From positions 1 through 61,843 of IMG/VR virus record IMGVR_UViG_3300048813_000081: a stretch of DNA of 61,843 nucleotides, one strand, 5' to 3'. Shown here in pieces: positions 1 through 61,843 of the stretch (positions within the stretch are counted from its first letter, which is position 1; each line of letters opens with the position of its first letter). The stretch comes from a virus. The notes below the pieces were generated by a model. That model was not told the origin of the DNA, did not search any database, and was given only the letters and a program-made list of their open reading frames with translations. The position numbers and the translations under genes were made by a program.

Positions 1-1119
1 GTCGTGGTCATGAATAGTGGCGGCACTGCCCAAACGACTGTTGCCCCATCTACTAGCGGTAACGTTTTAAGTAGTAATGGTACTGATTGGACAAGTGGTG
101 CAGTGCCAGCTAGTCATCCTGCTAATTGGTTTGGTACTGGTGCTGATGGTGCAGTTACTATAGGTTCAAATACTTATTTAACTAGTTCGACAGATGGTCC
201 AGCTGTTATAAAAAACTATTCTTCTTTAACCGTTAATGCTAGTCAACTATTATCAGTGTCCAATAGATGTAAAGGTTTAATTATCTATGTCACGGGAAAT
301 TGTACAGTTAACGGCAATATTATTATGGATGCATTAGGTGCATCTGCATCAGGCTCATCGCAAACGATTTATGAATATTCCGGTCAAACTGATGGTATTA
401 CTGCTGGCGAAGGACCTCCTGTAATTAGTACTTATAATACTCCTGCTACCGGTGCCGCAGGTGGTGCTGGTGCTACTGGTGCTAATGTTGGTTCTCCAGG
501 ATCTGCTGGTAGTGCGGGCCAAGCCGGCGGCGGCGGAGGCGGTGGTGGAGTTGAAGGTAATCAAGGTAATGGCGGTCCTGGTGGCGCAGGCACATCATAT
601 GCTGGCGGTTCTGGCGGCGGCGGTGGTGCTTATTTAAATCAAACCGGCGGTACGGGTTCTAGTACGGGTGGATCTGGAGGCGCGGGCGGTTCTCCTACTG
701 TAACTACTATTGGTGGTTCTGGAGGTGGCGCGGGCAATCCGGGCGGTACTGGCGGTACAGGTAATGGATCCGGTACAACCAATGGTATTACACCAACATC
801 TGGCGGCGGCGGTGGTTATTTAGCTTTAATCGTTGGCGGTAATTTAACTATTGGTAGTAGTGGAGTCGTATCAGCTAATGGTGGAGCTGGCGGAGCTGGT
901 GGTAATGGTACATCAGGCGGTGTAGCAGGTTCCGGCGGCGGCGGCGGCGGTGGTGGTAATGTATGGATATTCCATGCGGGTACATTAAGTAATACCGGTA
1001 CAGTAGAGGCATTAGGCGGTACAGCTGGAGCAGCTGGTGGCGGTTCCGGTGTAGCATTCCCTGGTTATGCAGGCGGAGCTGGTGGAAACGGTAGCGTCAG
1101 TATCACTCAAATTCTTTAA
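1..1119 (+). CDS. Glycine-rich fibre/adhesin protein, 5' partial
   Basis: The frame is open to the left edge, so the true start lies outside the window and the first in-frame start (GTG at 4) is probably internal. From about residue 150 to the end the protein is dominated by GGAGG, GGSGG and GGGGG runs separated by short beta-prone stretches. This resembles the glycine-rich receptor-binding tips of tail fibres (polyglycine-II type), and a second glycine-rich tip occurs at the C terminus of the fibre encoded at 22563-24236. It lies upstream of two more fibre-like genes on the same strand. The fibre role is inferred from composition and position, not from homology. Confidence 0.6.
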   Translation, partial: VVVMNSGGTAQTTVAPSTSGNVLSSNGTDWTSGAVPASHPANWFGTGADGAVTIGSNTYLTSSTDGPAVIKNYSSLTVNASQLLSVSNRCKGLIIYVTGNCTVNGNIIMDALGASASGSSQTIYEYSGQTDGITAGEGPPVISTYNTPATGAAGGAGATGANVGSPGSAGSAGQAGGGGGGGGVEGNQGNGGPGGAGTSYAGGSGGGGGAYLNQTGGTGSSTGGSGGAGGSPTVTTIGGSGGGAGNPGGTGGTGNGSGTTNGITPTSGGGGGYLALIVGGNLTIGSSGVVSANGGAGGAGGNGTSGGVAGSGGGGGGGGNVWIFHAGTLSNTGTVEALGGTAGAAGGGSGVAFPGYAGGAGGNGSVSITQIL

Positions 1120-1175
1120 TTAATCTTTCGACAGGGCATGTTAAACTTATCTTATCTATAATCATAGGTCTACCC

Positions 1176-1739
1176 ATGCCCCAATATCCAATGTCCTTCA
1201 ATTACCCAGGTCCATTTAATCTGACTGGTACTCCAGGTCAGGTATATAGTATGGTTGCTGATGCTGCTGGTAATTTAGTCATCGAAGCAGGCGCTGGACC
1301 AGATAGTGTTGATTTAACTACCGATGTCACTGGCATACTGCCAGTTGCTAACGGTGGGACAAACGCAGCTAATCTTGATGCGCTGGCTAAATCAGGCGCT
1401 AATAGCGATATAACCAGTCTCTCTGCCTTAACAGCCCCCTTAGCAGCCGCTGGCGCTAACTCAGATATAACATCTTTAAGTGGTCTTACAACCCCTCTAG
1501 GTACTCACGAAGGTGGTACAGGTTCTAATTTATTTAGTTCAGGACAGGCTACATTTGCATCTGCTGACAGTATAGATGTTGTCGATATCACTATTACCGC
1601 CGACAGTCTAGTTGTTGTTACTGAAGCTAGTAGCACACCTGCTAATACTTACGCTGTTGTAGTCTCAGCAGGCGTTGGTTTTACAATTTACAGCTCTGCA
1701 GCCAGTACAGCTACAGTAAACTATATGAGGATTAACTAA
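1176..1739 (+). CDS. Tail-fibre-like protein with repeat motifs
   Basis: This 187-residue protein carries phage fibre signatures: an LPVANGGT motif near residue 55 and two copies of an SGANSDITSLSxLTxPL unit. Its last 75 residues (from EGGTGSNLFSSGQATF to the terminal NYMRIN) closely match the C terminus of the 692-residue fibre at 20485-22563. The two therefore share a tip or trimerisation domain. It overlaps the next gene by one base (TAATG), which suggests translational coupling. It is probably a short fibre or fibre tip; the receptor is unknown. Confidence 0.65.
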   Translation: MPQYPMSFNYPGPFNLTGTPGQVYSMVADAAGNLVIEAGAGPDSVDLTTDVTGILPVANGGTNAANLDALAKSGANSDITSLSALTAPLAAAGANSDITSLSGLTTPLGTHEGGTGSNLFSSGQATFASADSIDVVDITITADSLVVVTEASSTPANTYAVVVSAGVGFTIYSSAASTATVNYMRIN

Positions 1740-2137
1740 TGTCAACTCCAACGCAACCAGGCGATGGCCAAATCTTAGATCAACGACCTCAATCGACTAC
1801 ACAGCCGATGGCAGTTGAGTCATCGATATTAATTAATGCGATTTGCAATGCCACAGCTACAGACGGTTCCCCTTGGATGAATATCGAAAGTTTTAGCAAG
1901 TTCGCTTTAGAAGTATCAACAATTTCAGGCGATGGTACTTATTCGTTACAATTAGTGGGTAGTTTGAGTCTTGAAAGTCCTGATCTAGTTTCTCTAGATG
2001 GTTTCAATTTAGGTTCAGCTATTACTGAGGATGGGATTACCTTTCCGACATTAAATGCAGTCCGTTGGCTTCAGGCACAACTCACGATTTCAGGTACTGC
2101 TACAGTTAACGTCAATCTGTCCGGTATTGCTCCTTAA
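1739..2137 (+). CDS. Unknown beta-rich virion-type protein
   Basis: The 132-residue product has a polar N terminus followed by alternating hydrophobic strands and a C-terminal stretch ending in NVNLSGIAP. I do not recognise the family. The ATG overlaps the stop of the upstream fibre-like gene and the next gene is the scaffold, so a structural role (fibre partner or head decoration) is likely. There are no cysteines or catalytic motifs of note. Confidence 0.5.
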   Translation: MSTPTQPGDGQILDQRPQSTTQPMAVESSILINAICNATATDGSPWMNIESFSKFALEVSTISGDGTYSLQLVGSLSLESPDLVSLDGFNLGSAITEDGITFPTLNAVRWLQAQLTISGTATVNVNLSGIAP

Positions 2138-2140
2138 ATT

Positions 2141-2149
2141 TGTTATAAT
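2141..2149 (+). promoter_or_regulatory. Extended -10 promoter ahead of head genes
   Basis: TGTTATAAT fits the extended -10 consensus TGnTATAAT exactly. It lies 62 bases upstream of the scaffold ATG. No good -35 hexamer is visible at the usual distance, as expected for extended -10 promoters. The same element recurs ahead of several other transcription units in this window. Confidence 0.5.
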
Positions 2150-2166
2150 TTATTCATATCACACCT

Positions 2167-2179
2167 AGGGCAGAGCCCT
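2167..2179 (+). other. Small hairpin in scaffold leader
   Basis: AGGGC-AGA-GCCCT forms a perfect 5-bp stem with a 3-base loop, followed by a short T/A stretch. It lies between the candidate promoter and the scaffold ribosome site. It may be a weak terminator for the upstream fibre genes or an mRNA leader structure. Confidence 0.35.
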
Positions 2180-2210
2180 TTATTATGTCAGATGACATCA
2201 GGAGCACAAT

Positions 2211-2900
2211 ATGGATAACGTTACTAATCCTTTGGAAAATCAAGACGGACCGCCACCAGTAGAGCCTACTGGCAAGGGTCAGCCTCATCATGTCGAAGCC
2301 CGTTTGGCTGGACTGGAACCCGAACTTAAGGATATGTTCGAAAAGAACATAGCCGATAAAGTCGCTACGGAACGAAATTATCGCAACGCCGACGCTGAAT
2401 TGCGTAAAACTCAGCAAAAACTGGCTGAAATGGTCAAAGAAAAGCAAGATGCAGAAACTGCCCGTATGGTTGAACAAGGTAAATATAAAGAACTTGCCGA
2501 AGCCTCCGAAAAGCGCGCAAGAGAAGCTGATGATAAATTATTCACTTTTCAAGTCAAATCTCATTTAGACCGTGAATTAGACGCCGCTGGCGCGATTGAC
2601 TCAGATATGATGTCAGCGGCAGTATTGGCTAAGTATTCCGATGAATTACGCTCAAATCCAGATAAAGCGACTGAATTAGTGGCTAGTTTAAAGGTAGCCA
2701 AGCCTCTCCTGTTTAAACAGATGGTTGCAGCGGATGCAGCAGACGCTACTCCAGTACCTAGATCTACCGGTGCTCCTGACACTAGTCCTCCGGCAGGCAA
2801 GAATCCATCTACATTTGATGCTACCGATAAATCAGTACCTGAAAATGAAGTTAAGCGTAGATATAAGGAAGCTATGAAAAACGTTAGCTGGTTTAGCTAA
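2211..2900 (+). CDS. Probable capsid scaffolding protein
   Basis: This 229-residue acidic, helix-rich protein lies directly upstream of the major capsid gene, the usual place for a scaffold. Residues about 55-110 are strongly heptad-like and rich in K, E, A and Q (coiled coil), and the C terminus carries a basic KRRYKEAMKN segment of the kind scaffolds use to bind capsid protein. A ribosome site (CAGGAG) precedes the ATG. No protease motif is visible, so it does not look like a protease-scaffold fusion. Confidence 0.7.
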   Translation: MDNVTNPLENQDGPPPVEPTGKGQPHHVEARLAGLEPELKDMFEKNIADKVATERNYRNADAELRKTQQKLAEMVKEKQDAETARMVEQGKYKELAEASEKRAREADDKLFTFQVKSHLDRELDAAGAIDSDMMSAAVLAKYSDELRSNPDKATELVASLKVAKPLLFKQMVAADAADATPVPRSTGAPDTSPPAGKNPSTFDATDKSVPENEVKRRYKEAMKNVSWFS

Positions 2901-2910
2901 TAGCGTTATC

Positions 2911-2927
2911 GTATAGCTGCGCTATAC
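2911..2927 (+). terminator. 7-bp hairpin after scaffold gene
   Basis: GTATAGC-TGC-GCTATAC is a perfect 7-bp stem with a 3-base loop just after the scaffold stop. No U-run follows, so it is either a processing or stability hairpin between scaffold and capsid messages or a weak terminator. Confidence 0.35.
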
Positions 2928-3017
2928 ATTAATACGCGCAATTAAACTGTCATACACGCAGTTATATCCTTTTGCGCGCAAGTATCTCTGAGATAAATTT
3001 AACCTACACACCGAAAA

Positions 3018-3026
3018 TGTGATAAT
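3018..3026 (+). promoter_or_regulatory. Extended -10 element ahead of capsid gene
   Basis: TGTGATAAT is one base from TGnTATAAT and lies in the 192-base gap before the capsid gene. Downstream there is a GAAAC/GTTTC dyad and then a strong ribosome site (AAGAGGT). A separate promoter would allow high capsid expression. Confidence 0.45.
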
Positions 3027-3092
3027 ATTAATCTTGAAACGTAATGTTTCTTAATATTAGGTTTAAAGTTTTTCTCAAGAGGTTTTATTAAT

Positions 3093-4493
3093 ATGGCGAT
3101 CGTGAACCCTAATTCTGGCTTTCAAATTGCCTATCAACAAAACTACTTAGCCCGCTTTTTTGAGGAAGGTTTAGACAGTGAAATGGCATTTCGTAGAGAT
3201 GCATTTCAAGAATTGATTCCTATCGGTGCCGGTCAAACAATTACAAAAACCCGCGTTGGCAGAACACCTCCGCAAGTTAATCCTCTCAATCCTCTTAATG
3301 TTACTGGTTTGGATAACGGTCTTACCGCTTCAACTCCTAACCTAGAACAATACATCTACAGTGTATTCGAATATGGTGGTCTTAAACAAGTCGACTTACT
3401 TGCTGAACAAGCTGGTATCGCTGACCAATTAATGATGAATGCTAAGCTTAACGGCGTTGAAGCTGCTCAAACAGTAGAACGTATCGCTAAGAAAACATGG
3501 TTCGCCGCTTACAATACAGGCAATTCCTGGATACGCGACGATGGTTCAGCCAGTGATCCTACTACAGCTAGAATATACCTTGATGATATCCGTGGTTTCC
3601 AAACAGTTCCAGTTAATGGACAAATGCAACCAGTATCGTCCAGTTATCCTCTTTTAGTTAATGAAGTAGCTTTTCAATCAGGCGTCGATCAATCTTTTTA
3701 TGTAACCGCCGCAGTTGCTGATGCAGTAACCCAAAGCGTTTATCCTTCTTCAGTAGCTGGACAATCCTCTGATGGTGTTTCTGGTTACTTAACCATATAT
3801 CCAGTAGCTGGTACTTTGCCAGTCGCCGGTGATGCTATTCAATCTAGCTTGGCTACTCCAGTGCTTCGTCCAAACAACAAGCAAGGTACTAACCAACTTA
3901 CTTCTAGCGATCAATTGACAATTCAATTGCTCAACAACGCTAAAGCCGTACTGCAACAAAATGCTGTTCCAGTACATCCTGAAGATCGCTGCTATCACTT
4001 GTATTACGACTATCAATCAGAAAATGAATTGTTAGTTGACCAACAATTCCAAATAATGTCAGCAAGCCGTCTTTCTGACCCAGAAGACCAAAATGGTCGT
4101 ATCTTCACCTTAATGGGCATGAAATTCATACCTACCACTGAAGCTTACCTACAAGCAATGGTAACTGCAGCCGGTATGCAAGCAGCTCCACCTAACACAA
4201 TGGTTCACCGTGTATTGATTACTGGTTATGACGGTTTGCGTCAAGGTAACTTTGCCGGTCTTGAATCTTATGCAAATCGTGATGGAGTTGGTTCAATCAA
4301 CAACATCTACCTTGTAGACAATATAGCCCACATAATTCGTTCACCTCTAGACAATATGGGTCGTCAAGTTTCATTAGCTTACCTGACAGTATTTGCCATG
4401 GTTTGCCCAACTGATTTGACTACAACCCCTGCAATTATCCCTACATGTAATAACGCCACGTTCAAACGTGCTGTTGTTATAGAACATTGTTAA
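3093..4493 (+). CDS. Major capsid protein
   Basis: This 466-residue protein is the best capsid candidate: it follows the scaffold, has its own leader with a strong ribosome site and candidate promoter, and is followed by small head-accessory genes. The N-terminal part (residues about 10-100) reads like an HK97-fold E-loop region, with RDAFQELIPIGAGQTITKTR followed by a polar strand. The protein is long and non-repetitive, with evenly spaced hydrophobic segments. No N-terminal delta domain or protease is apparent. The assignment rests on context and overall character, because I cannot run a structural search. Confidence 0.8.
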   Translation: MAIVNPNSGFQIAYQQNYLARFFEEGLDSEMAFRRDAFQELIPIGAGQTITKTRVGRTPPQVNPLNPLNVTGLDNGLTASTPNLEQYIYSVFEYGGLKQVDLLAEQAGIADQLMMNAKLNGVEAAQTVERIAKKTWFAAYNTGNSWIRDDGSASDPTTARIYLDDIRGFQTVPVNGQMQPVSSSYPLLVNEVAFQSGVDQSFYVTAAVADAVTQSVYPSSVAGQSSDGVSGYLTIYPVAGTLPVAGDAIQSSLATPVLRPNNKQGTNQLTSSDQLTIQLLNNAKAVLQQNAVPVHPEDRCYHLYYDYQSENELLVDQQFQIMSASRLSDPEDQNGRIFTLMGMKFIPTTEAYLQAMVTAAGMQAAPPNTMVHRVLITGYDGLRQGNFAGLESYANRDGVGSINNIYLVDNIAHIIRSPLDNMGRQVSLAYLTVFAMVCPTDLTTTPAIIPTCNNATFKRAVVIEHC

Positions 4494-4510
4494 TCACTAA
4501 GGAGTGAATT

Positions 4511-4750
4511 ATGGCTTCTGAAAAGGCACCGATCGTAAATACCCAGCTCATCTCCAAGAGAATGCCAGAAATGCGTAAGCAAAGAATGGCAAGCCGTGAA
4601 GACGCCCGTCTTCCAGGCGAACGCGGAATTAAGAGCGCTGGTGGTCCCGTGAAAGAAGGTTCTTTCAGAATGAATTCTGAAGTAATGGACCGTATCGTAG
4701 GTTCACGCGAAGTAGCAGACATGACCGTAACACAGGAGCCTAGTTTGTAA
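4511..4750 (+). CDS. Small head-associated protein, unknown
   Basis: This 79-residue, charged, arginine- and methionine-rich protein sits between the capsid gene and a decoration-like gene. A ribosome site (AAGGAG) is correctly spaced. The stop overlaps the next ATG (TAATG). I do not recognise a domain. Given its position it may be a capsid accessory or minor head protein. Confidence 0.5.
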   Translation: MASEKAPIVNTQLISKRMPEMRKQRMASREDARLPGERGIKSAGGPVKEGSFRMNSEVMDRIVGSREVADMTVTQEPSL

Positions 4751-5106
4751 TGAGTAACCCAGTTCAACCAGTATTTGGAACAATAGCACCTCTAGACGTT
4801 CCAGCCGCTGAAGTAGTATCTCAAGTAGCTAGCTTTAACGCAGCTTTACTTTCAACGAACTTTGTCAACACCACAGCTGGCGCTGTAGTTGCAACTCTTC
4901 CAGATGCGACACTTAGCCCAGGTAAGGGTCTTGTAGTTTTCTGTACAGTTCATAGTTCTAACGTAACCTTCGCATGTGTTAATTCGCAAGATATTAACGG
5001 TGCTGCTGGTACAAGTCTTACAGCTTTAAGTGCTGCTAACACGGGCTATGTATTCCTTTCAGATGGTAACAACTGGTTCGCAGCTGCTGGTCTGGCTATT
5101 AAGTAA
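4750..5106 (+). CDS. Capsid decoration-like beta domain protein
   Basis: The 118-residue protein consists almost entirely of one beta domain, running from TLPDATLSPGKGLVVF to GYVFLSDGNNWFAA. The same domain pattern (LPDA, then QxINGAAG, then SDGxNW) recurs at the C terminus of the 420-residue fibre-like protein at 19219-20481. Next to the capsid gene it most likely decorates the head surface. It is translationally coupled to the upstream gene by a one-base overlap. Confidence 0.55.
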   Translation: MSNPVQPVFGTIAPLDVPAAEVVSQVASFNAALLSTNFVNTTAGAVVATLPDATLSPGKGLVVFCTVHSSNVTFACVNSQDINGAAGTSLTALSAANTGYVFLSDGNNWFAAAGLAIK

Positions 5107-5122
5107 CGCCCAGGAGGTGTTT

Positions 5123-5389
5123 ATGAAACCAGGCAAAGTAGTAAAAATCATGGGTCCAGATTGGAACCCAGCTAGTATGAATGTTGGTAAACCTACCCGC
5201 ATGAATTATGGCGAAAAGACTACCACCCCGCAGACTACTGCAGGCGAAAAGCGTATCGAAGATGTGTTTATACCGTATTATGATAGACGTGGGTTTATCA
5301 CTAACAACGCAGCCCGTACAGCAACAGGACAAATGTTTGTTATACCGACCAGCTGTGGCGTTATGGAAGAAAGAGATCTAGGAGCATAG
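5123..5389 (+). CDS. Small conserved-looking head-region protein
   Basis: The ATG at 5123 is chosen because it has a strong AGGAGG ribosome site 6 bases upstream; the longer frame starting at 5030 would overlap the previous gene and lacks one. The 88-residue product is polar, with a central YYDRRGF segment. No domain is recognised. The stop is one base from the next ATG, so it is in the head operon. Confidence 0.55.
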   Translation: MKPGKVVKIMGPDWNPASMNVGKPTRMNYGEKTTTPQTTAGEKRIEDVFIPYYDRRGFITNNAARTATGQMFVIPTSCGVMEERDLGA

Positions 5390-5390
5390 T

Positions 5391-6284
5391 ATGAGTTCAC
5401 CCAGCGCACAAAATCCGTTACTTACACCAAATTTCAGTCAATACAGTTCTGCTGGACTGGTAAGTATTGCTCAAAGCCCAGCTGATGTTTTAGCTGCCAA
5501 CCCCCGGGTTGCTGCCACTGAAACATTGACTTTAAGTACTAATCCTACCAATGCTGACGTTTTGACACTTACTTTATCTAATCCAACCTTACCTAATGGA
5601 TCGCTTGCCGTTTCTTTCACAGCCTCATCTGATACAAATATTACCGCAGCTGCAAAATTAGCAGCTGCACTATCTTTAAGCCCAGTAGCTATGGGTCACA
5701 ATATCGTCGGCACTTCTTTGTCAAATGTTTTGTCGGTACATCAATCAGGTCCAGTTGGAAATTATACGCTAGTTGCGTTTCATTCCACGGGATCTACTAC
5801 AGCTGTTTTAAGCAATCAAGCGTCCAGCTCTGCTGTTGTAGGCGGTTCTGCTACTGAAGCAGATGTAGTTACTTTAGTGTTTACTAATGCAAGTTTCTCA
5901 GGCGGCTACGAAGATGTTGCTTATACAGTTCCAGCTACACCAACTTTAGGTTCAGTAGCGGCAGGTATAAATGCTGCCATTAATGCAGACGTTGTATTAC
6001 AAGCTAATAACATTAGTTCCACAGTTGTAGCTGAAACACTCACAATCAGTCAATCGGGTCCAAATTTCGCTACCTTATCTTATACAAAAGGTAGCAATTC
6101 TGAAACAGTTGTTTTCGCTTCCCTGCAAGGCGTTGCTCAAGGCGGCTCTGGTCCAGTAATACCATGCTTAAATTTCAATTCTTCACAAGGCGTTCAAACG
6201 TTAGTTATGAAAGCTGGCAACCCAGTTCAACTGAATACGCCTACAGTGGCCGATTTAGTCAGAACAGGTAGTCCAGTCATCTAA
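5391..6284 (+). CDS. Head decoration/fibre protein with duplicated beta domain
   Basis: The 297-residue protein contains two tandem copies (about residues 50-140 and 150-240) of a beta domain with the pattern ADVxTLxxxN...T...AAxxxAAxN...SQSGP. Copies of the same type of domain appear in the sheath (residues about 120-230), the neck protein at 6831 and the tail-terminator-like protein at 8497. The last 50 residues (from NFNSSQGVQTLVMKAGNPVQ) may be the capsid anchor. It is probably displayed on the head; the surface domains may bind host or environmental glycans. Confidence 0.5.
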   Translation: MSSPSAQNPLLTPNFSQYSSAGLVSIAQSPADVLAANPRVAATETLTLSTNPTNADVLTLTLSNPTLPNGSLAVSFTASSDTNITAAAKLAAALSLSPVAMGHNIVGTSLSNVLSVHQSGPVGNYTLVAFHSTGSTTAVLSNQASSSAVVGGSATEADVVTLVFTNASFSGGYEDVAYTVPATPTLGSVAAGINAAINADVVLQANNISSTVVAETLTISQSGPNFATLSYTKGSNSETVVFASLQGVAQGGSGPVIPCLNFNSSQGVQTLVMKAGNPVQLNTPTVADLVRTGSPVI

Positions 6285-6761
6285 CTACTGACTTAGAAGT
6301 ATTCGACAAAAATCTATCAATTCTTCATGAGTCATAGCGCCTTTAGCCGTGTTGTATCTTTTAGACACCCACTGCAGATTACTGTATTTATAGGCTAAGT
6401 TGGGATACCTAGAAACTGGTCGAATATGGTCTAGATGTAGATTTACGCCTATCACTAAAGGTTCTTTAGTGTAAGGACAGATAGGCGATGTCTGCAAGTC
6501 CTGATGTAATTGAATAGCCAACGCCCGCATCGCTAGCCGTCCTGGATGGTATTTAACGTTCCCGCGCCGACTGCCGGAGCGTCCATTTAATAGTTGCAAT
6601 ACCCACTCTGGACCTTCTGCCTTTCGATGCTTCAAGAAACATGCTTTAGCGTAGGCGTCGGCGCAATCTTTACAAGAACTCTGTTTCTTATCTTTCGTAT
6701 GACCATGGGCACTAAATCTATCCATTGCCAAACTAAGCTTGCATTTATTGCATATTTTCAT
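6285..6761 (-). CDS. HNH homing endonuclease
   Basis: The N terminus is a zinc ribbon (MKICNKC, then CKDC about 30 residues later) and the C-terminal half carries an HNH core (CPYTKEPL, LHLDHIRPVSRYP, NLQWVSKRYNTAKG). The ATG at 6761 is preferred over an upstream TTG because the MKICxxC start is shared with the HNH protein at 28797-29225. It lies antisense inside the plus-strand head/neck operon, and its stop abuts the stop of the upstream gene, as expected for a mobile insertion. It should nick or cleave an allele lacking the insertion. Confidence 0.85.
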   Translation of the reverse strand: MKICNKCKLSLAMDRFSAHGHTKDKKQSSCKDCADAYAKACFLKHRKAEGPEWVLQLLNGRSGSRRGNVKYHPGRLAMRALAIQLHQDLQTSPICPYTKEPLVIGVNLHLDHIRPVSRYPNLAYKYSNLQWVSKRYNTAKGAMTHEELIDFCRILLSQ

Positions 6762-6830
6762 ATCTGCCAATTATCCCAGACTTTTCAGCGATTTATAACT
6801 TAAAATATACTTATATACTTGGAGATTTAC

Positions 6831-7721
6831 ATGCCTATAACCGAAGTTGACAAAGTGCAAGTGCGCCGTTTCTTAGACTATAGCGCCGTTGGTTTATATA
6901 GACAATCGCCCGGTGGTGGCTCTCTAGCGCCATTCAACACTGGATTTCGTATGTTTAACTCTTACGGTAATCTAGAATTTAAAATGAATAACTTACTTCC
7001 CGAAGAAGAAGCGACGCTAACAGGTCGTCCTTACGGAGCCATAGCATTTAATCAACCAAATCCGACGCAATATACAATCCCTGTAGATTCTGGCTCTACA
7101 GTACAAGTCTCTATAGCTTCTACAGCCTTCGGCTCATCCTCTCCAGTCGTTTTAAATTACACCGTAGTAGAAGGCGACACCTTCTTGACGATATGCGGCA
7201 ATATAGCCCAACTAGCTGCCTCTAATGGCGTATTTAGTGGGGCAGGGTTCTATGCAATGAATGGTTATGGAGCTGGTCCGATAGGACAGCCTCAAGATCC
7301 TTCACAGCAAGTCACTATGCCTATATGTTCATTTGTTGCCCCAACTCCATGTACACCTTTCACATTAACGGTTACGGGAACTGGACAAACTATTCCACAA
7401 ATTATAGCTAACGGTATTCCGCTACCTCCAACTTTAACGTCTAATCTAAGCTTCCCACCTACAAAAGTGTTTGGTTATTTGCCAATCTTAGTGTATCTGG
7501 AAGACCAGATGCTAGGTTCTACGTCGGATAACTTATCAGTATTCAAAGCTAATGACGCCATTTTAAGATTGACTGAGATGAAGGATAGAAAAATGCTATT
7601 CAAAACGCAATGCAATCGTCTTGCCGTATTTCTAGGTATTATGAAAAACCCCGACAACGCGGCGCTTACTGGTAGCGCTACCCTAGGTAACTTATCAGGC
7701 GGCATGCGGAGTGTCGTATGA
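6831..7721 (+). CDS. Probable head-tail connector (neck) protein
   Basis: The start at 6831 is chosen because it has a GGAG site 8 bases upstream; the in-frame TTG at 6819 would overlap that site. The N-terminal 80 residues and the C-terminal 85 residues look like the conserved core, and the middle holds a beta-domain insertion (TIPVDSGSTVQVSIAS...YTVVEGDTFLTI) of the type also seen in the sheath and the 5391 protein. Its position between capsid and sheath, followed by two other neck-like genes, suggests a head-completion or adaptor role. It overlaps the next gene by 4 bases (ATGA). Confidence 0.5.
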   Translation: MPITEVDKVQVRRFLDYSAVGLYRQSPGGGSLAPFNTGFRMFNSYGNLEFKMNNLLPEEEATLTGRPYGAIAFNQPNPTQYTIPVDSGSTVQVSIASTAFGSSSPVVLNYTVVEGDTFLTICGNIAQLAASNGVFSGAGFYAMNGYGAGPIGQPQDPSQQVTMPICSFVAPTPCTPFTLTVTGTGQTIPQIIANGIPLPPTLTSNLSFPPTKVFGYLPILVYLEDQMLGSTSDNLSVFKANDAILRLTEMKDRKMLFKTQCNRLAVFLGIMKNPDNAALTGSATLGNLSGGMRSVV

Positions 7722-8497
7722 GCTGGATCTCTATCACTAGGATCTTGCAGAACGCGTATGGCGTGGCAGCCGTCCAAGTAGGACCGCCATTCTCTGTATA
7801 CCGCACCACTGATGGTTCTAGCGGCAATATTATTCAGCCACAGAACCTAATTGCTGATAATGTTAGAGTAGACAGACAAGTTATGAAATCAGGGGATAAA
7901 GCATTTGAAGGTACGAAAGATTTACCAAATTTTTGGTACAAGATTATGGCTAATTGTAATTCGTTCCTGGTGGGCGATATTTTTATTCTTAAAAACCTAC
8001 CTCTAAATCGTGGCTGGGTAGCAACAACCTATAACACAACCGAATTCACCGCATTTTGCTTAGCAGAGAATATGCCTACTAGACATCCTATTGGAGCCAG
8101 ATTAAACACTACTGCCCAGCTGTATACTTCGTCATGCTTACCTACGGCTGCTAATTATTTTGATTCTACTAATCCTAATCGGATGCCTATTATATTAGTC
8201 AATGGACAGTTCGTTGCTCTCAATGCGGGACAGGAGGCTGCAGTAATACCAGTAGGAGTTATGCCTTACCGAAGCTATGGCGGTGGGATTTATAACCAAC
8301 CTACTCCCGATATGCCTCCGGTAGAAAAAAGACTTATATATTTACCTGCTTTACCTGGTTACGTTCCCGTAGCTTCCGATGAGCTTATCTTTCAGGATGG
8401 ATCGCGCTATCAGATTGATTCGAACTATAGGCAAGTAACAGGAACCTCTGGAGGTTTGTATATTTGCAAAAAGTTCGTCACTGGTGGTGGGCAATAA
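7718..8497 (+). CDS. Probable neck/head-completion protein
   Basis: This 259-residue protein is coupled to the upstream gene (ATGA overlap) and overlaps the next by one base (TAATG). It reads as a mixed beta protein with many aromatic residues. Between residues 40 and 110 it resembles the compact domains of head-tail joining proteins (KDLPNFWYKIMANCNSF...VGDIFILK). No catalytic motif is visible. Position in the neck block is the main evidence. Confidence 0.45.
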   Translation: MSWISITRILQNAYGVAAVQVGPPFSVYRTTDGSSGNIIQPQNLIADNVRVDRQVMKSGDKAFEGTKDLPNFWYKIMANCNSFLVGDIFILKNLPLNRGWVATTYNTTEFTAFCLAENMPTRHPIGARLNTTAQLYTSSCLPTAANYFDSTNPNRMPIILVNGQFVALNAGQEAAVIPVGVMPYRSYGGGIYNQPTPDMPPVEKRLIYLPALPGYVPVASDELIFQDGSRYQIDSNYRQVTGTSGGLYICKKFVTGGGQ

Positions 8498-9372
8498 TGG
8501 CAAACGTTAACCAACTCTACCAAGCATTAATAACACAAATAACCACTGCATTTGCCGGTACCAATCCTTTAGTGAATACTCTTCCCGTACTGCCAGCTCC
8601 AGAGATAGGTATCGACTGGCCTGCTCAGAAGTGCATAGGAGCTGTATCTAACGGTACTGAACCTGCTTTAATTAGTTTCTTCGACCGTGGAACTACTAAG
8701 AATATTACTAGAGCTATTCCGCTACTGAATGTCTTACCTCCTATCGGACCTAATCCGGGAGCTGTATTGACGCCTAGTAGTTTACTACTGAAAGCCGGAG
8801 AGACAGTTGCTTTAACAGGGTCTTCGACTCCGATAATTAACGACGCGTTCTGCCTTACCCTTATATATGGATCGGCAGGGCAGTTTCAATTATTCGCTGA
8901 ATATACCTGTTCCAACACCGACACATTGACTACTGCCCTTACAGCGCTAACGGCTAAAATTAACTTATTTGAAAGCTTCTCAGCTGCATTAGTGGGAGAT
9001 GTCATTACAGTTACTAGTACATTTCAGCAAAACGTTACCGTAAGAGCTGAAGTAACTAATATAGCCACGGTAACTATGGAAGGCTACCGATGGTTAAGGG
9101 ATATACAAATAACATTATGGGTGCCATCGCCTGCTGCACGTTCGAAGTATGGCGATGTTTTAGAACAGCTGCTTACGCAACTAGAAGTAAATTATGGATT
9201 CTTTACAGCTGATAATACTGCAGTTAGAGTGCTAGTTACCCACGACCATATCTGGACTGATAGCCAGTTGCAAGACTATTACCGACGGGATTTCATAATA
9301 TCTCTAGATTACGCTGTCTTAAATACGTTACCTGCATTCCCAATAGAAACGATATCGCAGAATTATGGTTAA
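8497..9372 (+). CDS. Probable tail terminator/neck protein
   Basis: The ATG at 8497 overlaps the upstream stop; the longer frame from 8464 lies inside the previous gene. The C-terminal 90 residues (YRWLRDIQITLWVPSPA, then DVLEQLL, then DHIWTDSQ and RDFIISLDYAV) have the look of tail-completion proteins that cap the tube. The centre (about residues 105-190) carries the same beta-domain insertion found in other virion proteins here (NDAFCLTLIYGS...NTDTLTTALTALTAKIN). It is the last gene before the strong 9.39 kb palindrome. Confidence 0.5.
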   Translation: MANVNQLYQALITQITTAFAGTNPLVNTLPVLPAPEIGIDWPAQKCIGAVSNGTEPALISFFDRGTTKNITRAIPLLNVLPPIGPNPGAVLTPSSLLLKAGETVALTGSSTPIINDAFCLTLIYGSAGQFQLFAEYTCSNTDTLTTALTALTAKINLFESFSAALVGDVITVTSTFQQNVTVRAEVTNIATVTMEGYRWLRDIQITLWVPSPAARSKYGDVLEQLLTQLEVNYGFFTADNTAVRVLVTHDHIWTDSQLQDYYRRDFIISLDYAVLNTLPAFPIETISQNYG

Positions 9373-9389
9373 TATTCCTGAAAAGGCAT

Positions 9390-9409
9390 ATATTCCCGCG
9401 CGGGAATAT
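9390..9409. terminator. 20-bp perfect palindrome after neck genes
   Basis: ATATTCCCGCGCGGGAATAT reads the same on both strands. It is nested in a looser outer dyad (AATATTCCTG at 9371 and CAGGAATGTATT at 9419). It lies 17 bases after the stop of the neck operon. A hairpin of 8 bp with a GCGC loop could terminate or process the transcript; a protein operator is the alternative. Confidence 0.45.
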
Positions 9410-9487
9410 TAAGACTTACAGGAATGTATTCTAGCTATCTTTACTAGCTGCCTCATATCTGTCATAACAGAGTTAGAGGTGATTGAC

Positions 9488-9886
9488 ATGGAAGAATATT
9501 ATGAATATATAGATTACATCAGTAAACAGCACTTGGAAGAATGTTATGTGTATGAACTGCCTGATACTTTAGATGAAATACGTACCACGTTAGGACTTAA
9601 GGAACCTCCCGTAGCATTTATTCGTCGCTACTGGGCTAATCTTGTCCTAGAACACTGGCGTCAGTTCTGGTGTCTAGAGTGGCTGTATGAACGTTCAGGC
9701 CGCCCCCAAGTAGAAGGATTAGATATTATTACGACTATTGAATGCTGCAAAGTGCATTTAGAAGGGTGTCTCATGGCTAGCTATGAGAATTGCGACTTAG
9801 TTGAAACTAAACATATTCTTAGCAATTGCTATTGCCCGAAGTGCTACAACGACAAACTTAGTGGATGGAGACAAGCTGATGTATAA
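9488..9886 (+). CDS. Unknown acidic protein with C-terminal cysteines
   Basis: The ATG at 9488 has a GAGGTG site 6 bases upstream, better than the GTG at 9479 that lies within it. The 132-residue product is acidic and aromatic-rich (YYEYIDYI at the start) and ends with a CYCPKCYN cluster; with earlier cysteines this could bind zinc. No family is recognised. It overlaps the following secreted-type gene by 8 bases, so the pair is probably co-translated. Confidence 0.5.
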   Translation: MEEYYEYIDYISKQHLEECYVYELPDTLDEIRTTLGLKEPPVAFIRRYWANLVLEHWRQFWCLEWLYERSGRPQVEGLDIITTIECCKVHLEGCLMASYENCDLVETKHILSNCYCPKCYNDKLSGWRQADV

Positions 9887-10403
9887 ACAACTGATGATAA
9901 ATGGAGCAGTGCTAACCGGACTTATAAGCGGTCTTTTCATGCAGCCCGTATTCCCCGAACCCTATACTGGCGGAGTATCTACAGGAATATCTGGAGTGGA
10001 CTTACGGGTGGACAATTACACAGCAGGGGTGTTACGGCAAGAATTAGAACCAACTGCTATGACAGTCAGGATACCGCAGTTGGATCGGCCAGTCACTACG
10101 GTTCACCTGCGGCCACAATTATCGGCAGTCGGTTTTCACTGGGAAGGACCGTATCACATTATTACTTATGTGGATCCTGCGTCTAGTGTTTATGGAACTA
10201 TATTTCCCGGAGATCGGGAGATTTCCTTGGCTGGCATGGACCCTAAGCAATCTGAGATACAACGCAAAAATTACGGAGCAAATAATACTACGGTTGAAAT
10301 GGTGTTCCAGAAACCTAACGGACAACGATTAACACTATCTGTCATCAGACAACCAGTGGCTAATTTTGACCCTGCATTCGCCAGAACACTTCTGCCTTAT
10401 TAA
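9879..10403 (+). CDS. Membrane-anchored or secreted PDZ-like protein
   Basis: The start at 9879 (GGAG upstream) gives a 174-residue protein that begins with a hydrophobic segment (residues about 8-24), either a signal peptide or a membrane anchor. The rest resembles a PDZ fold: a GFHW...YHIITYVDPASSVYG strand-helix region, an FPGDREISLAG turn, and a final VEMVFQKPNGQRLTLSV strand pair. A second signal-peptide plus PDZ-like protein is at 59848-60297. PDZ domains bind protein C termini, often in envelope proteolysis. The PDZ assignment is by pattern and tentative. Its end overlaps the convergent small membrane gene by 4 bases. Confidence 0.4.
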   Translation: MYKQLMINGAVLTGLISGLFMQPVFPEPYTGGVSTGISGVDLRVDNYTAGVLRQELEPTAMTVRIPQLDRPVTTVHLRPQLSAVGFHWEGPYHIITYVDPASSVYGTIFPGDREISLAGMDPKQSEIQRKNYGANNTTVEMVFQKPNGQRLTLSVIRQPVANFDPAFARTLLPY

Positions 10404-10612
10404 GGCTTCGGCGCTGAATCGCCCGACATCTTTTTCATAACAATAGCGCTAACGATCCCCGACATGGCTGCTATACAGCCCGTAAGGAGCTGGTCGTTTA
10501 CTACATAAGTGACATGCATCATTGCAGCAACAAATGGCAGCAAAGTAACACTGAGAATTAGTATTGACAGTGTAAATATCGCAACTATCGCTACTGTATC
10601 TATAATGTTCAT
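10400..10612 (-). CDS. Small two-TM membrane protein, holin candidate
   Basis: The ATG at 10612 gives a 70-residue protein with two hydrophobic helices (residues about 4-30 and 40-60) and a short charged tail (KKMSGDSAPKP). This matches the size and topology of class II holins. It is third in a three-gene minus-strand cassette inserted in the plus-strand tail region. The endolysin is elsewhere (38.2-38.9 kb), so the holin role is only a candidate. Confidence 0.45.
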   Translation of the reverse strand: MNIIDTVAIVAIFTLSILILSVTLLPFVAAMMHVTYVVNDQLLTGCIAAMSGIVSAIVMKKMSGDSAPKP

Positions 10613-10617
10613 TTTGT

Positions 10618-10707
10618 TTACTTGTGGATGGCTAAATGTGCAGCTACGAAACCGATGCAATAACACCCTAGTGCTATGAAGAAATCCATGACTGTTGTTT
10701 GCATCAT
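10618..10707 (-). CDS. 29-residue membrane peptide
   Basis: Starting MMQTTVMDFF and ending AAHLAIHK, this peptide is one short transmembrane helix. Its ATG overlaps the stop of the upstream gene (TAATG) and its stop is 5 bases from the next ATG, so it fits tightly into a co-translated trio. Function is unknown; a lysis accessory is possible. Confidence 0.4.
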   Translation of the reverse strand: MMQTTVMDFFIALGCYCIGFVAAHLAIHK

Positions 10708-10934
10708 TATACACCTAGTGCTGTTCTGACATCTGCGACTATTTTAGCTAAATCTGTAGCTGCTACTTGAGCATCTGCTAGCAATTTCTGAACATCATCA
10801 GCAGCTAATTTGCCATCAGCTTCTAATTCGGCTAATGTAGCTGGATTGCTCAGAGCATTCACTAAGCTAACTACTGTACCTAGACTACCTGCTAAATTAC
10901 CAAGATTAAGCTTGGGTTCCATACTATCGGACAT
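10707..10934 (-). CDS. Small helical protein, first of membrane cassette
   Basis: The ATG at 10934 follows a GAGGGA site, giving 75 residues. After a short polar N terminus the sequence is amphipathic helix (LAADDVQKLLADAQVAATD) with mild hydrophobic character. It leads the minus-strand cassette whose last member is a holin-like protein. No domain is recognised. Confidence 0.45.
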   Translation of the reverse strand: MSDSMEPKLNLGNLAGSLGTVVSLVNALSNPATLAELEADGKLAADDVQKLLADAQVAATDLAKIVADVRTALGV

Positions 10935-11007
10935 TATTATTCCCTCATATCTATACATGTAGTTCCTAGTATACCTTAAGTTTTATTACTAGATTAACCT
11001 AAAATAA

Positions 11008-11016
11008 TGTTAAAAT
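11008..11016 (+). promoter_or_regulatory. Extended -10 element ahead of tail sheath
   Basis: TGTTAAAAT is one base from the TGnTATAAT consensus and 35 bases upstream of the sheath ATG. A TTAGGAG ribosome site follows. It would drive the sheath-tube-tape measure operon independently of the head genes. Confidence 0.45.
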
Positions 11017-11050
11017 ACACTTAGCTTATATAGTTAGGAGTATTTTTTAC

Positions 11051-12994
11051 ATGCCGATTGTCGTCGATCCAACACAGTTCAACCCGGCTGCCTTAACAGT
11101 TCCAGCAGTTTATTTAATAGTACAACCCCCGCAAGCTTCTATTACGGGTGCTCCAGCTTCCGTGTTCGGTAAAGTCGGTACAGCCTCTTGGGGTCCAGTA
11201 AACCAAGCTCAATTAATAGGTAGTTTGCAGGCTCAAAACATCACTTTCGGTGGAATTAGCGCTGCTTCATTGTCAGATCCGTTCGACATGGCTACTTCAG
11301 TCTGGGCTTCGTATCAACAAGCATCCAACCCACAAGGTTTAACAATTCAAGGCGTTCGCGTTTCAGACGGTACCGACGTAGCAGCTTCAGTCACATTAGT
11401 TGATAATACGGCTGATGTTCAAACAGTCACTGTCGGTGGTAGTAAAACATCTGGCGATACAATTATACTGACATTTACAAACAGTAAAATTACAGGCAGT
11501 CCGCTCAGCTTGCCAATGTATACAGTTCTAACGGGCGACACGCTAACCACAATAGCAACAGCCTTAAAGGGATTAATTAATGCTAGTACTGCTTTAATAG
11601 CGGCAGGCATCACTGCTACTTCTTCGGGAGCAGTCGTTTCTGTTGTTGCTAATACAGATTTAGATATCATTCCAGTTATTACCTCTACATTAAGCGAAGC
11701 CGCAACCGAAACCATCACCGTTGCTTCTCCATCTGCCGTTACTGGTGGAACACTTACAGCGCTCTATACTGGCGTTCTAGGTAATAAAATCAAACTTTCA
11801 ATTCTTCCCGGTTCTTCCGCCAGCAAGGTAAATGTTCTGTTAACCGCTTGGGCTGGTAAGGCGCAAGAATACTACGTTGGTCTTCCTAATACATCTGCCT
11901 TCTGGGCAGCTTTAGCGTCAACCTTATCCGGTGGTGCTGGTCCTACTGTTCCATCTTCTGTACTAGCTTCTTTCGCTCCGGCATCATCGACTCACGGACC
12001 TCAACTACAAGTCGCAACCGCACTCTCAGGCGGTACTGATGGTCGCGGTGTTTCAGCTGGTCAAATGGTTGGTTCTGCAACAGGCGGAGTTACCGGGCAG
12101 GGTTCAGGCTTATATGCACTGTTGCCTGCGAAACCTTTCTGTCAACAAGCTGCTTGTGTCGGTTTAACCGATATGACTGTCGCTCCTAGTATTCAAGAAT
12201 TTGCTTATCAAAACGGCATACTAATGTTCATCGCCCAAGCTATAAATACCGATCCTACAGATGCAGTCACCGCTTTAAATACCTACGGTATAGATAACTA
12301 CCAAGTAATCTGTTTTATAGACTGGTGTCAAATGTTCGATCCAGTTAATAACGTAGCACGTTATGTATCTCCAGACGGTCCTTTAGGTGGTTTAGTTGCC
12401 GCTTTAGCTCCACAAAACTCACCATTGAACAAACAGTTACAAGGCGTCATAACGACCTCTAGACTGCAAGCAATCGGACCTTATAATGACTCAGAAGTTG
12501 GCTTAGCTAATACAAACGGTTTAGCCCTTGTCAGTAATCCTATCGGACAAGGTCCAACATTCGGTTTCGTTACTGCTGTAAATACTTCGTTAGATAATTT
12601 AGGTACTGCTCCTGTTGAATATTCGCGCATGACGAATTTCTTAATTCAATCTATCGGAGCTAACTTAGGCATATACTTAGGTGCTAATCAATTACAGCGT
12701 CCGATAGATCCCGTTAGAGCTGCTATTAAGCAATCTTTAAATACATTCTTGAATGGCATGATAAGTGCTGTTCCAGCACAATTAGATGCTGCTACCGTAT
12801 TATGCGAATACGATTCATCCGGCACTATGGGCGGTGTACCAGGATATAACACTAATGCGACTATAGCTGCACATCAATGCTCAGTATTCGTTGCTGCTAC
12901 TTATGTATCTTCAATCTGGTATTTAATTTTCACCCTTCAAGGCGGAACCACTGTCAGTGTACAGAACGTAGTTTCACCGCAACCACAGAGCTAG
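11051..12994 (+). CDS. Contractile tail sheath protein
   Basis: The 647-residue product has a typical sheath plan. The N-terminal core starts VPAVYLIVQPPQASITGAP, and the C-terminal core includes a VGLTD..IQEFAYQNGI segment and ends with SVFVAATYVSSIWYLIFTLQ. Residues about 120-230 are an inserted beta domain (SGDTIILTFTNSKITG...GDTLTTIATALKGLIN) like those in the head and neck proteins. Directly downstream is the tube gene, the standard myovirus order. During infection the sheath contracts and drives the tube through the envelope. Confidence 0.9.
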   Translation: MPIVVDPTQFNPAALTVPAVYLIVQPPQASITGAPASVFGKVGTASWGPVNQAQLIGSLQAQNITFGGISAASLSDPFDMATSVWASYQQASNPQGLTIQGVRVSDGTDVAASVTLVDNTADVQTVTVGGSKTSGDTIILTFTNSKITGSPLSLPMYTVLTGDTLTTIATALKGLINASTALIAAGITATSSGAVVSVVANTDLDIIPVITSTLSEAATETITVASPSAVTGGTLTALYTGVLGNKIKLSILPGSSASKVNVLLTAWAGKAQEYYVGLPNTSAFWAALASTLSGGAGPTVPSSVLASFAPASSTHGPQLQVATALSGGTDGRGVSAGQMVGSATGGVTGQGSGLYALLPAKPFCQQAACVGLTDMTVAPSIQEFAYQNGILMFIAQAINTDPTDAVTALNTYGIDNYQVICFIDWCQMFDPVNNVARYVSPDGPLGGLVAALAPQNSPLNKQLQGVITTSRLQAIGPYNDSEVGLANTNGLALVSNPIGQGPTFGFVTAVNTSLDNLGTAPVEYSRMTNFLIQSIGANLGIYLGANQLQRPIDPVRAAIKQSLNTFLNGMISAVPAQLDAATVLCEYDSSGTMGGVPGYNTNATIAAHQCSVFVAATYVSSIWYLIFTLQGGTTVSVQNVVSPQPQS

Positions 12995-13006
12995 GAGTAA
13001 TTCAGC

Positions 13007-13528
13007 ATGGCATACGCTAATATCACCGGAATGAATATAGGGCAAGATTTACGTCTTGTATTATTTCAACCTGTTAACGGCGCAGGGTCTAGCTTTACCG
13101 ATACCGCCCTAGGTCGTATCGTTAGTTTTAATGCAGTGCCTGTTATCTCTGAAATAGCCCGCGTACCACTTACAAATGGCGGTATACGTGTCGTACGTAA
13201 CGTCTATCAAGGTTGGAACGGCGATATGGATTTCGTTAGATATAACGGCAATCTGACAACTTTAATAGCTTCTATTATGGGTGTATTCAATACACTTGGT
13301 AATGAATCGTATTTTAATATTGATGCTCTTGTATATAATCAAATCAGTCAGACTACTGATACATTAACATTCTTAAATTGCGTAATCAGTCAGGTTAACA
13401 CCGGTTCATTCGGTGAAACTGCTGCTGTTGAACAACGCCTTCACTTTGAAGGACAGAACATATTGTTTAATGGTCAAGAGCTTAGTGCGCTAGCAGTGCC
13501 TAGTAATATTACTGGTGGCGGTCCGTAA
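13007..13528 (+). CDS. Tail tube protein
   Basis: This 173-residue protein follows the sheath by 12 bases with a TAGGAG site. Size, position and the pattern of beta strands (DLRLVLFQPV, GNLTTLIASIMG, TLTFLNCVISQV, VEQRLHFEGQNI) fit tail tubes that stack as hexameric rings inside the sheath. Two bases separate it from the next start, so it is in the same operon. Confidence 0.85.
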   Translation: MAYANITGMNIGQDLRLVLFQPVNGAGSSFTDTALGRIVSFNAVPVISEIARVPLTNGGIRVVRNVYQGWNGDMDFVRYNGNLTTLIASIMGVFNTLGNESYFNIDALVYNQISQTTDTLTFLNCVISQVNTGSFGETAAVEQRLHFEGQNILFNGQELSALAVPSNITGGGP

Positions 13529-13530
13529 TT

Positions 13531-13968
13531 ATGCGTAAGTTATCTGACCTAGTATCAGATATCCGCAACGAAATTAGAGAGATTCCACTAACTAATAAGG
13601 CTGTTCTCAACCTGTTAGGCGTAGCCGTACAGGAGCAGGTCCAGTCTATGATTGGTACTAAGCAGATATTCTGGCAGGATTTAAAACCTAGTACGATTAA
13701 GCGTAAACAATCACATAACGGTGGACGCAATGGCGATGCCAGTACGCCTCTATATGATATGGGCGATTTTTATCGAAGCATTGAATATAAGGTAGTCAAT
13801 AAAAATACTGTTCGAATATTTAGCGATGATAAAGCAGCCGAATATCATGAATACGGAACTAGTTCGCAAGCACCCAGACCTGTCTTCAAGCCAGCGGCTA
13901 TGATAGTGTTGAAGAAGTTTTTAGGCGGGAATATGATATCTAAGTTTTATTTACTGAGTTTGCGCTGA
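13531..13968 (+). CDS. Tail-completion/virion morphogenesis protein (gp10-like)
   Basis: The 145-residue protein resembles HK97 gp10-type or P2 gpS-type tail-completion proteins: an N-terminal helix, then WQDLKPSTIKRKQSHNG, PLYDMGDFYRSIEYK and YHEYGTSSQAPRPVFKPA. The last 15 residues (MISKFYLLSLR) look unlike the family. They are encoded within the overlapping minus-strand HNH remnant (13947-14105), so the natural C terminus may have been replaced by that insertion. Confidence 0.7.
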   Translation: MRKLSDLVSDIRNEIREIPLTNKAVLNLLGVAVQEQVQSMIGTKQIFWQDLKPSTIKRKQSHNGGRNGDASTPLYDMGDFYRSIEYKVVNKNTVRIFSDDKAAEYHEYGTSSQAPRPVFKPAAMIVLKKFLGGNMISKFYLLSLR

Positions 13969-14105
13969 TTGTATTTTAATCGTCGTTGTGAGTTCTTGAA
14001 TGCTTTATTACATTGCTTACAGGCGCAATCGTAGCCATCTAAATAGGGACTTTTATCGAACTTACTTAATGGTAATGTCCGTAGACACATTAAACAAATT
14101 TTCAT
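13947..14105 (-). pseudogene. Zinc-ribbon remnant of an HNH homing endonuclease
   Basis: This 52-residue frame begins MKICLMCLRTLPLSKFD and has a second cysteine group (YDCACKQCNKAF). This is the zinc-ribbon N terminus of the HNH endonucleases at 6285-6761 and 28797-29225. It stops right after this module, without the HNH core. Its 3' end overlaps the end of the upstream gp10-like gene by 22 bases. It looks like the eroded remainder of a third insertion of this family. Confidence 0.55.
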
Positions 14106-14142
14106 ATTAAAACCTGCTAATTTCCTACGGACATGAAACCCC

Positions 14143-14148
14143 TATAAT
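14143..14148 (+). promoter_or_regulatory. TATAAT box ahead of tail chaperone
   Basis: A consensus TATAAT lies 33 bases upstream of the chaperone ATG in the gap created by the HNH remnant. No -35 is visible. It may restore expression of the downstream tail genes. Confidence 0.3.
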
Positions 14149-14180
14149 CATGGTGCTGAATCGAATTATAGGAGATTTCT

Positions 14181-14606
14181 ATGCCCGAACTTACTGTCAA
14201 TACTACTGTAGCTGCACCAGAAAAACAAGCAGATGTTAAGAAGGATGAAGCACCGAAGGGGTCGGTAGTAAACCTCCGCCCTAACGTAAGCTTCAAACTC
14301 CCCGACGGACGCGAAATAGAGATGGGCAAGCCAGACACTCCGACAGCCATGCTCCTGCCTACGGTAGTCGCCAGCATGCAAGACCCTAATCTTAAGTCAG
14401 ATCCTGCCAGAAACGAATTTAACGCCCGGATGGCTATGTTTGTACGTAAGATTAATAACAAACCATTTAGACCACCTATGTCAGCTGGAGACGTCAGCGT
14501 CATCCTTCATGAGCTAGGTGAAGACGGCTGCGACATTGTGCTAGATGTGTACTTTAAGCACTTCGCGCCTCTAAATGCCGACCAGATAGAAATCATAAAA
14601 AAGTAG
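14181..14606 (+). CDS. Tail assembly chaperone, short form
   Basis: The 141-residue product lies between tube-region genes and the tape measure, where myo- and siphoviruses encode a frameshifted chaperone pair (lambda gpG/gpGT type). It has a charged N terminus and a helical C-terminal half (PTVVASMQDPN, MAMFVRKINN, DIVLDVYFKHF). The frame ends at a canonical -1 slippery heptamer immediately before the stop, consistent with programmed frameshifting into the downstream frame. Confidence 0.75.
   Translation: MPELTVNTTVAAPEKQADVKKDEAPKGSVVNLRPNVSFKLPDGREIEMGKPDTPTAMLLPTVVASMQDPNLKSDPARNEFNARMAMFVRKINNKPFRPPMSAGDVSVILHELGEDGCDIVLDVYFKHFAPLNADQIEIIKK
14597..14603 (+). promoter_or_regulatory. -1 programmed frameshift site (A AAA AAG)
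   Basis: In the zero frame the codons are ATA AAA AAG followed at once by TAG, giving the heptamer A AAA AAG. This is one of the most efficient -1 slippery sequences in bacteria. Slipping back one base opens a 56-codon extension to the stop at 14771-14773. Position and length match the G/GT system. Confidence 0.8.
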
Positions 14607-14773
14607 TAGAAAGCCCGTTTTTCAATGAAGTAGCATTTTTGGTACAAAACGGCTTCTCTCTAGACGAAGCTTGTTCCTTGGATTCCACCCTAAGAACAGC
14701 GTTTATCTATGCCATTCAGCAGCAGAAAGGTGGGCGTATAAACTGGGAAACGGGCGATATAAGTTTTAAATAA
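14603..14773 (+). CDS. Frameshift extension of tail chaperone (gpGT-type)
   Basis: Reached by -1 slippage at 14597-14603, this frame adds VVESPFFNEVAFLVQNGF and further helical sequence ending GDISFK, giving a fusion of about 197 residues (join 14181-14603 and 14603-14773). It has no start codon or ribosome site of its own, and it ends 15 bases before the tape measure ATG. In lambda the equivalent T domain recruits tube protein while G coats the tape measure. Confidence 0.75.
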   Translation, partial: VVESPFFNEVAFLVQNGFSLDEACSLDSTLRTAFIYAIQQQKGGRINWETGDISFK

Positions 14774-14788
14774 TCGTATAATTAATGT

Positions 14789-17023
14789 ATGAGAGACGCA
14801 GTCGGAATTGAACTTAAACTGAACCAGAATCTTGAATCGCAACTCAAGATTATATTACCTATGCTGGAAAAAATGGAACAGCGGTTCGGTAATATTAATA
14901 AGACTTTGGCTAAGATGCAGGATTTACACGATAAGGCTACCCGTGGTTTTAATGCTATGGGTCATAGTATCGATCGCGTGACGCAAAAAGAGAAGGCTCT
15001 TGCCCGCGTGAATAGTCAAGTAGCTAATGTTGGCATGGCTGCCAAGGGTGCTACTAGATCTGTAGATATACTAGGTGCTTCCTTGGGAGCCTTAACCCGA
15101 TTAGTTGCTCCTTTAATGATTCTTCAAAAACTCACCCAAGGCGCAGAGTTTTTAGGTGGTTCAGCGCTAGATTTTGAAAAAGAATCAAAATCATTACAGC
15201 AGATAGGACTTAGTAAGGATTTCCAGAAGAAACTTATTGGAGATGCTTTACGACTGGGTTCTAGTGGGCAATATGCTTTAAGTGGTGCTGATTTTATCCA
15301 TACATTTAAAGAAACTAGACTATCAGCTAAATCAGATGAAGATGCGCGTAAAAATCTACCTATGATCGGTGCAGTTGATATGAAGTTGCGAATGATTGAT
15401 AAATCATTAGCCGGACAAGCGAATTTACTCCCTAGATATTTTGAAAAGTTTGGTGCCTTTACCGATCCCGATAAAAATAAAGTTGCTAATGATTTAGTTA
15501 AAGTCATGCAAGCCTCTGGCGGTACTGTCAATATGGCGCAATTATTACAACAAATCGGTACATCGGGCACCGCTGTAATTGGCAGTGATCCGTTAAAAGA
15601 AATGACAGAACAAGCATATTCTATTAAAGAATCAGCAGCAGGCGCTGGAGGGGGTGGTAGAGGTCGTGGTGGTGTGGGACGACAAGCCTTGGATAGAATT
15701 GTGAACTTAGGTATTATTCCGCCGGCCATGGCAACCATGATGCAACGCGGTGGCATGATGGACGGCTTAACAGGTTCGTCGGGACATAAGATTTTATACG
15801 ACAGCGTTACAGGGCAACATGTACTAACTAGCGGACGCGGTGGTGGTAGCGGCAGTCTGAAAACTAGTGATGTACATTCATTCTTGTTAACACAACGTCC
15901 AGAATGGATGAAGCGCGATGCTAATGATACGTATCAATTAGGCTTAGACTTTGCCGCAGGTGCAGATATTTTAGGTGGTAATAAAATCAAAGGTAATTTC
16001 TTGGCTAATAGAGATGCTCAAGTAAAACACTTCATGAGTCGTCCGGTTGCTGAGCAGAAGCAGTTAGAAGGTCAGATTATGGCTGGTTCACGTATGACGG
16101 GTATTGATTTCATTATGGAACGTTCAGTTGGGCGGTATTTACAACAACATGATATTTTCACCAACAAAGTGAATGAGCAACAAGGACTAGGCGTGGGTGG
16201 ACAGCTATCAGTTTCTGACCGTTGGGATAAGATGATTGCTGGTTTTACAACATTCGGCAATAGTTTAGGTGCTAATGAAAATCTAATAAAACTAGCTAAC
16301 GCTGCTTTAGATAATTTAGACGCTACTATTAAAATCTTGAATGATAATGTAAAACCGATTGGTGATTTCTTAGCGCAGTGGGGTAAGTTATCCGGACAGG
16401 CAGTGAGCGGAGCTGCAGGAGCAGGCGGCATGGGCTTTGGTATAACCGGTGCTATAGGTAATATTGCTGTTAGTGCGGCTAAAGATTTATATAAGGGCGG
16501 AGGCTCTGGTGTAATAGGGGCCATCATTAATTCTGCTAAGAAAAACAATATTAATCCAGTAACAGCTATTGCATATATGATGCATGAAAGTGGTTTAAAT
16601 CCATTTGCCATAGGCGACAAGGGAACATCGTTCGGATTAGCACAGTTGCATAAAGGTGGAGAATTAGGCAATTTAACACCTGGACAGGCATTCGATCCTA
16701 CTACTAATGCTAATCGATCATTGAGTTATATGGCGCAAGTAGCTAAAGCTCATCCAGGGTTATCGCCTGGGCACTTAGCAGCAATGGCACAACGACCTGC
16801 TAATCCCGGTGCATATGCTCACGCTGTTGATGCTAATTTATCGCAAGCACAAATCATTGTTAATAATTATTTAGATGGCAAACAGATAGCATCTCAAACA
16901 ACTAAGCATGTAGCGAAAGCCTTAGTTAAATCCGGCAACAAATCATCTCAATCAGCTTCTGAAGGTCGCGGTAGTTATACGCCATCGTCTCTAAACGCCG
17001 GTGGCGCAGGGAGTCAGCACTAA
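14789..17023 (+). CDS. Tape measure protein with lytic transglycosylase-like domain
   Basis: This is the longest protein of the tail operon (744 residues) and follows the frameshifted chaperone. The N-terminal 100 residues are heptad-rich coiled coil, a hydrophobic stretch follows (SLGALTRLVAPLMILQKL), and the middle is glycine- and alanine-rich. Around residue 600 is a lysozyme/SLT-like segment: AIAYMMHESGLNPFAIGDKG with the likely catalytic Glu in HES, then GTSFGLAQLH. The domain would open peptidoglycan as the tape measure leaves the tube. The stop overlaps the next ATG. Confidence 0.85.
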   Translation: MRDAVGIELKLNQNLESQLKIILPMLEKMEQRFGNINKTLAKMQDLHDKATRGFNAMGHSIDRVTQKEKALARVNSQVANVGMAAKGATRSVDILGASLGALTRLVAPLMILQKLTQGAEFLGGSALDFEKESKSLQQIGLSKDFQKKLIGDALRLGSSGQYALSGADFIHTFKETRLSAKSDEDARKNLPMIGAVDMKLRMIDKSLAGQANLLPRYFEKFGAFTDPDKNKVANDLVKVMQASGGTVNMAQLLQQIGTSGTAVIGSDPLKEMTEQAYSIKESAAGAGGGGRGRGGVGRQALDRIVNLGIIPPAMATMMQRGGMMDGLTGSSGHKILYDSVTGQHVLTSGRGGGSGSLKTSDVHSFLLTQRPEWMKRDANDTYQLGLDFAAGADILGGNKIKGNFLANRDAQVKHFMSRPVAEQKQLEGQIMAGSRMTGIDFIMERSVGRYLQQHDIFTNKVNEQQGLGVGGQLSVSDRWDKMIAGFTTFGNSLGANENLIKLANAALDNLDATIKILNDNVKPIGDFLAQWGKLSGQAVSGAAGAGGMGFGITGAIGNIAVSAAKDLYKGGGSGVIGAIINSAKKNNINPVTAIAYMMHESGLNPFAIGDKGTSFGLAQLHKGGELGNLTPGQAFDPTTNANRSLSYMAQVAKAHPGLSPGHLAAMAQRPANPGAYAHAVDANLSQAQIIVNNYLDGKQIASQTTKHVAKALVKSGNKSSQSASEGRGSYTPSSLNAGGAGSQH

Positions 17024-18006
17024 TGCCAGCACCTACTACATTCAGTACATCTAATGCGTTACAACTAGGCACTGTAACATTCTACAACTTCGAAGTCCCT
17101 GAAGAGATTCCGAATTTCTTCGGTGTTCAGAAATTAGCCATACACGACTTTCCGACTATAGGACAAGGCAACCGGACCGTTCAGGTTTTAGGTAGTTTTC
17201 CATTTCCGATGATTGAATGGACTGGTGAATTCTGGAATAACGATGTACCCTTACCAGTTAATAATCCAGCAGCTGCAGGTACTTCGGGTGGAGATGCGAT
17301 TCAGAGAGCATCGCAGGTTAATAGTATGCGTGTTCAAGCAGAACCAGTTCAGCTCACCTGGGGTCCATTCAACTTACAGGTTATGGTTGAAGAGTTCGAA
17401 GTAATTGCTAAGCTGGCGCAACGTTTAGCTTATCGTATTAAGTTAGTGCCCCTAATGGATAATACTTCTACCTCTAATACCGGATTACAAGCACCAAATC
17501 CGAACGCAGTAGCATTCAATGCGAATCGTGGTGTGACTGCAGCAGTTACTTCAGTACCAGGGCAACTACTACCACCGCTAGTACAGCTAGCTGCTACTAC
17601 GATAGCTACAGCTGCCACAGCTGCTATTATTAATGCTAACAATAATGTATCTAATGTTTCGACAGGTGCACAGTCTGCGCTGCAAGCACAGATATTAGCT
17701 CTCCAGTTAGTATTAAATCCAATCATGAATGGTAATAATTATGGACAAGCTACAGCAGCAGCTACGTTATCATCAGCGCTGTATGCTCTTAGCGTCGCTA
17801 TGAACATAGGGCAAGCTACCAGTACAACGACTATTACTGTCACTAATCCCAACCTATCAGTTTTAGCTAGTACTTATTATGGTGATAGTAGTTTATGGCC
17901 ACTTATAGCATCAGCGAATAACCTACAAGACGTATCGCCTATCGGAACGTTTACATTAGTTATACCACCGCAGACTACACAGTCTGCATTAATACCAACG
18001 TCATGA
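17023..18006 (+). CDS. Tail/baseplate protein with C-terminal LysM-like domain
   Basis: The 327-residue protein starts with a compact domain (residues 10-150: TVTFYNFEVPEEIPNFFG, RTVQVLGSFP, IEWTGEFW). It then has a low-complexity alanine/asparagine linker and ends with a LysM-like module (LSVLASTYYGDSSLWPLIAS, then a TFTLVIPP end). This arrangement is typical of myovirus proteins between tape measure and hub that bind peptidoglycan (gp53-like or XkdP-like). It overlaps the tape measure stop (TAATG) and the hub start (ATGA). Confidence 0.7.
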   Translation: MPAPTTFSTSNALQLGTVTFYNFEVPEEIPNFFGVQKLAIHDFPTIGQGNRTVQVLGSFPFPMIEWTGEFWNNDVPLPVNNPAAAGTSGGDAIQRASQVNSMRVQAEPVQLTWGPFNLQVMVEEFEVIAKLAQRLAYRIKLVPLMDNTSTSNTGLQAPNPNAVAFNANRGVTAAVTSVPGQLLPPLVQLAATTIATAATAAIINANNNVSNVSTGAQSALQAQILALQLVLNPIMNGNNYGQATAAATLSSALYALSVAMNIGQATSTTTITVTNPNLSVLASTYYGDSSLWPLIASANNLQDVSPIGTFTLVIPPQTTQSALIPTS

Positions 18007-19088
18007 CAAACAACCGACAGCTAACCACATTTATGCGGGTAGGCGGCTATTCCATCCCTCTACTGTCCTGGCAGTGTCATCTCACTAGCTATGGCAATTT
18101 ATGCACATTCGAAACTAAAACATCAATTCAGCAAATCAAAAAAGCTGGTTTTGATATATTCACAGTACAGCAAAATAACTTTACATTAGAGTGTCAGATT
18201 ATACTAGCCGATAACACGGGTGGCACATCGCAGATAGTATTCGATGGCATCGTCGATACAGTCGATGGCACATGGGAACATGACGAAATAGAAATCACCG
18301 GCAGAGATTACAGTGCTGTACTGCGCGATAAAGATGATACTTTAGATAAGTATGTAAATCAAACCGTGAGTCAGGTTATTCAGGGGATAGCTGCAGATAA
18401 TAATATCTTAGCTAATGTTAGTACTACTTCACAAATAGCTGGTATACGCGCTAGTACTTTTCAGGGTGAAGACTGGGCTATGTCTACATCACCTAAACCT
18501 ACATGGCATATTATTCAGCAATTAGCTGATGAAGTTGGTTATGTAGCATATATGGATCAACATAAAACTTTAAATTTCGTACCACCAGGCAATGGTGCAT
18601 CACATGCTTACTATTGGCGTCCTGATAATACAGTAGAAAATCCAATACTGAATTTAAATCTTATGCAACAATCTAGACGTTGCAGTAACTTTACTCTACG
18701 CGTTCACGGATTTGACATTGCCGGTAAGGAGACTATCTATAAGGATATAGTTATAGGTCAAGGCACTGGACACTTTTATAATAAATCACGACAAGATTTG
18801 ACCGCCCAAAACTGTAATCAAATAGCACAGAACTTAGCTGATGAAATACAAGCCAAGAACGTTGTGGTGAAAATGACTGTTGAAGGTGATACTAGTTTAA
18901 ATGTTAACGATCAACTCACTGTACAAGAATCTTCACTGAACGATTTATTAGGTATGTCGAATCGTCCACTATTTATAACCAGTATCTTGCACAGTTTCGA
19001 AATGCCAGACTATGGCTCTACTGAAGCAGCTGGGTTTCTAACACACTTAACTTGTAATCAGCTAGGTTCTGGTGGTGGCTCTACTTAA
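18003..19088 (+). CDS. Baseplate hub protein (gpD/gp27-like)
   Basis: The 361-residue protein has features of the gpD/gp27 hub family. These are an early beta-barrel part (FMRVGGYSIPLLSWQ, ECQIILADNTGG), an ITGRDYSAVLRDK motif with a helical KYVNQTVSQVIQGIAADN segment typical of hubs, and a late barrel (VKMTVEGDTSLNVNDQLTVQ). It should trimerise at the tail tip and bind the spike encoded at 29222-30295. It is the last plus-strand tail gene; transcription converges here with the minus-strand fibre genes. Confidence 0.8.
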   Translation: MTNNRQLTTFMRVGGYSIPLLSWQCHLTSYGNLCTFETKTSIQQIKKAGFDIFTVQQNNFTLECQIILADNTGGTSQIVFDGIVDTVDGTWEHDEIEITGRDYSAVLRDKDDTLDKYVNQTVSQVIQGIAADNNILANVSTTSQIAGIRASTFQGEDWAMSTSPKPTWHIIQQLADEVGYVAYMDQHKTLNFVPPGNGASHAYYWRPDNTVENPILNLNLMQQSRRCSNFTLRVHGFDIAGKETIYKDIVIGQGTGHFYNKSRQDLTAQNCNQIAQNLADEIQAKNVVVKMTVEGDTSLNVNDQLTVQESSLNDLLGMSNRPLFITSILHSFEMPDYGSTEAAGFLTHLTCNQLGSGGGST

Positions 19089-19219
19089 ACCCATAGTTGT
19101 TTATTACGTTCGTAGATTGTATTGTGTTCTATCTTAGGAGCGTAATATATGTTGAGTAACATATATGTGACTATGCTGACTAACAGAAACCAGGCTAGAC
19201 ATATAAGCACTAGTTTCAT
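19085..19219 (-). CDS. 44-residue single-TM protein
   Basis: MKLVLICLAWFLLVSIVTYM is a membrane helix followed by a charged tail ending RNKQLWV. The ATG overlaps the stop of the upstream fibre gene (TAATG), so it is coupled to it. Its 3' end overlaps the hub stop by 4 bases. It may be a lysis accessory or membrane partner of the exported fibre-like proteins upstream. Confidence 0.5.
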   Translation of the reverse strand: MKLVLICLAWFLLVSIVTYMLLNIYYAPKIEHNTIYERNKQLWV

Positions 19220-20481
19220 TATGGATGCGAAGTAGTCCACCAATTAGCGCCGTCACTCACAAATGTATAGGAATCTCCTAATGCTGTACTTAGTGGCGGG
19301 AGACTACCTGGAGCTGCACCATTTATGGTCTGCCCCGACATAGTCAGGAAGTTAACATTATTTCCTAATACTACTAACGTAACTGTTATTATCTGTCCCC
19401 ATGATGTCGGTGCGTCATTTAAAGTTACATTTACATCGCCCCCACTAGTATCTATAAAATAAGAATTCATTCCGAAGGCAGCAGCAACATCACTATTGGT
19501 TGAATTAGGATTTAATACTGGAGCTAATGCGACTGTATTACCCGATAGAGCCACTGCTATTTCACCAGTTACATGTCCATTATAAGTACCATTAAATAAT
19601 CCAGCTAGCATGTCTCCGCCTTGTGATAAATTCCAATTAGTACCATTGCTAATAAATGTATTAACAACAACGGCAGTACCGCCATTTAGCCCTAAGTTCG
19701 GCCAATAATTACTATCATTAATAAGTTGTCCTGCTGTAGTTGCGAAATACAATGAATACGACGTAGAACTGCCAGTATTCAACACAACAACTAATTGCTG
19801 TCCTGTACATAAACTAGCATCTGGCAAGGTTGCAGTTACATTATTCGCATCCAGAGTTACTAGATATAAATTATTAGGAGCAGGCGAAAAGTCTGCATCC
19901 GTAGGCACTACGGTTAATCCACCGGCTGATGCAGGTACTGTATTCGGAACCCAGTGCGTACCATTCCATACCGGTACTTGTCCGATAAGTGCTGCTGTTT
20001 GTGTCAAGTTATTTAAGCTGACTAACGGATTTCCTGGAGCCCAATTAGTACCATTGAATAAAAGTGATTGTCCGGTCGCGGCACCACCAGCTTGTAATGC
20101 CGTTAGTGGTATAGACAAACTTCCTAGATTGTTTGTTTGCACCCATACAGCTGCTGAAGTTGTGGCATCTACTAATTGATATGTAAATCCAGATACGGTA
20201 TTGTACCAAGCCGAACCGGGTGTATACCCTTGTGTATTGTCGTTAGAAGTCGTCGGGGCTAATACAGCTGTAAAGTTATTCTTAGGTGCTGATACAACGA
20301 AGAAATTTCCACCGTTATATGCATTGATTGTATTATTAGTGCTGTTGAACAGCCATGTCTGTCCTGTGACTGGAGATGATAGTGAACTGGAGTTAGGTCT
20401 AATGAATAGACCAACCTGGGCGTAACATGGATTAATATATGCTAGAAAGAATATTATTAATGGAATTATACGTTTAAACAT
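19219..20481 (-). CDS. Fibre-like protein with N-terminal signal peptide
   Basis: The N terminus MFKRIIPLIIFFLAYINPCY(A) has a basic start, a hydrophobic core and a CYA cleavage motif, which looks like a Sec signal peptide. The mature part begins QVGLFIRPNSSSLSSPVTGQ, a segment shared with the 692-residue protein upstream. It then has repeated GQSLLFNGTNW and GQVPVWNGTHW motifs. It ends with two copies of a beta domain also forming the 4750-5106 decoration protein (LPDA..., then INGAAPG...SDGANWW). A signal peptide on a fibre-like virion protein is odd. It could be an uncleaved anchor helix or a genuinely exported protein. Confidence 0.6.
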   Translation of the reverse strand: MFKRIIPLIIFFLAYINPCYAQVGLFIRPNSSSLSSPVTGQTWLFNSTNNTINAYNGGNFFVVSAPKNNFTAVLAPTTSNDNTQGYTPGSAWYNTVSGFTYQLVDATTSAAVWVQTNNLGSLSIPLTALQAGGAATGQSLLFNGTNWAPGNPLVSLNNLTQTAALIGQVPVWNGTHWVPNTVPASAGGLTVVPTDADFSPAPNNLYLVTLDANNVTATLPDASLCTGQQLVVVLNTGSSTSYSLYFATTAGQLINDSNYWPNLGLNGGTAVVVNTFISNGTNWNLSQGGDMLAGLFNGTYNGHVTGEIAVALSGNTVALAPVLNPNSTNSDVAAAFGMNSYFIDTSGGDVNVTLNDAPTSWGQIITVTLVVLGNNVNFLTMSGQTINGAAPGSLPPLSTALGDSYTFVSDGANWWTTSHP

Positions 20482-20484
20482 ATA

Positions 20485-22563
20485 TTACTTAACCCTTATA
20501 TAATTTACCACTGCAGTACTAGCCACGTTTGTCGAATATATCGTAAAACCTACACCAGCAGATACAGCCACTGACATCTCTTCTGCTAATGCTGTACTAC
20601 CAACAACTGTTACTACTACTATACTACTGGAAGTTATAGAAGTATCAACTACTGCTACGCTGCCTGCTGTCATAAATGTTGCTTGTCCTGAGCTGAACAA
20701 CGTACTACCAGTGCCGCCGTTAGCTGTACTGACTGGAGCATCGATGCCTATAGTAGGACTACTACTGACATTACCGCCACCGGTTAGGCCATTACCTGCG
20801 GTTACTGTTAATACGTTATACGCAGGAGCACCAGGACTACCTGATGTATTACTTAGAACTGAATTACCTGCTGCATTCGTTAGACTAAAAGTTAATGCTT
20901 GACCTGAAATACCCGACGTAAATAATGGTGTTAAGTTACCGACTGTGTTAACAGTGGTAGTGGGTAAATCTGCTGCCGCTAATACGTTATATGCAGGAGC
21001 TGCGGAAGTACCCGTATTGTTACCTAGGAAGCTATGCCCAGCAACTGCACTTAATGTAAAACCTAGTGTTTGACTAGTTACACTACTTGTAAAGATTGGA
21101 GTTAAGTTACCGGTACTGGTAACAACTGTTGTACCTAAATTACTATTACTAATTGGAGTTGTAAGATTTATTGTAGGACTAGTCGCTAATGCTCCACCGC
21201 CATTTAGTCCAGTGCCCGCTGTGACTGTAAGTGCGTTATAAGCTGGAGCGCCTGCACTGCCTGATGTGTTAGATAAGATACCGTGAGCAGCTGCGTTAGT
21301 TAACATATATGTTAAGGCTGGTGTAGTAGTACTGCTAGCTACTGATGTAGTAAATAGTGGGGACAGAGCACCACTGCTAAAGCTAGTTACAGTACCTGTA
21401 CCAGTTAATGTAGCTGGAACCCAGTTAGTTCCGTCATATTCTAAAGCTTGTCCTGATGTAGCTGTACCTGTAATTAAGTTATTGATAGCTCCCGTGCCTG
21501 TAGTGGCTGCTGTACCACCGTTCGCTACTGGTAACGCTGTACCGGAATAGCCTAATGTTAATGCTTGAGATGTAATACTTGCCGATAAAACTGTAGCTGA
21601 GTTACTAACTGAATTAACAGTAGTCGATGGCATATCAGAAGCAGCTAAACTGACGAATCCTGGTGTAGCTGCACTGCCAGTATTATTACCGAAATACGTA
21701 TGTGCAGATACGGTACTACTAGCACCAGTTCCGCCGTTAGCAATAGCTACTGGTGTAGTTAAGCTGACTGTAGGACTATCTGCAATATTACCACCGCCAG
21801 TTAAACCGGTGCCTGCAGTGACTGTTAACACGTTATATGCTGGAGCTGCGCTCCCGCTAGTGATGTTAGATAAGATGCTCTTGCTAGCGCAACTAGTTAA
21901 ACTGAAACTTAATGCTGGTGTTGTAGTACTGTTAGCTACAGCTGCCGTAAATAACGGAGATAAATTACCGGTCGATAAACTGGTTACTGTCCCCGAACCC
22001 AAACTGCTAGCTTCCCATGCACTGTCTGCGGTACTCCAGATTATTCCTTGTCCATCTGTAGCACCTGATTGCGTTAATTGCGGAAGACCGATCGCAGGAT
22101 TACCAGGATTCCAAACGCTCCCACCATTATTCCATACAAGCGACTGACCATTAGTTGCGCCTCCTTGTTGTAAATCATTTAAAGGTATTGTAGTTACTAC
22201 TGCATTGATACCAGTCCAAACAGCCGTAGATGTAACCACCGAAGTAGCCATAAAGATACCCTGTGTAGTTTGGTTAACCCACAGACTTCCCACAACGTAA
22301 CCTTGTGTATTGTCATTACTAGATGTAGGGTTACCACTAGCAAGATAATTGCTAAACGGCGTATTAACAATTCGATAAGCTGCACCATTCCAAACTCCTA
22401 CTGTGTAATTTGAACTATTAAATAACCATGACTGCCCTGTTACTGGTGATGTAATAGGCGAAGAGTTAGGCGCTATGAATAAACCGGATTGTGCGTATGA
22501 AGCGCAGTTAATCCCTATAAAGGATAAGAAAACTATACATAACGCGGATAATAAACAACGCAT
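20485..22563 (-). CDS. Long repetitive tail fibre with signal-peptide-like N terminus
   Basis: This 692-residue protein begins MRCLLSALCIVFLSFIGINC and continues to an SYA|QSG cleavage-like site. It then shares the GLFIxPNSS..SPVTGQ.WLFNS module with its downstream paralogue. The centre has three full and one partial copies of a repeat around PAYNVLTVTAGTGLTGGG ... SP ... TTPV, plus IANGGTG and LPVANGGT motifs typical of fibre shafts. The last 75 residues match the C terminus of the 1176-1739 protein (GGTGSTLFSSGQATF to VVNYIRVK). It is probably a fibre shaft with a shared tip domain. Confidence 0.65.
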   Translation of the reverse strand: MRCLLSALCIVFLSFIGINCASYAQSGLFIAPNSSPITSPVTGQSWLFNSSNYTVGVWNGAAYRIVNTPFSNYLASGNPTSSNDNTQGYVVGSLWVNQTTQGIFMATSVVTSTAVWTGINAVVTTIPLNDLQQGGATNGQSLVWNNGGSVWNPGNPAIGLPQLTQSGATDGQGIIWSTADSAWEASSLGSGTVTSLSTGNLSPLFTAAVANSTTTPALSFSLTSCASKSILSNITSGSAAPAYNVLTVTAGTGLTGGGNIADSPTVSLTTPVAIANGGTGASSTVSAHTYFGNNTGSAATPGFVSLAASDMPSTTVNSVSNSATVLSASITSQALTLGYSGTALPVANGGTAATTGTGAINNLITGTATSGQALEYDGTNWVPATLTGTGTVTSFSSGALSPLFTTSVASSTTTPALTYMLTNAAAHGILSNTSGSAGAPAYNALTVTAGTGLNGGGALATSPTINLTTPISNSNLGTTVVTSTGNLTPIFTSSVTSQTLGFTLSAVAGHSFLGNNTGTSAAPAYNVLAAADLPTTTVNTVGNLTPLFTSGISGQALTFSLTNAAGNSVLSNTSGSPGAPAYNVLTVTAGNGLTGGGNVSSSPTIGIDAPVSTANGGTGSTLFSSGQATFMTAGSVAVVDTSITSSSIVVVTVVGSTALAEEMSVAVSAGVGFTIYSTNVASTAVVNYIRVK

Positions 22564-24236
22564 TAGTTACCTACATATTCGATTACTAGGACTAAACCGT
22601 TCTGACCGTTACCGCCTGCCTTGGCTACTGCGTTATCAAAACCTGCAGCACCACCACCTGAACCGATACCACCGCCTGGAGATACTGGAGAAGCAGATAA
22701 GAATCCACCTATTCCACCGCCGCCAAACATACTGGCTCCACCTGCAGGACCAACACCTACCGCATCTCCAGGTCCACATGCACCGGGAGAACCGAAGACA
22801 TTTAAATAAGGATAAGCCACTGCTGATATTGTAATAGTACCCATTAATGCTGCGCTCTGTAAGGCACCACCACCGCGTCCACCTTGAGGTGTAACATTGT
22901 CGGGTACTGATGATGGATACAAGCCGCCTTCTCCAGCGTAGCCAGTTAAACTTGTACTAATTTCAGTCGTTGAAAACTGAGAGTTATTGCCATTGACTCC
23001 GCTAGTATTAGCATTATCACCACTGGCATAACCACCAGCTCCGCCTGTACCTACGGTTACTGTAGCTGGGAACGTTAACCCGTTAGTAGGTAACAATGCT
23101 AAGGCTGTTCCACCGCCACCGCCTGCTCCACCTGTTTCACCCTGATCAGTTGCACCATTAGAACCGCTTCCCCCACCGCCACCGCCGCATACAGCAACTG
23201 CTATATATTTTGTTCCGGATGTAGGAGTATAACTACCAGATGTACTAAAAACTTTAGTATTAATCTGATGTGAACTTGGTATATTAGTTGATGTCCATAC
23301 TGCCGTACTGGTACTACCGGTTGTAGTGCAGAAATAGAAAGCATTATTAGTTACATCATAATAACTATCACAAACGCCATTACGATTAGCATTACCAGCT
23401 AGAACTCCATTAGGATTACCTGAACCTGTTCTGAAGGCTGTAACAGCTCCAATAACGTTACTGGCAAATAAGTTTGCCATAGGCAGTTCGCCTTGCACTT
23501 CTTGTGGAATAGGTCCGGAGGTGCCTAACTGAACTTTAGGTGCTTGTCCTACCGCTCCGCTATGATGCGAATTAAGCAGTCCAGCTAACACTGCTGATGG
23601 CGAACCGCCCGCTACGTTATCTGGATTTAAAATCTGGTCGGCTGATATAGTTGTTTGTCCCGCTTGAAGGTCTACGTAAGCCAAGGCGACACAACCAGCG
23701 CTTACTGTGGGGGCAACTTCGTCACCTGATGTTGCAGGCGTTCCTGGAACTAAACTGATTACTGCTACGGCGTTACGGACGGTGTCTTGAGCTACGCCTG
23801 AATTCGACGGCCCGTTGTATGGCACAGCTGGATTTGAAAGGTTTACATAAGGTAAAACCTGAGAATTAGAGTCGATTTGTTCAAAACCTGCCTGCACTAA
23901 AACGAATTGTGCTTGACCTGCTTCTAGGTCGTTACCTATCGAAATAGCTGTTTGTTGGTTGAATCCTAGCTGTAGAACTGAATTCGTGTCTGCCGATAAG
24001 CTGCCATACGCCGAAGCGTCTACTGGCTGCAGACTGGCTAGAAAACCATTAGTTATATTTAATGTAAGACTAGTAGGGTCTGTAGGTGAAAGGATTAAGT
24101 TTGATACGACGGTTTGGGTACTGCCTAGTACTACTTGTAGGCTATTAGCATCCCCTACTGTAGCGTCAACCCAGCCCCCTAGCATGTCTGCACTTAGAAT
24201 CTGCTGAAGCGAATATATGATGGGTCTACTTTGCAC
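22563..24236 (-). CDS. Tail fibre with glycine-rich tip
   Basis: The start is a GTG at 24236 with a GGAG site about 10 bases upstream. The first 200 residues are mixed alpha/beta like baseplate-attachment domains (SLQQILSADMLGGWV). Next is a linker with LLNSHHSGAVGQAP, and from residue about 350 a glycine-rich tip with GGGGGGSG and GGAGGGGG blocks ending NGLVLVIEYVGN. Such polyglycine tips form receptor-binding sandwiches in adhesins. It overlaps the downstream fibre by one base. The 5'-truncated protein at 1-1119 has a related tip. Confidence 0.65.
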   Translation of the reverse strand: MQSRPIIYSLQQILSADMLGGWVDATVGDANSLQVVLGSTQTVVSNLILSPTDPTSLTLNITNGFLASLQPVDASAYGSLSADTNSVLQLGFNQQTAISIGNDLEAGQAQFVLVQAGFEQIDSNSQVLPYVNLSNPAVPYNGPSNSGVAQDTVRNAVAVISLVPGTPATSGDEVAPTVSAGCVALAYVDLQAGQTTISADQILNPDNVAGGSPSAVLAGLLNSHHSGAVGQAPKVQLGTSGPIPQEVQGELPMANLFASNVIGAVTAFRTGSGNPNGVLAGNANRNGVCDSYYDVTNNAFYFCTTTGSTSTAVWTSTNIPSSHQINTKVFSTSGSYTPTSGTKYIAVAVCGGGGGGSGSNGATDQGETGGAGGGGGTALALLPTNGLTFPATVTVGTGGAGGYASGDNANTSGVNGNNSQFSTTEISTSLTGYAGEGGLYPSSVPDNVTPQGGRGGGALQSAALMGTITISAVAYPYLNVFGSPGACGPGDAVGVGPAGGASMFGGGGIGGFLSASPVSPGGGIGSGGGAAGFDNAVAKAGGNGQNGLVLVIEYVGN

Positions 24237-24269
24237 TTGTGAATCTCCGTAAGATTAGTATATTTTACC

Positions 24270-26351
24270 TTATATAGCCTGATTAATATTATAAGAAACG
24301 ATAGCTATCTCACCTGAAGCATCGGGAGGGGCTGGTACGCTAAACGTTAAATGGCACTTATTATTAGTAGGATCTGGCAAACAACCGATTGTTGTAGCCC
24401 AATTTGCCATCACATAGGGAATATTCTGAGCATCGACTGTAATATCTACATCTAACGTTAAGACATTAGCACTGACAGATTGATAGAACGCTTGCCCGCT
24501 AACTGGTACTGCGAAGTAGTTCGCCTGAGTTCCGCTAGGAGCTGGCGTTGTGAAATTGTAGTTAATAGCATTAACCGAACGTCCTGAATAATAAGCCACA
24601 TTATTCCAAAGCCCTTGGAATAGAACTACATTATTAACTGCATCAGCTCTAACCTGATATCCTAAATCGCCACGATTGATACTAGCTATTCCGATGCCTG
24701 GTTGTGAATTTTCAATAGCCAAGAAGTTCAATATAGTCCCAGATGGTGTGGGGGCTTGCGTAGTCAAAGTGAATGTTATGGGCGAATTACCAGTCTGCCA
24801 AACATTAATCGGTTTACTTAACTGTGTAAATAGCAAATAAAAACCAGTGGAAGCTGGAAGATTTAAAGTGTAAGTTATGAGACCTGTAGCTATAGGATAA
24901 CTACCGCCAGTACTAAATGGAGCAATTAAACCTACAACATACTTAACCCAGATATCAGTTCCTAGAGCTGTGATTTGTGTTAACAGTTGATTAACTTGCC
25001 CTATGAGTGTTACCGATTCTTGTATTAAAGGAAAGAAATAACCAGTCTCAGAATCATATGCTGCCGCAAAGTCATAACCCCACAGGTTATAGGATAGTGC
25101 TACTTCTTGTGGTAATTGTATTTCAAAGTACCCAGTATATCTAGTAGTCCAGTCGCCCCACAAACTGGGTATCAGCGGACTGTCATAGTCATAATAACTG
25201 CCTTTATAACCACTGGTTTGATCAGCATAGTAGCCAGTATCGCTGGGATTCCAGCCTTCTAACGGTCTAACGGAAATTCCTGGATAGGCAGATTCTAGTG
25301 CATTAACTATAGCCTCTCTAGTAACCTGTGGTTGAAACAGAAGTGCCTGTATACGGATTCTGTAAGATGTATCTGATTCACCAGGTTGACGGGGTAAGTT
25401 ATTGCCGAAGTAATCCTGGGCGAATAAATCCAGAGCGCCGTTAGTAGCGGTCTGTAATCTACAAGCTGTCCAGGCGTAGTACATCTGCTGGGATATGAAA
25501 TTTAGTTCTGTACCGATTGATAAGAATATCGCATAGGCTATCCCTGATACACTGCGGGCATAATCTGACAACCAAGGATACGGAAACAGAAATATAAGTC
25601 TAGCGGCCCAGTCTTCAGGGCTAATGATGTTTACAATCCAAGGTTGCTGCACTGGAACAGTGGGGACTAGTGGTAGCGGAAATATACTTATATTAATAGG
25701 TATGCTGACTACTAGTGCCGATGTAGCAGTGAACGACGGTGCCCCGTTAGTAAATAGTAAACTGACCCGACTAGCTTCGATATCAGGAATCAGACCGATG
25801 GCTGTATTCCAGCTAGCTATACCGATAGGTAAATAAGTATCGCTGATCGTTGTAGAGATAGTCCACTCATATTCGCCTGGATCTACAGGTTGTTGATTAA
25901 TGAATGTATTCTGTCCAGGTCCGACGATTAAGTAACTGAAATCAGCTGTTTCACCAGGTGGTGAACTGAACAAAAATATCCAGGTATTGCCTGCTATCTG
26001 AAACCAGACTTGGGTGTTCCACTGACAGATCGGTACTACTGATTGCCCCGTAGGCGCTGTGACGGCATAGCTCAGTGTACCCGGTTCTAGCACTACAGTA
26101 GTTAAATCTTGCGCGCCGGCTGGTATAGCAATAACTGTAAGGGTCGCTCCGGCATCGACTGGACTGCCGAAACTAAAAGTAGCAACATTACCATCGGCTC
26201 CTGAGAGCCAGCAAGTCGTCGGCGTAGATACCTGCCCTGAGACGACGTAGTCGCTAACTGGGTTCGGTAAAGTAACATCGACAGACAGCGCTCCTGTGGC
26301 TAAGTTAACTATCTCTCCGGCGACATTGAGCGTAGGGATTAATACTGTCAT
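24270..26351 (-). CDS. Baseplate wedge protein (gpI-like core with fused beta domains)
   Basis: The 693-residue protein has a recognisable baseplate segment at about residues 270-345 (LNFISQQMYYAWTACRLQTA, DLFAQDYFGNNLPRQPGESD, SYRIRIQALL, TREAIVNALE). This is typical of P2 gpI-type wedge proteins that follow gpJ. The flanking 250-300 residues on each side are beta-rich and may carry fibre-attachment domains. At 693 residues it is several times the length of P2 gpI. It follows the gpJ gene in the operon, as in P2-like baseplates. Confidence 0.65.
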   Translation of the reverse strand: MTVLIPTLNVAGEIVNLATGALSVDVTLPNPVSDYVVSGQVSTPTTCWLSGADGNVATFSFGSPVDAGATLTVIAIPAGAQDLTTVVLEPGTLSYAVTAPTGQSVVPICQWNTQVWFQIAGNTWIFLFSSPPGETADFSYLIVGPGQNTFINQQPVDPGEYEWTISTTISDTYLPIGIASWNTAIGLIPDIEASRVSLLFTNGAPSFTATSALVVSIPINISIFPLPLVPTVPVQQPWIVNIISPEDWAARLIFLFPYPWLSDYARSVSGIAYAIFLSIGTELNFISQQMYYAWTACRLQTATNGALDLFAQDYFGNNLPRQPGESDTSYRIRIQALLFQPQVTREAIVNALESAYPGISVRPLEGWNPSDTGYYADQTSGYKGSYYDYDSPLIPSLWGDWTTRYTGYFEIQLPQEVALSYNLWGYDFAAAYDSETGYFFPLIQESVTLIGQVNQLLTQITALGTDIWVKYVVGLIAPFSTGGSYPIATGLITYTLNLPASTGFYLLFTQLSKPINVWQTGNSPITFTLTTQAPTPSGTILNFLAIENSQPGIGIASINRGDLGYQVRADAVNNVVLFQGLWNNVAYYSGRSVNAINYNFTTPAPSGTQANYFAVPVSGQAFYQSVSANVLTLDVDITVDAQNIPYVMANWATTIGCLPDPTNNKCHLTFSVPAPPDASGEIAIVSYNINQAI

Positions 26352-26430
26352 ACTAATCTCCAGTTAACTGTCCGGTAAGAAATTCGACTAAGTGCCATCA
26401 TGGGTAATACCAATACTCCCGAACGGTAAA

Positions 26431-27579
26431 TCATCCGCTATAAGACCCAACTAAAACTGTATTCACATTAGCCTGTACTACTTGAAACTGTCCTGGAGTG
26501 AAATCGGCAGGATAACCACCAATAGTGGTAGATAAGTTTTCTATTGATGTTATTAGACTAGAAGAGTTTTGCGCTACATCTATCAGCTGCGTTATGTATA
26601 GCTTAGCTCCCGTAGGTAACGAATTTACGTAACCGATGATGGCAGTCTGTACTACTGTTTGCACCTGGCTTAATACAGCGTTCGGCACTACAGCAATATT
26701 TAGATTTATATTAGGTGTCAGCGGGATAGCTGCGACTACTGATGCTTCGATAGTGAACGCCCTGACTGCTTGTACGGCAGCTAGTAGTATAGCTAGCTGG
26801 GGAGACGTTACTGTCTCTCCTGGGTTATTAGCTATAACTGTAAACCAGCCTGGTGTATTCACTCCTGATGGAGTCATGTTATTTAATACCGTATAAGTAA
26901 AATCTGGGAACGCCGTTTCGCAAGCTGCTAAAATTGCGAATAATGTAGCCTTAGAGAGCGACTGTATATACAGTTCGAATCGTGCCTTATAGTTAGCATC
27001 TGATTCCTGATCGGCACCATTAACTATAGGAGCTACATTAGTGACTGTAGTAAATCCATAAGACGAACTACCGAAGGTGACTAACTGTGCTACTTGTACA
27101 TTGCTAACAGAACCGGCTACTAAAGCTACTGCTGATGCCACTATAGATGTATGTCCGGTTTGCAGCACGTAAGCTTGCAGTCCTGCGTTATACGAACTAA
27201 GATTAGTATCAGGTACTAATTGATACTGAATATTAGCTCCAGTAGTTTGAATTATAGAACCAATAGGAATCGTTAACTGGCTGACCGCTGGTAGCGGAAT
27301 TGATAACGTTACTTGCCCTGAAGCGAACTGAGCACCATCTCTAGCGAAGTTAAACTGCATACAGAACGAATCAACGTCAGGTCCGAAACAAGTTTGTAGT
27401 CTAGCAAAGAATGTTGTTTGTTGCGCTTGGTATTGCAAGAACATGGCTGTATTAGCAGTAGCATCTGCGATGCCTTCAATCGGATCGCCTATGCCTAGAT
27501 TCGGTGTCACACCTGTCGCTTGCGCGAATGCTGCTATGAATTGCGTAATGAAATCGTCTTGGCTTTGGGTGTTTAACAT
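26431..27579 (-). CDS. Baseplate assembly protein J (gp6-like)
   Basis: The 382-residue product matches the gpJ/gp6 plan. It has an N-terminal helical part (FAQATGVTPNLGIGDPIEGI), a central beta domain, the family motif GADQESDANYKARFELYIQS followed by LAACETAFPDF, and a late helix-strand domain (VQTVVQTAIIGYVNSLPTG, LYITQLIDVAQN). It lies between gp25-like and gpI-like genes and overlaps the former by one base. It dimerises to form the wedge ring of the baseplate. Confidence 0.85.
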   Translation of the reverse strand: MLNTQSQDDFITQFIAAFAQATGVTPNLGIGDPIEGIADATANTAMFLQYQAQQTTFFARLQTCFGPDVDSFCMQFNFARDGAQFASGQVTLSIPLPAVSQLTIPIGSIIQTTGANIQYQLVPDTNLSSYNAGLQAYVLQTGHTSIVASAVALVAGSVSNVQVAQLVTFGSSSYGFTTVTNVAPIVNGADQESDANYKARFELYIQSLSKATLFAILAACETAFPDFTYTVLNNMTPSGVNTPGWFTVIANNPGETVTSPQLAILLAAVQAVRAFTIEASVVAAIPLTPNINLNIAVVPNAVLSQVQTVVQTAIIGYVNSLPTGAKLYITQLIDVAQNSSSLITSIENLSTTIGGYPADFTPGQFQVVQANVNTVLVGSYSG

Positions 27580-27986
27580 TAAGGGAGGCTCACATTTATA
27601 GATATCTGATTACCATTATTCGGCGTAATCACAACATTGACATTTATTTGTTGCGGATTACTGCCCTGAGTTACTGTGACTACTGGAGGCACTGAAGAGT
27701 TTCCAGTAATAGCTGATAACACTCCTTGGTAGACTTTTTGTTGCAGGATATTTATAAAACTAGATGTAAACGGCTGTCCCAACATAGCGTTAGCCGATAG
27801 ACCAAAATCTGGATGAAATATCCAGTCAGGAGTTTGTGGTACGCCGTTTATCAATGCAGCTGCATTGGTAAAGATAAACCGTTCAATATTCTGGATAATA
27901 GCATCCCACGAACCAGCCCAAGCCAGGCCGCCGTTACTGTTGAGGGCAAAATCTCCGGCTAATGGTAAATACAATTGTTGCTGCAT
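27579..27986 (-). CDS. gp25/gpW-like baseplate wedge protein
   Basis: The ATG at 27986 (GGAGAG upstream) gives 135 residues. Key features are the DFALNSNGGLAWAGSWDAII start, NIERFIFTN, PDFGLSANAMLGQ and a beta C terminus (VNVNVVITPNNGNQISINV). This corresponds to the gp25-like lysozyme-related wedge family, which nucleates sheath assembly. It heads the gp25-gpJ-gpI operon and has its own TATAAT box upstream. Confidence 0.8.
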   Translation of the reverse strand: MQQQLYLPLAGDFALNSNGGLAWAGSWDAIIQNIERFIFTNAAALINGVPQTPDWIFHPDFGLSANAMLGQPFTSSFINILQQKVYQGVLSAITGNSSVPPVVTVTQGSNPQQINVNVVITPNNGNQISINVSLP

Positions 27987-28008
27987 AGGTCTCTCCACTC
28001 TCTAGATA

Positions 28009-28014
28009 ATTATA
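28009..28014 (-). promoter_or_regulatory. TATAAT box for baseplate operon
   Basis: On the minus strand TATAAT lies 22 bases upstream of the gp25-like ATG, immediately after the candidate RNA and its terminator. It would make the baseplate operon independent of the RNA transcript. Confidence 0.4.
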
Positions 28015-28019
28015 AGTGA

Positions 28020-28597
28020 TTAATGTGGTATATTAAACAAACGGTTAGCCGTAAGGTTGACACAGGGGCGTCACTGAGTTAAATCGGGGGCGCTCCGTCC
28101 TTTTAATCTGTTATAATAGATAAACGGTCAGAGAGTTGCATTATTACTGGCTGAGATTTCGTAACGGTGGATGCTTATATCCGAAGAATTGGTAACGGGT
28201 GCAAACTGTGCCAATAGGGTATGAGAACTATCTAGGTTCATGAGCCAGATACGCCGTAAATCGCCCCCCGCCCCAGGAATTTGAAGACCTGAAGGGGGTT
28301 TACTACCACAATAGTAACCTGGAATGTACGTCGGCAAAACGTGCAGGATGGGTTGCGTACAGAAAACCCCCGGATCTCTCCAGGGGTCATATAGCTATCT
28401 ATATAAGGACACCTGCGTACAGGATATCTATTCGAAGAGGACTTATTAGATGGGCCTCTTTTCGCTAATTCTGCCACCGGGAAATCCCAGTGTATCAATC
28501 ACGACAGCAAAGTTATTCACTTATATGTCGCCTGCTGTACGATGTCAGAGACACCTCTGGACTACAACGCCCAGGCTCTTTCTTAAGCTAATCGTAC
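28020..28597 (-). ncRNA. Candidate large structured non-coding RNA (~560 nt)
   Basis: This stretch has no credible gene on either strand but is dense in hairpins. Examples on the minus strand: CCCC-T-GGA-GAGA-TCC-G-GGGG with a GNRA tetraloop; CGAA-AA-GAGG with CCTCTTCG; ATATAG-ATAG-CTATAT; GGTTACTA with TAGTA(A)ACC; TGTACG with CGTACA; ACAGCA with TGCTGT; a GGGGG/CCCCC long-range pairing. CTGGGC/GTCCAG pairs only on the minus strand, through a G-U wobble. It starts just after an extended -10 (28604-28612) and ends near a T-rich hairpin (28031-28052). Size and phage setting recall ROOL/GOLLD-class RNAs, but I cannot test family membership. A plus-strand TGTTATAAT at 28109-28117 leaves the opposite orientation possible. 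Confidence 0.5.
28031..28052 (-). terminator. Candidate terminator of the structured RNA
   Basis: On the minus strand ACGG-CTAA-CCGT forms a short stem followed by TTTGTTTAATA. The stem is only 4 bp, so termination would be modest. Its place between the RNA candidate and the baseplate promoter is right for a transcript end. Confidence 0.35.
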
Positions 28598-28603
28598 TAG
28601 GAT

Positions 28604-28612
28604 ATTATATCA
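28604..28612 (-). promoter_or_regulatory. Extended -10 promoter for the structured RNA
   Basis: TGATATAAT on the minus strand fits TGnTATAAT exactly, and its TGA is also the stop codon of the upstream 58-residue membrane gene. Transcription would start near 28597 and run through the gene-free segment in the same direction as the flanking operons. Confidence 0.5.
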
Positions 28613-28786
28613 GGCAGCTGGTGAGCTGGGTACTACCGGTTTCGGATGTTTCTTAAATATACTTAATACTGAAGTACCAGCCTTTTTAAGGGCGCTTTCA
28701 GTGCCTTCGACTGCCAAACCGAAGGTAGCCGTTGCTAAAACAACCGGGACTATCGCTACTGTTAATAAACCTGCTACTGTTATCAT
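28610..28786 (-). CDS. 58-residue single-TM protein
   Basis: The ATG at 28786 has an AAGGAG site. The first 28 residues (MITVAGLLTVAIVPVVLATA...) form a transmembrane helix, followed by a basic, proline-ended tail (KKHPKPVVPSSPAA). It follows the spike gene and would have been adjacent to it before the HNH insertion. It could be a holin-like or tail-associated membrane protein. No family is recognised. Confidence 0.55.
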   Translation of the reverse strand: MITVAGLLTVAIVPVVLATATFGLAVEGTESALKKAGTSVLSIFKKHPKPVVPSSPAA

Positions 28787-28796
28787 GTATTTCTCC

Positions 28797-28816
28797 TTAT
28801 GATGCGTTTGCATTTT
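28797..28816 (-). repeat. Second copy of spike-gene 3' end
   Basis: The last bases of the HNH gene, AAATGCAAACGCATCAT plus stop, match the spike-gene end at 29222-29241 (AAATGCTAATGCATCAT) at 15 of 17 positions and in the same reading frame. The HNH copy retains the TAAGGAG that serves the downstream gene, so it looks like the original 3' end. Confidence 0.65.
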
Positions 28817-29225
28817 GTTTCTTAATTGCTCTATTATACGTTCTGATTCTATGACAATTAGCACATACTAGTTCGCATTTAGCTAATTCGTTTGCTAATT
28901 TCTCACCCGTATAACCCGTAATAACCGCATTGGAAATTTCAAATCTTTTTATACCTCTAACATGATCGAAATCCATTACACATGAAGGGTAGGTTATACC
29001 GCAATCAATACAAGGTCGGTTTTTCATGTCTTGTAATTTTTTCTTTCGTTTGAACCGTTTAAGCCTTTCATATTCATTAATTTTGATCCGATTCCTGCGG
29101 CGCCATTGCGTATCAAGTTCTTTTTTGCATACTTTACAATAATACAATCGCCCATCCCTACTGCTTGTAGAATAAGTAAATTCAGTGAGCGATTTAGTAA
29201 TATTACATCTAATACAAATTTTCAT
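28797..29225 (-). CDS. HNH homing endonuclease inserted after spike gene
   Basis: The 142-residue protein has a zinc ribbon (MKICIRCNITKSLTEF ... YCKVCKKE), a basic linker, and an HNH core (CIDCGITYP, VMDFDHVRGIKRFE, ELAKCELVCANCHRIRTYNR). Its ATG overlaps the spike stop (ATGA). Its final codons (NANAS) and about 17 bases of DNA repeat the end of the spike gene, which marks the insertion point. It is a free-standing mobile endonuclease; the spike gene end is its likely target. Confidence 0.9.
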   Translation of the reverse strand: MKICIRCNITKSLTEFTYSTSSRDGRLYYCKVCKKELDTQWRRRNRIKINEYERLKRFKRKKKLQDMKNRPCIDCGITYPSCVMDFDHVRGIKRFEISNAVITGYTGEKLANELAKCELVCANCHRIRTYNRAIKKQNANAS

Positions 29226-30295
29226 GATGCATTAGCATTTTTTGCTTCTTGATCGTCTGATACTTGTTGAACCATAGGACCTGATTCTCCAGAACCGGTT
29301 TGTACTCCAGAATGCGTATGTCCTTCCATCCATTGTGCGTACACATCAGTTAATAAGGCTTTCATAGTTCCGGTTCCCAAATTAACCGTATCTGATTTAA
29401 CATTAGTAGTATCTGAAGTAACGTTCACTACACCATCGGGGACGTTTAAGTTATAGGTATTGTTGTTACCGGTTATGTTAATCGTTAGTTCCGAATCGTT
29501 ACTAGCTATGTTTATAATGTAACGTCCATCACCCTGGGCACTATCTGCTGTAATGTTCAGAGTCTTAGCCGCAAGTCCCCGGGTTGTCGATAAAATAGTT
29601 TCATTAGTATTTGCGTTATTAGTCTGACCATCAGTTGCGATATTGTCTATATTCAAGTTAGCATTCACAGTATCCGGCTGGTCACCGTTTTTATTAGAGT
29701 TCGTTCCTACAGCTTGCACTCCTAAATTCATAGTCTGGGTTAAGTCTGATGGAGTTTGATTAGTTTGTACTACTGGAGCAGGATTCGTTAGACTAACTAA
29801 TTCAACTAAATTATCATTACTGAAATACAAGTAAGCACCGGTGCTATGTTTAAAGAGCCATTCGCCAGGAGCTGCCTTAACGTTAGATAAGTCCTGATAA
29901 CCCGTAGGTGGTACATCAACCTGATTAAACATCTGCACCGACTGTATGTACAGTCCACGTTTAGTTCCTAAGACATGTACTAGTACCTGCTCTGACAAAG
30001 GCACATTACCATTCTGACTATTTTTCTGAGCTAGCGGATCTGTGACTGTAGCTTGCCCGAAAGGCAGTAACTGTATACCGAATTGATTACCGGCTACTGG
30101 TGTGCCTAGTGGTATCCAACCGGATTCCATATAAGTAGTGTTGTCGTTAGTCCACGAAGGAATAACAACTTTAATTCTGTTTGTTGTCGGGTCAACGCCT
30201 GAGACTTGCCCTACTAAAGTAAAGACATTAGTGCCTGCAGCTTCACGGGCGTTCTGCAGGGCTAAGTGGTTGAATTCGATAAGGCCATCGATCAT
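29222..30295 (-). CDS. Baseplate spike protein (gpV-like, OB fold)
   Basis: The 357-residue protein has an N-terminal OB-fold-like region (FTLVGQVSGVDPTTNRIKVV, WIPLGTPVAGNQFGIQLLPF, QVLVHVLGTKRGLYIQSV). It continues with a repetitive, N/T-rich beta-helix section (VNVTSDTTNVKSDTVNLGTG). Near the end it carries GHTHSGVQTGSGESGP, a motif seen in spike tips. It would sit under the hub trimer and pierce the outer surface. Its stop is created by the ATGA overlap with the inserted HNH gene. Confidence 0.75.
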   Translation of the reverse strand: MIDGLIEFNHLALQNAREAAGTNVFTLVGQVSGVDPTTNRIKVVIPSWTNDNTTYMESGWIPLGTPVAGNQFGIQLLPFGQATVTDPLAQKNSQNGNVPLSEQVLVHVLGTKRGLYIQSVQMFNQVDVPPTGYQDLSNVKAAPGEWLFKHSTGAYLYFSNDNLVELVSLTNPAPVVQTNQTPSDLTQTMNLGVQAVGTNSNKNGDQPDTVNANLNIDNIATDGQTNNANTNETILSTTRGLAAKTLNITADSAQGDGRYIINIASNDSELTINITGNNNTYNLNVPDGVVNVTSDTTNVKSDTVNLGTGTMKALLTDVYAQWMEGHTHSGVQTGSGESGPMVQQVSDDQEAKNANAS

Positions 30296-30753
30296 ACTAT
30301 CTGCTCCGAATACGCGGGGTTGAACGGTATCGCCATGAACGTACTGCCATCTTTATTGGTTTTACGTTCTAACCTAACCTCACCAAAATTAATACTAACA
30401 CTTAACGCCTGCAAGTCAATCAGGTATCCAGCAGCTAATGTATTCTTATCCATAGCGAAGGCATAGAATAAGAAATCAGGTCCGGTAGTTGTATTTAATA
30501 GTTTTTCGTATTCAGATGGACCGGCTCCACTAGATGTTCTAAGCGTAAAGTCCTTAAAATTACTATAAGTTATCTGCCTAATACGCACTGCGAACTTTAA
30601 TGTTGGAACGACTAAATCGATACCTAACTCAGTATCTTGCTTAAAATTAGCTTCGGCTATGAACTTACGTCCAAGGGCAGCCTTGACAGCAGACATATGT
30701 CCATCGGACCATGAGCGCCGGGTTTGGTATCCTGCGGTGTTGAGGTTAGGCAT
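30292..30753 (-). CDS. Unknown phage protein, possible PD-(D/E)XK-like fold
   Basis: The ATG at 30753 overlaps the upstream SLOG gene. The 153-residue sequence has a helix with RRSWSDGHMSAVKAALG, then AEANFKQDTELGIDLVV and a strand FAVRIRQ, which is the order of a D..(D/E)xK-type nuclease core with the Lys replaced by Arg. Later segments (FTLRTS, YEKLLN, DFLFYAFAMD, LIDLQAL) resemble a widespread phage family of unknown role. Nuclease activity is a guess. It overlaps the spike start by 4 bases. Confidence 0.4.
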   Translation of the reverse strand: MPNLNTAGYQTRRSWSDGHMSAVKAALGRKFIAEANFKQDTELGIDLVVPTLKFAVRIRQITYSNFKDFTLRTSSGAGPSEYEKLLNTTTGPDFLFYAFAMDKNTLAAGYLIDLQALSVSINFGEVRLERKTNKDGSTFMAIPFNPAYSEQIV

Positions 30754-31093
30754 CCAGAATAACCTCACAAGGCTTACCTGATTTTTTAGCCATATCAATA
30801 GTTATTTTAGTACCTTTTGATGTGCCATCCCAAAATGCTACGATTCGATCGGCTGTTTCTACTATCTGTCTGTTTCGCATAGCACCTGCTGATTTGCCAT
30901 ATTTATACCAATTCGGTCGAAAGATTATGCTTTCTATCGAACAATTGTTTGCTATTAGTTCTGCTGCTGCATCTACTCCAAAAGCACCACCGCTAACTAA
31001 TATGTCACCAGGTTTAAACCATGTCCTAATATAGTCGGCTACTAAATCTAGTGCTTGAAAATATCTACTACCTACTATAGCTATTTTACTCAT
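30746..31093 (-). CDS. SLOG-fold (DprA/YspA-like) nucleotide-binding protein
   Basis: The ATG at 31093 has a GGGAG site. The 115-residue protein has the SLOG signature: IAIVGSRYF at the start, LVSGGAFGVDAAAELIA, a PNWYKYGKSAGAMRNRQI stretch and ADRIVAFWDGTSKGT. Such small DUF2493-type proteins bind nucleotides or nucleotide-derived signals. In a phage it might sense or sequester a defence signal such as an ADP-ribose or cyclic nucleotide, but this is inference. It is coupled to the next gene. Confidence 0.8.
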   Translation of the reverse strand: MSKIAIVGSRYFQALDLVADYIRTWFKPGDILVSGGAFGVDAAAELIANNCSIESIIFRPNWYKYGKSAGAMRNRQIVETADRIVAFWDGTSKGTKITIDMAKKSGKPCEVILDA

Positions 31094-31095
31094 AA

Positions 31096-31407
31096 CTAAA
31101 ACTCCCATCCATTGCCATGTTTTTGATATAAACCGTTATGGCAAACACATTTGCAGGTAGCAGTAATGGTAGTACGCATAAAACCGTCTTCAGTTCGTTT
31201 TGTTTCTTCTTTCGTACCGCAAGCCGTGATATGGCAAGCAGGATAAGAGCACTTGCCTTTGCATTTTGCTATACGTTTTTTCTTATCAGAGTGTAAGCAT
31301 TTACTGCATAAATCTGGTAATTCAGATAAATCCCATAATGATTTCTCCATGCCCTGATGACATTCCAGACACGGAACCGTTTTAGTGGTGAGCATTAAGC
31401 CTATCAT
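31096..31407 (-). CDS. Cysteine-rich zinc-binding protein
   Basis: This 103-residue protein contains 11 cysteines arranged as CLECHQG, CSKCLHS, CKGKC, CHITAC and CKCVCHNG, so at least two zinc sites are likely. The ATG overlaps the upstream stop (ATGA) with GGAG close by. No enzyme domain is visible. It may be an adaptor or nucleic-acid-binding protein. Confidence 0.55.
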   Translation of the reverse strand: MIGLMLTTKTVPCLECHQGMEKSLWDLSELPDLCSKCLHSDKKKRIAKCKGKCSYPACHITACGTKEETKRTEDGFMRTTITATCKCVCHNGLYQKHGNGWEF

Positions 31408-31718
31408 TCAGACTCCATCCACGTGATCGTATACTCTGGCACTACGCCCGCAACAGCACCATGTCTTACTATTAGACCGTTATCAACTCCACCCTCAATA
31501 TAGAAGCTACCAGTAAACACGCTAGGCATAGCCCATACATGTCGACCATCACCATCAGCTACGGTTATATGCCCACCGTTTTTATGCACTTCGATCGCTG
31601 AAATTTTTATATTCTTAGCTGATGATAAGCGGAAAGTACCATTCTCTTCCGGCTGGTAGGAGAATCGTTTGCCGTTGGCTATTACTGGTGTGTCTATGGC
31701 GGTGCTAGGGTGGATCAT
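31404..31718 (-). CDS. Small beta-domain protein, paralogue of 41710 protein
   Basis: The 104-residue sequence has a beta pattern ending GGVDNGLIVRHGAVAGVVPE followed by YTITWMESE. The 41710-42072 protein has the equivalent FDEGLTLVCEGSGIMAGGGP followed by CISVTWVEE and a matching upstream TGxGxI and VF.AS/GS region. The two look like paralogues in different operons. Function is unknown. Confidence 0.5.
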   Translation of the reverse strand: MIHPSTAIDTPVIANGKRFSYQPEENGTFRLSSAKNIKISAIEVHKNGGHITVADGDGRHVWAMPSVFTGSFYIEGGVDNGLIVRHGAVAGVVPEYTITWMESE

Positions 31719-31764
31719 GCTAATCCACCTAAACCCGTTCCGCAGTATATTATGGTTATCATAT

Positions 31765-32223
31765 TTACGCCAGTCTAAAGAACTCCTGTGCCGACAGTCT
31801 ATCTAAAAAATCAGATAACTGTCCAGTTAATATCCCGTATTTGTGATTAATAATTCGTAAGCATTCTAAAGCACCTCCAAGATTTAGGTTTTTAGGCATG
31901 TTGAATTTGAAACAGTCGATAACTTCAGTAACGGCTAATACTTCGGATGCGGGGATAAGTAAGGATTTCACTAACTTACCGGTTAATATATCCAGAGTAT
32001 CTATAAGTAGTGGCTCCTTCTGTGCTGCTGCAGACTCAAACCACATACTGTCGTATGAACCGGATTTAAGCTTCTGCTTCTGTATGACATCTATCTCATA
32101 AAGATTCAGTGTATCTGGGGGAGTATTTTGATAGTAATGATATAGTTCGCCCTCTGTAGTTCCTAGAATAACTGCAGATGATGGTAAGGATAATGTCACA
32201 TGGAATAGGAGGGATGATTGCAT
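31765..32223 (-). CDS. Unknown 152-residue protein
   Basis: The frame is intact, co-directional with neighbours and has mixed alpha/beta character (VILGTTEGELYHYY, LLIDTLDILTGKLVKSLLIP, GILTGQLSDFLDRLSAQEFF). No domain is recognised. It is in a run of minus-strand accessory genes between the spike and the sedolisin. Confidence 0.5.
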   Translation of the reverse strand: MQSSLLFHVTLSLPSSAVILGTTEGELYHYYQNTPPDTLNLYEIDVIQKQKLKSGSYDSMWFESAAAQKEPLLIDTLDILTGKLVKSLLIPASEVLAVTEVIDCFKFNMPKNLNLGGALECLRIINHKYGILTGQLSDFLDRLSAQEFFRLA

Positions 32224-32244
32224 CCATACAGTGTACTCTGTGGA

Positions 32245-32439
32245 TTAATTTTTGTAAAGCATTTCCGCTGCTTGCCTAAATACTGAATTAGTATATTTTA
32301 ATGTCATAGATAAACCTTCTAGAGTTTTAGTCTTTTCAGCAGGAGGCAGTAGTTCAGATAAATCTGCATAAAAAATCATAACAGCTTCGTTGAACGTAGC
32401 AAAGATTTCTTGTAGTCGGGTGTAGGTTTCACTCTGCAT
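32245..32439 (-). CDS. Small helical-hairpin protein (weak Acb2/DUF7681 resemblance)
   Basis: This 64-residue, all-helical protein has the pattern helix - LPPAEKTKTLEGLSMTLKYT - helix. It is reminiscent of small phage helical-hairpin proteins in which a P-x-S/A-E-K/R-T turn precedes a second helix. Anti-CBASS Acb2 proteins belong to that broad group. The resemblance is short and could be coincidental. It overlaps the upstream gene by 11 bases. Confidence 0.4.
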   Translation of the reverse strand: MQSETYTRLQEIFATFNEAVMIFYADLSELLPPAEKTKTLEGLSMTLKYTNSVFRQAAEMLYKN

Positions 32440-32737
32440 AATCAGCCTGCTTCAAAAACCGGCAATCAATAAACGGTTTGCCAACAGTGAAATCACCCAT
32501 GCCTTGCTTGAAGGCATTGGCTTCCACAGCTTTGCGTTCGGTAGGGTTGTTCCACTTAAAACTGCTACGTCCTGGTTGACAAGTCACGCGATACTCAGGC
32601 GTATTCACGGCCGTGCCGGGTTTCATGTGTTCTAGGAGTGCTACGTTGACTGTATCGATTTCTGTTTGTATGCTCTTGGATTCTAATTTTAATCTAGCTA
32701 ATTTATCTGCTAAGACTTCGACTGTTATTGTTTGCAT
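32429..32737 (-). CDS. Unknown coiled-coil-start protein
   Basis: A GAGGT site precedes the ATG. The first 35 residues form an amphipathic coiled coil (LADKLARLKLESKSIQTEID). They are followed by a compact basic/aromatic part (YRVTCQPGRSSFKWNNPTER). The plan resembles phage Gp157-type or nuclease-accessory proteins, but I cannot assign a family. Confidence 0.45.
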   Translation of the reverse strand: MQTITVEVLADKLARLKLESKSIQTEIDTVNVALLEHMKPGTAVNTPEYRVTCQPGRSSFKWNNPTERKAVEANAFKQGMGDFTVGKPFIDCRFLKQADYAE

Positions 32738-32790
32738 TAGTAATACCTCATCTGATATCAGTAATATACCGTGAGTAGAAACTAATGTGA

Positions 32791-34086
32791 CTATTTATTT
32801 AATAATGATTTACAGAACTTAACAATACGATTCTGGAGCTTCGGCTTTAAAACATTCAACAGTCGTGTCCCGTCCGGAACCCCCAAGCCAGTACAACAAT
32901 CGTAACCAGTGGTAGCAGAATAGGCACCATTATTACCAGAGGTAACATCAAAAAACACTCCTGGATTTGCATACATTACATCCTTTAAATTACTCACCGG
33001 TTTATCTAGATTACTATTTAATAAAGCATTCAGTCCAGCCATCAATGGTGCTACAGCTGAAGTACCGCCTATTACCGATTGCTGTCCATCGACATCAACT
33101 ATATATCCGCTACTAGGGTCGGCGTTGCCGGCTATGTCGGGGACTTTACGACCGGATGTTGATACGCCGCCGCCGGTAGCACCTTCATTAGATAGCCACT
33201 CAGTCCATACGGTCTCCGATTTACGACTACCATCACTATTAAGAATAAGTTTCGTGCCGCCACAGGCTATCGAATAAGGCGAACTAGCAGGGAAGTCAAC
33301 GTGGTTACCAGTTTCTCCATCACTAGAGCCATTATCACCCGCAGCGACAAATACATTAATACCAGCATCAGTACAACTCTTGATAGCATTATTCATAGCC
33401 TCTTGTGCACCTGAATCCCATTGATCTTCTGGAGCACCCCAGCTATCGGAGATGCAGTTCGGTTTCTTAAAGTATGTAGCTATGTTAGAAATAGCATTAA
33501 TATAGCCATTTGTAGTATTCGGAGCAAATACTATTAGAATCTGCACTCCAGGAGCTACCGCTGCTACAACGCAAATATCTAGGGAGACCTCACCATCGGC
33601 ACCATCTGCTCCATCGGAGACGTTAGCTCCTGTAGAAAAATTATGTTGCCACATGCGTGGGTAGGCTACACCCATCGATTTACAGTAGTTCAAAACGTTA
33701 GTCGGGTTAAATCCACCGCCCAATTCTATAATGGCTACGACTTGATCTTTAATAGCTGCTGTCGGTTTAGGGAAATTATAAGCCTTGGCGACTTGCAAGG
33801 GGGTGAGAGGTGATGCCGAAGGACCGAAAAGACCACGGGTCAGATGATGTGTGGGCCGTTTATACAACCCCTCACCATGCTTATCCGACAAAATACATAG
33901 GATGTGATGACCGAATAGTTTTTTCAGGTGTGTTATGATCCCAGGATTCGAAGCTTCAAACCTGATAACTCTGTGTTCATGAAATAATGCCGCTGTTAGC
34001 TTCTTCATGCGTAGATACTTAACTATATCCAAATGAAAGCCAAGACCTGAATCTGATACGGGGCGTAGGTGGATTGAATATTTCAT
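32791..34086 (-). CDS. Sedolisin/kumamolisin-type serine-carboxyl peptidase (S53)
   Basis: The 431-residue protein has the full S53 catalytic set: Glu166 and Asp170 in DGEVSLDICV, the oxyanion Asp251 in VFVAAGDNGSSDGETG, and nucleophile Ser343 in GGTSAVAPLMAGL. SPLTPLQVAKAYNFP (residues 92-106) is the classic S53 domain start, and FFDVTSG near residue 380 fits the calcium site. The first 85 residues would be a short propeptide (about half the usual length). There is no signal peptide, so it may act in the cytoplasm, after lysis, or in the virion. S53 enzymes are acid proteases in bacteria and fungi; one in a phage accessory region is unusual. Confidence 0.85.
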   Translation of the reverse strand: MKYSIHLRPVSDSGLGFHLDIVKYLRMKKLTAALFHEHRVIRFEASNPGIITHLKKLFGHHILCILSDKHGEGLYKRPTHHLTRGLFGPSASPLTPLQVAKAYNFPKPTAAIKDQVVAIIELGGGFNPTNVLNYCKSMGVAYPRMWQHNFSTGANVSDGADGADGEVSLDICVVAAVAPGVQILIVFAPNTTNGYINAISNIATYFKKPNCISDSWGAPEDQWDSGAQEAMNNAIKSCTDAGINVFVAAGDNGSSDGETGNHVDFPASSPYSIACGGTKLILNSDGSRKSETVWTEWLSNEGATGGGVSTSGRKVPDIAGNADPSSGYIVDVDGQQSVIGGTSAVAPLMAGLNALLNSNLDKPVSNLKDVMYANPGVFFDVTSGNNGAYSATTGYDCCTGLGVPDGTRLLNVLKPKLQNRIVKFCKSLLNK

Positions 34087-34256
34087 TAATTAGAATCCTG
34101 TAATAATAGTATAGCCCGCTCTAGAATAGTATTCATTAATTTCTGCGGTTCTTCGTTAATATGCGATCCATAAGTAGATAATTCACCGACTGCTAAATGT
34201 AATGCCGTTTCTAAGAGTACAGGATCTGCTGGTTGGCATATAATATCATTACTCAT
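34086..34256 (-). CDS. 56-residue protein upstream of sedolisin
   Basis: The ATG at 34256 has an AGGAG site 7 bases away, and the stop overlaps the sedolisin ATG (TAATG). The product (MSNDIICQPADPVLLETALH... to ILLLQDSN) is helical and acidic. The tight coupling suggests a partner such as an inhibitor, but there is no sequence evidence for that. Confidence 0.5.
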   Translation of the reverse strand: MSNDIICQPADPVLLETALHLAVGELSTYGSHINEEPQKLMNTILERAILLLQDSN

Positions 34257-34331
34257 AGAGTTCTCCTGATAAGTAGGTTAATTATACAGATTTCTGTTGA
34301 CTTGGTAGTTAGTATGATTTAATATTTCAGC

Positions 34332-34763
34332 ATGAGAGTAACTGATTTAGCATGGGCAGCAGGAATTATTGATGGCGAAGGTTGTATACACATTAGCCGT
34401 GTTAAAGCTAGTGTGTGCAATCAAAGACAATCAGATCGCTATTCGCTTATGCTGAAATTAACTATGACACATAAAGAAACTATCGATAAATTTTATACTA
34501 TATTGCCGGGAGCTACGATACAAACAGGACAAAGACCAAACCGCAAACGAACATATACCCTGAATTACAGAATTACAAAAGCAATAGCGGCAATCAGACT
34601 CCTGTTACCCTATTTAGTCACCAAGAAAAAAGAAGCAAAATTAGCATTAAGATATGGCAATGTGCCTGCATGGCCAAGTCGATCTGGTAAGCGTCCTGCA
34701 AGTTTAACTCAATTGCGTCATACTTATTATTTATTAATGCGTAGGTATAAACATGAAAGTTAA
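34332..34763 (+). CDS. LAGLIDADG homing endonuclease
   Basis: The 143-residue protein has one LAGLIDADG-type helix, AWAAGIIDGEGCIHISR, at residues 8-24, followed by the expected beta segments (YSLMLKLTMTHKETIDKFYT, YTLNYRITKAIAAIRLLLPY). With one motif it would act as a homodimer. It overlaps the start of the downstream HDAC-fold gene by 11 bases, and both form a plus-strand island in a minus-strand region. A TTGACT/TAATAT pair lies close upstream. Confidence 0.85.
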   Translation: MRVTDLAWAAGIIDGEGCIHISRVKASVCNQRQSDRYSLMLKLTMTHKETIDKFYTILPGATIQTGQRPNRKRTYTLNYRITKAIAAIRLLLPYLVTKKKEAKLALRYGNVPAWPSRSGKRPASLTQLRHTYYLLMRRYKHES

Positions 34764-35559
34764 ATTGTTTGGAGATGTAACTCCTGTTGATTGGGCGGCC
34801 CTCAATATTCGCATGCCATTCGCTCCGATGCATGAGTTGGCAGAGAAGTATGAATTAACTGAAGTTAAGAAAAGCTACATACCTGCGCTAGAAAATAATG
34901 TTGATGATTTAGGTCATATTTTCGAAACCGATATCAATGTTTTAGATGGTAGGGAATTATTTAAACGTGTTAAATATCGTGCTAATAATACAGTCGCTGC
35001 TCTAGATCGCTGTACCCCCGACACTATCTGCATTAACCTCAACGGCGGCTATCACCACGCCGGAAAATACCCCAATACGGGATATGCGTATAGTTTAATT
35101 AACGATCACATTTGGGCTACTGACTATCAGCTAGAACGATATAACAATATCAGAATAGGCATCTGGGATAATGATTTTCACTATGCTGGTGGGACTATTG
35201 AATACTATAAGGATAGTTCACAGGTTGATGTATTTTCTGAACACGCTCCGCTTAGAGGCGTTTTATATAAACATCAACACTTAAGACAAGAGGGATTGGG
35301 CTGTTATATGTTTGACTTGAATACAGTCGATAAAGTTTTACTAAATCTAGGAACGGATTATTCTACAGAAGACGAATTATTCGGACAATATGCCTGGTAC
35401 GATCGCAGCTGGGTAATGGCTTTCTGGAAGAATACTATTATGCATGTTCTAGAACATAGAACACCTCTAGCTATAACTTTCGGCGGGAGTTATGGAGATA
35501 AGGGGATTAGTATGTACAAAGAAATTATTACTTTTTGCCAGGAATTGCCAGGACTCTAA
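34753..35559 (+). CDS. Histone-deacetylase-fold (arginase/deacetylase superfamily) protein
   Basis: Several HDAC family motifs appear in order. LNGGYHHAGKYPNTGYAYS has the His101-His102 dyad. RIGIWDNDFHYAGGTIEYY contains metal ligands Asp141 and His143 (family DxDxHHGDG). VDVFSEH corresponds to the family S.H strand. NLGTDYSTEDELFG has the third metal ligand Asp202 (family GAD...DPLG). ITFGGSYGD has the transition-state Tyr247 (family GGGGY). The second Asp of the HHGDG motif is Gly here, so the charge relay is altered. At 268 residues it is shorter than typical HDAC/AcuC proteins (300-390). It may remove acyl groups from host proteins, polyamines or nucleotides; the substrate is unknown. It overlaps the convergent HslV-like gene by 32 bases. 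Confidence 0.8.
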   Translation: MKVKLFGDVTPVDWAALNIRMPFAPMHELAEKYELTEVKKSYIPALENNVDDLGHIFETDINVLDGRELFKRVKYRANNTVAALDRCTPDTICINLNGGYHHAGKYPNTGYAYSLINDHIWATDYQLERYNNIRIGIWDNDFHYAGGTIEYYKDSSQVDVFSEHAPLRGVLYKHQHLRQEGLGCYMFDLNTVDKVLLNLGTDYSTEDELFGQYAWYDRSWVMAFWKNTIMHVLEHRTPLAITFGGSYGDKGISMYKEIITFCQELPGL

Positions 35560-36055
35560 TAACCCCACCGGTATACAGATCAAGTTCCTCAGCGACCCGA
35601 ATCGCATCCTTAGCAGTACCACCAAATGTCATAATAGCTAAAGCGAATTCTTCGCCAGAGCCGAATGCAAACGGTGCTGGTATAGGCGTTGGATCTTCCA
35701 GGCTGTGATTATATAAGAACGCTTCACCGTCATCATTAATGACTAATATGAGCCATTCATCACTCTTGGCTAGTGCTAGTTTAGTGGGTACGAATTCAGA
35801 TAACGGTTTAGTAGTCGCAAGAAAGAATTTCTTAACAGGAGCTGTAAAAGCAACATCTCCAGCAGCGGCTATTGTTGCATGTCTGGCTGGTGAATAAGCG
35901 ATTTTAGGAGCGGCAGATTGAAACTTAGTATGTCCAGATGTAGACTGACTATCGCAAGCTAGAGTTTTGCCATCGAACGCAATAGTAGTACTCCACGCAG
36001 GCATATATGAGCTTAAGGTCATAGAAACTGCTAGAAGTAATGATTTATAGTGCAT
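35528..36055 (-). CDS. HslV/proteasome-beta-like Ntn hydrolase with signal peptide
   Basis: After residue 22 the protein reads TTIAFDGKTLACDSQS, the N-terminal-threonine pattern of HslV/proteasome beta subunits. By that alignment Thr23 is the nucleophile with Asp35 and Lys51 completing the triad. Later segments fit the family (HATIAAAGDVAFTAPVKKFF, FAFGSGEEFALAIM, GGTAKDAIRVAEELDLYTGG). The first 22 residues (MHYKSLLLAVSMTLSSYMPA then WS) form a signal peptide with an A-W-S cleavage motif. Sec cleavage would therefore expose the catalytic threonine. Phage relatives I know of usually start directly at MTTI. A periplasmic or secreted Ntn hydrolase would be new. Confidence 0.75.
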   Translation of the reverse strand: MHYKSLLLAVSMTLSSYMPAWSTTIAFDGKTLACDSQSTSGHTKFQSAAPKIAYSPARHATIAAAGDVAFTAPVKKFFLATTKPLSEFVPTKLALAKSDEWLILVINDDGEAFLYNHSLEDPTPIPAPFAFGSGEEFALAIMTFGGTAKDAIRVAEELDLYTGGVIRVLAIPGKK

Positions 36056-36064
36056 AACTTATAA

Positions 36065-36919
36065 TTATACCTTAACAATTCGTAGTGCCTGCAAGATATC
36101 TTCGAATCTGCATCCCCTGTGGCAGAATAAGACGTTTTTATCGGTATTAACGCACAAGTTATTACAGGATCTGTCGAAGCCTTTGGAGGCGCAACAGGGA
36201 CACTGTCCTATTAGTTCGCCACTGCCTGATTCCTTGAACTCCCAATGTGAAGGAAATTCCGCCAAAAGGGGTGTTTTAGGTTTATTCTGTAACCGTCGTG
36301 AACGTTTTTCCACTAAAGCCGGCAGATTAGAGGCTATTGTAACTACTAAATCACCAGAATTGGGGGACTGTTGAAGAAACCAATCTAGCTGGTCATCGTC
36401 GGGACAGTCTAAGAATAACCCGCGCTGACCTGTTTTCTTGTGAACACCTAACGGTAAGCGTACTAGATTACCTAATTGTTCTGGTTTTATAGATGTTTGT
36501 TTAGGAAACGATTCTGCCTTTAGCCCTGCAAGCATGCATGCATATATTCCCATTCGATGTACCAACGCTGTAGCAACCGGTCTATCGAATAAGAGCCATA
36601 CGTGTCCCATACGACCGGGGCGTACCGATTCGCGTAAATAAACCAAATTATTAATATTAAGGTAGTGCAGAAGCCTATTAAATTCTGTTGTTTGGTGGTC
36701 ATCGTCGATATCTATGCATAAAAATTTGCTGGTATTGTTTGCTGGGCTGGTAGTGTAAATGCCTAAAGTTTGTTTCCCCGTGAAATGATCTTCTAATAGT
36801 GAATTCGTAATCGACTGTCTGATAGCTAGATAAGAGCCATTGGTTTGCTGTAGCCCGTGGGCGTTCGGGTTACTTTGAAACCTCTCCAGGAACTGCCTCT
36901 CTCTGCCTATCACGCTCAC
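36065..36919 (-). CDS. Archaeo-eukaryotic-type (AEP) primase with C-terminal zinc finger
   Basis: The GTG start gives 284 residues. FLCIDIDDDH (Asp70, Asp72) is the AEP metal-binding motif, GRMGHVWLLFDRP holds the motif II histidine (His106), and LGNLVRLPLGVHKKTGQRGL matches the TOTE/phage AEP subgroup. The C terminus has a zinc-binding cluster (CPCCASKGFDRSCNNLC ... CHRGC). It makes primers for replication and probably works with the SF3 helicase encoded 20 kb away at 55427-56929. It overlaps the upstream gene by 50 bases. Confidence 0.8.
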   Translation of the reverse strand: MSVIGRERQFLERFQSNPNAHGLQQTNGSYLAIRQSITNSLLEDHFTGKQTLGIYTTSPANNTSKFLCIDIDDDHQTTEFNRLLHYLNINNLVYLRESVRPGRMGHVWLLFDRPVATALVHRMGIYACMLAGLKAESFPKQTSIKPEQLGNLVRLPLGVHKKTGQRGLFLDCPDDDQLDWFLQQSPNSGDLVVTIASNLPALVEKRSRRLQNKPKTPLLAEFPSHWEFKESGSGELIGQCPCCASKGFDRSCNNLCVNTDKNVLFCHRGCRFEDILQALRIVKV

Positions 36920-37088
36920 GTATGCACCTTATGAAATCAGTATATGTGACTGTCTGTTTAACTGCGCCGAATCGCTGACATAATTTCACGAACCATGCAG
37001 GACGTTTAAATAAATATCCCAGCATATAATAAACCATATAAAGTTTGATTACTAGTTTCCATGCTGTGAATTGTGCCTGTTGAATCAT
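36870..37088 (-). CDS. Unknown basic protein with hydrophobic N-terminal part
   Basis: The 72-residue product has a hydrophobic/aromatic segment (LVIKLYMVYYMLGYLFKRPA) that could be a membrane helix, then a charged C terminus (RCIRERDRQREAVPGE). It overlaps both neighbours substantially (50 and 83 bases), which lowers confidence that it is expressed. Confidence 0.35.
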   Translation of the reverse strand: MIQQAQFTAWKLVIKLYMVYYMLGYLFKRPAWFVKLCQRFGAVKQTVTYTDFIRCIRERDRQREAVPGEVSK

Positions 37089-37233
37089 GCCAATAAATCC
37101 CGCCTATCGTTTCATGTTCGGACATTGCTGCATTGCAAAACTCTTGCACTTTGGTTGTATCGACATGCGTGAAGCCGTAGTTCTCTAAAACTATGGTGTC
37201 AATTTTAGCAGTGCTGTCGAAGATGATTTTCAT
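37006..37233 (-). CDS. Unknown 75-residue protein
   Basis: The ATG overlaps the upstream stop (ATGA). The product begins MKIIFDSTAKIDTIVLENYG and reads as a small alpha/beta protein with SEHETIGGIYWHDSTGTIHS. No family is recognised. Its coupling to the upstream gene supports it as the real frame where it competes with the 36870-37088 frame. Confidence 0.45.
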   Translation of the reverse strand: MKIIFDSTAKIDTIVLENYGFTHVDTTKVQEFCNAAMSEHETIGGIYWHDSTGTIHSMETSNQTLYGLLYAGIFI

Positions 37234-37703
37234 GGACTTAACCGTAGAGCGAAATCCCTAAGCACATTTTTTTCTTTAGCTCTGATTTTAAATTCCTTAG
37301 CTATATCACTAACGTTCTGACCATCGAATAACTTATCACATACTAGCTGAACTAATATATAACTGTCTAATTTGGGTAAGTCGTTATACCTGATATTTTT
37401 CCAACCGTTATCATGAAACATTAATACATACACAATTAACCATGTATGCCACATATTAACGTTACCTGTGACTATCTCTACCGGTAGTTTCTTGCGGTAT
37501 TCGCGAATGGCAAATAAGCGACTGTTGATAGCATCCTTATCGGCCTTATTATGCTTAGATTTGATAATTAATCCGCGTTCTTCTAGACAGTACATGTATA
37601 AGTGTGAGAGCCAACCTCTGACGTCCTGCATTTGATTGATCTGTTCTTCGGTGATTAGCTCCGTGGGAGACATTTCGCTTTGGGCTATCAGTTCAGCCTG
37701 CAT
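37230..37703 (-). CDS. Unknown helical protein
   Basis: This 157-residue, largely helical protein (ITEEQINQMQDVRGWLSHLY, KKLPVEIVTGNVNMWHTWLI) ends with a conserved-looking KIRAKEKNVLRDFALRL. It is in tight overlap with both neighbours. No domain is recognised; position beside the primase suggests a replication or regulatory link. Confidence 0.5.
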   Translation of the reverse strand: MQAELIAQSEMSPTELITEEQINQMQDVRGWLSHLYMYCLEERGLIIKSKHNKADKDAINSRLFAIREYRKKLPVEIVTGNVNMWHTWLIVYVLMFHDNGWKNIRYNDLPKLDSYILVQLVCDKLFDGQNVSDIAKEFKIRAKEKNVLRDFALRLSP

Positions 37704-38010
37704 AGCTAAAATTCTGAAAATCTTCAGAGAGATGAACTGAGAGAATATCTGCTAATTCTAAAAAAGTCATACCATTATCATTTAATTCAGCGATTTTATT
37801 GTATATACGCATAGGTATATTAAATATTGCTTTATCTCCGACTGGAGCACTTAAAGTTCTGTCATGATTTAGTGCATGAAACACCATCATTGCACACATC
37901 TTAGGTCCGGCTTGCATCCTACCGTCTGTGTTTTGTTCATATTCGCCTGAACGCAGAGCGTTTATGAAATCCTGCTTGGTAACTGTTTTTACTGGTGATA
38001 ATACTGACAT
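37693..38010 (-). CDS. Unknown 105-residue protein
   Basis: The ATG at 38010 has an AAGAGGT site and is preferred to the upstream frame start at 38049. The product is helical with a VTKQDFINALRSGEYEQNTD start and LNDNGMTFLELADILSVHLS near the end. No family is recognised. It overlaps the next gene by 11 bases. Confidence 0.5.
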   Translation of the reverse strand: MSVLSPVKTVTKQDFINALRSGEYEQNTDGRMQAGPKMCAMMVFHALNHDRTLSAPVGDKAIFNIPMRIYNKIAELNDNGMTFLELADILSVHLSEDFQNFSYAG

Positions 38011-38064
38011 AGAAACCTCTTGACTGACTAGTGAATTATAAGTGTACATTCCTGATTTAATATA

Positions 38065-38175
38065 TTAATTCTTATCCAACTTCAAGCATCGTTTCAAATG
38101 ATCACGATAATTTCGCTTCTGAAAACTTACTATGAATAGCATTGCTAGGAATACGCTACCGAAGAATTTAGCCAC
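38065..38175 (-). CDS. 36-residue membrane protein coupled to endolysin
   Basis: A GTG at 38175 with a CAGGAG site starts VAKFFGSVFLAMLFIVSFQK, a transmembrane helix followed by a basic tail (RNYRDHLKRCLKLDKN). It overlaps the endolysin end by 8 bases. A short membrane protein coupled to an amidase is a good candidate for a lysis accessory (small holin or pinholin-like). Confidence 0.45.
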   Translation of the reverse strand: MAKFFGSVFLAMLFIVSFQKRNYRDHLKRCLKLDKN

Positions 38176-38875
38176 GTTTGATACTCCTGCCGGTAATCTT
38201 ACGTCCACGGGGTTTGCGCGTTTTAACTGGAGATGGTGACAGATTGTCACCGACTGCCGATAATTCGATAGTTTTAACTGCGCTGATGGCTAAGTCTTGC
38301 ACTGTCTGCTGTAGATTACCTGTTACTGCTAACGGTCTAACCGGTGGAGGGCTAGATATACTGGGTTTTAATAAATCACTAACCATACTTCGAAACTGCA
38401 TCCATGGGAAAAACATACCTGGATCTTGGTGGTTGTTCCCAAATTGCCTTAAATAAGGATCGCTATGTCCGATGACATTCTGAAGTGGAATATTAAATTT
38501 CTGCATTAAAGCAGCCACTAACTGTACTACGGAGGTTAATTCTGGATTAGTTAGCCAGCCCTTATCGCGCAAGCAGCCATCTGATAAGTTTCCTGCTATG
38601 GGATATCGATCAACCATTTCGATACCTATACAGAAGGGATTTGCATTGCATACGTGCCAAGCGGTATCTACTAATTGAACCATCTGAGTAATAGAACCGT
38701 CTCTATCAATCACGTAGTGAGCCGATACCTGTGCGATAGTGTTCTGAAAGGTAGCTATCGTGCCTTGTAAGGTGCCTAGCGGGCAGTGCAGGACTATATG
38801 CGTAATCCTATCCGCATTACGACCCGCGCGAAAATTTGGTGATTTAATAAATCTAATAGTCGATAAGTCAATCAT
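38168..38875 (-). CDS. N-acetylmuramoyl-L-alanine amidase (endolysin)
   Basis: The 235-residue protein is an Amidase_2/PGRP enzyme: THIVLHCPLGTL with Zn ligand His30, SAHYVIDRDGSITQMV, TAWHVCN, FCIGIEMV with the acid Glu87, and VIGHSDPYLRQFGNNHQDPG with His137 and Asp151. It cuts the bond between muramic acid and the stem peptide. After residue 165 there is a linker with PPPVRP and a strongly basic tail (KTRKPRGRKITGRSIKRG), which may help cross or disrupt the outer membrane. No signal peptide is seen, so a holin is needed. Confidence 0.9.
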   Translation of the reverse strand: MIDLSTIRFIKSPNFRAGRNADRITHIVLHCPLGTLQGTIATFQNTIAQVSAHYVIDRDGSITQMVQLVDTAWHVCNANPFCIGIEMVDRYPIAGNLSDGCLRDKGWLTNPELTSVVQLVAALMQKFNIPLQNVIGHSDPYLRQFGNNHQDPGMFFPWMQFRSMVSDLLKPSISSPPPVRPLAVTGNLQQTVQDLAISAVKTIELSAVGDNLSPSPVKTRKPRGRKITGRSIKRG

Positions 38876-38880
38876 GCCAC

Positions 38881-38886
38881 TATAAT
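38881..38886 (+). promoter_or_regulatory. TATAAT box ahead of patatin-portal operon
   Basis: A consensus TATAAT lies 42 bases upstream of the patatin ATG in the divergent gap between endolysin and patatin genes. No clear -35 is present. It would drive the patatin-portal-terminase operon. Confidence 0.35.
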
Positions 38887-38928
38887 AAACTAGTCATTCT
38901 ATAATTACAGGTTAATTACGGTTAATTC

Positions 38929-39786
38929 ATGAGAGCATTAATTCTTCCCGGCGGGGGAGCTAGGGGAATTCTACAAACCGGTATGTACGCTGCTTACCTA
39001 GAACAGTACAAAACGTACGATTTTATATGCGGTACTTCTGTAGGTTCTTTAAATGCGATTTTTATAGCCCAGAATGAAATGTTTAAGATGCTAGAGTTGT
39101 GGAGGCATATTAACAACTGCGATGTATTTACATGGAACCTACTTAACGCATTCGGACCGAAGGGCAGTCTGATGGATATAACGCCTTTAGCTGCTTTAAT
39201 TCACCAAACCTTAGATATCAATAAATTAAAACAATCAGGCAAGCCATTCTACGCCTCTACGACCCGGATTAACCCATTAGCCGCTGTCACTAAGAATATC
39301 TGCAATATGACCCAGGAGGAAGCTGAAAAGTGGGTCTTAGCATCAGCTAGCGCACCCATGGCATTCCCGGTACAAGTAATCAACGGCAAACAGTACTCAG
39401 ATGGTGGATTAACCAGGAATTTCGGCATATCTCATGCTATAGCACTGGGTGCTACTGATATCGTCGTTCTATGCTGTGGTGCTATGAATTCCTCTGATGT
39501 TAAAAACCTATTCGATATGATTAAGTTGCAATTATCTGTGCAGTCCGCAGCACAATTTACCGATGAAACCGAACTGGCTCAAATATTAAATAAATCTCAA
39601 CATACGGTATCGCTGACGGTATACAAGCCAGACAGCATAGATTTGAAACAATTGGACTTTACTGGAGCCAGTAGAAACTATAAGAAATATTACGAACAGG
39701 GTTATAATATTATGAACAAACCAGCTTTACAGTTTCGTAAGGTTGCTCAAACAGGTATGCAACCCCGCTGGCAGGTATTTCATTAA
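38929..39786 (+). CDS. Patatin-like phospholipase
   Basis: The 285-residue protein carries all patatin motifs: LPGGGARG oxyanion loop (residues 7-13), GTSVG with nucleophile Ser37, and YSDGG with Asp158 of the catalytic dyad. Patatins cleave acyl chains from phospholipids. It is fused by a zero-base junction to the portal gene (TAA then ATG), so it is expressed with packaging genes. It might act in lysis, in envelope modification, or in the virion at entry. No signal peptide is present. Confidence 0.85.
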   Translation: MRALILPGGGARGILQTGMYAAYLEQYKTYDFICGTSVGSLNAIFIAQNEMFKMLELWRHINNCDVFTWNLLNAFGPKGSLMDITPLAALIHQTLDINKLKQSGKPFYASTTRINPLAAVTKNICNMTQEEAEKWVLASASAPMAFPVQVINGKQYSDGGLTRNFGISHAIALGATDIVVLCCGAMNSSDVKNLFDMIKLQLSVQSAAQFTDETELAQILNKSQHTVSLTVYKPDSIDLKQLDFTGASRNYKKYYEQGYNIMNKPALQFRKVAQTGMQPRWQVFH

Positions 39787-41484
39787 ATGCTTAAATATAT
39801 AACCGATTCGTACTACCGCCAGTCCTTCCCGCGATGGATGTGGGATACCCGCTACGAAACACTTCGCCTACGCGATTTGTGGTTAGAAGGCAAATTTTAT
39901 AATGTCATACCGTTAAGCTTCGAAGAAGAACAGTCTGGTAATACACGAAATCTGATGCGAAATCGTAGACCTAGCGTTCAGCATAACTTCCCACGAATGA
40001 TTGCCGATTTAGCTTCCCGTAAGTTATTCGCCGGCAGGCATGTTCCTAGACTGAAACATACGGACCCGGCGTTCTTACTTAAAGTACAAGCTTTAGTGGA
40101 AGAACTTAAGATGCCCGTTAAGATGCTTGAGGCTATTAAGCGTGGTTCTGTTGGTTCCGTATTGATACTATTTAAGTTTCTCACTGTACCAGCTGGCAGT
40201 GATCAGGTGGCAGTGAAAGGCGTTGTAGAAATTAAACAAACGCAATACTGTACGCCAAAATTTAATCGCTTTGAAGAATTAGTCGGTGTTTTAGAACACT
40301 ATATAGTGGATGGCTCTGAATTACTCTCCCGTGATTTAAAGTACGATCGCGAAGGGCAAGTAATTGAATCCGGTAAAAACTATTGGTTCCTAAAATATAT
40401 AGACACTAATAGCGAATGTACTTATTTGCCTATCGAAGAGCATGACTGGAATCCAATGAATTCTGGTTGTAAACAATATCAAGATGGTCCTAGTCTGCAG
40501 CCGTATCCTGCTGAGAATAACCCGTATGTACATGGTATGGGATTCCTACAAGGAGTCTGGATTAAAAACTTAACCGGTGGACGCAATCCCGAAGGTAATA
40601 GTACCTGGGATTCAGCACTGAACAACTTTATTGAAATAGATTACGTTAAATCGCAAAATGACCGTGGTTTAAAATACGGCTCTGCACCACAGATAGTGGT
40701 AAAGGGTGATTTCCGGGCAGAGCAAGAAGGCGATGAAGCTGGAGATCAACCACGCGATCCTTCGTTTATTATGCGTTTAGCATCTGATACTAAGGATGGT
40801 ATGGGTACGGATTCATCCGGACATGATGCATTTCTATTAGAAACAAATGGCGCAGCCGCTAAAGCCTCTGATGATTTTACAAGACAATTGAAGCAAGGCA
40901 GTTTGGAACAAATCACTGCCGCACGAAAAGATATGGAGTCTATTAAAGGTGCTGTATCCGGTAAAGTTATCGAATTAATGGATGAAGACTATTTAGATCT
41001 ACTTGAAGAATTGAAAATCATGTATATTAATTACGGTTATTTACCATTAACTAAAAAACAATGCAAAGCTGCTGCTATAGCAGGGCATGCTCTAATGGTT
41101 GGCGCAACTGATCAAATGATCGATGGCTTAGAAGTCGAATGCCCACCGTTCTATCTACCGGACGCGCAAGATATTCAGTTAATGGTGCAAGGTATGGTTG
41201 AAGCTTCATCACCGAAACTATTATCAGAAGGCGGTGGTGGTGAACAAGCTCCGACTACGGTGCATGTACCGCCATTAATTCTACCTGAAGTCGCCGCACA
41301 GTTTATACACAGACAGTTAGATTTGGTTGAACATAGCGAAGACCGTGCTGATATTCCTGGTACTAAGCCAGATTTGAATAGTATGCCAGACCCGCAACCG
41401 AACGCCGATGAGGCTGCTGGCGGAAGTGCTATGGAATCCGGTATTGTTGATGCGTTGCTGGGAGGCAAGGTGAGTAATCCATGA
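39787..41484 (+). CDS. Portal protein
   Basis: The 565-residue acidic protein sits upstream of the terminase. It has the portal layout: N-terminal region with RRPSVQHNFPRMIADLASRK, a wing region with VEIKQTQYCTPKFNRFEELV, a clip/stem region with TWDSALNNFIEIDYVKSQND, a long helix (ASDDFTRQLKQGSLEQITAA), and a crown-like helical tail. The order patatin, portal, two small genes, small terminase, large terminase is compact. Twelve copies would form the DNA entry channel. Confidence 0.8.
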   Translation: MLKYITDSYYRQSFPRWMWDTRYETLRLRDLWLEGKFYNVIPLSFEEEQSGNTRNLMRNRRPSVQHNFPRMIADLASRKLFAGRHVPRLKHTDPAFLLKVQALVEELKMPVKMLEAIKRGSVGSVLILFKFLTVPAGSDQVAVKGVVEIKQTQYCTPKFNRFEELVGVLEHYIVDGSELLSRDLKYDREGQVIESGKNYWFLKYIDTNSECTYLPIEEHDWNPMNSGCKQYQDGPSLQPYPAENNPYVHGMGFLQGVWIKNLTGGRNPEGNSTWDSALNNFIEIDYVKSQNDRGLKYGSAPQIVVKGDFRAEQEGDEAGDQPRDPSFIMRLASDTKDGMGTDSSGHDAFLLETNGAAAKASDDFTRQLKQGSLEQITAARKDMESIKGAVSGKVIELMDEDYLDLLEELKIMYINYGYLPLTKKQCKAAAIAGHALMVGATDQMIDGLEVECPPFYLPDAQDIQLMVQGMVEASSPKLLSEGGGGEQAPTTVHVPPLILPEVAAQFIHRQLDLVEHSEDRADIPGTKPDLNSMPDPQPNADEAAGGSAMESGIVDALLGGKVSNP

Positions 41485-41720
41485 ATCCTATAGATGCAGA
41501 AATAGAAAGCTTACGTCCCGCTTATAAAAAGGCATATAAACTCTTTGATAGTCGGCACTATAAATCCGCTACGCATTATCCAGATTTAGAGGATCAATCA
41601 ATAATTGAAAATTTTCATGAATTAAATGATCAATTAGGATTTCTTCGAAGACAAAAACATGTTGCTGAGTTAATTTTGTCAGGCTTTAAGTTGCGTGGAG
41701 ATTTCGTTCATGGAAGTTAA
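41481..41720 (+). CDS. Small helical protein between portal and terminase
   Basis: The 79-residue helical protein (NPIDAEIESLRPAYKKAYKL) overlaps the portal end by 4 bases and the next gene by 11. It is charged and has no recognised domain. Confidence 0.5.
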   Translation: MNPIDAEIESLRPAYKKAYKLFDSRHYKSATHYPDLEDQSIIENFHELNDQLGFLRRQKHVAELILSGFKLRGDFVHGS

Positions 41721-42072
41721 TCACATTAACCGCCCCATGCCGAAAATGGGCAATAAAATAGAATGCATTGAAGACCATGGTATATACGTATTACAAGACA
41801 GTCCAGGCACATGGCGTTCGCTAGCAGTTACCAGAACTGGTAATGGCACGATAAGTATGTATCTGGGGCTGCCTGAACCTAACGGTAGTACTCACAAGCT
41901 CCGTAAAGTATTTCGTGCATCAGTGATGGGTATGTGGATGTTTGATGCTGGCTTCGATGAAGGCTTAACTCTAGTATGTGAAGGCTCCGGTATTATGGCC
42001 GGTGGTGGACCTTGCATATCGGTTACATGGGTTGAGGAACGTAAGGCACAGAGAAAAATTGAGGTAGTCTAA
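41710..42072 (+). CDS. Beta-domain protein, paralogue of 31404 protein
   Basis: The ATG at 41710 has GGAG 10 bases upstream. The 120-residue sequence ends with FDEGLTLVCEGSGIMAGGGP and CISVTWVEERK, matching the GVDNGLIVRHG...TITWMESE end of the minus-strand 31404-31718 protein. It stands between the portal and small terminase, so a structural or packaging accessory role is possible. Confidence 0.5.
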   Translation: MEVNHINRPMPKMGNKIECIEDHGIYVLQDSPGTWRSLAVTRTGNGTISMYLGLPEPNGSTHKLRKVFRASVMGMWMFDAGFDEGLTLVCEGSGIMAGGGPCISVTWVEERKAQRKIEVV

Positions 42073-42073
42073 T

Positions 42074-42475
42074 ATGGACGACCTGGTATTAGTATCCGAA
42101 GAACTGAAAGAAAAAATCCGCAGTGCTGGTGGAAATAAACTAAACCAAGCCCAGCTAGCGGTCTATTTAAATCTACCCGATCAAGACTGCCGTATGTTAT
42201 TTTTTAAGAATCCTGAACTGAATCGTTTGCTACGTTTAGGTGAACTAGATATAGTTGTTGAGCAGATGGAACGCCTAAAGCGTATCGCCCGCAATGATGA
42301 AGATCGTAATCAATTCGCTGCTACTAAACTCTTATATGAAATTTATAGTGATAGACAGTCTACGCCTAGTACGTTAGTGGTTAACCAGACTATTAATAAT
42401 AGTAATGTAGACCGTAACTTAAAATTATTGGAGAGCTTGGATACGGATACTATCGAAGCTATAGTTAATGATTGA
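42074..42475 (+). CDS. Probable small terminase subunit
   Basis: The 133-residue protein lies immediately before the large terminase and overlaps it by 8 bases, the usual place for TerS. The N-terminal half has a helix-turn-helix look (KLNQAQLAVYLNLPDQDCRM), the middle is a long helix (LLRLGELDIVVEQMERLKRI), and the C terminus is polar. TerS recognises pac/cos DNA and recruits TerL. The assignment is by position and general plan. Confidence 0.6.
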   Translation: MDDLVLVSEELKEKIRSAGGNKLNQAQLAVYLNLPDQDCRMLFFKNPELNRLLRLGELDIVVEQMERLKRIARNDEDRNQFAATKLLYEIYSDRQSTPSTLVVNQTINNSNVDRNLKLLESLDTDTIEAIVND

Positions 42476-43868
42476 CATCCTAGCCAAAGCCTCTGAACGA
42501 CTCATACCATTCGCAAGACTGGTCTATCCTGGCTTCATAGCACCACCATACTTGCAGAAAATAGCTGAACAGCTAGAAGCCGTTGAACGTGGTGATATAC
42601 GACGATTGATACTTACAGTGCCACCTAGGCATGGGAAGAGCCTGCTGACTTCACAGATATTCCCGGCGCATTTCTTAGGTAGAAATCCACGATTGAAAGT
42701 CATGTTAAGTTCACACACTCAGATGCTAGCTTCTGACTTCGGACGTAACTGTCGTAACTTTATGATGCAGCCGAATTTTAAATTGATATTCCCGAATGTC
42801 TCAGTATCTGATGATAGCTCTGCTAAAAATGCCTTCAGTACTAATCAGGGAGGCGAAGCGTTCTTCATGGGTGTAGGAGGTGCATTACTAGGTCGTGGTG
42901 CTGATTTAGCAATTATTGATGACCCTGTTAAAGATGCTGAACAAGCTGACTCTGAAACATATATTAAGAAACTACGTGACTGGTATCGCGAAACGTTATA
43001 CACAAGGCAAATGTCCGGCGGGCGGATAATTATCATCATGCAACGCTGGAGGGCTAATGATTTGATAGGATGGTTACTAGATCCTAAAGAACAAGAATTA
43101 GTCGAAGACTGGAAAGTTATTAACTTCCCTGCTATAGCTCAAGAGGACGACCCTCTAGGGCGTGAACCAGGCGAAGCGCTCTGGCCGGAGAAATACCCTG
43201 TTGAAGAACTTAATAAAATACGTACAGTCTTAGGTTCCCGTAGTTTCAATGGATTGTACCAACAAAAACCATCACTTACCGAAGGTGCGATATTTAAGCG
43301 TGAATGGTTTCATATTGAACAGGTGGACTATAAGTTACTGCGTGCGCCTAAAATCATGTATCTAGATACAGCACAGAAGGAAGGTCAGGCTAATGATTAC
43401 TCCGCTGCTACTTGGGGCGCTAGATATAAGAATGGTATCGGTGTTTTAGGTGCCACTAAGGGTAAGTTTGACTTTCCTAGACTGATTAAATGGACCGAAG
43501 AATTGTCTTATCGAAATCGTATTAGTGCGATAGTAGTTGAAGATAAATCGTCAGGCACTTCATTGGTACAGTCCCTGAAGAAAACTTCCAAGATACCAGT
43601 AATCGCAATGAAGTTTCAAGGTAATCCTGATAAGGAAGAACGCGCACATGCAGTGACACCGTTGCTGGAGTCCGGGAAGGTAATATTTGATAAGTGGAGT
43701 CCGCAGGATACGCAAGAAGATTTATTTAGTTCGCTGCTGCAGTTCCCTACGGGTAGTCACGATGATGACGTCGACAGTTTAGTAGGACTGCTAACTTACC
43801 TCAGTAGGGCTAACTTAAAAAATGTCGGTAAGGGCACTATTCAGATGCCGAATGTGTGGGATCGTTAG
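42468..43868 (+). CDS. Terminase large subunit
   Basis: The 466-residue protein has a Walker A at residues 52-58 (PPRHGKS), Walker B with DLAIIDDPVKDAEQ, a coupling motif region (GGRIIIIMQRWRANDLIG) and a C-terminal RNase-H-like nuclease (IMYLDTAQKEGQANDYSAAT, IVVEDKSSGTSLVQSL, FPTGSHDDDVDSLVGLLTYL). It pumps DNA into the prohead and cuts it. It ends in a 4-base convergent overlap with the Dam methylase gene. Confidence 0.95.
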   Translation: MIDILAKASERLIPFARLVYPGFIAPPYLQKIAEQLEAVERGDIRRLILTVPPRHGKSLLTSQIFPAHFLGRNPRLKVMLSSHTQMLASDFGRNCRNFMMQPNFKLIFPNVSVSDDSSAKNAFSTNQGGEAFFMGVGGALLGRGADLAIIDDPVKDAEQADSETYIKKLRDWYRETLYTRQMSGGRIIIIMQRWRANDLIGWLLDPKEQELVEDWKVINFPAIAQEDDPLGREPGEALWPEKYPVEELNKIRTVLGSRSFNGLYQQKPSLTEGAIFKREWFHIEQVDYKLLRAPKIMYLDTAQKEGQANDYSAATWGARYKNGIGVLGATKGKFDFPRLIKWTEELSYRNRISAIVVEDKSSGTSLVQSLKKTSKIPVIAMKFQGNPDKEERAHAVTPLLESGKVIFDKWSPQDTQEDLFSSLLQFPTGSHDDDVDSLVGLLTYLSRANLKNVGKGTIQMPNVWDR

Positions 43869-44293
43869 CGAAAAATAACCAGCATCGAAGGAAATGGTGC
43901 GCTATTCTTACTATCGCTAAACTTTAATCGACCTTTGATGAATTCTATATCTATATTTTTCATGTTGTAAATGTACTCATGAAACCACTTAGTGTCAGTT
44001 CTGGCTGGAATTAGCATTACTATCTTAGCGCCGTTAGATTGTTCATCTGATGCCTTAATAACCCAGTCTTTAATTTTAGAATATGGAGGATTGCACCACA
44101 CCCAGCCAGGTGTAGTAATCCAGGATTGCTTAAGTCCATCTTGTTCTTTCGTATAGTAATCATCGCATTTCGTGTTTTCTGTAGTAGCGCATACATCTAA
44201 GGTGAATTTATATTTACGATTATAAAACCGAAAAAAACTATCTGGCGTAGACCACTCATCTGAGTTGCTGCTGAAGAGGGATTTATTTATCAT
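43865..44293 (-). CDS. dam: DNA N6-adenine methyltransferase (phage Dam family)
   Basis: The 142-residue protein matches the compact phage Dam family: SSNSDEWSTPDSFFRFYN at the start, FTLDVCATTENTKC, WVWCNPPYSKIKDWV with the NPPY catalytic motif, IVMLIPARTDTKWFHEY, and a short end. It would methylate adenines, protecting phage DNA from restriction or altering regulation. It overlaps the upstream gene by 4 bases. Confidence 0.85.
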   Translation of the reverse strand: MINKSLFSSNSDEWSTPDSFFRFYNRKYKFTLDVCATTENTKCDDYYTKEQDGLKQSWITTPGWVWCNPPYSKIKDWVIKASDEQSNGAKIVMLIPARTDTKWFHEYIYNMKNIDIEFIKGRLKFSDSKNSAPFPSMLVIFR

Positions 44294-44571
44294 GTCATCT
44301 TATATCCTAAATGAATTTCCTGAGCATCTAATAACCATCCAGGAGTACCGCCGAACTTATATTCTTCGTATTCACTCATACCTAATATGCCCTCTTTGAT
44401 TATCTGCTTAAGTGCATGTTCGGGTATCCCACGGCAGGCGTTGACGCAGGTGACTATGCGTTCTGCATCTGTCCATGATAATCTACGACCTAAAGTTAAT
44501 ATTGGATTTTTATCGCAATCATAAAAACCCTCTTCCCGAAATGTCCACGGTTCTGGTGAGTGATTAACCAC
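44290..44571 (-). CDS. Small phage protein of common early type
   Basis: The start is a GTG with a strong AAGGGGG site. The 93-residue product contains EPWTFREEGFYDCDKNPILT and WTDAERIVTCVNACRGIPEH, a motif frequent in small phage early proteins of unknown role. Its ribosome site lies within the orphan fragment upstream (44564-44683). Confidence 0.6.
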   Translation of the reverse strand: MVNHSPEPWTFREEGFYDCDKNPILTLGRRLSWTDAERIVTCVNACRGIPEHALKQIIKEGILGMSEYEEYKFGGTPGWLLDAQEIHLGYKMT

Positions 44572-44683
44572 GTTTGTACCCCCTTAATTTATTAGCAGCT
44601 AGTAGTGTTAATAAACGACCGAATTCATCCTTCCGAAATAAACCGCCTAGAGGTACGGTGAATGCGCGATTAATTATGAGCAT
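44564..44683 (-). pseudogene. Orphan C-terminal fragment left by GIY-YIG insertion
   Basis: This 39-codon frame (MLIINRAFTVPLGGLF... ending GYKRG) matches the last 33 residues of the 65-residue protein at 45377-45574 at about 18 positions (VPLxxLFxK..FGxLL..L.A.K.R.YKR). The GIY-YIG gene lies exactly between the two copies. The fragment also contains the ribosome site of the next gene. It therefore looks like the original 3' end of the interrupted gene, with the upstream copy supplied by the element. Confidence 0.65.
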
Positions 44684-45380
44684 ATGCTCTCTTGGGTCTA
44701 GAAGCTGCTTCAATTGGATTCCATCCTCTACGAATTCTGTCTCTGCATATTTTATTGGTTACTATATTAAACAATTTTACTAATTGAGTCAAATTATATG
44801 AATTATTATTGTGGTCAAACAATCGTTTACAGTGAGAGTAGCCTTCCTGTTTTCTTTGAATCCAATCTTTAGAGTTGCCTTTAGCGATAGCTGATTTATG
44901 TGCTTGGGATAATTGGCGACCGGTAAATAATTGAGATAGTTGTAGTTTTTGCGTATCGCTCATTTTGCGACCCTTATGAGCTTTAGATATTTTTAATTTA
45001 GATTCTAAGGTATGAGCATATCCTGGACGACCTTTATTTATAAGAGATAATTTACGTTTCGTTTCTTCCGATCGTTTAACACCCCTAGGGCTCCCGGCAG
45101 TAAAACTAATATTAAAATCGATGGTACGATTTAATACGTTATCTAAATACCACTGCTCTCTTGTAATACAGTCTTCAGGTAAGCATTCTTCTAATACTTC
45201 AAATCTGAATTGATCAGCACCGTACTTGTTCCAAGAACGTTGTAATAAAATATTCCAATGTTTATTCGCATTTAAGCTTGCCTTATGTGCTCTCCATCGT
45301 TGTTTTAAATTAGTCGCACTACTGCCTATGTAGCATTTATTATTAACTAAATTTGTAATTTTATAAATACCAGTACTCAT
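44670..45380 (-). CDS. GIY-YIG homing endonuclease with NUMOD3 repeats
   Basis: The 236-residue protein begins GIYKITNLVNNKCYIGSSA (GIY...YIG) with the downstream RWRAHK arginine and FEVLEECLPED glutamate of the catalytic module. The middle has NUMOD3 DNA-binding repeats (GVKRSEETKRKLSLINKGRP, KAHKGRKMSDTQKLQLSQLF, SQAHKSAIAKGN). The last 45 residues (YNLTQLVKLFN...RIRRGWNPIEAA) are shared with the two HNH proteins at 49908 and 51923. The ATG overlaps the upstream stop (ATGA). It is inserted at the 3' end of the 65-residue gene. Confidence 0.9.
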   Translation of the reverse strand: MSTGIYKITNLVNNKCYIGSSATNLKQRWRAHKASLNANKHWNILLQRSWNKYGADQFRFEVLEECLPEDCITREQWYLDNVLNRTIDFNISFTAGSPRGVKRSEETKRKLSLINKGRPGYAHTLESKLKISKAHKGRKMSDTQKLQLSQLFTGRQLSQAHKSAIAKGNSKDWIQRKQEGYSHCKRLFDHNNNSYNLTQLVKLFNIVTNKICRDRIRRGWNPIEAASRPKRAYAHN

Positions 45381-45574
45381 TTTCGTTTATAAGTACGCAT
45401 TTTCAGAGCAACTAACTGGGATAATAGTACACCGAATTGTTGTTTATCAAACAAACTAGTTAGGGGAACAGATATTGCTTTGCCTAGATGATACCATGAT
45501 TGATATAAGCGCCGTGTTTCACGAACCATAAGGCGCATGTCTGATTCCAGGTTTCCACTGTATTTTATTTGCAT
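45377..45574 (-). CDS. Small helical protein, target of GIY-YIG insertion
   Basis: The 65-residue product has a helical N-terminal half (LESDMRLMVRETRRLYQSWY) and ends AISVPLTSLFDKQQFGVLLS...TYKRK. A diverged copy of this end lies downstream of the GIY-YIG gene. No function is recognised. A GAGGT site precedes the ATG. Confidence 0.55.
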   Translation of the reverse strand: MQIKYSGNLESDMRLMVRETRRLYQSWYHLGKAISVPLTSLFDKQQFGVLLSQLVALKMRTYKRK

Positions 45575-45577
45575 GTA

Positions 45578-45799
45578 TTAATACCTCAAGCATACTGGCT
45601 TACAAAAACCATTGATAGCAATTTGCGATAAGTCATATCGTAAATGACAGCCTTTACAAGTGATATATCTAGCTTCATACGATTCATAACAACAGGTTCT
45701 ACTAATGTACTCACCCCATACTAATAACTTGCCACATTCCAAGCATTCGAATGGTTCGAACGATGAAAATGAAACTTGGAGATAATCTGCTATGTCCAT
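45578..45799 (-). CDS. Zinc-ribbon protein
   Basis: The 73-residue protein has ECLECGKLLVWGEY, RTCCYESYEAR and ITCKGCHLRY cysteine pairs, so it probably binds zinc. It sits in the run of small minus-strand genes. No specific function is visible. Confidence 0.5.
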   Translation of the reverse strand: MDIADYLQVSFSSFEPFECLECGKLLVWGEYISRTCCYESYEARYITCKGCHLRYDLSQIAINGFCKPVCLRY

Positions 45800-45800
45800 A

Positions 45801-46046
45801 TTATTCTAGCCCTAGCTCCTTGCGTAATTCGATAATTTTAATTGTCGGTGGTATGTAATGATTATATTCAGTGGCAAGCTCCCGCCAAAGGGATTCGCGT
45901 CTGCGCCCCATTTCAGCAGTGGATTCTGCGTAGACAACAACGTTTTCCACTTCCTGAGCTAGTTGTTTGAAGGCTTCTAGTCCGGCAGCTGTATTAAAGC
46001 CATCTGTGCATTCCTGAGCAGCATCAATAAGTTTCTGTGCTATCAT
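45801..46046 (-). CDS. Unknown 81-residue helical protein
   Basis: Helical throughout (LEAFKQLAQEVENVVVYAES, PTIKIIELRKELGLE) and coupled to the upstream gene by an ATGA overlap. No domain is recognised. Confidence 0.5.
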   Translation of the reverse strand: MIAQKLIDAAQECTDGFNTAAGLEAFKQLAQEVENVVVYAESTAEMGRRRESLWRELATEYNHYIPPTIKIIELRKELGLE

Positions 46047-46345
46047 ACTTCGCTCTCCGCTAAGTCGATCCAGTATTGTGAATAATCACGATCTTGCTTG
46101 CCGTATACAAAGTGCAAACCTTCAATTTCTGCACACGCCAACTCCAAAGCTTTCTTGTAAACATCGATATTCAGCTCTCCTGGTCCTGGAGGATAATTGT
46201 CTAAGTTGTATTGGCAGATTCCGCATAAAGCTTCCTGCCTGTTGACGGCTTGTGAGATTAGGGATTCTAGTTTTTGCATCACTAAGTCATCATCCCAATC
46301 GGAGTCGAATATTAGCTTACGCAATTCCTGTTGAAATGTATTCAT
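46043..46345 (-). CDS. Unknown 100-residue acidic protein
   Basis: Acidic and mainly helical, with one CGIC pair and LACAEIEGLHFVYGKQDRDY near the end. It is in the same translationally coupled run. No domain is recognised. Confidence 0.5.
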   Translation of the reverse strand: MNTFQQELRKLIFDSDWDDDLVMQKLESLISQAVNRQEALCGICQYNLDNYPPGPGELNIDVYKKALELACAEIEGLHFVYGKQDRDYSQYWIDLAESEV

Positions 46346-46364
46346 ATGTTATGGTATTTCATAC

Positions 46365-46655
46365 CTACTCCGGCTCAATGCAAACACGTAACTGTGCTGC
46401 CTTTAAGACATCATGATATGCGCTAACGCGCTCTTTGCTATCTATCCATATTAAGGCAACCTTATGTGCGCGAAGATCATTAAATATAGTTTCCATCTTG
46501 TGTTTGTTAAACGGGAATATCTTCAATAATATAGTTTCAATATCTTCGCGAAACATATCCGATTTAAACAACAACAAATTCCACATCTTCATTTCGTCAG
46601 CATCTGTATCGTTTATCTTATCGATAACTGGGGGGCGATCTAAAACTGCAGGCAT
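46365..46655 (-). CDS. ClpS-like protease adaptor
   Basis: The ATG at 46655 has a GGAGGGG site. After a 25-residue polar start the 96-residue protein follows the ClpS plan: MWNLLLFKSDMFREDIETIL (family Y.VLL.NDD.TPMEFVV..L), FPFNKHKMETIFNDLRAHKV with the conserved His, ALIW, and a final helix-strand (AYHDVLKAAQLRVCIEPE). The NDD ligand triplet that binds the N-degron amino group reads KSD here. Degron binding may therefore be altered, and it could divert or inhibit host ClpAP. The assignment is by pattern. Confidence 0.5.
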   Translation of the reverse strand: MPAVLDRPPVIDKINDTDADEMKMWNLLLFKSDMFREDIETILLKIFPFNKHKMETIFNDLRAHKVALIWIDSKERVSAYHDVLKAAQLRVCIEPE

Positions 46656-46756
46656 CACTTAACCCCTCCGAATAACGCAGTAATTATAAGTAAAAATATT
46701 AGATATCCGACGCCAAAATAAATTAGGCTGCCTATATTAAACAATAACTGTCGCAT
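46655..46756 (-). CDS. 33-residue membrane peptide
   Basis: MRQLLFNIGSLIYFGVGYLI and the following residues form one transmembrane helix. It has a GGAGG site, and its TGA overlaps the ClpS-like ATG. Coupling to a ClpS-like protein suggests shared expression; function is unknown. Confidence 0.4.
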   Translation of the reverse strand: MRQLLFNIGSLIYFGVGYLIFLLIITALFGGVK

Positions 46757-46757
46757 A

Positions 46758-47324
46758 TTATTTCGTACCTCCGAATAACGCCTGAACCTTAGCGCTGACA
46801 CTGGATTCGTCTAGTCCGGGTGCTTCAATATCTAAATCAGCAAACTTAACCACCTTACTATTTTTAGTATTAGTTTTCGTATGTCCGAAATCCAACTCAC
46901 AAGCAGCCTCTTCGGCTGCGACTAATCCAGATAACACATCTGGGAAGGCTTGCCTTAGAGCCACAGCTAGAGCGGTTTTTGCTAGGAACATATGCGGTTT
47001 TTCAGTGTGCCACTTCGATGACTGATATTCGGATAGAAATACTTCATCGCCTTCAAAGAGACGAACTTGATCCATGACAAATCTATACACTGTGGTTTGC
47101 GCTGATAATAAGACACCATTTTCGGCATACCTAAAGAATGCCTTATCCTTACCGGCATAAGTACCAGTCTTGCCACATTTATATAATAGTGTGGATACCT
47201 TAGCATATATTAAAAATGCATCTACTGAAGGATTATATATAGCAACATAGGCATCATCACCTAGATTGTCATTGCGGCTTAATAGTAGAGCTTCTTCGCG
47301 GGCGGCTATTTCAGTTTTATACAT
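46758..47324 (-). CDS. RecT/Red-beta-like single-strand annealing protein
   Basis: The 188-residue protein has the C-terminal core of phage annealing proteins: VRLFEGDEVFLSEYQSSKWH, then KPHMFLAKTALAVALRQAFP, then GLVAAEEAACEL, matching the Red-beta order (modified strand, basic-helix, ALR.AFP, EE). The earlier part (YNPSVDAFLIYAKVSTLLYK) would hold the fold's start. It is shorter than typical RecT (about 270). It would anneal single strands in recombination-dependent replication, probably with the SF2 helicase and nucleases nearby. Confidence 0.6.
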   Translation of the reverse strand: MYKTEIAAREEALLLSRNDNLGDDAYVAIYNPSVDAFLIYAKVSTLLYKCGKTGTYAGKDKAFFRYAENGVLLSAQTTVYRFVMDQVRLFEGDEVFLSEYQSSKWHTEKPHMFLAKTALAVALRQAFPDVLSGLVAAEEAACELDFGHTKTNTKNSKVVKFADLDIEAPGLDESSVSAKVQALFGGTK

Positions 47325-47378
47325 TAATTAGTTACCTCTACACACAGATTATCTTATGCAATAACTTATGTAAATCAG

Positions 47379-47543
47379 TTATGAAGTTTTATTAAGTTCA
47401 ATAAGATACGCTTCAGCAGCTGCCAACTTCTCAGTCATGACATTCAATTGCTTCTCTAGATCTACTATTAAAACTTTAAGCCCTACTATGTCGCGCTGCT
47501 TGCATAGAATAGCTAGTTTTAGCTCTTCGGCAGACATTCTCAT
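47379..47543 (-). CDS. 54-residue coiled-coil protein
   Basis: MRMSAEELKLAILCKQRDIV and the following VLIVDLEKQLNVMTEKLAAA form a heptad-rich coiled coil. The ATG is 2 bases after the upstream stop. No other feature is seen. Confidence 0.4.
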   Translation of the reverse strand: MRMSAEELKLAILCKQRDIVGLKVLIVDLEKQLNVMTEKLAAAEAYLIELNKTS

Positions 47544-47545
47544 AT

Positions 47546-47743
47546 TTAGTGCTCTACTGGCTTATTGCGCACGGCTTTCAGCCCATTCTCAATATGAAAC
47601 TTTAAAAATGTCATATATTCAGCCGGACCGGTATGGCTATTGGCTGCAGATTTTAGAGCAGCAAATAACACCTGAGAGTCCCGCTTATGCGGAACGCCAT
47701 GTTCAGCGCGGTGCATGAGGTCTAGGATATGGTCGTCAGACAC
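47546..47743 (-). CDS. Unknown 65-residue protein
   Basis: The start is a GTG with an AGGAA site. The product contains DLMHRAEHGVPHKRDSQVLF and YMTFLKFHIENGLKAVRNKP, helical and charged. No family is recognised. Confidence 0.45.
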   Translation of the reverse strand: MSDDHILDLMHRAEHGVPHKRDSQVLFAALKSAANSHTGPAEYMTFLKFHIENGLKAVRNKPVEH

Positions 47744-47745
47744 AG

Positions 47746-47892
47746 TTATTTCCTGCCTGATTTCTTGGCTGGTTTTTTCTTACTGGCGGTTTTTTTCCTG
47801 GCTACTGATTTCTTGGAAACCATAGCAACACCAGTAGCTGCGCCGCTAAGGGCTAGCAGGACTAGTAGGACTAATAAGACTAAACTAAGCAT
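47746..47892 (-). CDS. Membrane-anchored lysine-rich (H1-like) tail protein
   Basis: The 48-residue protein is a leucine-rich membrane helix (MLSLVLLVLLVLLALSGAAT) followed by a tail of Lys/Arg, Ala and Ser (KKSVARKKTASKKKPAKKSG). The tail resembles histone H1 or AlgP-type DNA-binding tails. It is coupled to the helicase gene (TAATAATG, GGAG site). It may tether phage DNA or the helicase to the membrane; this is inference. Confidence 0.5.
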   Translation of the reverse strand: MLSLVLLVLLVLLALSGAATGVAMVSKKSVARKKTASKKKPAKKSGRK

Positions 47893-47894
47893 TA

Positions 47895-49868
47895 TTATTT
47901 AACTCCTTGTAGGACGGTATTTGTATAAGCTTCTGGATTGTTAACATGCAACTTATCTACTGCTGCACGAACTCTAACTGGATCACCAGATTCTAGTTCT
48001 GCCTTGACGGATTTTCTGACTACATTACGGGCGAACTTTTCGGCTTCTTCGTCTGACAACACTTTAGGTGTGCCGTCGTCGTTTTGCATACGACCTGATT
48101 TAGCGAAGGATACCATTGATTCAAATTTATCTGGAACCATAGCTTGAGCTGCTGCTTTCTGCTCATCAGTGCCATTCTCTAGGACTGCAGCTACACGTTT
48201 ACGAATTACACCGGCTGCATAAGCTTCAGGACTGGTGATTTCTGGCTTATTTGCTACGACATAAGCAATGACTTCTTCGATAGTGCCTGATTCGTATACT
48301 GCGTTTACCGCTCCAGACTTACCATTCTTCTTAAGTTCTTCGCGCTTTGCTAATGTTTCGTCAGCCTTCTTAATAGGATTTGGAACATCTTTGCGCTTGG
48401 AGAACATTACTATAAGGTCTTCACGTGAGCCGTTGAAGTATATGTCATCATTAGCTTTCTTCTCAGCTAATTTTTTATCAGCCCAGGCTTCTGGGTTAGC
48501 CCAGCCTTTTTCAGTTGCAAAATTTATGAAGTCTTCTCTAGTTCGTAACATACGATATTTCTCCCGATTTAATATTTTTTGGCAGTGTTCTTTTATTAAC
48601 TGATTGGCACTTTCAATAGTTATACACTGAAGCTGTTCAAATAGCACCTTAAATGATTTTAAATTTTGCTTAAACACTTTCCCGCAAATGGGACAAATCA
48701 TTGCCCGTTTCTTGACATAATTACCACACGTCAAACAGAGTCGTAAGTCAACACCAGCTATAGTATCGCGCTTTGTACGCGTCCCGTAATCATCTAAAGT
48801 CCATGACCTTCGTATCCATGGTGGTCCATGCTGCCCTACATTATTAACATGATCAATTAATATAGCTGGTTCATTATCTTCAGTTGGACGAAGTACACGA
48901 CCTATTTGTTGTAAATATACAATTTTTGATTTAGTAGGGCGCAGGAATATACCGCACTTTGCGCCGGGGAAATTATACCCTTCAGTCAATATATTCGCCG
49001 ACATGACACATTTAATTTGTCCTGTTTTAAACTGCTGCAAAATTGTTCGACGTTCAGTATCAGACAAGCCGCCATCTATACCGGAGGATGGTATGCCGTT
49101 ATCATTAAATAATTGTACGGTTTCGTATACGGATCTAACGTTTGGACAAAATACTAATGTAGGTTTTCCACCGCTTAATGTACGATAATGCTCAATCACA
49201 TCACCAAATATAACCTTTGAGTTGTCATCGAACCATTTATTGATAGCCTTTGGGTTGTAATCACCGCCTATAACATCCCAATCTTGACGATTCTGCTCTA
49301 CCAAAGCTGCTGTTTTGGATGGTATGTATAATTTGGGTTTAGCTAAGTATCCTTGCTGAATTAATATTTCAATAGACGGACCTTCAATTAGAATATCGAA
49401 ATTTTCGCGTAATGGTTTGCGATCAGTCCTGCGTGGCGTGCCACTTAATCCTAATATTTTTGCTTTATTATTAAAACACCTTGCATAACTAGATGCATTA
49501 CTTCGATGGCATTCATCGACGATAACTAGTGAGGGAGTAGGTAAAGTATCTAATTTCTTTCTAGCCAGAGTTTGAACCATGCATACGTATGTGTTTGCAG
49601 AAGGATCGTATGGATACTTGGAAGCTATATAGCTATGGGGTATCTGGGCTTCAGCAAGATAATCGGATACTTGTTGGCATAATTCCCGAATATGCACCGT
49701 AAAAAATACAACTGCTTTCGGATTATGTTTATGCAGTTCTTGAATGAGCGACATTGCAATATGAGATTTACCCGCGCCAGTAGCAAGCTGAAGCAGTACT
49801 CTGTCGTGCGACTTCCAGGCATCACATATTTGCTGAATTAGATTTAATTGATAGTCACGCAATTGCAT
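47895..49868 (-). CDS. SF2 (DEAD/DEAH-type) DNA helicase
   Basis: The ATG at 49868 (MQLRDYQ) is preferred over a GTG 6 codons earlier because family members start at this Q motif. Motifs run in order: LQLATGAGKSHIA (I), LVIVDECHRSN (II), ILGLSGTPRR (III), LVFCPNVRS (IV), ILTEGYNFPG (V) and LQQIGRVLRP (VI). Residues about 370-400 hold a four-cysteine zinc finger (CLTCGNYVKKRAMICPICGK). The remaining 250 residues are helical and acidic, with no motif I recognise. It may remodel origin or recombination DNA. Confidence 0.9.
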   Translation of the reverse strand: MQLRDYQLNLIQQICDAWKSHDRVLLQLATGAGKSHIAMSLIQELHKHNPKAVVFFTVHIRELCQQVSDYLAEAQIPHSYIASKYPYDPSANTYVCMVQTLARKKLDTLPTPSLVIVDECHRSNASSYARCFNNKAKILGLSGTPRRTDRKPLRENFDILIEGPSIEILIQQGYLAKPKLYIPSKTAALVEQNRQDWDVIGGDYNPKAINKWFDDNSKVIFGDVIEHYRTLSGGKPTLVFCPNVRSVYETVQLFNDNGIPSSGIDGGLSDTERRTILQQFKTGQIKCVMSANILTEGYNFPGAKCGIFLRPTKSKIVYLQQIGRVLRPTEDNEPAILIDHVNNVGQHGPPWIRRSWTLDDYGTRTKRDTIAGVDLRLCLTCGNYVKKRAMICPICGKVFKQNLKSFKVLFEQLQCITIESANQLIKEHCQKILNREKYRMLRTREDFINFATEKGWANPEAWADKKLAEKKANDDIYFNGSREDLIVMFSKRKDVPNPIKKADETLAKREELKKNGKSGAVNAVYESGTIEEVIAYVVANKPEITSPEAYAAGVIRKRVAAVLENGTDEQKAAAQAMVPDKFESMVSFAKSGRMQNDDGTPKVLSDEEAEKFARNVVRKSVKAELESGDPVRVRAAVDKLHVNNPEAYTNTVLQGVK

Positions 49869-49907
49869 AGTAATATGATAGGTCACTTGTTTGAATTTGA
49901 ACTAATT

Positions 49908-50393
49908 ATGAGTAAAAATAAACCACATGGTAACCAGCGGCATGGATTAAGTCATCATCCAATACATAGATTATGGGATGGTATTAAGCATCGTTGTAAT
50001 AATTCCGATTCTCAGGATTACCATAACTACGGTGGACGGGGAATTACTGTTTGCGATAAATGGAATAATAGTTTTGAATTATTCTATGAATGGGCAATCA
50101 ATAATGGTTGGCAGACTGGATTGCAGATTGATAGATATCCTGACAACAATGGCAATTATGAACCAAACAACTGTAGATTTGTTACTTCTAAAGAAAACAA
50201 TAACAATAGGAGAAATAATATCAAAATTCAATATGGTGATAATTCATACAGTTTATCTCAATTAGTGAAACATTTTAATTGTGTTAGTTATGGAACCGCG
50301 AAAGAAAGGATTAGAACTTATAACTGGGATACCATCAAAGCTTGTTCTACTCCTGCGGGACAATATGTGCATCGTAATCAGTATATGGAGTAG
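49908..50393 (+). CDS. HNH homing endonuclease (GGRGI type)
   Basis: The 161-residue protein contains HGLSHHPIHRLWDGIKHRCN, YHNYGGRGITVCDKWNN, GLQIDRYPDNNGNYEPNNCR and FVTSKENNNNRRNN, an HNH-superfamily arrangement, and ends with the YSLSQLVKHFN ... RIRTYNWDTIKA DNA-binding module. It is a close paralogue of the 51923 protein. It lies divergently between helicase and small minus-strand genes. Confidence 0.85.
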   Translation: MSKNKPHGNQRHGLSHHPIHRLWDGIKHRCNNSDSQDYHNYGGRGITVCDKWNNSFELFYEWAINNGWQTGLQIDRYPDNNGNYEPNNCRFVTSKENNNNRRNNIKIQYGDNSYSLSQLVKHFNCVSYGTAKERIRTYNWDTIKACSTPAGQYVHRNQYME

Positions 50394-50409
50394 CTGGATT
50401 GGGTACGGT

Positions 50410-50580
50410 CTAAGCATCGCTATTTAATAATTCATCACAGGCTAAATCAAAACATTTCTGGCAGGCAATGCACCATTTTAAGTCACCAGTTAATTGAAAT
50501 GCACGACAACCAGAAGTGAGTGTATTACACCAACCGCATATACCATCATACCAATGAGGATTAACATAAATTTTATTCAT
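50410..50580 (-). CDS. Cysteine-rich small protein
   Basis: The ATG at 50580 overlaps the upstream stop (ATGA). The 56-residue product has CGWCNTLTSGCRAF and WCIACQKCFDLAC groups and probably binds zinc. No specific role is visible. Confidence 0.5.
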   Translation of the reverse strand: MNKIYVNPHWYDGICGWCNTLTSGCRAFQLTGDLKWCIACQKCFDLACDELLNSDA

Positions 50581-50953
50581 CAGATAACCGCTTCCGGGCT
50601 TCATCTATAAATTCTGCAACTAATTCACTGTATGGCTGAAACGGATCATATTGATCGCAATCGCGTAATTCAGCCGTTAGGAGTAACGCTAAATCGCGAA
50701 CTTTGATTTCATACTGAGCTTCGTCTAAGGCTTCGGCTAATTCAGTGATATGTTCATAATCAGCTTTATTCGTACGGGTTAATTCCTGCAGGAGGTATTG
50801 CATGTCTCTCCATCTATGCCATGCCGTAGGGCAATGCAAACACTGCCAATAGAGCCCACCATCGTATACTTCGGGTATTTCTACCGTAACTATATTTTTA
50901 GTTTCGTTACAGTCCGGGCAGATGCCTAGTTCGTTATAGGGTTTTAGTTTCAT
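50573..50953 (-). CDS. Zinc-ribbon plus helical protein
   Basis: The 126-residue protein starts with a zinc ribbon (GICPDCNETKN ... WQCLHCPTAWHRW). It then has a long coiled-coil helix (EHITELAEALDEAQYEIKVR). It overlaps both neighbours slightly. No enzyme domain is seen. Confidence 0.5.
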   Translation of the reverse strand: MKLKPYNELGICPDCNETKNIVTVEIPEVYDGGLYWQCLHCPTAWHRWRDMQYLLQELTRTNKADYEHITELAEALDEAQYEIKVRDLALLLTAELRDCDQYDPFQPYSELVAEFIDEARKRLSDE

Positions 50954-51125
50954 AAATTCTCCGTTTAATAGTTTTCTTATCAGCTACACGTAATAACAAT
51001 CGCTCCAGTTTACGACCTTCATGCCTGCGTAATTCTTCCATCCCCTCAAAATCCTTACAACGATTCATAGCATTATGCCATTCAGCTATAGCGACCTGAA
51101 GTTCTTGCTGGAATTTAGTTAACAC
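50934..51125 (-). CDS. Unknown 63-residue helical protein
   Basis: Helical and charged (LTKFQQELQVAIAEWHNAMN, RLLLRVADKKTIKRRI). First gene of the minus-strand block next to the divergent 51.15 kb promoter region. No domain is recognised. Confidence 0.45.
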   Translation of the reverse strand: MLTKFQQELQVAIAEWHNAMNRCKDFEGMEELRRHEGRKLERLLLRVADKKTIKRRIYETKTL

Positions 51126-51153
51126 AGTTTAATTATCCTCCGCAGTACGATGC

Positions 51154-51162
51154 TGATATTAT
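51154..51162 (+). promoter_or_regulatory. Extended -10 element for the nuclease-helicase operon
   Basis: TGATATTAT matches TGnTATAAT at all but one position. It lies 36 bases upstream of the first gene of a long plus-strand operon, with an AGGAGG site in between. Confidence 0.45.
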
Positions 51163-51198
51163 AGACAGGAATTTATAGGAGGTAACTAATTATTAAGC

Positions 51199-51396
51199 AT
51201 GCATAAACAAATCTTTACATTAGACGTAACCTGCTGCTCTAAGGTATGGTACGCGACGAAAGAACTTGCTAAGCTGACGCTAGAAGCTAAACAGATTATT
51301 AAATATAACACGCCCAAGGCATACGTATATAAATGCCCGCATTGCAATGGGTTTCACATTAGTTCGGGGAAGCGTGCATGTACGACCAGCAGATAA
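51199..51396 (+). CDS. Small zinc-finger protein
   Basis: The 65-residue protein has an early CC and a YKCPHCNGFHISSGKR knuckle typical of short phage zinc-finger proteins. A strong AGGAGG site is upstream at longer than usual spacing. It overlaps the next gene by 19 bases. Confidence 0.5.
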   Translation: MHKQIFTLDVTCCSKVWYATKELAKLTLEAKQIIKYNTPKAYVYKCPHCNGFHISSGKRACTTSR

Positions 51397-51761
51397 CCAT
51401 AGACTACGCCCTAAATCTATTCCAGGGGAAGTTTATACACGTTCAGGAAATTAAACAGCTAAAACCCCACGAAAAAACTGACCTACACAGCGGCTTCACC
51501 CGGCTGGCAGATCAGTTAGAACTGTCGCTAGTCCATCTGGCTATCATAGCAACATTCGATGAATCTAGTATTGATAAATTATTAGACTTATCTTATTCTT
51601 TCGAAGGGATTAAATCTATCTTAGCTGCTAAGGCTGTACAGGATTATAGAGATACTGTAGTATCGTGCAGGTTTCCGATTAGTGGTGTGCGGAGTTTACT
51701 GCGGAGATTAGGGGTCATAGACCCACTGAAGGAATATTATCGTTATGTTGCTACCCGGTGA
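51378..51761 (+). CDS. Unknown helical protein
   Basis: The 127-residue protein is helical (RLADQLELSLVHLAIIATFD, IKSILAAKAVQDYRDTVV) and has the look of a small DNA- or protein-binding adaptor. No family is recognised. It overlaps both neighbours, consistent with an early operon. Confidence 0.5.
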   Translation: MYDQQITIDYALNLFQGKFIHVQEIKQLKPHEKTDLHSGFTRLADQLELSLVHLAIIATFDESSIDKLLDLSYSFEGIKSILAAKAVQDYRDTVVSCRFPISGVRSLLRRLGVIDPLKEYYRYVATR

Positions 51762-51948
51762 TCAGAAAAAACATATGCCTACGGCTGCTGATTTAATTCA
51801 TGACATACATGATATATTGCAAAACTTTGAATCGCGCATAAATAGTTTAGAAGAAAACCAGAAACTGGTTTTTAGTAGTGTGATTGATTTGCAGAATAGA
51901 GTTAGTTTGTTGGAGGGTGAGGATGAGTCGACCACATCAGGGTCCTGA
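51745..51948 (+). CDS. Small coiled-coil protein
   Basis: The product (67 residues from 51745, or 57 from an ATG at 51775) ends in a heptad pattern (DILQNFESRINSLEENQKLV, then VIDLQNRVSLLEGE). Its last codons overlap the start of the inserted HNH gene, so its C terminus (DESTTSGS) may not be original. Confidence 0.45.
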   Translation: MLLPGDQKKHMPTAADLIHDIHDILQNFESRINSLEENQKLVFSSVIDLQNRVSLLEGEDESTTSGS

Positions 51949-52579
51949 TTTAGCAGGACAAACATTCGGTCGATATACCGTTATCGAACGTGCTCATTTG
52001 GATAAATCAAGAGAACGGCACTGGTTATGTAGATGTGAATGCGGTACTATAACGTCCTCACCTTCTACATCATGCCTGAAAAGTGGACAAGCTAAATCCT
52101 GCGGTTGCTTGCACAAAGAAATTGTAGCTGATCAAATGCGTATTCGGGCTAGAACGCATGGATTATCCAAACATCCAATTCATAAATTATGGTTTAAGAT
52201 TAAAGAACGTTGTTATAATCCGAATTGCCAATCATATCCTATTTATGGTGGACGGGGTATTGCTATGTGTCAAGAGTGGTTGGATAATTTCCAAACATTC
52301 TACGATTGGGCTACTAATAATGGCTATAAACGCGGTTTGCAGATTGATCGCTTCCCCGATCAGAGTGGTAATTACGAACCGGGCAACTGTAGATTTGTTA
52401 CCAGCAAGGAGAATAACCGTAATCGGCGGGATAATGTTTATTTAGATTATCAAGGAAAGAGGTATTCTTTACCAGAATTTATAGAACTATTTGGTGCTGT
52501 TAAAGCTGACTGCGCTAGATTACGTATCCGACGTGGATGGAATCCATTACAAGCTTGTTTGGAGCCTAATCGTAGATGA
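51923..52579 (+). CDS. HNH homing endonuclease (GGRGI type) with extra N-terminal domain
   Basis: The ATG at 51923 has a GGGTGAGG site. Residues 1-65 form a zinc-ribbon-like module (FGRYTVIERAHLDKSRERHW, CRCECGT, CGCLHKE). The rest parallels the 49908 protein: HGLSKHPIHKLWFKIKERCY, YPIYGGRGIAMCQEW, GLQIDRFPDQSGNYEPGNCR, FVTSKENNRNRRDN, then YSLPEFIELFG ... RIRRGWNPLQAC. Its stop overlaps the next ATG. It is a free-standing mobile endonuclease inside the nuclease operon. Confidence 0.85.
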   Translation: MSRPHQGPDLAGQTFGRYTVIERAHLDKSRERHWLCRCECGTITSSPSTSCLKSGQAKSCGCLHKEIVADQMRIRARTHGLSKHPIHKLWFKIKERCYNPNCQSYPIYGGRGIAMCQEWLDNFQTFYDWATNNGYKRGLQIDRFPDQSGNYEPGNCRFVTSKENNRNRRDNVYLDYQGKRYSLPEFIELFGAVKADCARLRIRRGWNPLQACLEPNRR

Positions 52580-53436
52580 CTCAAGGAACTATTCATGTGC
52601 ACGCATCGTCCCTGGATAATTTCCTGGACTGCCGACGAAGAATGCTAGCTAATAATTATGGTTCTATGCTTAAAAAAGCGGGCTATGAAGTTCGGGAACA
52701 AGTACAGTATGTAACTGGTAATGTTGGGTCTGGTATACATGCTTCAGCACATCATTATAATGAACATTATATGAAAACTGGTTTACTGCCAGATGAGAAA
52801 ATATTTCAAGAAGGTATCGAAATAGGCTTTGCCGAATTCAAACGTCGTACATTGATGGATATGGAAACTAAAGAAGTCAGATTCACATTAGCATTTCCAG
52901 ATTATGATGCTATTAAAAAACATATGACTGAATACGCTAGAGTTTATGCTGATATTGTTTTACCTAGCGGGAAGACTGAATTAAGTGAACAGCATTTTGA
53001 TATTCCTATATTGGCGGCGGATGATAAGTTTCCAGCTTTTCATTATAAATCCACACTGGATAGATATGGAGATTTCACGTTGCGGGATCTTAAAACTGGA
53101 AAAGTTAAAACTCCTGCTATGGCACAATGTGGTACATATGTATGGCTATTAACTCAAGCTGGGTACGAAGTAAAAAACGTACAATTGGATTATTTAATCC
53201 GTCCAAGAGATGGAGAACCACCAGAACATGTAATAATTAAATACGATGCAGCTGCCTGTATGAAATTAAGCCAATATGCTACAGTTGCATTGATAAATGA
53301 CTTGAAAGAATTCATTCAAACGGGAAACTTGGATCATGTCCTCCCGAATCCCCGGAGTGAAAACTGTAGTCTATTCATGTGTCCTCTCTACTCCACGTCG
53401 TCATGTAGCGGATGGCAAAGCAAAGGTATGAAGTGA
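52576..53436 (+). CDS. PD-(D/E)XK nuclease, Cas4/RecB-like with likely Fe-S cluster
   Basis: The 286-residue protein has the RecB/Cas4 order: early FLDCRRRM with Cys19, GNVGSGIHASAHHYNEHY with the motif-I histidine, YKSTLDRYGDFTLRDLKTGK with the D...DxK active site, and QCGTYVWLLTQAGY with the motif-III Q/Y. Three cysteines at the end (264, 269, 277) with Cys19 are the arrangement that holds a 4Fe-4S cluster in AddB/Cas4-type enzymes, although their spacing is atypical. It probably processes DNA ends with the annealing protein. Confidence 0.8.
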   Translation: MTQGTIHVHASSLDNFLDCRRRMLANNYGSMLKKAGYEVREQVQYVTGNVGSGIHASAHHYNEHYMKTGLLPDEKIFQEGIEIGFAEFKRRTLMDMETKEVRFTLAFPDYDAIKKHMTEYARVYADIVLPSGKTELSEQHFDIPILAADDKFPAFHYKSTLDRYGDFTLRDLKTGKVKTPAMAQCGTYVWLLTQAGYEVKNVQLDYLIRPRDGEPPEHVIIKYDAAACMKLSQYATVALINDLKEFIQTGNLDHVLPNPRSENCSLFMCPLYSTSSCSGWQSKGMK

Positions 53437-53642
53437 TAAATAACGCTATATATATAATCGCCCTAGTAATTATAAGCATGCTGTCTTACGACTCCGGTTA
53501 TACAACCGGTACATCAGACGCAACCAAAAATATTACCGATCAGTTCACTGCTGACTTAGAGAATGTATTATTCGAAGGGCAGTATACACAGATACCAGCT
53601 AGGACGATGATTTTATTTAAGGGACTACATGTATTACGATAA
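53412..53642 (+). CDS. Small single-TM protein
   Basis: The 76-residue product has an early hydrophobic stretch (AIYIIALVIISMLSYDSGYT), a membrane anchor or signal, then a polar part. A GTG at 53433 with an AAAGG site is an alternative start that reduces overlap with the nuclease gene. Function unknown. Confidence 0.4.
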   Translation: MAKQRYEVINNAIYIIALVIISMLSYDSGYTTGTSDATKNITDQFTADLENVLFEGQYTQIPARTMILFKGLHVLR

Positions 53643-53808
53643 CACCCTCCGAACCGTACGCTACCTGGAACGCGCACATCGATACTACGAAGTTATACGC
53701 CAAGGAACAATTAAACAGTTATGCTTACTGGTAAACAGAAAACCGAAAGAGCCGAAGATTCTGAGATGGGAAGACATAAATATACGTCCCTTCCAGACGC
53801 ACACCTAG
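53629..53808 (+). CDS. Unknown 59-residue basic protein
   Basis: The ATG has an AAGGG site 6 bases upstream. The product (MYYDNTLRTVRYLERAHRYY ... RPFQTHT) is basic and aromatic. It overlaps the next frame by 43 bases, so one of the two may not be expressed. Confidence 0.4.
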   Translation: MYYDNTLRTVRYLERAHRYYEVIRQGTIKQLCLLVNRKPKEPKILRWEDINIRPFQTHT

Positions 53809-53924
53809 CCCACTTACTAAACATTGGCTGGAAACCAGACAGTCCGTTGATTAGAAAGTACGTACAGAAACATGGATTGCAAGAATTATTATTACAGTGG
53901 GGGGATGGAAATGTCGGACAGTGA
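53766..53924 (+). CDS. Unknown small protein
   Basis: From the ATG at 53766 (a longer start exists at 53721) the product reads MGRHKYTSLPDAHLAHLLNI and PLIRKYVQKHGLQELLLQWG, a small helical protein. No clear ribosome site is present. It overlaps neighbours on both sides. Confidence 0.35.
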   Translation: MGRHKYTSLPDAHLAHLLNIGWKPDSPLIRKYVQKHGLQELLLQWGDGNVGQ

Positions 53925-54108
53925 AAGAATAGAAAAATATTTTGATATCCTGTATCCCGATAGCATACTATCACTACGGATGATAGACAATGCTCAAGAA
54001 TTCTTAGCAGCATATCCTTTCTTCGGTCCTACGGTAGATTATCCAGTATACAGTCCTGGTGATGAGGTAGACGGCTCAGGGGAGGCGCTAGGTGTCGGTG
54101 ACAATTAA
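53911..54108 (+). CDS. Unknown acidic protein
   Basis: The start at 53911 follows a GGGGGG stretch (53905 is an alternative). The 65-residue product contains RIEKYFDILYPDSILSLRMI and FLAAYPFFGPTVDYPVYSPG and ends acidic. The following HNH gene overlaps its last codons. Confidence 0.4.
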   Translation: MSDSERIEKYFDILYPDSILSLRMIDNAQEFLAAYPFFGPTVDYPVYSPGDEVDGSGEALGVGDN

Positions 54109-54631
54109 AGGACAAACATATTGTTCCATTAGGACGCAGTTTCCTGATTTCCCTGGATTAACACAGATCCCAGGATATCCTGGTTATTATGCTAAGGAAA
54201 ATGGCGACATCTATGCATCGCGACGTAGTTATATGCCCAAGTTGTTGCACTATTATTTGAGTCCCAAAGGATATCATGTTGTAGATCTTTATAATAATTG
54301 GCAACGCAAAACAGTAACTGTCCATAAACTGATAATGTTAACATTTATAGGATCTAGGCCAGATGGGTTGAATGAAATTAGACATTTGGATGGCAATAAA
54401 GCAAATAATCATTTATCCAATTTGAAGTACGGAACATCCCAAGATAATGCAGACGATAAGAAACTGCATGGAACGTGTTACAAATCATTTGCTAAATGTC
54501 ATCCCGACCGTCCATTAGTAGGGAATGGTTTATGTAACTATTGCTATCAAAAACAATGGGCTTTACAAAACATAGAAAAAGTGAGAGAGTCTAAACGGGC
54601 TTACCAACTGAGGCGGAAACAACTAGCATGA
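54092..54631 (+). CDS. HNH homing endonuclease with NUMOD4 domain
   Basis: The start is a GTG with a GGGGAGG site. The 179-residue protein has a NUMOD4-type segment (IPGYPGYYAKENGDIYASRR), an HNH_3 core (TVTVHKLIMLTFIGSRPDGL, EIRHLDGNKANNHLSNLKYG, TSQDNADDKKLHGT) and a late zinc knuckle (AKCHPDRP ... CNYCYQKQ). Its start overlaps the upstream gene and its stop overlaps the next ATG, so it is fitted exactly into the operon. Confidence 0.9.
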   Translation: MSVTIKGQTYCSIRTQFPDFPGLTQIPGYPGYYAKENGDIYASRRSYMPKLLHYYLSPKGYHVVDLYNNWQRKTVTVHKLIMLTFIGSRPDGLNEIRHLDGNKANNHLSNLKYGTSQDNADDKKLHGTCYKSFAKCHPDRPLVGNGLCNYCYQKQWALQNIEKVRESKRAYQLRRKQLA

Positions 54632-54837
54632 AACATTCAGAATTCATACCTTATCCTACAACTAAAACCGACGTAGACTCCTGGCTTGAAGTAGGTAAAA
54701 TAGTCCTGAAAAACTTTCAGATGCATGAACGTACACAATATGCTGAATTTATATTCTTATGTTTAGGTATTATCTATTTCCTAGAGGCTATAGTTAAGAA
54801 CACGCTGGAGATGCTCCACGCCGGTGGAGTACACTGA
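54628..54837 (+). CDS. Small protein with hydrophobic segment
   Basis: The 69-residue protein has YAEFIFLCLGIIYFLEAIVK, a likely membrane helix, after a polar start. It is coupled to the HNH gene by an ATGA overlap. No family is recognised. Confidence 0.45.
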   Translation: MKHSEFIPYPTTKTDVDSWLEVGKIVLKNFQMHERTQYAEFIFLCLGIIYFLEAIVKNTLEMLHAGGVH

Positions 54838-54838
54838 T

Positions 54839-55051
54839 ATGAAACCAGAGCCAGATAACGTGCCAGTAACCTACCTCTATACCTTCGAAATCAACAAACC
54901 GCGTGTACCCGTTTGTGAATTGCGCGTACTATCGGAATCATATGAGTTAGCTAGGGAATTCTGTTTAAACTTTGCTGAGAAGCATCAAATACGGCAGGTA
55001 TCTGCAGTTGTGCATAAGCCAGGGAGGCGGAAACGTGTTAAAGACGCCTGA
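54839..55051 (+). CDS. Unknown 70-residue protein
   Basis: The ATG at 54839 follows a GGTGGAG site. The product (MKPEPDNVPVTYLYTFEINK ... KPGRRKRVKDA) is a small alpha/beta sequence with a basic end. It overlaps the VRR-NUC gene by 17 bases. Confidence 0.45.
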   Translation: MKPEPDNVPVTYLYTFEINKPRVPVCELRVLSESYELAREFCLNFAEKHQIRQVSAVVHKPGRRKRVKDA

Positions 55052-55427
55052 GAACATAGCTAAAGAGGCATTTAAGCGCCATACTATTCCCATTCAGACG
55101 CTGAAACTATTTAGCAATGTGCGCGGGAAGCTGTGGGCAGGACAGCCTATGACTCTTCGTGACGGTATGATTACATTAAAATTCCCCAGGAGATTAGATG
55201 TCGGTCTGCACGATGGCATGCCTGACCAGATAGGGTGGCGACAGATAGAGATTACACCAGATATGGTGGGCACCGTGATAGCACAGTTTACAGCTGTAGA
55301 ACTTAAACGTTTCGATGGCAAAGGTAAGATTACAGCAGAGCAAATAGATATGATTAATCTTATAAATAACCAGGGTGGATACGCTAAACTGGTAGATAGC
55401 GAAGAATCTATGAGGGAGTATTTCTAG
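55035..55427 (+). CDS. VRR-NUC nuclease
   Basis: The GTG at 55035 has a GGGAGG site and is preferred over the upstream frame inside the previous gene. The 130-residue protein has the VRR-NUC core: HDGMPDQIGWRQIEIT with Asp64, AVELKRFDGKGKITAEQI with Glu89, Lys91 and Gln103, then INNQGGYAKLVDSEE. Such stand-alone VRR nucleases cut branched or flap DNA and often neighbour SF3 helicases in phages. It overlaps the SF3 helicase start by one base. Confidence 0.8.
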   Translation: MLKTPENIAKEAFKRHTIPIQTLKLFSNVRGKLWAGQPMTLRDGMITLKFPRRLDVGLHDGMPDQIGWRQIEITPDMVGTVIAQFTAVELKRFDGKGKITAEQIDMINLINNQGGYAKLVDSEESMREYF

Positions 55428-56929
55428 TGAGTTTAAAACCTCCGACTGGCGATTGGTTCTGGGATTTGGAAAATTATCCGCCAGCTAAGCTTTACATGAA
55501 TAAATCAGCACAGCGTTTAATGGGACCACCATTGATTGCGCAATTTCTTGCTAAACTTATGCGTAATGAATATGGCTACATTAACGCCAGCAAGATCTGG
55601 ATGCATTTCAATGGGCAAGTATGGGAAGAAATAGCATCAATATTTAACGTTATCAGAACCGCTGCTGAAGATATAAGAGATGCTTATCGCAAGAAAGCAC
55701 TTGAAGATGAAAACTGGAAAAAAAATATAGATAATGGTTTTGCTGGGCTGGATAGTCTATTAACTCAGAACTTTGCACATCTAGTAATCAAAAACTTAGA
55801 ATCTGATACTACTATGCATCGCAAAGAAAGTGATTTTGATAGAGATAGTCACTTATTCAATATGCCTGGGCAAATTAGACAGTTAAAAACAGGAGAGTAT
55901 TTTCCTAATAGAGCAGATTACTTATGTAGACAGATAGCCGCTGTAAATCCATTGGATGATATGGACGGCGAACGATGCCCATATTACATGAAACATCTGA
56001 AATTCATGGCTGAAAATGATCCTGAAGTGATTGAATATCTAGAAAAATTATCTGGTTATATTCTCTCAGGCGATGTTGGTGCAATGAATTTTTACTGGAT
56101 GTACGGCAGGGCTAATAATGGTAAATCCACATTAGTTAATATCTGGGCACATATTCTAGGAGGATTAGAACCGACTAGTTATTTCTGGCAAGCAGAATCA
56201 GATTTATTTGCTAAAACTAATACAAAACACCATCCACAAGCTATTATGCGTTTGCGCGGAAAACGATTAGTCTTTGTTGACGAATTAGATGGTCAAGAAT
56301 GGAATGGCAAGTTTCTTAAAGGCTGCATATCCGGTAGCGCATTAAATGGTCATGAAATGGGCGGTAAGGGAGTTAATTTTAAGCCGGTCTTTAAATTGAT
56401 ATTTACTAGTAATCATAAGCCTACTGTTAACGCGAATGACGGCGGCGTTGTGCGTAGACTGCATCTTATGGATTTTGTGAATCAAATACCAGAAACCGAA
56501 CAACTAGATAGTTTTATGGAAAGATTTTTGATACCAGAAGCTCCGTATATTTTAAATAGAATGCTCAAGGCTGCTAAGATAGTATTGAACACTGAAAAAT
56601 GCAAATTAGCATTACCTGAAAAATTCAAAGAAGCCACTACTGAATATTTTGGTGATGCTGATTTTATACAGCAATTTATTGATGACTGTACTGATACCGG
56701 TGAAGCTTGCACTGAATCTTATAGTTTATTATATAAAACGTATAAAACATGGTGCATGGAAAACGAATATGACACTATGACTTCTAAGAAGTTTGGTGAT
56801 TTATTGCGCGATATGGGGCATAAATCAATTAAGATTAATGGTTTGAGATATCGCAAGAAGATACAATTAAATCAAAGATGGAAGGCTAAATCAAATAATT
56901 CAGTACACATAAACAGTGAATATAACTAA
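55427..56929 (+). CDS. SF3 (D5/P4-type) replicative helicase
   Basis: The GTG start gives 500 residues. A D5-N-like region precedes the ATPase: MYGRANNGKSTLVNIWAHIL (Walker A, about residue 225), RLVFVDELDGQEWNGKFLKG (Walker B), FKLIFTSNHKPTVNANDGGV (sensor 1 / motif C), and VVRRLHLMDF with the arginine finger. A C-terminal winged-helix-like segment (YKTWCMENEYDTMTSKKFGD) follows. Unlike many P4-type proteins there is no primase domain; that role is filled by the separate AEP primase at 36065-36919. Confidence 0.9.
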   Translation: MSLKPPTGDWFWDLENYPPAKLYMNKSAQRLMGPPLIAQFLAKLMRNEYGYINASKIWMHFNGQVWEEIASIFNVIRTAAEDIRDAYRKKALEDENWKKNIDNGFAGLDSLLTQNFAHLVIKNLESDTTMHRKESDFDRDSHLFNMPGQIRQLKTGEYFPNRADYLCRQIAAVNPLDDMDGERCPYYMKHLKFMAENDPEVIEYLEKLSGYILSGDVGAMNFYWMYGRANNGKSTLVNIWAHILGGLEPTSYFWQAESDLFAKTNTKHHPQAIMRLRGKRLVFVDELDGQEWNGKFLKGCISGSALNGHEMGGKGVNFKPVFKLIFTSNHKPTVNANDGGVVRRLHLMDFVNQIPETEQLDSFMERFLIPEAPYILNRMLKAAKIVLNTEKCKLALPEKFKEATTEYFGDADFIQQFIDDCTDTGEACTESYSLLYKTYKTWCMENEYDTMTSKKFGDLLRDMGHKSIKINGLRYRKKIQLNQRWKAKSNNSVHINSEYN

Positions 56930-57135
56930 TGTTTATATAGATGATAATTATTTTCTAGTTTCTCTATAACATCCTTGCCTGATTCGACGACTGTTACATA
57001 ATCATCAGAACCGAAATCAATAATAGTTAAATTATTATCCTCTGGTTTATAAGATGGATAAATAGACTGAATGTGATCTCTATGAATTGCAATCATCTTC
57101 TTGTCCGTTGTACGCGTTACATATATAAATTTCAT
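56926..57135 (-). CDS. FlbD-like small beta protein
   Basis: The 69-residue protein (MKFIYVTRTTDKKMIAIHRD ... DYVTVVESGKDVIEKL) follows the pattern of small proteins with strand, N/H-x-D-x-I, strand and V.ES..EV..K, similar to FlbD. The 57896-58081 protein is a paralogue. It overlaps the helicase end by 4 bases convergently. Function is unknown. Confidence 0.5.
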   Translation of the reverse strand: MKFIYVTRTTDKKMIAIHRDHIQSIYPSYKPEDNNLTIIDFGSDDYVTVVESGKDVIEKLENNYHLYKH

Positions 57136-57137
57136 AA

Positions 57138-57257
57138 TTAAATTACTCCTATTAAAACTAACCCTATAATTATCTGTATGAATAATAAAACCAAAACCGC
57201 AAATAAAATTTCGCGGATAGAATCCATATTTAGATCTGTGGCGTCGTTATATCCCAT
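57138..57257 (-). CDS. 39-residue membrane protein
   Basis: MGYNDATDLNMDSIREILFA leads into a strongly hydrophobic helix (VLVLLFIQIIIGLVLIGVI). A GGAG site lies about 10 bases upstream. It belongs to the run of tiny minus-strand genes. Confidence 0.4.
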   Translation of the reverse strand: MGYNDATDLNMDSIREILFAVLVLLFIQIIIGLVLIGVI

Positions 57258-57321
57258 GCCAGATAAGCTCCAGTTCGCTAACGAACAACAATAAACTTAA
57301 ACAGAATATTTCAATCTTCAT
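57247..57321 (-). CDS. 24-residue peptide, possibly translated
   Basis: MKIEIFCLSLLLFVSELELI is hydrophobic. The ATG has a strong GGAGG site and overlaps the upstream stop, and the frame overlaps the next ATG. It may serve translational coupling more than produce a functional product. Confidence 0.25.
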   Translation of the reverse strand: MKIEIFCLSLLLFVSELELIWHGI

Positions 57322-57503
57322 ATGTCCTCCGAATATAATTCAGCTATTTCTGCACCCGTTTCTCTACTTACATCAATCAAAATATGCCTGAAATTTATGT
57401 TATCGATCTGTACCGGTCTAGACAAAACTAAATGAATGTAATGCTTCAGTGTTGGTGATAACTGGTAAGTATTTAGTATTCGTTTAAGTATTTCGTTTTT
57501 CAT
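57318..57503 (-). CDS. Unknown 61-residue protein
   Basis: Small, helical start (MKNEILKRILNTYQLSPTLK) and acidic end (GAEIAELYSEDI). Two bases separate it from the upstream stop. No family is recognised. Confidence 0.45.
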   Translation of the reverse strand: MKNEILKRILNTYQLSPTLKHYIHLVLSRPVQIDNINFRHILIDVSRETGAEIAELYSEDI

Positions 57504-57505
57504 AC

Positions 57506-57730
57506 TTACTCACCCTTACTCTTGGCGTAATCTCTTGTGTCGGACATGAAATCGTTTACATCGTCTTGACGCTTCTGATGATTGTTTTCGGTCATTAGAC
57601 CACAGACCTTGTGATAATAGCCTGGCGCTGTGGATATTTCTGCTAATTCATAAACAATCGTCTGCTTACAGCGTACGCATATCGGATCGATTTCGCCTGG
57701 ATCTAGGGTGAATTTACTTGTTTTAATCAT
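57506..57730 (-). CDS. Small zinc-binding-type protein
   Basis: The ATG at 57730 has an AAAGGA site. The 74-residue product has ICVRCKQTIVYEL ... YYHKVCGL, a C-x2-C...H-x2-C zinc knuckle, then a charged tail. Function unknown. Confidence 0.45.
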   Translation of the reverse strand: MIKTSKFTLDPGEIDPICVRCKQTIVYELAEISTAPGYYHKVCGLMTENNHQKRQDDVNDFMSDTRDYAKSKGE

Positions 57731-57902
57731 ATATAAAATCCTTTGCCTCACATGTGGAAGCTCTATCTTCAGCTAATCTACAGCGCTCTTTATAATAATC
57801 CAGCTCACTGAGTAAATATCTGCAGTCAAACCATAGCTGGTAGGGATTCATATCCTTATAGTCTGGGATAGGATCGATGCGGGATCGGATTTCTTCTAGC
57901 AT
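57723..57902 (-). CDS. 59-residue helical protein
   Basis: MLEEIRSRIDPIPDYKDMNP followed by a coiled-coil-like helix (LLSELDYYKERCRLAEDRAS). It overlaps both neighbours by 7-8 bases, consistent with a coupled run. No family is recognised. Confidence 0.45.
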   Translation of the reverse strand: MLEEIRSRIDPIPDYKDMNPYQLWFDCRYLLSELDYYKERCRLAEDRASTCEAKDFIYD

Positions 57903-58081
57903 ATTAAATACCCTGGAATCTTATTTTTAATATCTTCAACCGATTCTTTTACTAATAGAAAATCATCTATTCCAAAGATAATGGCTGTAGTTAATCTATT
58001 GTCTTGATTGAACCATACAATCTTGTCGATATTGACCATTATCTTAGAATCATCCTTAGTTGTTAATTCTATAAATCTCAT
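57896..58081 (-). CDS. FlbD-like small beta protein, paralogue
   Basis: The 61-residue product (MRFIELTTKDDSKIMVNIDK ... FLLVKESVEDIKNKI) matches the 56926 protein in pattern and spacing. Two copies of one small family within 1 kb suggest duplication. Function unknown. Confidence 0.5.
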   Translation of the reverse strand: MRFIELTTKDDSKIMVNIDKIVWFNQDNRLTTAIIFGIDDFLLVKESVEDIKNKIPGYLIC

Positions 58082-58242
58082 AGCTTACCTTCCAATATTA
58101 ATAACTCACAATCATCGCAATAACCTGATTCGTTAGCATCGCATGCACAGTTTAGGCATTCTAATCTCACCGCAAACGGTGAGTTACCGTAGTTATTAAT
58201 CGGGTTTATGTCGTCTAGTGAGTTATAGTCTAAGTCGCTCAT
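58078..58242 (-). CDS. Small acidic cysteine-containing protein
   Basis: The ATG at 58242 has a GGGAGCG site. The 54-residue product has LECLNCACDANESGYCDDCE, probably a zinc knuckle, and an acidic start. Function unknown. Confidence 0.4.
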   Translation of the reverse strand: MSDLDYNSLDDINPINNYGNSPFAVRLECLNCACDANESGYCDDCELLILEGKL

Positions 58243-58281
58243 TTTATTCGCTCCCATCACGCTACGCGTGACGCATATAAT

Positions 58282-58347
58282 TTACCTATTTGAGATTTCT
58301 ACTCCGTCTTCCAGCCAGCAACCTTCTTTGATAATTAAAGTTCTCAT
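58282..58347 (-). CDS. 21-residue possible peptide
   Basis: MRTLIIKEGCWLEDGVEISN follows a GGAGG site at 10 bases. Too short to judge by content; listed because of the ribosome site and its place in a tightly packed run. Confidence 0.2.
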   Translation of the reverse strand: MRTLIIKEGCWLEDGVEISNR

Positions 58348-58425
58348 GATCTTAGTGCCTCCGTGTTTCTATATACCTATACTAGCAATACCTAGTCAGA
58401 CTGTCCATGTTCCTATAATACATAA

Positions 58426-58572
58426 TTACTGTTTTAATAATCCAAACCAGATCCATGTGGCGATATACAAGACTGCTAGAACATCTAATATGCATATCAA
58501 TAAGTCAAACTTAAACCTATTCCAGTTTTGCCTATCAAGCTCTTGTTTTAATACGGTTCTTAATTTACTCAT
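58426..58572 (-). CDS. 48-residue single-TM protein
   Basis: MSKLRTVLKQELDRQNWNRF is a charged start, followed by a membrane helix (DLLICILDVLAVLYIATWIW). An AGAGGT site precedes the ATG, which overlaps the stop of the immunity-like gene. It may act with that membrane protein. Confidence 0.45.
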   Translation of the reverse strand: MSKLRTVLKQELDRQNWNRFKFDLLICILDVLAVLYIATWIWFGLLKQ

Positions 58573-58763
58573 ACCGACCTCTTGCTATCCGGTGCCACTG
58601 CCCATGCCAGGCAGATTACCCAGCCTAATACAGTCCACCCTAGGAATAGATTAATCACGCCTACCGACATTAGTCTAGGCTTGTTAATACATATCAACGA
58701 TGGTGCCCAGTAGATGACTAGTGCGACTATTATCAAAAACGATCCGACTAAAAAACTTAACAT
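58569..58763 (-). CDS. Superinfection immunity (Imm-like) membrane protein
   Basis: The ATG at 58763 has a CAGGGA site. The 64-residue protein has two hydrophobic helices and the signature NLFLGWTVLGWVICLAWAVA, matching the superinfection-immunity family (GWT.IGW..AL.WA). T4 Imm blocks DNA entry of related phages. It lies among early-type small genes, as expected for exclusion. Confidence 0.75.
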   Translation of the reverse strand: MLSFLVGSFLIIVALVIYWAPSLICINKPRLMSVGVINLFLGWTVLGWVICLAWAVAPDSKRSV

Positions 58764-58776
58764 AATATCCCTGCCT

Positions 58777-59004
58777 TTATTTGAGCTTATTACCATACTT
58801 TGCTTGTACATAATTTACCAATGCCGTAGTGGTGTCCCATACTGTAGTTCGGCGGACTACATTCACGCGTTGAAATGATTCTTGGTTAAAATCCTTACCA
58901 GTATCGTTATTGCCTAAATGAACAGCGCGATTTTTTGGTGCTTGTAATCTAGCTAAGCGATCTTGAGTTTTAACATGTGGGTTTAAATTACTATCTGATA
59001 ACAC
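58777..59004 (-). CDS. Unknown 75-residue protein
   Basis: The start is a GTG with a GGGAGG site, overlapping the upstream TAG by one base. The sequence is polar, with RLQAPKNRAVHLGNNDTGKD and RRTTVWDTTTALVNYVQAKY. No family is recognised. Confidence 0.45.
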   Translation of the reverse strand: MLSDSNLNPHVKTQDRLARLQAPKNRAVHLGNNDTGKDFNQESFQRVNVVRRTTVWDTTTALVNYVQAKYGNKLK

Positions 59005-59189
59005 TATACGCCTCCCATATACTTATCGATACTAATAATCTGAGCCGCTAATAATACTTGGCCATGTACGTCTAGTTCTAATTGATTGTCAGTTAATGCG
59101 GCTCTTGTATAATCTTTCCATAATTTGTCCGGTGCTTGTCCTTCAGTACTGACACTGAATTCTGCTTTTAAATATTCTGTTGTAATCAT
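59004..59189 (-). CDS. Unknown 61-residue protein
   Basis: The product (MITTEYLKAEFSVSTEGQAP ... ISIDKYMGGV) is a small alpha/beta sequence. Its ATG overlaps the stop of a possible 25-residue membrane peptide upstream. No family is recognised. Confidence 0.45.
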   Translation of the reverse strand: MITTEYLKAEFSVSTEGQAPDKLWKDYTRAALTDNQLELDVHGQVLLAAQIISIDKYMGGV

Positions 59190-59263
59190 CCTGTCACCTT
59201 ATCTAAGTCTACTAAAATAATTGTAATTAACGCCGTGATACTAAATATACAGATGGTAATCAT
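59186..59263 (-). CDS. 25-residue membrane peptide, possible
   Basis: MITICIFSITALITIILVDL is a short membrane helix, coupled to the next gene by an ATGA overlap. The ribosome site is weak. A further 27-codon frame (59260-59343) precedes it with the same overlap pattern. Confidence 0.3.
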   Translation of the reverse strand: MITICIFSITALITIILVDLDKVTG

Positions 59264-59447
59264 ATAGTTTGACCTGTCATCCAGTTCAGCTCTATGGTTA
59301 GTAAATATCTTGCAAGAATCGCGGTAACTGATATGTCTAACATGTTCTTGTCCTCTTGTCTGAAGTTGTAATACTACTGTTATATCAAATAGCTACCTAC
59401 GTGTATAGGTAGCTATCTAACAGTTTTACATAATCACTATTTAGTGT

Positions 59448-59651
59448 TTACATTCTAGATAAGAGATTTAAATCCCTAGTTAGTACCTGATTTTCTAATA
59501 TCAATCTCTGAATTATATTAGACTGCATATTTGCTTTACCTTCTAATGATGCTATGCGTACATGGCAATCTTTCATTAACTCATGGCTAGCATGCTCCGC
59601 TTGCCTATAATGCACCTGCTCTGTTGTTGGACGTCCTATAGTTGTAATCAT
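59448..59651 (-). CDS. 67-residue coiled-coil protein
   Basis: An AGGAG site precedes the ATG. The C-terminal half is a heptad helix (VRIASLEGKANMQSNIIQRL ... LTRDLNLLSRM). Just upstream is a gap with a G10 run. No family is recognised. Confidence 0.45.
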   Translation of the reverse strand: MITTIGRPTTEQVHYRQAEHASHELMKDCHVRIASLEGKANMQSNIIQRLILENQVLTRDLNLLSRM

Positions 59652-59712
59652 TTCTCATACTCCTTGTTTGGTTACTGTATCTCTCCCACATATCACCTTG
59701 TCGTGCCACATT

Positions 59713-59722
59713 GGGGGGGGGG
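59713..59722. repeat. G10 homopolymer
   Basis: Ten consecutive G residues in a 190-base gap between minus-strand genes. Its length may be an assembly or sequencing artefact, or a phase-variable tract. The right contig end is also a homopolymer (C7). Confidence 0.6.
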
Positions 59723-59847
59723 AGTATGTCAATTAAAGTGGACATAACCAGTGTAGGTACACCATGCATGAATACTAATACTGATAATTTTTAACTTTAC
59801 AATCGTTAATTACGTATTGATTTTATAGAGGTGTCATGATAAATAGG

Positions 59848-60297
59848 CTAACTATCGGTCGCTGTGAAGTGTCGGTAATCGATCAACTTCACCGGAGCGC
59901 GTTTAATCACGCCACCGGACGTACGTATGGTAAGGTCTAGGATAAAATCCATGGGATATATGACTACCGTTGTTAATAAGCATGGCCTGTATAATTCCTT
60001 TTCGATACCTACTACATAGTCTCCGACCTTAACGCCATACTTGTTCAGATCGCTCTCAGGAAAAATATACGCAATACAGCCCGTTTGTAGGTTTATGGTA
60101 CAACCTATAAGCCCTCTGATATTTGAGCGCCTTACAGAGCCAACCAGCGGCTTGCCATGTTTATCTAGAGCGGGATGTTGTATGCATAATGTAGGGGGAT
60201 TGGATATGTAGCCCTGCAGTGGTGTTGCAATGCACGGCAAATAAGCTATTAGATAGATGATTAATAGGCTAGTAGTTTGTGTGTTAGGTAATTTCAT
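59848..60297 (-). CDS. Secreted PDZ-like protein
   Basis: Residues 1-24 (MKLPNTQTTSLLIIYLIAYL then PCIA|TP) look like a Sec signal peptide. The mature part contains GLIGCTINLQTGCIAYIFPE, SDLNKYGVKVGDYVVGIEKE and VKLIDYRH, the order of a PDZ domain (ligand loop, strand, GD turn, strand). It parallels the 9879 protein in having a leader plus PDZ-like fold. It could interfere with envelope proteases such as DegP/DegS; that is inference. Confidence 0.45.
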   Translation of the reverse strand: MKLPNTQTTSLLIIYLIAYLPCIATPLQGYISNPPTLCIQHPALDKHGKPLVGSVRRSNIRGLIGCTINLQTGCIAYIFPESDLNKYGVKVGDYVVGIEKELYRPCLLTTVVIYPMDFILDLTIRTSGGVIKRAPVKLIDYRHFTATDS

Positions 60298-60796
60298 TAG
60301 TTTTCATTATATGTTTTAATATGTGTTGTTTAATCTGAAAATTGCGTATGTAACTATTACCTTTGGCGTTTTTAATGATAGTACAGCCTAAGTTTTTTAA
60401 TACGGTCAAAAGCATACGATTATCGATTTCATTATATCGTTTGTCCTTACGGACAATATCCCATAGTTGATTAAAAGAACAGTCTTCATGTGATGGGAAG
60501 CAAAGTTCAGTCAGTAATCTTTGCACTACATACATGTTGGTACTTACAACTCTAGGGCGCAAAGCGTAGGATCTTTGTCTGTTCCTGTACCATTGTTGAA
60601 TATTATTAGATTTCAATACTTGACCTAACACCTTCTTCGAAGGTGTTTTTGTGCGCTTATCAATACAATAGTGCTGTAAACGCCCATGTATTTGATTTAA
60701 GAACATGGGCGGAAAATCTATTGATATCCGTTGATAATGAAATGTTAAAAACTTGTTAATTAACTTTGCGCTTTCTGGGTTTATTTGTCTATTCAT
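60284..60796 (-). CDS. Probable DNA-binding protein next to the origin
   Basis: The 170-residue protein is basic, with helices (AKLINKFLTFHYQRISIDFP, LGQVLKSNNIQQWYRNRQRS) and a C-terminal winged-helix-like part (CSFNQLWDIVRKDKRYNEID, LLTVLKNLGCTIIKNAKGNS). It is the gene nearest the repeat-rich 60.8-61.8 kb segment. It may be an origin-binding or regulatory protein, but no family is recognised. Confidence 0.45.
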   Translation of the reverse strand: MNRQINPESAKLINKFLTFHYQRISIDFPPMFLNQIHGRLQHYCIDKRTKTPSKKVLGQVLKSNNIQQWYRNRQRSYALRPRVVSTNMYVVQRLLTELCFPSHEDCSFNQLWDIVRKDKRYNEIDNRMLLTVLKNLGCTIIKNAKGNSYIRNFQIKQHILKHIMKTNEIT

Positions 60797-60810
60797 AAAT
60801 ACCTGGAGAC

Positions 60811-60932
60811 GACAACAGATAGACTATATGGGATCAAAGAGTTAAAGTCAACTATTCGAAAAGTGTATTGGATGACAACAGATAAGGTTTAATATTGTGC
60901 AAAATGTAAGCTCTGTATGCTTTTGACAGATA
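60811..60932. repeat. Short direct repeats GACAACAGATA
   Basis: GACAACAGATA occurs at 60811-60821 and 60874-60884, with a shorter GACAGATA at 60925-60932. They lie just upstream of the minus-strand 60796 gene. They could be binding sites for a regulator or initiator. Confidence 0.5.
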
Positions 60933-61182
60933 GGACACATATATCTATAAATCAATAGGTGGCAATAAAAGAATAGCTGTAAACGTAATAGATACGTAGA
61001 ATAGACCTTATCACTACAGTTGTTCTGACTGAGCCAAAATTCAACTACAGCTCAAAAAACGCCATAAACCCAATCTCAGACAGTGTTTCCGGACTTTTAC
61101 AAACCCTTATCGGTTGTCGTGGACCTGTTTACCCTAAAACTTAGTCGTATTGTCGTATTATTCTCTTAACCTACAGTTAACA

Positions 61183-61202
61183 CTAGCGCTAGCTAGCGCT
61201 AG
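61183..61202. repeat. 20-bp perfect palindrome
   Basis: CTAGCGCTAGCTAGCGCTAG is perfectly self-complementary and built from two CTAGCGCTAG halves that are themselves palindromic. Candidate binding site for a dimeric or tetrameric protein, or an extruding cruciform. Confidence 0.7.
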
Positions 61203-61239
61203 GTATTGAATAGTTAAATACATACACGCAACGCGATAA

Positions 61240-61266
61240 AACAGACAGCGTTTAGTGCTGTCTGTT
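61240..61266. repeat. Inverted repeat with 10-bp arms
   Basis: AACAGACAGC and GCTGTCTGTT flank a 7-base GTTTAGT loop. It could be a terminator, a single-strand origin hairpin or a priming site. No U-run follows on the plus strand. Confidence 0.6.
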
Positions 61267-61506
61267 AACTGTTAAATGTTCGCTGCTATCGGTAATGCTC
61301 CGATCTCTGATATCCCTATCAGCCTGACAACTTTGTAGTCAGCGGTTTACTTGGCTTCCAGGTCGTGGAACAGATACCGTGTGAGCAAGCGGTTGGGCTA
61401 GTGAATAAACCTCTTATGTAATTAATTAACTTACGCATTGCCTTGTCCTCCGTGCCTTAGTAATACTATATTAGCAAGAACTCAGGCGCTTGCATATGTA
61501 GCTGTA

Positions 61507-61620
61507 TAACAGTGTTTACATAAGTACACATATGGCTAGATAGTGTATAACAGTGTTTACACAGTGTTATATGCATATATACATACACAGCCTGCCAGGC
61601 TGTATGTAACAGTGTTTACA
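61507..61620. repeat. Iteron-like repeats TAACAGTGTTTACA
   Basis: Exact copies of the 14-mer lie at 61507-61520, 61548-61561 and 61607-61620. The first and third are followed by TAAGTACACATA, making 26-base repeats. The middle copy lies within a TATAACA/TGTTATA dyad. A 17-base dyad (ACAGCCTG-C-CAGGCTGT, 61587-61603) precedes the third copy. Confidence 0.75.
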
Positions 61621-61680
61621 TAAGTACACATAGTAACGGTGGATGTCACACACACACACATACATACGCATGCCATACAG

Positions 61681-61760
61681 TGGCAGGCGTTACATAGCGT
61701 AGGTATATACATATAAGTACATGCGTTACGTAACCAGCTAGGCGTGGCAAGCGTTACATA
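61681..61760. repeat. Second repeat family TGGCArGCGTTACATA
   Basis: TGGCAGGCGTTACATA (61681-61696) and TGGCAAGCGTTACATA (61745-61760) differ at one base. A shorter GCGTTACGTA lies at 61723-61732. They adjoin the first iteron family and extend the repeat array to the contig end. Confidence 0.65.
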
Positions 61761-61843
61761 ACTTCATGAAGATATGTGAAGATGTGTGTATGTGTGCGTA
61801 TGTGAAGAGATGTAACGATATGTGAAGCAGGGTATGCCCCCCC

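Follow-up and report, generated by a model that had tools for sequence, protein, structure and literature searches.

Two convergent structured RNAs as a candidate exchangeable cassette in a phage tail operon

A gap between two tail genes of a tailed phage holds, on comparison with its relatives, two predicted convergent structured RNAs, one of about 240 nt on the minus strand (alpha) and one of about 183 nt on the plus strand (beta). The relatives keep the folds of these RNAs yet swap whole RNA pieces, which suggests that the locus is occupied by exchangeable accessory genes made of RNA only. We consider it somewhat probable that the pair constitutes an 'RNA moron', that is, two autonomous, convergent non-coding RNAs within a phage tail operon which would be transcribed during infection and act in trans.

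The locus and its relatives

The window, which is the whole stretch of DNA analysed (61,843 nt), is a 61.8-kb tailed-phage record in which a baseplate-J tail operon lies on the minus strand. The gene for a small membrane protein, ending at 28610, and a gene for a 139-aa tail protein (27998-27579) are separated by about 610 nt in which no reading frame is shared. With the neighbouring proteins as queries, four IMG/VR contigs were found, L071, L072, L075 and L079, the last of which is 72 kb long. All four have the gene order of the window and baseplate J proteins of 73-75% amino-acid identity; their homologous gaps measure 439, 437, 248 and 480 nt, respectively. No match was obtained with baseplate J in genome contigs or with the 139-aa protein in viral contigs, and a DNA search of phage and plasmid collections returned nothing similar. 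The comparison set is small and entirely metagenomic, with three sequences for full-length alpha, four for its 5' domain and two for beta.

Elsewhere in the window, a free-standing HNH endonuclease gene (PHROG 2255; 28797-29225, minus strand) sits between the gene for a 357-aa tail protein and that of the small membrane protein, and is absent at the corresponding place in L071 and L079. A 185-aa open reading frame of L071 (3232-3789) separates baseplate J from the tail gene next to it and is missing from L072; this is another accessory insertion in the tail operon. Dense short repeats, for example AACAGTGTTTACATAAGTACACATA, occupy 61500-61843, close to the end of the record.

Two predicted RNAs rather than one

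The original prediction placed a single structured RNA of about 560 nt, co-directional with the tail genes and resembling the ROOL and GOLLD classes, in a gap without a credible gene. That the gap encodes structured RNA rather than protein was borne out, since none of the frames stays open through the region in all homologues and 28597-28357 covaries across relatives. A single minus-strand transcript was not. When the whole region was folded and compared with shuffled sequences, the plus strand gave a z-score of -3.63, whereas the minus strand was no better than the shuffles (z -0.85). In sliding windows the minus strand folds better in approximately 28350-28600 and the plus strand in approximately 28000-28300. 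For alpha, 134 of 138 cells pair on the minus strand against 117 on the plus strand, while for beta 94 of 99 pair on the plus strand against 84 on the minus strand. As G-U pairs distinguish the strands, alpha is assigned to the minus strand and beta to the plus strand, so that the two converge with their 3' ends about 50 nt apart. Co-directionality with the tail genes thus holds for alpha (28597-28357) and fails for the second half of the region, where a distinct RNA on the plus strand has an extended -10 of its own (28109-28117) and a terminator-like hairpin. The T-tailed hairpin near 28040, proposed as the end of the long transcript, forms a stem of only 4-5 bp on the minus strand; it is strong on the plus strand and has no counterpart in L079.

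The phage setting and the total length of the gap did favour one large, ornate minus-strand RNA of the ROOL/GOLLD kind, but with the second half on the opposite strand and the minus strand overall not unusually stable, this reading is largely refuted and may be set aside as highly improbable. The suggested Rfam search, run on both strands of the window and its relatives up to an E-value of 1, gave no match, the weak ones lying far below gathering scores; at an E-value of 10 the region likewise matched no ROOL, GOLLD, group I or II intron, riboswitch or known ribozyme. ROOL and GOLLD are structured non-coding RNAs of phages and prophages, of unknown function, which form homo-oligomeric cages; many GOLLD members exceed 800 nt, and both classes are frequently, if not always, found near tRNA islands (PMC12286853). 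The present locus resembles GOLLD in having one conserved and one less conserved part. It differs from both classes, whose RNAs are larger, in comprising a convergent pair of some 240 and 183 nt, with homologous gaps of 248-480 nt in the relatives and no tRNA anywhere in the 61.8-kb window. Membership is thus not supported, the locus being set apart by the Rfam models and by its context.

The alpha RNA

The predicted elements of alpha, all on the minus strand, are as follows.

28357-28597, minus: alpha RNA, about 240 nt, 3' end approximate; homologues at 286-463 of L072 and 4112-4293 of L079, with covariation
28537-28597, minus: 5' domain, helix P1 closing hairpins P2a, P2b and P3; common to four genomes (covariance model R1)
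28588-28575, minus: hairpin P2a of the 5' domain
28574-28557, minus: hairpin P2b of the 5' domain
28555-28541, minus: hairpin P3 of the 5' domain
28475-28492, minus: helix P4; three pairs with two-sided changes
28435-28460, minus: helix P5 with conserved loop CCCAUCUAAUAAGU; covered by the alignment and the structure test
28366-28387, minus: helix P7 with a GAGA tetraloop, C-G to G-C exchanges, and a U-rich tail with a second, upstream pairing, P8

Between 28597 and 28357 the window is 81-85% identical to L072 and L079, against 71-78% for the adjacent genes. The window sequence was used to write a test structure of 46 pairs, and 97.1% of cells are paired as it requires; 13 of its pairs differ on both sides among the window, L072 and L079. 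None of 500 shuffles reached the observed pairing and covariation, and sliding the partners reduced pairing to 37-47%. RNAalifold returned the same helices together with an additional one, P8, between GCAGAA and the bases that follow the GAGA-capped hairpin. Two of the stems noticed originally are found within this structure: the GAGA-capped stem is P7, conserved with compensatory changes, and CTGGGC/GTCCAG is P2b, which pairs on the minus strand through G-U and covaries.

The 5' domain extends to a fourth genome, L071, and across the four, eight pairs are changed on both sides. Its covariance model finds one copy per genome, and no second copy in either the window or the 72-kb relative. In the window, alpha has two additional segments (about 39 and 26 nt), both of which could fold into a hairpin; additions of this sort are common in peripheral RNA helices. 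The 3' end is less sharply defined, for the bases that follow P7 take part in P8 as well, and L072 and L079 do not have a clean U-run. Taken together, alpha would comprise a conserved multi-helix 5' domain and a replaceable 3' domain.

Some chance hairpins are to be expected in regions of this length, and the locus might be decayed coding sequence or hold no functional RNA at all. For alpha this is refuted by its covariation, by conservation above that of coding DNA, and by indels that do not come in threes with no frame open in all homologues; for the locus as a whole it is very improbable.

The beta RNA and adjacent hairpins

On the plus strand the following elements are predicted.

28122-28304, plus: beta RNA, about 183 nt, ending in a hairpin and UUU (28264-28304); homologue at 4336-4512 of L079, minus strand
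28155-28262, plus: beta core, closing helix of GAUUU/AAAUC and ACGG/CCGU with two branches; a 27-nt identical run and kept helices
28026-28105, plus: a pair of strong additional hairpins located upstream of beta; U-rich tail, TGGTATATT upstream (z -4.09 for 28038-28108)

Beta has a single homologue, in L079, at 81.6% identity (E-value 7e-31), which is above the 71-78% of the adjacent genes. Five changes are two-sided, and several further exchanges retain pairing through G-U. Because 21 of 500 shuffles do as well when only two sequences are compared, this covariation is supportive but not conclusive. A GGGGG/CCCCC pairing forms part of the 3' hairpin of beta on the plus strand; this hairpin and the short U-run that follows it would plausibly serve beta as its own terminator. 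The extra hairpins at 28026-28105, which are present in the window only and have no counterpart in L079, may represent a small third RNA.

At 61633 the beta core recurs over 13 nt (E-value 1.3), which was judged to be due to chance. The pattern GGTGCAAACTGTGCC, taken from beta, was found in 68 contigs, none with wider similarity and nearly all within long open frames. For TCGTAACGGTGGATGC the only true homologue was the L079 contig, and ACGATTAGYTTAAGAAAGA matched only the contig of L072.

Promoter-like sites

Three -10 elements are associated with the region.

28604-28612, minus: extended -10 of alpha, TGATATAAT, from a pattern scan; TATAAT in the window, L071, L072 and L079
28109-28117, plus: extended -10 of beta, TGTTATAAT; a similar site in L071, L072, L075 (an exact TGNTATAAT) and L079 (TGTTATTAT)
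28009-28014, minus: -10 box for the tail genes downstream; TATAAT in the window, L071, L072 and L075, TTTAAT in L079

The exact extended -10 anticipated at the start of the unit is thus present, and every one of the four alpha-bearing genomes retains its TATAAT, at a distance of 6-7 nt from the GTACG that follows. In the window the TGA of this element doubles as the stop codon with which the upstream membrane-protein gene ends, but among the genomes the box abuts TGA, TAA or TAG. Since its position is constant despite the differing stop codons, the box seems to be kept for its own sake, as would befit a sigma-70-like, autonomous promoter. In L071 and L072, GTGACA lies 16 nt upstream of it. Across the whole window TGNTATAAT is not enriched (4 found, 6.5 expected); two of the four sites flank the alpha/beta region, where about 0.06 would be expected.

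Exchange of modules among relatives

The cassette varies between relatives at one site, being exchanged in L071, L072 and L075. L071 keeps the 5' domain of alpha and joins it to an unrelated 3' domain. At the place of beta, L071 and L072 have a different RNA body, similar at its 3' end and preceded by an extended -10; a compensatory change between their two bodies is only suggestive. L075 has no alpha and only an unrelated plus-strand RNA, with a z-score of -4.69 and an end formed by a hairpin and UUU. At 1291-1403 of L071 and 4316-4563 of L075, the places of the alpha 3' domain and of beta are taken by folded but unrelated RNA modules. The cassette is absent from L082 and from the Komagataeibacter phage phiKX1.

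These comparisons also bear on a role in cis, in which alpha would be a structured attenuator, processing site or stability element in the tail mRNA, and beta a convergent transcript or insulator shielding the promoter at 28014-28009 from the upstream tail genes. Alpha is within the tail operon and co-directional with it, in the relatives the downstream genes have a promoter-like box of their own in front of them, and P7 resembles a terminator. Nevertheless, alpha has its own conserved -10 directly after the stop codon, the folds are far more elaborate than a terminator requires, and modules are swapped whole, L075 having the same flanking gene order without alpha. Taking alpha and beta jointly, a role in cis is a serious but rather unlikely alternative.

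Discussion

In the favoured scheme, that of autonomous RNAs acting in trans, alpha would be initiated at the sigma-70-like -10 that overlaps the upstream stop codon, and beta would run from its extended -10 to the hairpin with the short U-run. Both would be transcribed during infection and, as stable structured RNAs, probably act in trans, a view reached mainly by exclusion. Most likely they would bind a host or phage protein, or ribonucleoprotein, as a decoy or regulator, rather than pairing in antisense with the phage's own messages. Protein or ribonucleoprotein binding is favoured because complementarity is lacking: in neither the window nor L079 do alpha and beta share a complementary stretch of at least 9 nt, and complementary stretches of 13 nt with other transcripts of the window are limited to one chance-like match. 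The same lack of shared complementarity argues against alpha and beta being mutual regulators whose read-through transcripts would overlap, each silencing the other as a natural antisense RNA. The convergent layout, with closely spaced 3' ends, would suit such an arrangement, but there is no overlap between the mature RNAs, and the exchange of beta types does not depend on alpha, which makes this improbable.

Phage morons are autonomous accessory genes among the late genes and classically encode proteins. The alpha/beta cassette resembles them in having its own promoter-like sites and, for beta, a plausible terminator-like end, in lying between tail genes, and in being present in some relatives and swapped; it differs in that it appears to be RNA-only. 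Module exchange and absence from L082 and phiKX1 fit an accessory, moron-like role. More tentatively, the site may gather a number of structured RNA families of separate descent, among them alpha with its replaceable 3' domains and at least two to three types of beta; these would recombine as modules and would act in trans on factors of the host, possibly its defence.

The bacteriophage-encoded anti-sRNAs of E. coli, found by Hfq crosslinking, are likewise RNAs from phage accessory loci (PMC4104026), but alpha and beta have extensive conserved folds, and no pairing partner was found for them in the window. Small stable phage RNAs of 100-200 nt include RNAs C and D of T4 and the packaging RNA of phi29. 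These occupy other genome positions, and neither the phage collection nor Rfam revealed similarity to them. The suggestion of a new class remains the best description; alpha and beta are most aptly regarded as novel families of structured RNA whose broad kind is already known, and what is unusual about them is their convergent, modular layout.

Partners of these RNAs could be sought directly with the conserved unpaired loops as bait. Catalogues of phage accessory loci usually list proteins. If the reading proposed here is correct, conserved and modular RNA-only units, convergent and with promoter-like sites of their own, would add new RNA families, and RNA modules would be traded between phages in the manner of protein morons.

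Follow-up and report, generated by a model that had tools for sequence, protein, structure and literature searches.

A phage-borne S53 (sedolisin) peptidase with a small predicted N-terminal domain in place of the Pro-kumamolisin domain

Introduction

Sedolisins, with their large prodomain, are a textbook case of zymogens, and a phage gene that encodes such an enzyme without a recognizable one raises the question of how its product is folded and kept in check. Zymogens of peptidase family S53 are activated at low pH, and their prosegment serves both folding and inhibition (PMC6278154, PMC2914745). Core-only fungal S53 paralogs have also been mentioned (PMC6278154); a large prosegment is usual for the family rather than part of its catalytic definition.

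The locus lies in positions 1 to 61,843 of IMG/VR virus record IMGVR_UViG_3300048813_000081, the whole stretch of 61,843 nucleotides analyzed here and referred to below as the window. A phage family that lacks the prodomain, or has in its place a domain a third as large, would allow the prodomain's part in folding, inhibition and secretion to be tested directly. Such a family might also yield small acid proteases expressible without a prodomain, and it would be a sign that phages of acidic habitats use a proteolytic step, late-stage or in the virion, that has yet to be studied.

Identification and catalytic features of the window sedolisin

An earlier note, made from the sequence alone, had described an S53 peptidase and an overlapping upstream frame of 56 residues; both open reading frames are present (Table 1), and the family assignment is borne out. 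Against the PDB, phmmer matched the protein to kumamolisin (1gt9, E 6.9e-80) and kumamolisin-As (1e-78), and more weakly to sedolisin (3e-16) and TPP1 (1e-8). Its AlphaFold2 model (pLDDT 88.9) superimposes on kumamolisin 1gt9 with an rmsd of 1.2 Å over 324 aligned residues (Z 52.5), and on sedolisin 1nlu with Z 45.2. The catalytic set that the note had read as intact aligns with that of kumamolisin, and Glu166, Asp170, Asp251 and Ser343 are invariant across an alignment of 51 viral and bacterial relatives, in which none has been lost. Likewise, both side-chain ligands of the calcium site, Asp380 and Asp396, are kept; the loop preceding them is shorter than in kumamolisin. Membership in S53 is secure because homology, invariant catalytic residues and superposition of the model on kumamolisin agree, and the enzyme is very probably catalytically competent.

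Compared with kumamolisin and kumamolisin-As (MEROPS S53; PDB 1gt9, 1t1e and 1sio), the catalytic domain is about 45–50% identical and shares the Ser-Glu-Asp set, the oxyanion Asp, the accessory Glu and Trp (Trp216 aligning with kumamolisin Trp129) and the calcium Asp pair. Unlike them, the window protein has no prodomain of ~185 aa, no P-x-W-Q loop and a few residues fewer before the calcium site. Nor is it secreted: no hydrophobic N-terminus or signal peptide was found, in keeping with the earlier reading.

Table 1 Features of the sedolisin locus in the window
Feature	Position	Strand	Basis
S53 (sedolisin/kumamolisin-type) serine-carboxyl peptidase, 431 aa	32791..34086	(-)	phmmer + AlphaFold2 model
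N-terminal mini-domain, residues 1–67, predicted ferredoxin-like	33886..34086	(-)	AlphaFold2; conserved in L086 and L087
Linker, residues 68–91	33814..33885	(-)	Alignment + model
Sedolisin catalytic domain, residues 92–415	32842..33813	(-)	VIA-align ranges 89..415 on kumamolisin structures
Glu121, accessory (kumamolisin Glu32)	33724..33726	(-)	Alignment
Glu166, catalytic (kumamolisin Glu78)	33589..33591	(-)	Alignment
Asp170, catalytic (kumamolisin Asp82)	33577..33579	(-)	Alignment
Asp251, oxyanion hole (kumamolisin Asp164)	33334..33336	(-)	Alignment
Missing P-x-W-Q loop site, residues 310–312	33151..33159	(-)	Alignment vs 79 cellular S53s
Ser343, nucleophile (kumamolisin Ser278)	33058..33060	(-)	Alignment
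Asp380-Val381, calcium site (kumamolisin Asp316-Ile317)	32944..32949	(-)	Alignment
Asp396, calcium site (kumamolisin Asp338)	32899..32901	(-)	Alignment
56-aa ORF, orphan	34086..34256	(-)	Own ribosome site AGGAG; 1-nt overlap TAATG
LAGLIDADG/HNH-type endonuclease ORF	34332..34763	(+)	Pfam LAGLIDADG_1 E 1.3e-5, PHROG 5046 E 1e-19

Conservation within the mini-domain clade

Two further viral loci, L086 and L087, encode proteases 56 and 61% identical to that of the window, with which they form one clade (support 100). The start residue is identical in all three, each placed behind an AGGA(G) ribosome site. Among the three genes, dN is 0.32–0.36 (0.36–0.40 for the mini-domain) with saturated dS, and codon positions 1 and 2 are 64–78% identical compared with about 40% at position 3. 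Purifying selection acts on both the mini-domain and the catalytic domain. The 56–61% protease identity is close to that of tail genes in the same block (61–73%) and above that of the terminase (49%) and primase (41–43%). Both relatives retain the gene block in order, with a divergent deacetylase-like gene adjoining the protease; their records, of 30 and 72 kb, are possibly fragments. A terminase-based pattern search of IMG/VR for relatives returned none.

Structural features of the N-terminal region

The catalytic domain begins at about residue 92, and the length of about 85 residues given earlier for a short propeptide is about right; the N-terminal part is unrecognizable by sequence as an S53 prodomain. 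No match of the window N-terminus to PF09286 (Pro-kuma_activ) was obtained up to E 10, nor any other relevant Pfam match. Aligned by hhalign over 31 columns, the mini-domain and the S53 prodomain give a probability of 0.5%, and in both directions the HMM scores are no better than those of shuffles. A MAFFT alignment made it tempting to read the mini-domain as a trimmed Pro-kumamolisin domain, a reading dropped on these values, and because of them homology between the two is not claimed. A six-frame search of the whole window revealed no trace of a canonical prodomain, either in trans or frameshifted.

Modeled alone with AlphaFold2 (3 sequences, pLDDT 69.9), the mini-domain is predicted to consist of strand 3–7, helix 15–27, strands 32–35 and 40–45, helix 49–61 and strand 62–67, and the same beta-alpha-beta-beta-alpha-beta elements reappear in the full-length model. 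The linker that follows opens with HGEGLYKRPTH, conserved in L086 and L087 as HGEGxYKRP, and is predicted to be disordered (pLDDT under 50 at residues 69–88). No relatives bearing the mini-domain were found other than L086 and L087.

The ferredoxin-like fold is very common, and matches of the mini-domain alone to PDB folds are weak and unspecific (best Foldseek E 0.04). Among them is the I9 inhibitor POIA1 (E 0.15, TM-score 0.51 by target length). Subtilisin propeptides and I9 inhibitors (POIA1, 1itp, 1v5i) share with the mini-domain its predicted order of elements, its size and its place before a subtilisin-fold enzyme; there is no sequence match to set beside the weak fold match.

The mini-domain occupies the position where relatives have the Pro-kumamolisin domain. 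On pro-kumamolisin 1t1e, 365 residues of the model align, starting from residue 37 (Z 54.0), compared with 324 on mature enzymes. A gain of 41 residues is what docking of the mini-domain close to the prodomain's place would give, a position that is itself predicted. Its location ahead of a subtilisin-fold enzyme, together with purifying selection, points to a propeptide-like role, and we infer a foldase/inhibitor function: the mini-domain is most likely a folding aid that also covers the active site until cleavage.

Distribution of the prodomain among viral and cellular S53 peptidases

That S53 peptidases are rare in phages, as the earlier note had remarked, is confirmed. A motif scan of IMG/VR returned 42 S53 loci, about 34 of them non-redundant, and tblastn with three different viral S53 queries found no sedolisin in cultured phages (0/50,697 phage records). 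A prodomain HMM built in this study was positive in 5/5 bacterial controls and, among the viral loci, only in L088 and L098. Six-frame searches up to 10 kb on either side of the viral S53 genes gave no trace of a canonical prodomain encoded in trans or lost by frameshift. Most viral S53s have a leader of 13–60 residues similar to the sequence that immediately precedes the mature enzyme in bacteria, as in viral IIAHAASVSYTPRQVAKAY vs bacterial ARTHAASVSYTPVQVAELY.

The S53s of other uncultured viruses (L002–L005, L089–L123) resemble the window protein in being phage-borne and, in nearly all cases, in missing the canonical prodomain; unlike it, they have no mini-domain, mostly begin with such a leader, and many end in Thr/Pro-rich C-terminal tails. 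In L002, L003, L090, L091, L092, L097, L108 and L110, C-terminal Thr/Pro-rich linkers are accompanied by a small conserved unit, VVTGxxxVTVDGKxV. Five others (L115, L116, L117, L118 and L120) display a CxxC-type zinc-ribbon-like N-terminal stretch where the prodomain would be. At high fold score, the only named viral S53-like entries in BFVD are the sedolisins of soil giant viruses (Homavirus, Barrevirus, Terrestrivirus and Sylvanvirus; E 7e-43 to 3e-17), which are 521–972 aa long and not from phages; phage entries lower in that listing are more distant subtilisin-like matches.

The closest cellular kin, at 39–49% identity, are S53s of Acidobacteriota, Rhodanobacter and Bacteroidota, represented by the best 80 of 329 genome relatives (L006–L085), a choice that biases the cellular side of the tree to close kin. 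Unlike the window protein, 78 of these 80 have an N-terminal region of 140–295 residues ahead of the catalytic domain; in one exception, L052, the start lies inside prodomain-like sequence. Genome samples run to offset the bias (199 Acidobacteriota and 398 Pseudomonadota genomes) placed all 30 of 30 strong S53 matches in frames of at least 527 aa. The sole prodomain-less S53 among the best 80 of 329 genome loci is L035:4953-6107. Its contig is binned to an uncultured archaeon, but the protein falls among the viral S53s and its gene adjoins one for a lysin-like glycoside hydrolase; the contig is probably viral or a provirus. Plasmid S53s of Curtobacterium, whose long alignments to query residues 1–416 suggested short-prodomain kin, were ruled out by their signal peptides and a prodomain-type sequence ending in VLGLDQRP.

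The open-access literature searched yielded no paper on sedolisins of phages. The enzyme family itself is known; phage S53 lineages that lack the canonical prodomain seem not to have been described, and neither does the mini-domain clade.

Gene neighborhood and proposed biological function

The protease gene is co-directional, on the minus strand, with an amidase endolysin gene (38168–38875) and with genes for an HslV-like peptidase, a primase, the baseplate and the tail. Elsewhere, viral S53 genes neighbor tail-fiber genes (L089), an endolysin-holin gene (L093) or the glycoside hydrolase gene of L035. Neighbors of this kind are no proof that the gene is expressed late or that its product enters the virion. 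As for the host, the window portal and baseplate J proteins match, among cultured phages, only those of Komagataeibacter phages (27–31%), and an Acetobacter phage is among the many matches of the terminase. Komagataeibacter are acetic-acid bacteria. At 27–37% identity, these matches give a hint of a host from acetic-acid or other acid habitats.

The reading that we prefer, tentatively and at slightly less than even confidence, is that of a late-expressed protease that is pH-gated and works extracellularly, the mini-domain serving as its minimal foldase and inhibitor. Encoded among the late (lysis/tail) genes of a tailed phage, this kumamolisin-type endopeptidase would be made in the cytosol, having no signal peptide. 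The Ser-Glu-Asp and oxyanion-Asp chemistry of S53 needs protonated carboxylates, so the enzyme would be nearly silent at cytosolic pH. It would become active only where its environment is acidic, whether following lysis or within the particle, and its targets outside the cell would be envelope, surface or debris proteins. With pH already as a safeguard, a phage enzyme could dispense with the large inhibitory prodomain that secreted bacterial sedolisins carry; most phage S53s would have retained just a piece of linker, and the window clade would have kept or re-acquired the 67-residue ferredoxin-like domain and the conserved linker peptide. Acid gating, the extracellular or virion site of action and the substrates are all features that we infer. 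In a broader form, the proposal holds that tailed phages own deep sedolisin lineages without the prodomain that is regarded as necessary for folding and inhibition, with pH-gating instead of zymogen control, and that the mini-domain of the window clade is an independent, minimal ferredoxin-like foldase/inhibitor domain without homology to the S53 prodomain; we consider this possible but rather doubtful.

A virion-borne enzyme for entry, in which a tail or baseplate component digests host surface proteins (S-layer, pili or outer-membrane proteins) during adsorption and the mini-domain serves docking or assembly instead of being a propeptide, would suit a gene that lies directly upstream of co-directional baseplate and tail genes and is conserved much as structural genes are. 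The tail-fiber genes beside other viral S53s fit this too, as does the small C-terminal unit that many of them carry along with Thr/Pro-rich linkers. However, the window protein contains no known tail domain, the other clades are without the N-domain, so that a common docking domain is missing, and endolysin and holin neighbors suit lysis equally well. We regard entry as unlikely to be its role.

An intracellular protease with a regulatory, anti-defense or maturation function, acting at neutral pH on cytosolic phage or host substrates, is improbable. The missing signal peptide and the closeness of the gene to those for the primase and the HslV-like peptidase would agree with it, but S53 peptidases are active at acid pH (PMC6278154) and the protein has no match to defense-related models. 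A prohead protease was also considered and dropped, since about 29 kb separate the gene from the major head gene (3093–4493).

The upstream 56-residue ORF

The earlier note had suggested that the 56-residue protein is a coupled partner of the protease, serving as its inhibitor or chaperone. The overlap it described is real: in TAATG, the stop of the small ORF and the start of the protease have one base in common, and with the good ribosome site this suggests co-translation. RNA structure at the overlap is no more stable than in shuffles. The full records of L086 and L087, which are syntenic and keep the protease, do not encode the protein, and it is absent from four further viral S53 records that were searched. 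No relative was found in IMG/VR (pattern search) or in cultured phages, and Pfam, PHROG and NCBIfam gave no match. An ORF with no detectable relative that is missing from both L086 and L087 does not support the idea of a partner; it is probably not dedicated to the protease, and a coupled inhibitor or chaperone is highly improbable.

The gap between the protease gene and the divergent deacetylase-like gene, about 76–150 nt in the relatives, holds the 56-residue ORF and an endonuclease ORF (Table 1) in the window; the latter is missing there in L086 and L087.

Loss of the P-x-W-Q loop

Neither the unlikeness to the S53 prodomain nor a deletion within the catalytic domain had been reported in the earlier note. 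The deletion sits between GGGVS and GRKVPD and has removed 15–23 residues. In all 79 of the 79 cellular S53s measured, GGGVS is followed by 18–26 residues containing P-x-W/Y-Q; this segment after GGGxS is a criterion devised in the present analysis and not a published S53 definition. At the same site, 3 residues are left in the window and L086, and 5 in L089, L093–L096, L099 and L101, while L087 has 17 that are unrelated. An assembly error is ruled out by the same loss in L086 and other viral clades. That the deletion has left an inactive pseudo-protease or a decaying gene is scarcely credible: the loop of all cellular relatives measured is indeed gone, but the catalytic residues are invariant, selection is purifying, L086 and the other viral clades with the same loss retain every catalytic residue, and the model is confident on both sides (pLDDT 90 and 97 for blocks 301–310 and 311–320).

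Other genes of the window

The HslV/proteasome-like peptidase is encoded at 35528–36055 (-) in the window, at L086:8329-8907 and at L087:6522-7064 (PHROG 1040, E 2.5e-27). It has an apparent signal peptide with likely cleavage directly before Thr-Thr (AWS/TT, CLA/TT, AYC/TT), and export following the predicted cleavage would expose the catalytic Thr. Signal peptides go unmentioned in a paper on phage homologs of the proteasome (PMC8665760).

The histone-deacetylase-like protein (window 34753–35559 (+), L086:8946-9851 (-), L087:7042-7902 (-); Pfam Hist_deacetyl E 2e-10) carries conserved GGYHHAGKYP and DxDFHxxGGT motifs, and its gene is always divergent from that of the sedolisin. A patatin-like phospholipase at 38929–39786 (+) resembles effector phospholipases of PADLOC defense systems (E 4e-13); its gene is missing from L086 and L087, which are otherwise syntenic. 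An archaeo-eukaryotic primase of TOTE/PrimPol type is encoded at 36065–36919 (-) (Pfam AEP-TOTE E 2e-23), and a P4-family primase/helicase at 55427–56929.

ORFs resembling homing endonucleases, with HNH, GIY-YIG or LAGLIDADG motifs, occur at 6285–6770 (-), 28797–29225 (-), 44670–45380 (-), 49848–50393 (+), 51884–52579 (+) and 54092–54631 (+), all recognized by eye, and next to the protease locus in the ORF listed in Table 1, recognized by profile; they suggest that the phage genome has been heavily invaded by homing endonucleases.

Follow-up and report, generated by a model that had tools for sequence, protein, structure and literature searches.

A phage lineage carries a diverged histone-deacetylase-fold protein with glycine in place of the second histidine's relay partner

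Lysine acylation is widespread on bacterial proteins. Phages can acetylate host defence proteins, as the accessible part of PMC10286901 describes for AcrVA5 acting on Cas12a. Among the matches listed from the open-access literature, we found no phage acyl-removing enzyme described with a function and no functional study of a phage histone deacetylase (HDAC), and neither PMC11532494 nor PMC13325672 contains, in its main text, a word starting with phage, virus or viral. Phage-encoded HDAC-fold genes as such are not new, as gp202 of Rhodococcus phage E3 illustrates. Viral acetylpolyamine amidohydrolases are represented by ten homologues, all from Imitervirales and three with measured activity (accessible part of PMC9992855).

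Deacylases with an extended foot pocket have Tyr before the tandem histidine, with small residues preceding the catalytic Tyr, according to the accessible portions of PMC13325672 and PMC11532494. In the same portions of PMC13325672, class IV enzymes of clade B remove medium or long acyl chains and have a Phe/Tyr gatekeeper, clade A enzymes have a Thr/Ser gatekeeper and an intact site and are inactive on peptides, changing human Phe141 to Thr lowers activity to background, and among bacterial class IV enzymes those branching near the family's base favour acetyl over octanoyl. Vibrio cholerae HdaH (VcHdaH), in which GGYHH and a Gly-rich strand occur together, has weak de-decanoylase activity in what is available of PMC11532494. 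In known HDACs the general-base His is polarised by Asp (D183 in HDAC8) or Asn (accessible parts of PMC11532494 and PMC8556138).

The window analysed here is the whole 61,843-base IMG/VR record IMGVR_UViG_3300048813_000081, which carries tailed-phage genes for a terminase large subunit, a major head protein, a baseplate wedge, a tail fibre and an amidase endolysin. The initial annotation had proposed, from motifs, that one of its genes (Table 1) encodes an HDAC-fold protein, and our searches bear this out. Pfam PF00850 (Hist_deacetyl) matched the protein at E 2.2e-10 and 40.8 bits (cut-off 27.9), the only match to that family in the whole record, and two phage orthologues scored 43.4 and 54.3 bits, both above the cut-off. 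The best match in a PDB sequence search was 9gkv (V. cholerae HdaH; E 6e-6), and NCBIfam and PHROGs gave no match. The Pfam score, two AlphaFold2 models and the two orthologues rule out chance motif resemblance; judging from sequence, we regard the gene as genuine and conserved in its phage lineage, and the lineage as new and diverged. No signal peptide was seen by eye in the protein, scans of the surrounding sequence for promoters and terminators did not exceed shuffled sequence, and PADLOC matched neither this gene nor its two minus-strand neighbours. No tRNA gene was found in the window, and a search for the host found none, the closest terminase matches being less than 40% identical.

Table 1. 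Features of the window around and within the HDAC-fold gene.
Feature	Positions	Strand	Basis or remark
Peptidase_S8-like gene	32791..34086	-	Conserved neighbour of the HDAC gene in 3/3 phages
LAGLIDADG homing endonuclease gene	34332..34763	+	Pfam LAGLIDADG_1, 26.5 bits (cut-off 23.1); PADLOC homing endonuclease
HDAC-fold gene	34753..35559	+	268 codons; Pfam, fold models, two phage orthologues
MPFAPMH N-terminal motif, aa 21-27	34813..34833	+	Unchanged across the three phage proteins
GGYHHA, aa 98-103: foot-pocket gatekeeper Tyr100, tandem His101-His102	35044..35061	+	Alignment; gatekeeper role from accessible parts of PMC13325672 and PMC11532494
DNDFHYAGG, aa 139-147: Asp139, Asp141, His143, Gly146	35167..35193	+	Alignment
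SEH, aa 162-164: His164	35236..35244	+	Alignment; His164 in 45/45 rows
GTDYSTED, aa 200-207: third metal ligand Asp202 (predicted)	35350..35373	+	Alignment
GGSY, aa 244-247: catalytic Tyr247 (predicted)	35482..35493	+	Alignment
HslV-like peptidase gene (PHROG 1040)	35528..36055	-	Neighbour in 3/3 phages; in the window it runs into the 3' end of the HDAC gene; L001 8833-9375, L004 5341-5919
AEP/PrimPol-type primase	36065..36919	-	Resembles TOTE and CRISPR-associated primases; conserved in both related phages
GIY-YIG endonuclease with NUMOD3	44670..45380	-	Second homing endonuclease of the record

The two orthologues, found by pattern scans of IMG/VR, lie on a 72-kb contig (3300037116_000074, here L001) and a 30-kb contig (3300037141_000189, L004), and the three proteins are 46-51% identical in pairs. 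Near the HDAC gene, L001 has counterparts of 20 window ORFs and L004 of 17, with order kept. The shared block runs from tail genes through the Peptidase_S8-like protease (by its motifs probably a sedolisin), the HDAC gene on the opposite strand and the HslV-like peptidase to the primase, an amidase, a 565-aa protein and the terminase. In all three phages the HDAC gene sits at the same place, on the opposite strand and with the same neighbours. A search with the conserved 565-aa protein yielded two more fragments (4.6 and 4.3 kb) that end short of the HDAC place, so the gene is carried by all three phages that reach it. The HDAC gene is thus a settled part of this lineage, as far as the three contigs reaching the place go. 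Outside these contigs, relatives were scarce: a scan with A3 added no further phages, tblastn of the window protein against GenBank phages returned no relatives, a plasmid search gave one weak match and a first scan of genome contigs with N-terminal patterns recovered no relative. A profile of the window lineage had no match better than E 1.4e-14 in 299 Pseudomonadota genomes, and thus no closely related cellular protein turned up there.

Between L001 and L004 the terminases are 92% identical (over 330 residues), compared with 51% for the HDAC proteins, 53% for the proteases and 36% for the HslV-like proteins. From these identities, the protease-HDAC-HslV-like block would either evolve fast or be exchanged, as genes of host interaction often are, although the window and L001 show no such contrast (terminase 48%, protease 61%). 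In all three phages the HslV-like protein has a signal-peptide-like start followed by Thr-Thr-Ile/Val, and it is possibly an exported proteasome-type hydrolase with an N-terminal Thr.

The initial annotation also placed the HDAC gene in a two-gene plus-strand island with a LAGLIDADG endonuclease. The identity of the endonuclease stands, but the island does not hold as a unit. The 3' end of the endonuclease gene overlaps the start of the HDAC gene by 11 bases in the window, and at this place the endonuclease occurs in the window alone among the three phages. Its absence there in L001 and L004 rules it out as a functional partner of the HDAC gene; it is a local insertion.

We aligned the three phage proteins with 42 cellular HDAC homologues (45 rows), the latter fetched by the pattern GYHHA, so that G99-A103 are invariant by choice. 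The motifs GGYHHA, DNDFHYAGG, SEH, GTD..ED and GGSY occur in the order and at the positions that had been read from the sequence, in columns that match the catalytic ones. Invariant in 45/45 rows are G99, Y100, H101, H102, A103, N117, D118, D139, D141, H143, G147, H164, G200, D202, D207 and Y247. These include the features of the superfamily, namely the tandem histidines, Tyr247 and the predicted metal ligands Asp141, His143 and Asp202, as the initial annotation had assigned them. By alignment, Asp139 is the relay to His101, corresponding to HDAC8 Asp176. The second relay partner (Asp183 in HDAC8, or Asn) is replaced by Gly146, the partner place of His102; this Gly, noted earlier as a departure from HHGDG, is present in all three phage proteins and is a trait of the lineage rather than a slip in one sequence. 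Tyr100 likewise occurs in all three and is a Phe/Tyr gatekeeper of the clade B type by the rule in the accessible part of PMC13325672. The residue preceding Tyr247 is Ser in the window and Gly in both relatives. The MPFAPMH motif is probably an element of the L1 loop, in a region where the model has low pLDDT.

Conservation among the three phage proteins was uneven. Of 268 residues, 108 are invariant, with a peak of 36/43 in aa 88-130, which holds the two histidines, compared with 72/225 in the rest of the protein; none of the 13 active-site positions checked varies. Such a concentration of conserved residues at the active site is most simply read as selection on the chemistry.

Structure prediction agreed with the sequence assignment. 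The AlphaFold2 model from the 45-row alignment had pTM 0.81 and pLDDT 79.5, with much of the core above 90 and ten-residue blocks in 11-60, 101-110 and 161-180 at 49-69. Its best VIA matches were VcHdaH (9gkv; Z 21.1, rmsd 3.3 over 234 residues) and Leptospira HDAC11 (9gz5; Z 20.5), followed by HdaH and class I enzymes at Z 18-19, so that other HDAC classes score just 2-3 units below class IV. Because that alignment held class IV relatives, modelling was repeated with the three phage sequences alone. This model (pTM 0.71, pLDDT 65) kept the order of strands and helices nearly unchanged and again matched Leptospira HDAC11 (Z 17.5, rmsd 3.2 over 197 residues) and then VcHdaH (Z 17.1) best, which counters the concern that cellular rows biased the result. 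Foldseek agreed with VIA on both models in placing HDACs first. The initial annotation had staked its reading on the arginase/deacetylase fold and on the placing of the metal ligands; with these matches, and with metal and catalytic residues invariant in the three phages, the models leave us nearly certain of the predicted fold. In its detail the His loop is not securely modelled, unlike the fold as a whole, since stretch 101-110, which includes both histidines, has pLDDT 61 in the 45-row model and 34 in the phage-only model. A BFVD fold search gave five matches at E <=1e-3, all giant-virus proteins.

To place Gly146 among homologues, we compared 171 ORFs, comprising the three phage proteins and 168 of cellular origin, from contigs or genomes (some genes counted twice), of which 169 were readable at the motif and two were cut-off ORFs that were unreadable. 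The residue at the His-partner place was Asp in 133, Asn in 32, Glu in one and Gly in three. All three Gly belong to the window lineage, compared with none in 166 readable cellular homologues; E3 gp202 has Gly there too. A scan of IMG/VR for DxDxHxGGGT returned at least 120 stretches. Among the listed loci, 118 carry the pattern, 81 with an HDAC-like ORF having upstream HH and 37 without. A second scan for HHA-x6-GFC, a pattern blind to the His-partner residue, also returned at least 120 stretches, and 18/80 of its loci were shared with the Gly scan (counted by eye, among the matches listed). Across loci L181-L388 (208), 159 have an HDAC-like ORF, giving 160 ORFs among the matches listed. The partner residue in these is Gly in 81, Asp in 65, Asn in 13 and Ala in one, the Gly count being inflated by the first pattern, and some of these contigs may carry host DNA. 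HDAC-fold ORFs in IMG/VR are very diverse, falling by motif into four groups among the matches listed: SSG[LM]HHA/GGGT/AGGY, GAKHHA/HHGDG, ATQGFHHA/HYGDG and SGFHHA/HYGNG.

Gly at this place is not a virus-only mark, as two of 151 Chloroflexota genomes sampled (G406 and G456) encode Gly-type proteins with DLDAHCGGGT and DLDAHAGGGT, both in the second Gly-type group. The former lies near ABC-transporter-like and Rieske-like ORFs, by reading of the sequences. In 299 Pseudomonadota genomes the best match to the Gly-type profile reached 147 bits, and all 12 loci read have Asp or Asn. Since Pfam-scoring Gly-type proteins exist, two of them in cellular genomes, we do not take Gly146 as excluding the phage protein from the HDAC superfamily. 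Among 49 representative phage HDAC loci, two lacked an HDAC ORF, and the 47 readable ones had no conserved functional neighbour; the commonest were an SNF2-type helicase (8) and SSB (7), named by sequence reading.

In a 92-row tree, 32 Gly-type representatives form one clade (support 98) beside Asp/Asn-type viral proteins (99), and the three proteins of the window lineage form a separate group (100) apart from it. Forcing the two Gly groups together cost 24.7 log units (p-AU 0.0149), which disfavours a single origin of Gly in both phage groups and favours two losses of the His partner; long branches, and the naming of the group after the tree was seen, weaken this result. The window lineage adjoins class IV-like proteins with support of 85-89, but its stem is very long (4.09) and joining it with the AcuC/HdaH side was not rejected (p-AU 0.516), so the tree does not reach a firm class IV placement. 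By predicted fold and pocket motifs, the phage protein appears most like class IV (HDAC11-type) deacylases.

We propose that the protein is a small single-domain enzyme of the classical (zinc) HDAC superfamily, with the arginase/deacetylase fold. We infer that Asp141, His143 and Asp202 would hold the catalytic metal, that His101, backed by Asp139, and His102 would position and activate water, and that Tyr247 would polarise the amide carbonyl, with Tyr100 and the Gly-rich strand that precedes Tyr247 lining the foot pocket into which the acyl group leaves. With Gly146 as the partner of His102, the enzyme would be expected to be slower, or shifted in its pH optimum, rather than dead. Going by its residues and models, we consider an active metal-dependent deacylase reasonably probable, although the weak activity of VcHdaH and the inactivity of clade A enzymes on peptides speak against it. 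The Tyr100 gatekeeper, the likeness to VcHdaH and the acyl preference of basal class IV enzymes together lead us to predict, with moderate confidence, a short- to medium-chain acyl-lysine deacylase. The likeliest substrate would be Nepsilon-acyl-lysine on a protein in the cytoplasm of the infected cell; by analogy with these enzymes, we put acyl-lysine forward tentatively, at a little short of an even chance. The likeliest role may be host-protein take-over or counter-defence, though any such assignment is doubtful; no known acyl-metabolism gene or pathway pointer was found among the HDAC neighbours.

The replacement of a relay residue that is Asp, Asn or Glu in 166/166 readable cellular proteins could instead mark a loss of catalysis, leaving a pseudo-enzyme that binds its partner without cleaving it, the partner being an acylated lysine or one of the host's deacylases or acyltransferases. 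The Ser that the window protein has ahead of Tyr247, where both relatives have Gly, fits such a loss. However, a mere binder would need none of His101, His102, Asp139, Asp141, His143, Asp202 and Tyr247, all of which are invariant at 46-51% identity. The second Gly-type group likewise keeps HH, DxDxH, GxD and GGY across 19 diverse rows, and the Chloroflexota Gly-type protein L403 sits among ordinary-looking genes. We therefore regard a pseudo-enzyme as improbable.

Similarly improbable is a small-molecule amidase, whose substrate inside the host cell would be an N-acylated metabolite or signal and not the acyl-lysine of proteins. Clade A enzymes, with a full site and no peptide activity, are presumed to have other substrates in the accessible part of PMC13325672, and the fold matches include bacterial superfamily members (9gku, 9gkw) that bear the names propanil and dimethoate hydrolase. 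Against this, the gatekeeper is the Tyr of clade B rather than the Thr/Ser of clade A (same source), and among the scanned ORFs no neighbouring gene for making a known acylated signal was recognised. Our function scan covered 28 of the 84 window ORFs of at least 90 aa.

An acetylpolyamine amidohydrolase releasing spermidine for the phage has a precedent in the three tested Imitervirales proteins (accessible part of PMC9992855) but is very improbable here, as 268 aa seem to leave scant room for the extended L2 loop of cluster 4 enzymes (accessible part of PMC11532494), the pocket motifs are GGYHHA and GGSY, and no other polyamine gene was recognised in the 28/84 scanned ORFs. The loop regions of the model have low pLDDT, which makes the L2 comparison less certain. 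Of the targets suggested by the initial annotation (host proteins, polyamines or a defence signal), polyamines look least likely.

Should the favoured deacylase prove active, the gene and its numerous relatives would be evidence that phages remove host acyl marks as well as adding them, and the natural Gly variant offers a test of how far the second charge-relay residue matters for catalysis. More speculatively, and we think this on balance unlikely, HDAC-fold deacylases may be a widespread, unrecognised class of phage host-interaction proteins in which at least two lineages independently dropped the His partner, which might retune acyl or pH preference or allow the sensing of acyl-lysine during infection.

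Among known systems, VcHdaH (9gkv/9gky; sub-cluster 5b in the accessible part of PMC11532494) shares the GGYHH gatekeeper motif and a Gly-rich strand leading to the catalytic Tyr, but it is 17-19% identical to the phage protein, keeps Asp in HHGDG and is about 50 residues longer. HDAC11 of Leptospira interrogans (9gz5; class IV clade B in the accessible part of PMC13325672), the best VIA match of the phage-only model, has a Phe/Tyr gatekeeper in common with the phage protein; identity to it and other class IV enzymes is 13-15%, the phage protein has lost the relay residue and its place in the tree is not firm. Giant-virus HDAC/acetylpolyamine amidohydrolase proteins (Catovirus, Yasminevirus, Hyperionvirus and others) belong to the same superfamily but come from viruses of eukaryotes and are 14-16% identical. 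E3 gp202 ('putative histone deacetylase protein', HM114277) is likewise a phage HDAC-fold protein with Gly at the His-partner place (DFDAHCGGGT), but it belongs to the other phage group (SSGLHHA, AGGY), and a common Gly clade with the window lineage has a p-AU of 0.015.

Follow-up and report, generated by a model that had tools for sequence, protein, structure and literature searches.

The stretch of DNA analysed here, referred to as the window, is a 61,843-bp IMG/VR virus record. The phage is contractile-tailed, and its genes include those for sheath, baseplate, portal and terminase. In its structural genes it is distantly related to Komagataeibacter phage phiKX1 (portal 27%, capsid 33%). On the minus strand, a complete 65-codon open reading frame (45377..45574) is followed by a gene for a 236-aa homing endonuclease (44670..45380), and this in turn by an orphan copy of the last ~36 codons of the 65-codon gene (44564..44674; INRAFTVPLGGLF...YKRG*), recognised by sequence comparison. 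Beyond it lie a 93-aa open reading frame (44290..44571, minus strand) and a Dam-like methyltransferase gene (43865..44293, minus strand; Pfam Dam, 6.5e-35). The product of the 65-codon gene had no Pfam or PHROG match. Its AlphaFold model comprises two helices (residues 9-28 and 44-64; mean pLDDT 75.6), and a fold search with it returned nothing at E<=0.001.

The homing endonuclease gene (HEG) was identified from its sequence and from matches to PF01541 (GIY-YIG, 2.7e-9), PF07460 (NUMOD3, 3.7e-8) and phrog_314 (5.4e-34). It looks intact, as it retains the GIY..YIG catalytic motif together with Arg and Glu, and it combines the catalytic domain of a GIY-YIG homing endonuclease with DNA-binding modules. 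The junctions of the locus are all tight, with no non-coding room flanking the HEG. The ATG of the GIY-YIG gene overlaps the TGA of the 65-codon gene (ATGA), and its own stop, TAA (44672-44670), falls inside the orphan homologous codons ATT AAT. The 5' part of the orphan is wholly missing, as the in-frame sequence upstream of it is HEG coding sequence. The orphan frame ends with TAA at 44566-44564, where it overlaps the GTG start (44571) of the 93-aa gene. The initial annotation, made from the letters alone, gave this frame 39 codons and held that it retains the ribosome site of the next gene; both statements are correct, the site being AAGGGGG at 44585-44579 on the minus strand.

Duplication of the gene end

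The gene-end duplication around the GIY-YIG gene is confirmed. In the 65-codon gene, the stretch that was putatively supplied reaches, at its maximum homologous extent (45377..45484, minus strand), from the codon GGC after ..WYHL to the TGA, and the orphan corresponds to the 3' part of this gene from just after ..WxHL. The two C termini had been described as alike at about 18 of 33 residues, and alignment over the last 33-35 residues returned the same count (18/33). The local score of this alignment was 85, compared to a shuffle mean of 21 (sd 3.9), and 0/5000 shuffles were as good. The orphan was also recovered by HMMER within the record (E 1.7e-6). When 153 ORF ends of the window were each compared with the next 1.5 kb, the 65-codon gene was the only genuine gene with an echo of its end; the other high scorers were antisense or overlapping frames, mostly in repeats. 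Repeats at the protein level were few in an all-frame self-comparison of the window, the main ones being of tail-fibre type, HEG paralogs and the pair formed by the 65-codon gene and the orphan. The significant similarity sits exactly at both borders of the intact HEG.

The DNA of the two ends has diverged, as the initial annotation claimed, with 56/99 nucleotides identical. Identities at the three codon positions were 17, 25 and 14 of 33, so that the second position is the most conserved, and dN was 0.53 and dS 1.69 (dN/dS about 0.3). Conservation of the second codon position and the dN/dS ratio indicate that both ends long evolved as working coding sequence, and that neither is a recent copy decaying in place. 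The supplied end had been called recoded, a word that proved too strong, since this end departs from the orphan in many of its amino acids, as an allele of another phage would (dN 0.53, dS 1.7). The divergence between the upstream end and the orphan nearly equals that between the window phage and its sister phage G002, and alleles of different phage origin fit it better than deliberate synonymous recoding does.

An uninterrupted homolog in a sister phage

A sister phage, G002 (IMGVR_UViG_3300037116_000074, 72,375 bp), was reached via capsid alignment. It is syntenic with the window phage over its whole length, with protein identities of roughly 30-72%, and its terminase is split across the record ends. 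In G002 a 97-aa homolog comes first, then the counterpart of the 65-codon gene (82 codons) and, directly after it, Dam, with no HEG and no second copy. In this one insertion-free relative, therefore, the locus holds a single uninterrupted copy, not two separate genes; there is no endonuclease and no fragment, as in an empty allele. Since the G002 copy is single and uninterrupted, the 65-codon gene is normally one continuous gene, and the simplest view of the orphan is that of a leftover gene end, not a normal second gene. The orphan is thus a probable remnant of the interrupted allele. G002, the sole insertion-free relative, is 42% identical for this gene. It also lacks, at this locus, the 93-aa gene (whose homolog lies elsewhere in the G002 genome) and three small upstream genes, which indicates that the locus was altered in ways beyond the HEG.

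Comparison of the three gene ends gave 15/30 identical residues for the 65-codon gene and the orphan, 12/30 for the 65-codon gene and G002, and 13/30 for the orphan and G002. With G002 as the one relative, the three ends are nearly equidistant and star-like (dN 0.53/0.62/0.65).

Searches for further relatives returned G002 alone. Protein and pattern searches of viral contigs with the 65-aa gene, the 93-aa gene, terminase and helicase gave nothing new except G002, nor did a search of genome contigs with the 65-codon gene family. A scan of genome contigs with the helicase gave distant helicases alone. Among capsid-related and other records, the 65-codon gene was present in G002 alone, and tblastn of this gene against phages gave no credible match.

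Elsewhere in the window, a 431-aa protein (32791-34086) has sedolisin-like features by eye and a PHROG protease match (3.6e-6); it is conserved in G002 (61%) and is an unusual protease for a phage. A 285-aa patatin-like phospholipase candidate (38929-39786; GGGARG and GTSVG motifs, by eye) adjoins the portal gene, and had no match in the G002 protein comparison table.

An HNH gene at the spike gene and other endonuclease loci

A similar layout was observed at a baseplate spike (gpV-like) gene (29222..30295, minus strand), for which the matches to Phage_base_V and GpV Apex are weak and below Pfam cut-offs. The spike gene has a homolog in G002 that is 62% identical. Its stop is overlapped by the ATG of an HNH-type endonuclease gene (28797..29225, minus strand), with relatives annotated as HNH endonuclease among 344 phage records. 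The spike protein ends in ..DQEAKNANAS (GAA GCA AAA AAT GCT AAT GCA TCA TGA), and the HNH gene ends in AAG AAA CAA AAT GCA AAC GCA TCA TAA (GGAGAAATACATG), giving a protein end of ..QNANAS*. The in-frame tail of the HEG is thus a downstream copy of the spike gene end (CAA AAT GCA AAC GCA TCA TAA; 28797..28817, minus strand), after which comes GGAG, the ribosome site of the gene that follows. The duplication, with NANAS* at both HEG borders (28797-29245), is only about 19 nt long. The 18-mers that precede the two stops agree at 15/18 nt, the best of 11,628 stop-aligned ORF-end pairs in the window. Among the matches listed for the HNH protein, most alignments stop near residue 133 of 142, so the tail QNANAS is probably spike-gene sequence read in frame.

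The uninterrupted spike gene of G002 ends in CAA GAA AGT CAG AAT GCA TAT TCA AGT TAA GGAG..ATG (..QNAYSS*). The downstream copy shares CAA/CAG, GCA, TAA and GGAG with this empty site, and the upstream copy has a different stop and is fused to the HEG start. Over 21 nt, the downstream copy matches the empty site at 12 positions and the upstream copy at 10, and the stop codon and ribosome site are common to the downstream copy and G002. Judged from this comparison, the downstream copy looks native-like, which is the polarity of the model in the initial annotation. The HNH case is the architecture of the GIY-YIG locus in miniature, with an unrelated nuclease family and in the same genome.

The design was uncommon among the loci sampled. 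In 21 phage GIY-YIG loci examined for a flanking repeat (L113-L133), a comparable repeat was found in one, L119 (LR745208.1, 371715-380269, reverse complement; region of interest 2818-5514), from an uncultured 485-kb phage. There, a GIY-YIG HEG has a 381-aa structural-type gene on its upstream side and, downstream, a 175-aa ORF that matches the C-terminal 169 residues of the 381-aa protein (38%, E 3e-35). It was kept as a candidate only, because the 175-aa ORF is a plausible gene with a start of its own and the domain recurs within the upstream protein; the repeat could be a pair of tandem paralogs. A search for an HEG-free homolog of this locus found none. Three protein-flanked HNH relatives had no gene-end duplication, nor did the window HEGs at 51884 and 54092, which lie between same-strand genes and overlap the stops or starts of their neighbours. 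Two apparent cases were rejected. The tRNA-Pro genes flanking an HNH HEG in PumpkinSpice are dissimilar, and the repeat at locus L094 (13992-15570) is an HTH-like module whose copies no HEG separates: in a related phage (G010), two genes carry this highly similar C-terminal module about 1.4 kb apart, so that the module was duplicated by a different route.

The window is rich in HEGs, with about seven in 62 kb that include HNH and LAGLIDADG types; further ones lie at 6285-6770, 34332-34763, 49848-50393, 51884-52579 and 54092-54631, and relatives of the HEG at 6285 occur in several places in G002. The GIY-YIG HEG (44670-44860) and the HNH-type HEGs at 49848-50393 and 51884-52579 are homologous over about 45 C-terminal residues (41-45% identical), which suggests that DNA-binding modules may have been exchanged between nuclease families in one phage.

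Origin of the duplicated gene ends

We put the probability that the GIY-YIG unit is a homing element that acts like the WHO elements of yeast and the mORFs of fungi at about two in three. The initial annotation had proposed that the element inserted near the end of the gene and supplied a new C terminus. The single copy in G002, the HNH parallel and published precedents support this model; the near-equal distances among the three gene ends would fit either end as the native one. The anatomy includes a full-length host gene directly upstream of the endonuclease gene and a diverged fragment of the host 3' end directly downstream, with the HNH locus as a second case.

The mobile unit would consist of the endonuclease gene and a ready-made 3' end for the targeted gene. 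By analogy with the known elements, the endonuclease would cut the uninterrupted 65-codon allele near the codons ..WYHL|N.A.., and repair would copy the donor unit, with the 5' part of the gene and the displaced 3' fragment as arms, so installing the supplied end and the HEG. The recipient gene would then consist of its 5' part and the supplied 3' end, and would therefore remain complete; that it ends at the endonuclease start is seen at the locus. The old 3' end would persist downstream as a short remnant, seen here bearing the ribosome site of the next gene. Because the halves of the presumed target are split apart, the carrier allele should resist cleavage.

Other origins of the locus were weighed against this one. 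Tandem duplication may have come first, with a free-standing HEG later entering between copies of the 65-codon gene and taking away the initial half of the second. Each end is slightly nearer to the other than to G002 (15 vs 12-13 of 30 aa), as expected for a duplication after the split of the phages; module duplications that lack an HEG are known in related phages (L094), and free-standing phage HEGs often lie between genes (PMC2988022). However, this origin requires the deletion of exactly the 5' half of the second copy, leaving nothing of it from the first stop to the HEG start; the sister phage is single-copy, and the like layout at the HNH HEG is left unexplained. We therefore regard tandem duplication as unlikely, and less likely than a homing element. 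A somewhat smaller chance is given to the reversed polarity, in which the 65-codon gene is native and untouched, and the HEG and orphan end, perhaps with the 93-aa gene, were imported as a block from a phage with an HEG-interrupted homolog. G002 has neither the HEG nor the 93-aa gene at the locus, the distances would allow either end to be native, and coconversion of flanks around phage HEGs is known (PMC2988022). Against it, the native-like copy at the HNH HEG is the downstream one, as in the published fungal cases.

The duplicated end would also be accounted for by a mobile group I intron that splices ..WYHL to the orphan end. GIY-YIG/NUMOD3 endonucleases are often found within group I introns. 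Rfam gave no match in 43500-46700 at E<=5, be it to an intron or to any other RNA, the HEG has no non-coding space on its flanks, and the upstream gene end is already complete; with no conserved group I or II intron RNA around the HEG, this reading was rejected as highly improbable. Chance likeness of two small frames gains something from the shortness of the alignment (35 residues), yet it is refuted for practical purposes by the shuffles, the in-record HMMER match and the comparison of 153 ORF ends, and the G002 gene resembles both copies.

For the homing-element reading, the gene-end-replacing trick itself is previously described in yeast and in fungal mitochondria. In the WHO elements, put forward in 2020 as a third structural class, the unit is an HEG with an upstream 3' end, and homing into FBA1 swaps the FBA1 3' end for an enzyme-resistant one while the displaced end persists downstream as the second homology arm (PMC7282813). 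Like the phage locus, the WHO elements at FBA1 of Torulaspora and Lachancea place the endonuclease gene after a full-length host gene with an element-borne 3' end, have a displaced 3' fragment past the endonuclease and need no splicing. Their proteins differ, being LAGLIDADG intein-like with zinc fingers, and they are clustered and reside in yeast nuclei (PMC7282813), whereas the candidate phage elements are single GIY-YIG and HNH copies that overlap the host gene stop. The mORFs of Glomus, Allomyces and Rhizopus share the C-terminal duplication around an endonuclease ORF (one of them GIY-YIG, at atp9) and a hybrid host gene with a foreign 3' end and the native end downstream, and the hybrid genes are expressed (PMC3630166). 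They differ in residing in fungal mtDNA and in being mostly LAGLIDADG, and their native ends are backed by 91-98% identity to close relatives, unlike the GIY-YIG phage case (PMC3630166). The GIY-YIG element, which has NUMOD3 and neither a LAGLIDADG intein-like domain nor a zinc-finger fusion, is not a member of the WHO family by protein descent.

Known phage HEGs resemble the locus in part, among them one that splits a nucleotide reductase gene, which we take to be nrdA of Aeromonas phage Aeh1. That HEG, as cited in PMC10448857, sits within a phage gene with function kept, as at the phage locus, but the two halves act as separate peptides, whereas the gene here is completed by a second 3' end. 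The Seg (GIY-YIG) and Mob (HNH) enzymes of T4-like phages are likewise intron-less HEGs, the former with a GIY-YIG catalytic domain, and some are expressed from the host operon; their cut sites, in contrast, are hundreds to thousands of bases away from the HEG, and the searched passages of a review of T4 mobile DNA do not mention a duplicated host-gene end (PMC2988022). A literature search of incomplete coverage, which may have passed over a report, gave no example of a gene-end-replacing element in phages.

Selfish endonucleases must spare the gene they invade, and introns and inteins manage this by splicing. If the homing-element reading is true, the WHO-type structural class would extend to phages, one genome holding two nuclease families of unrelated kinds, and part of the orphan C-terminal fragments and hybrid gene ends beside phage HEGs would be explained. 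More tentatively, intron-less homing elements of at least the GIY-YIG and HNH families may form a general class in phages. Such elements would invade the 3' ends of genes with cleavage-resistant replacement ends, and the host gene would stay whole with no need of splicing; in phage operons, gene ends may then have been repeatedly swapped between phages by homing.
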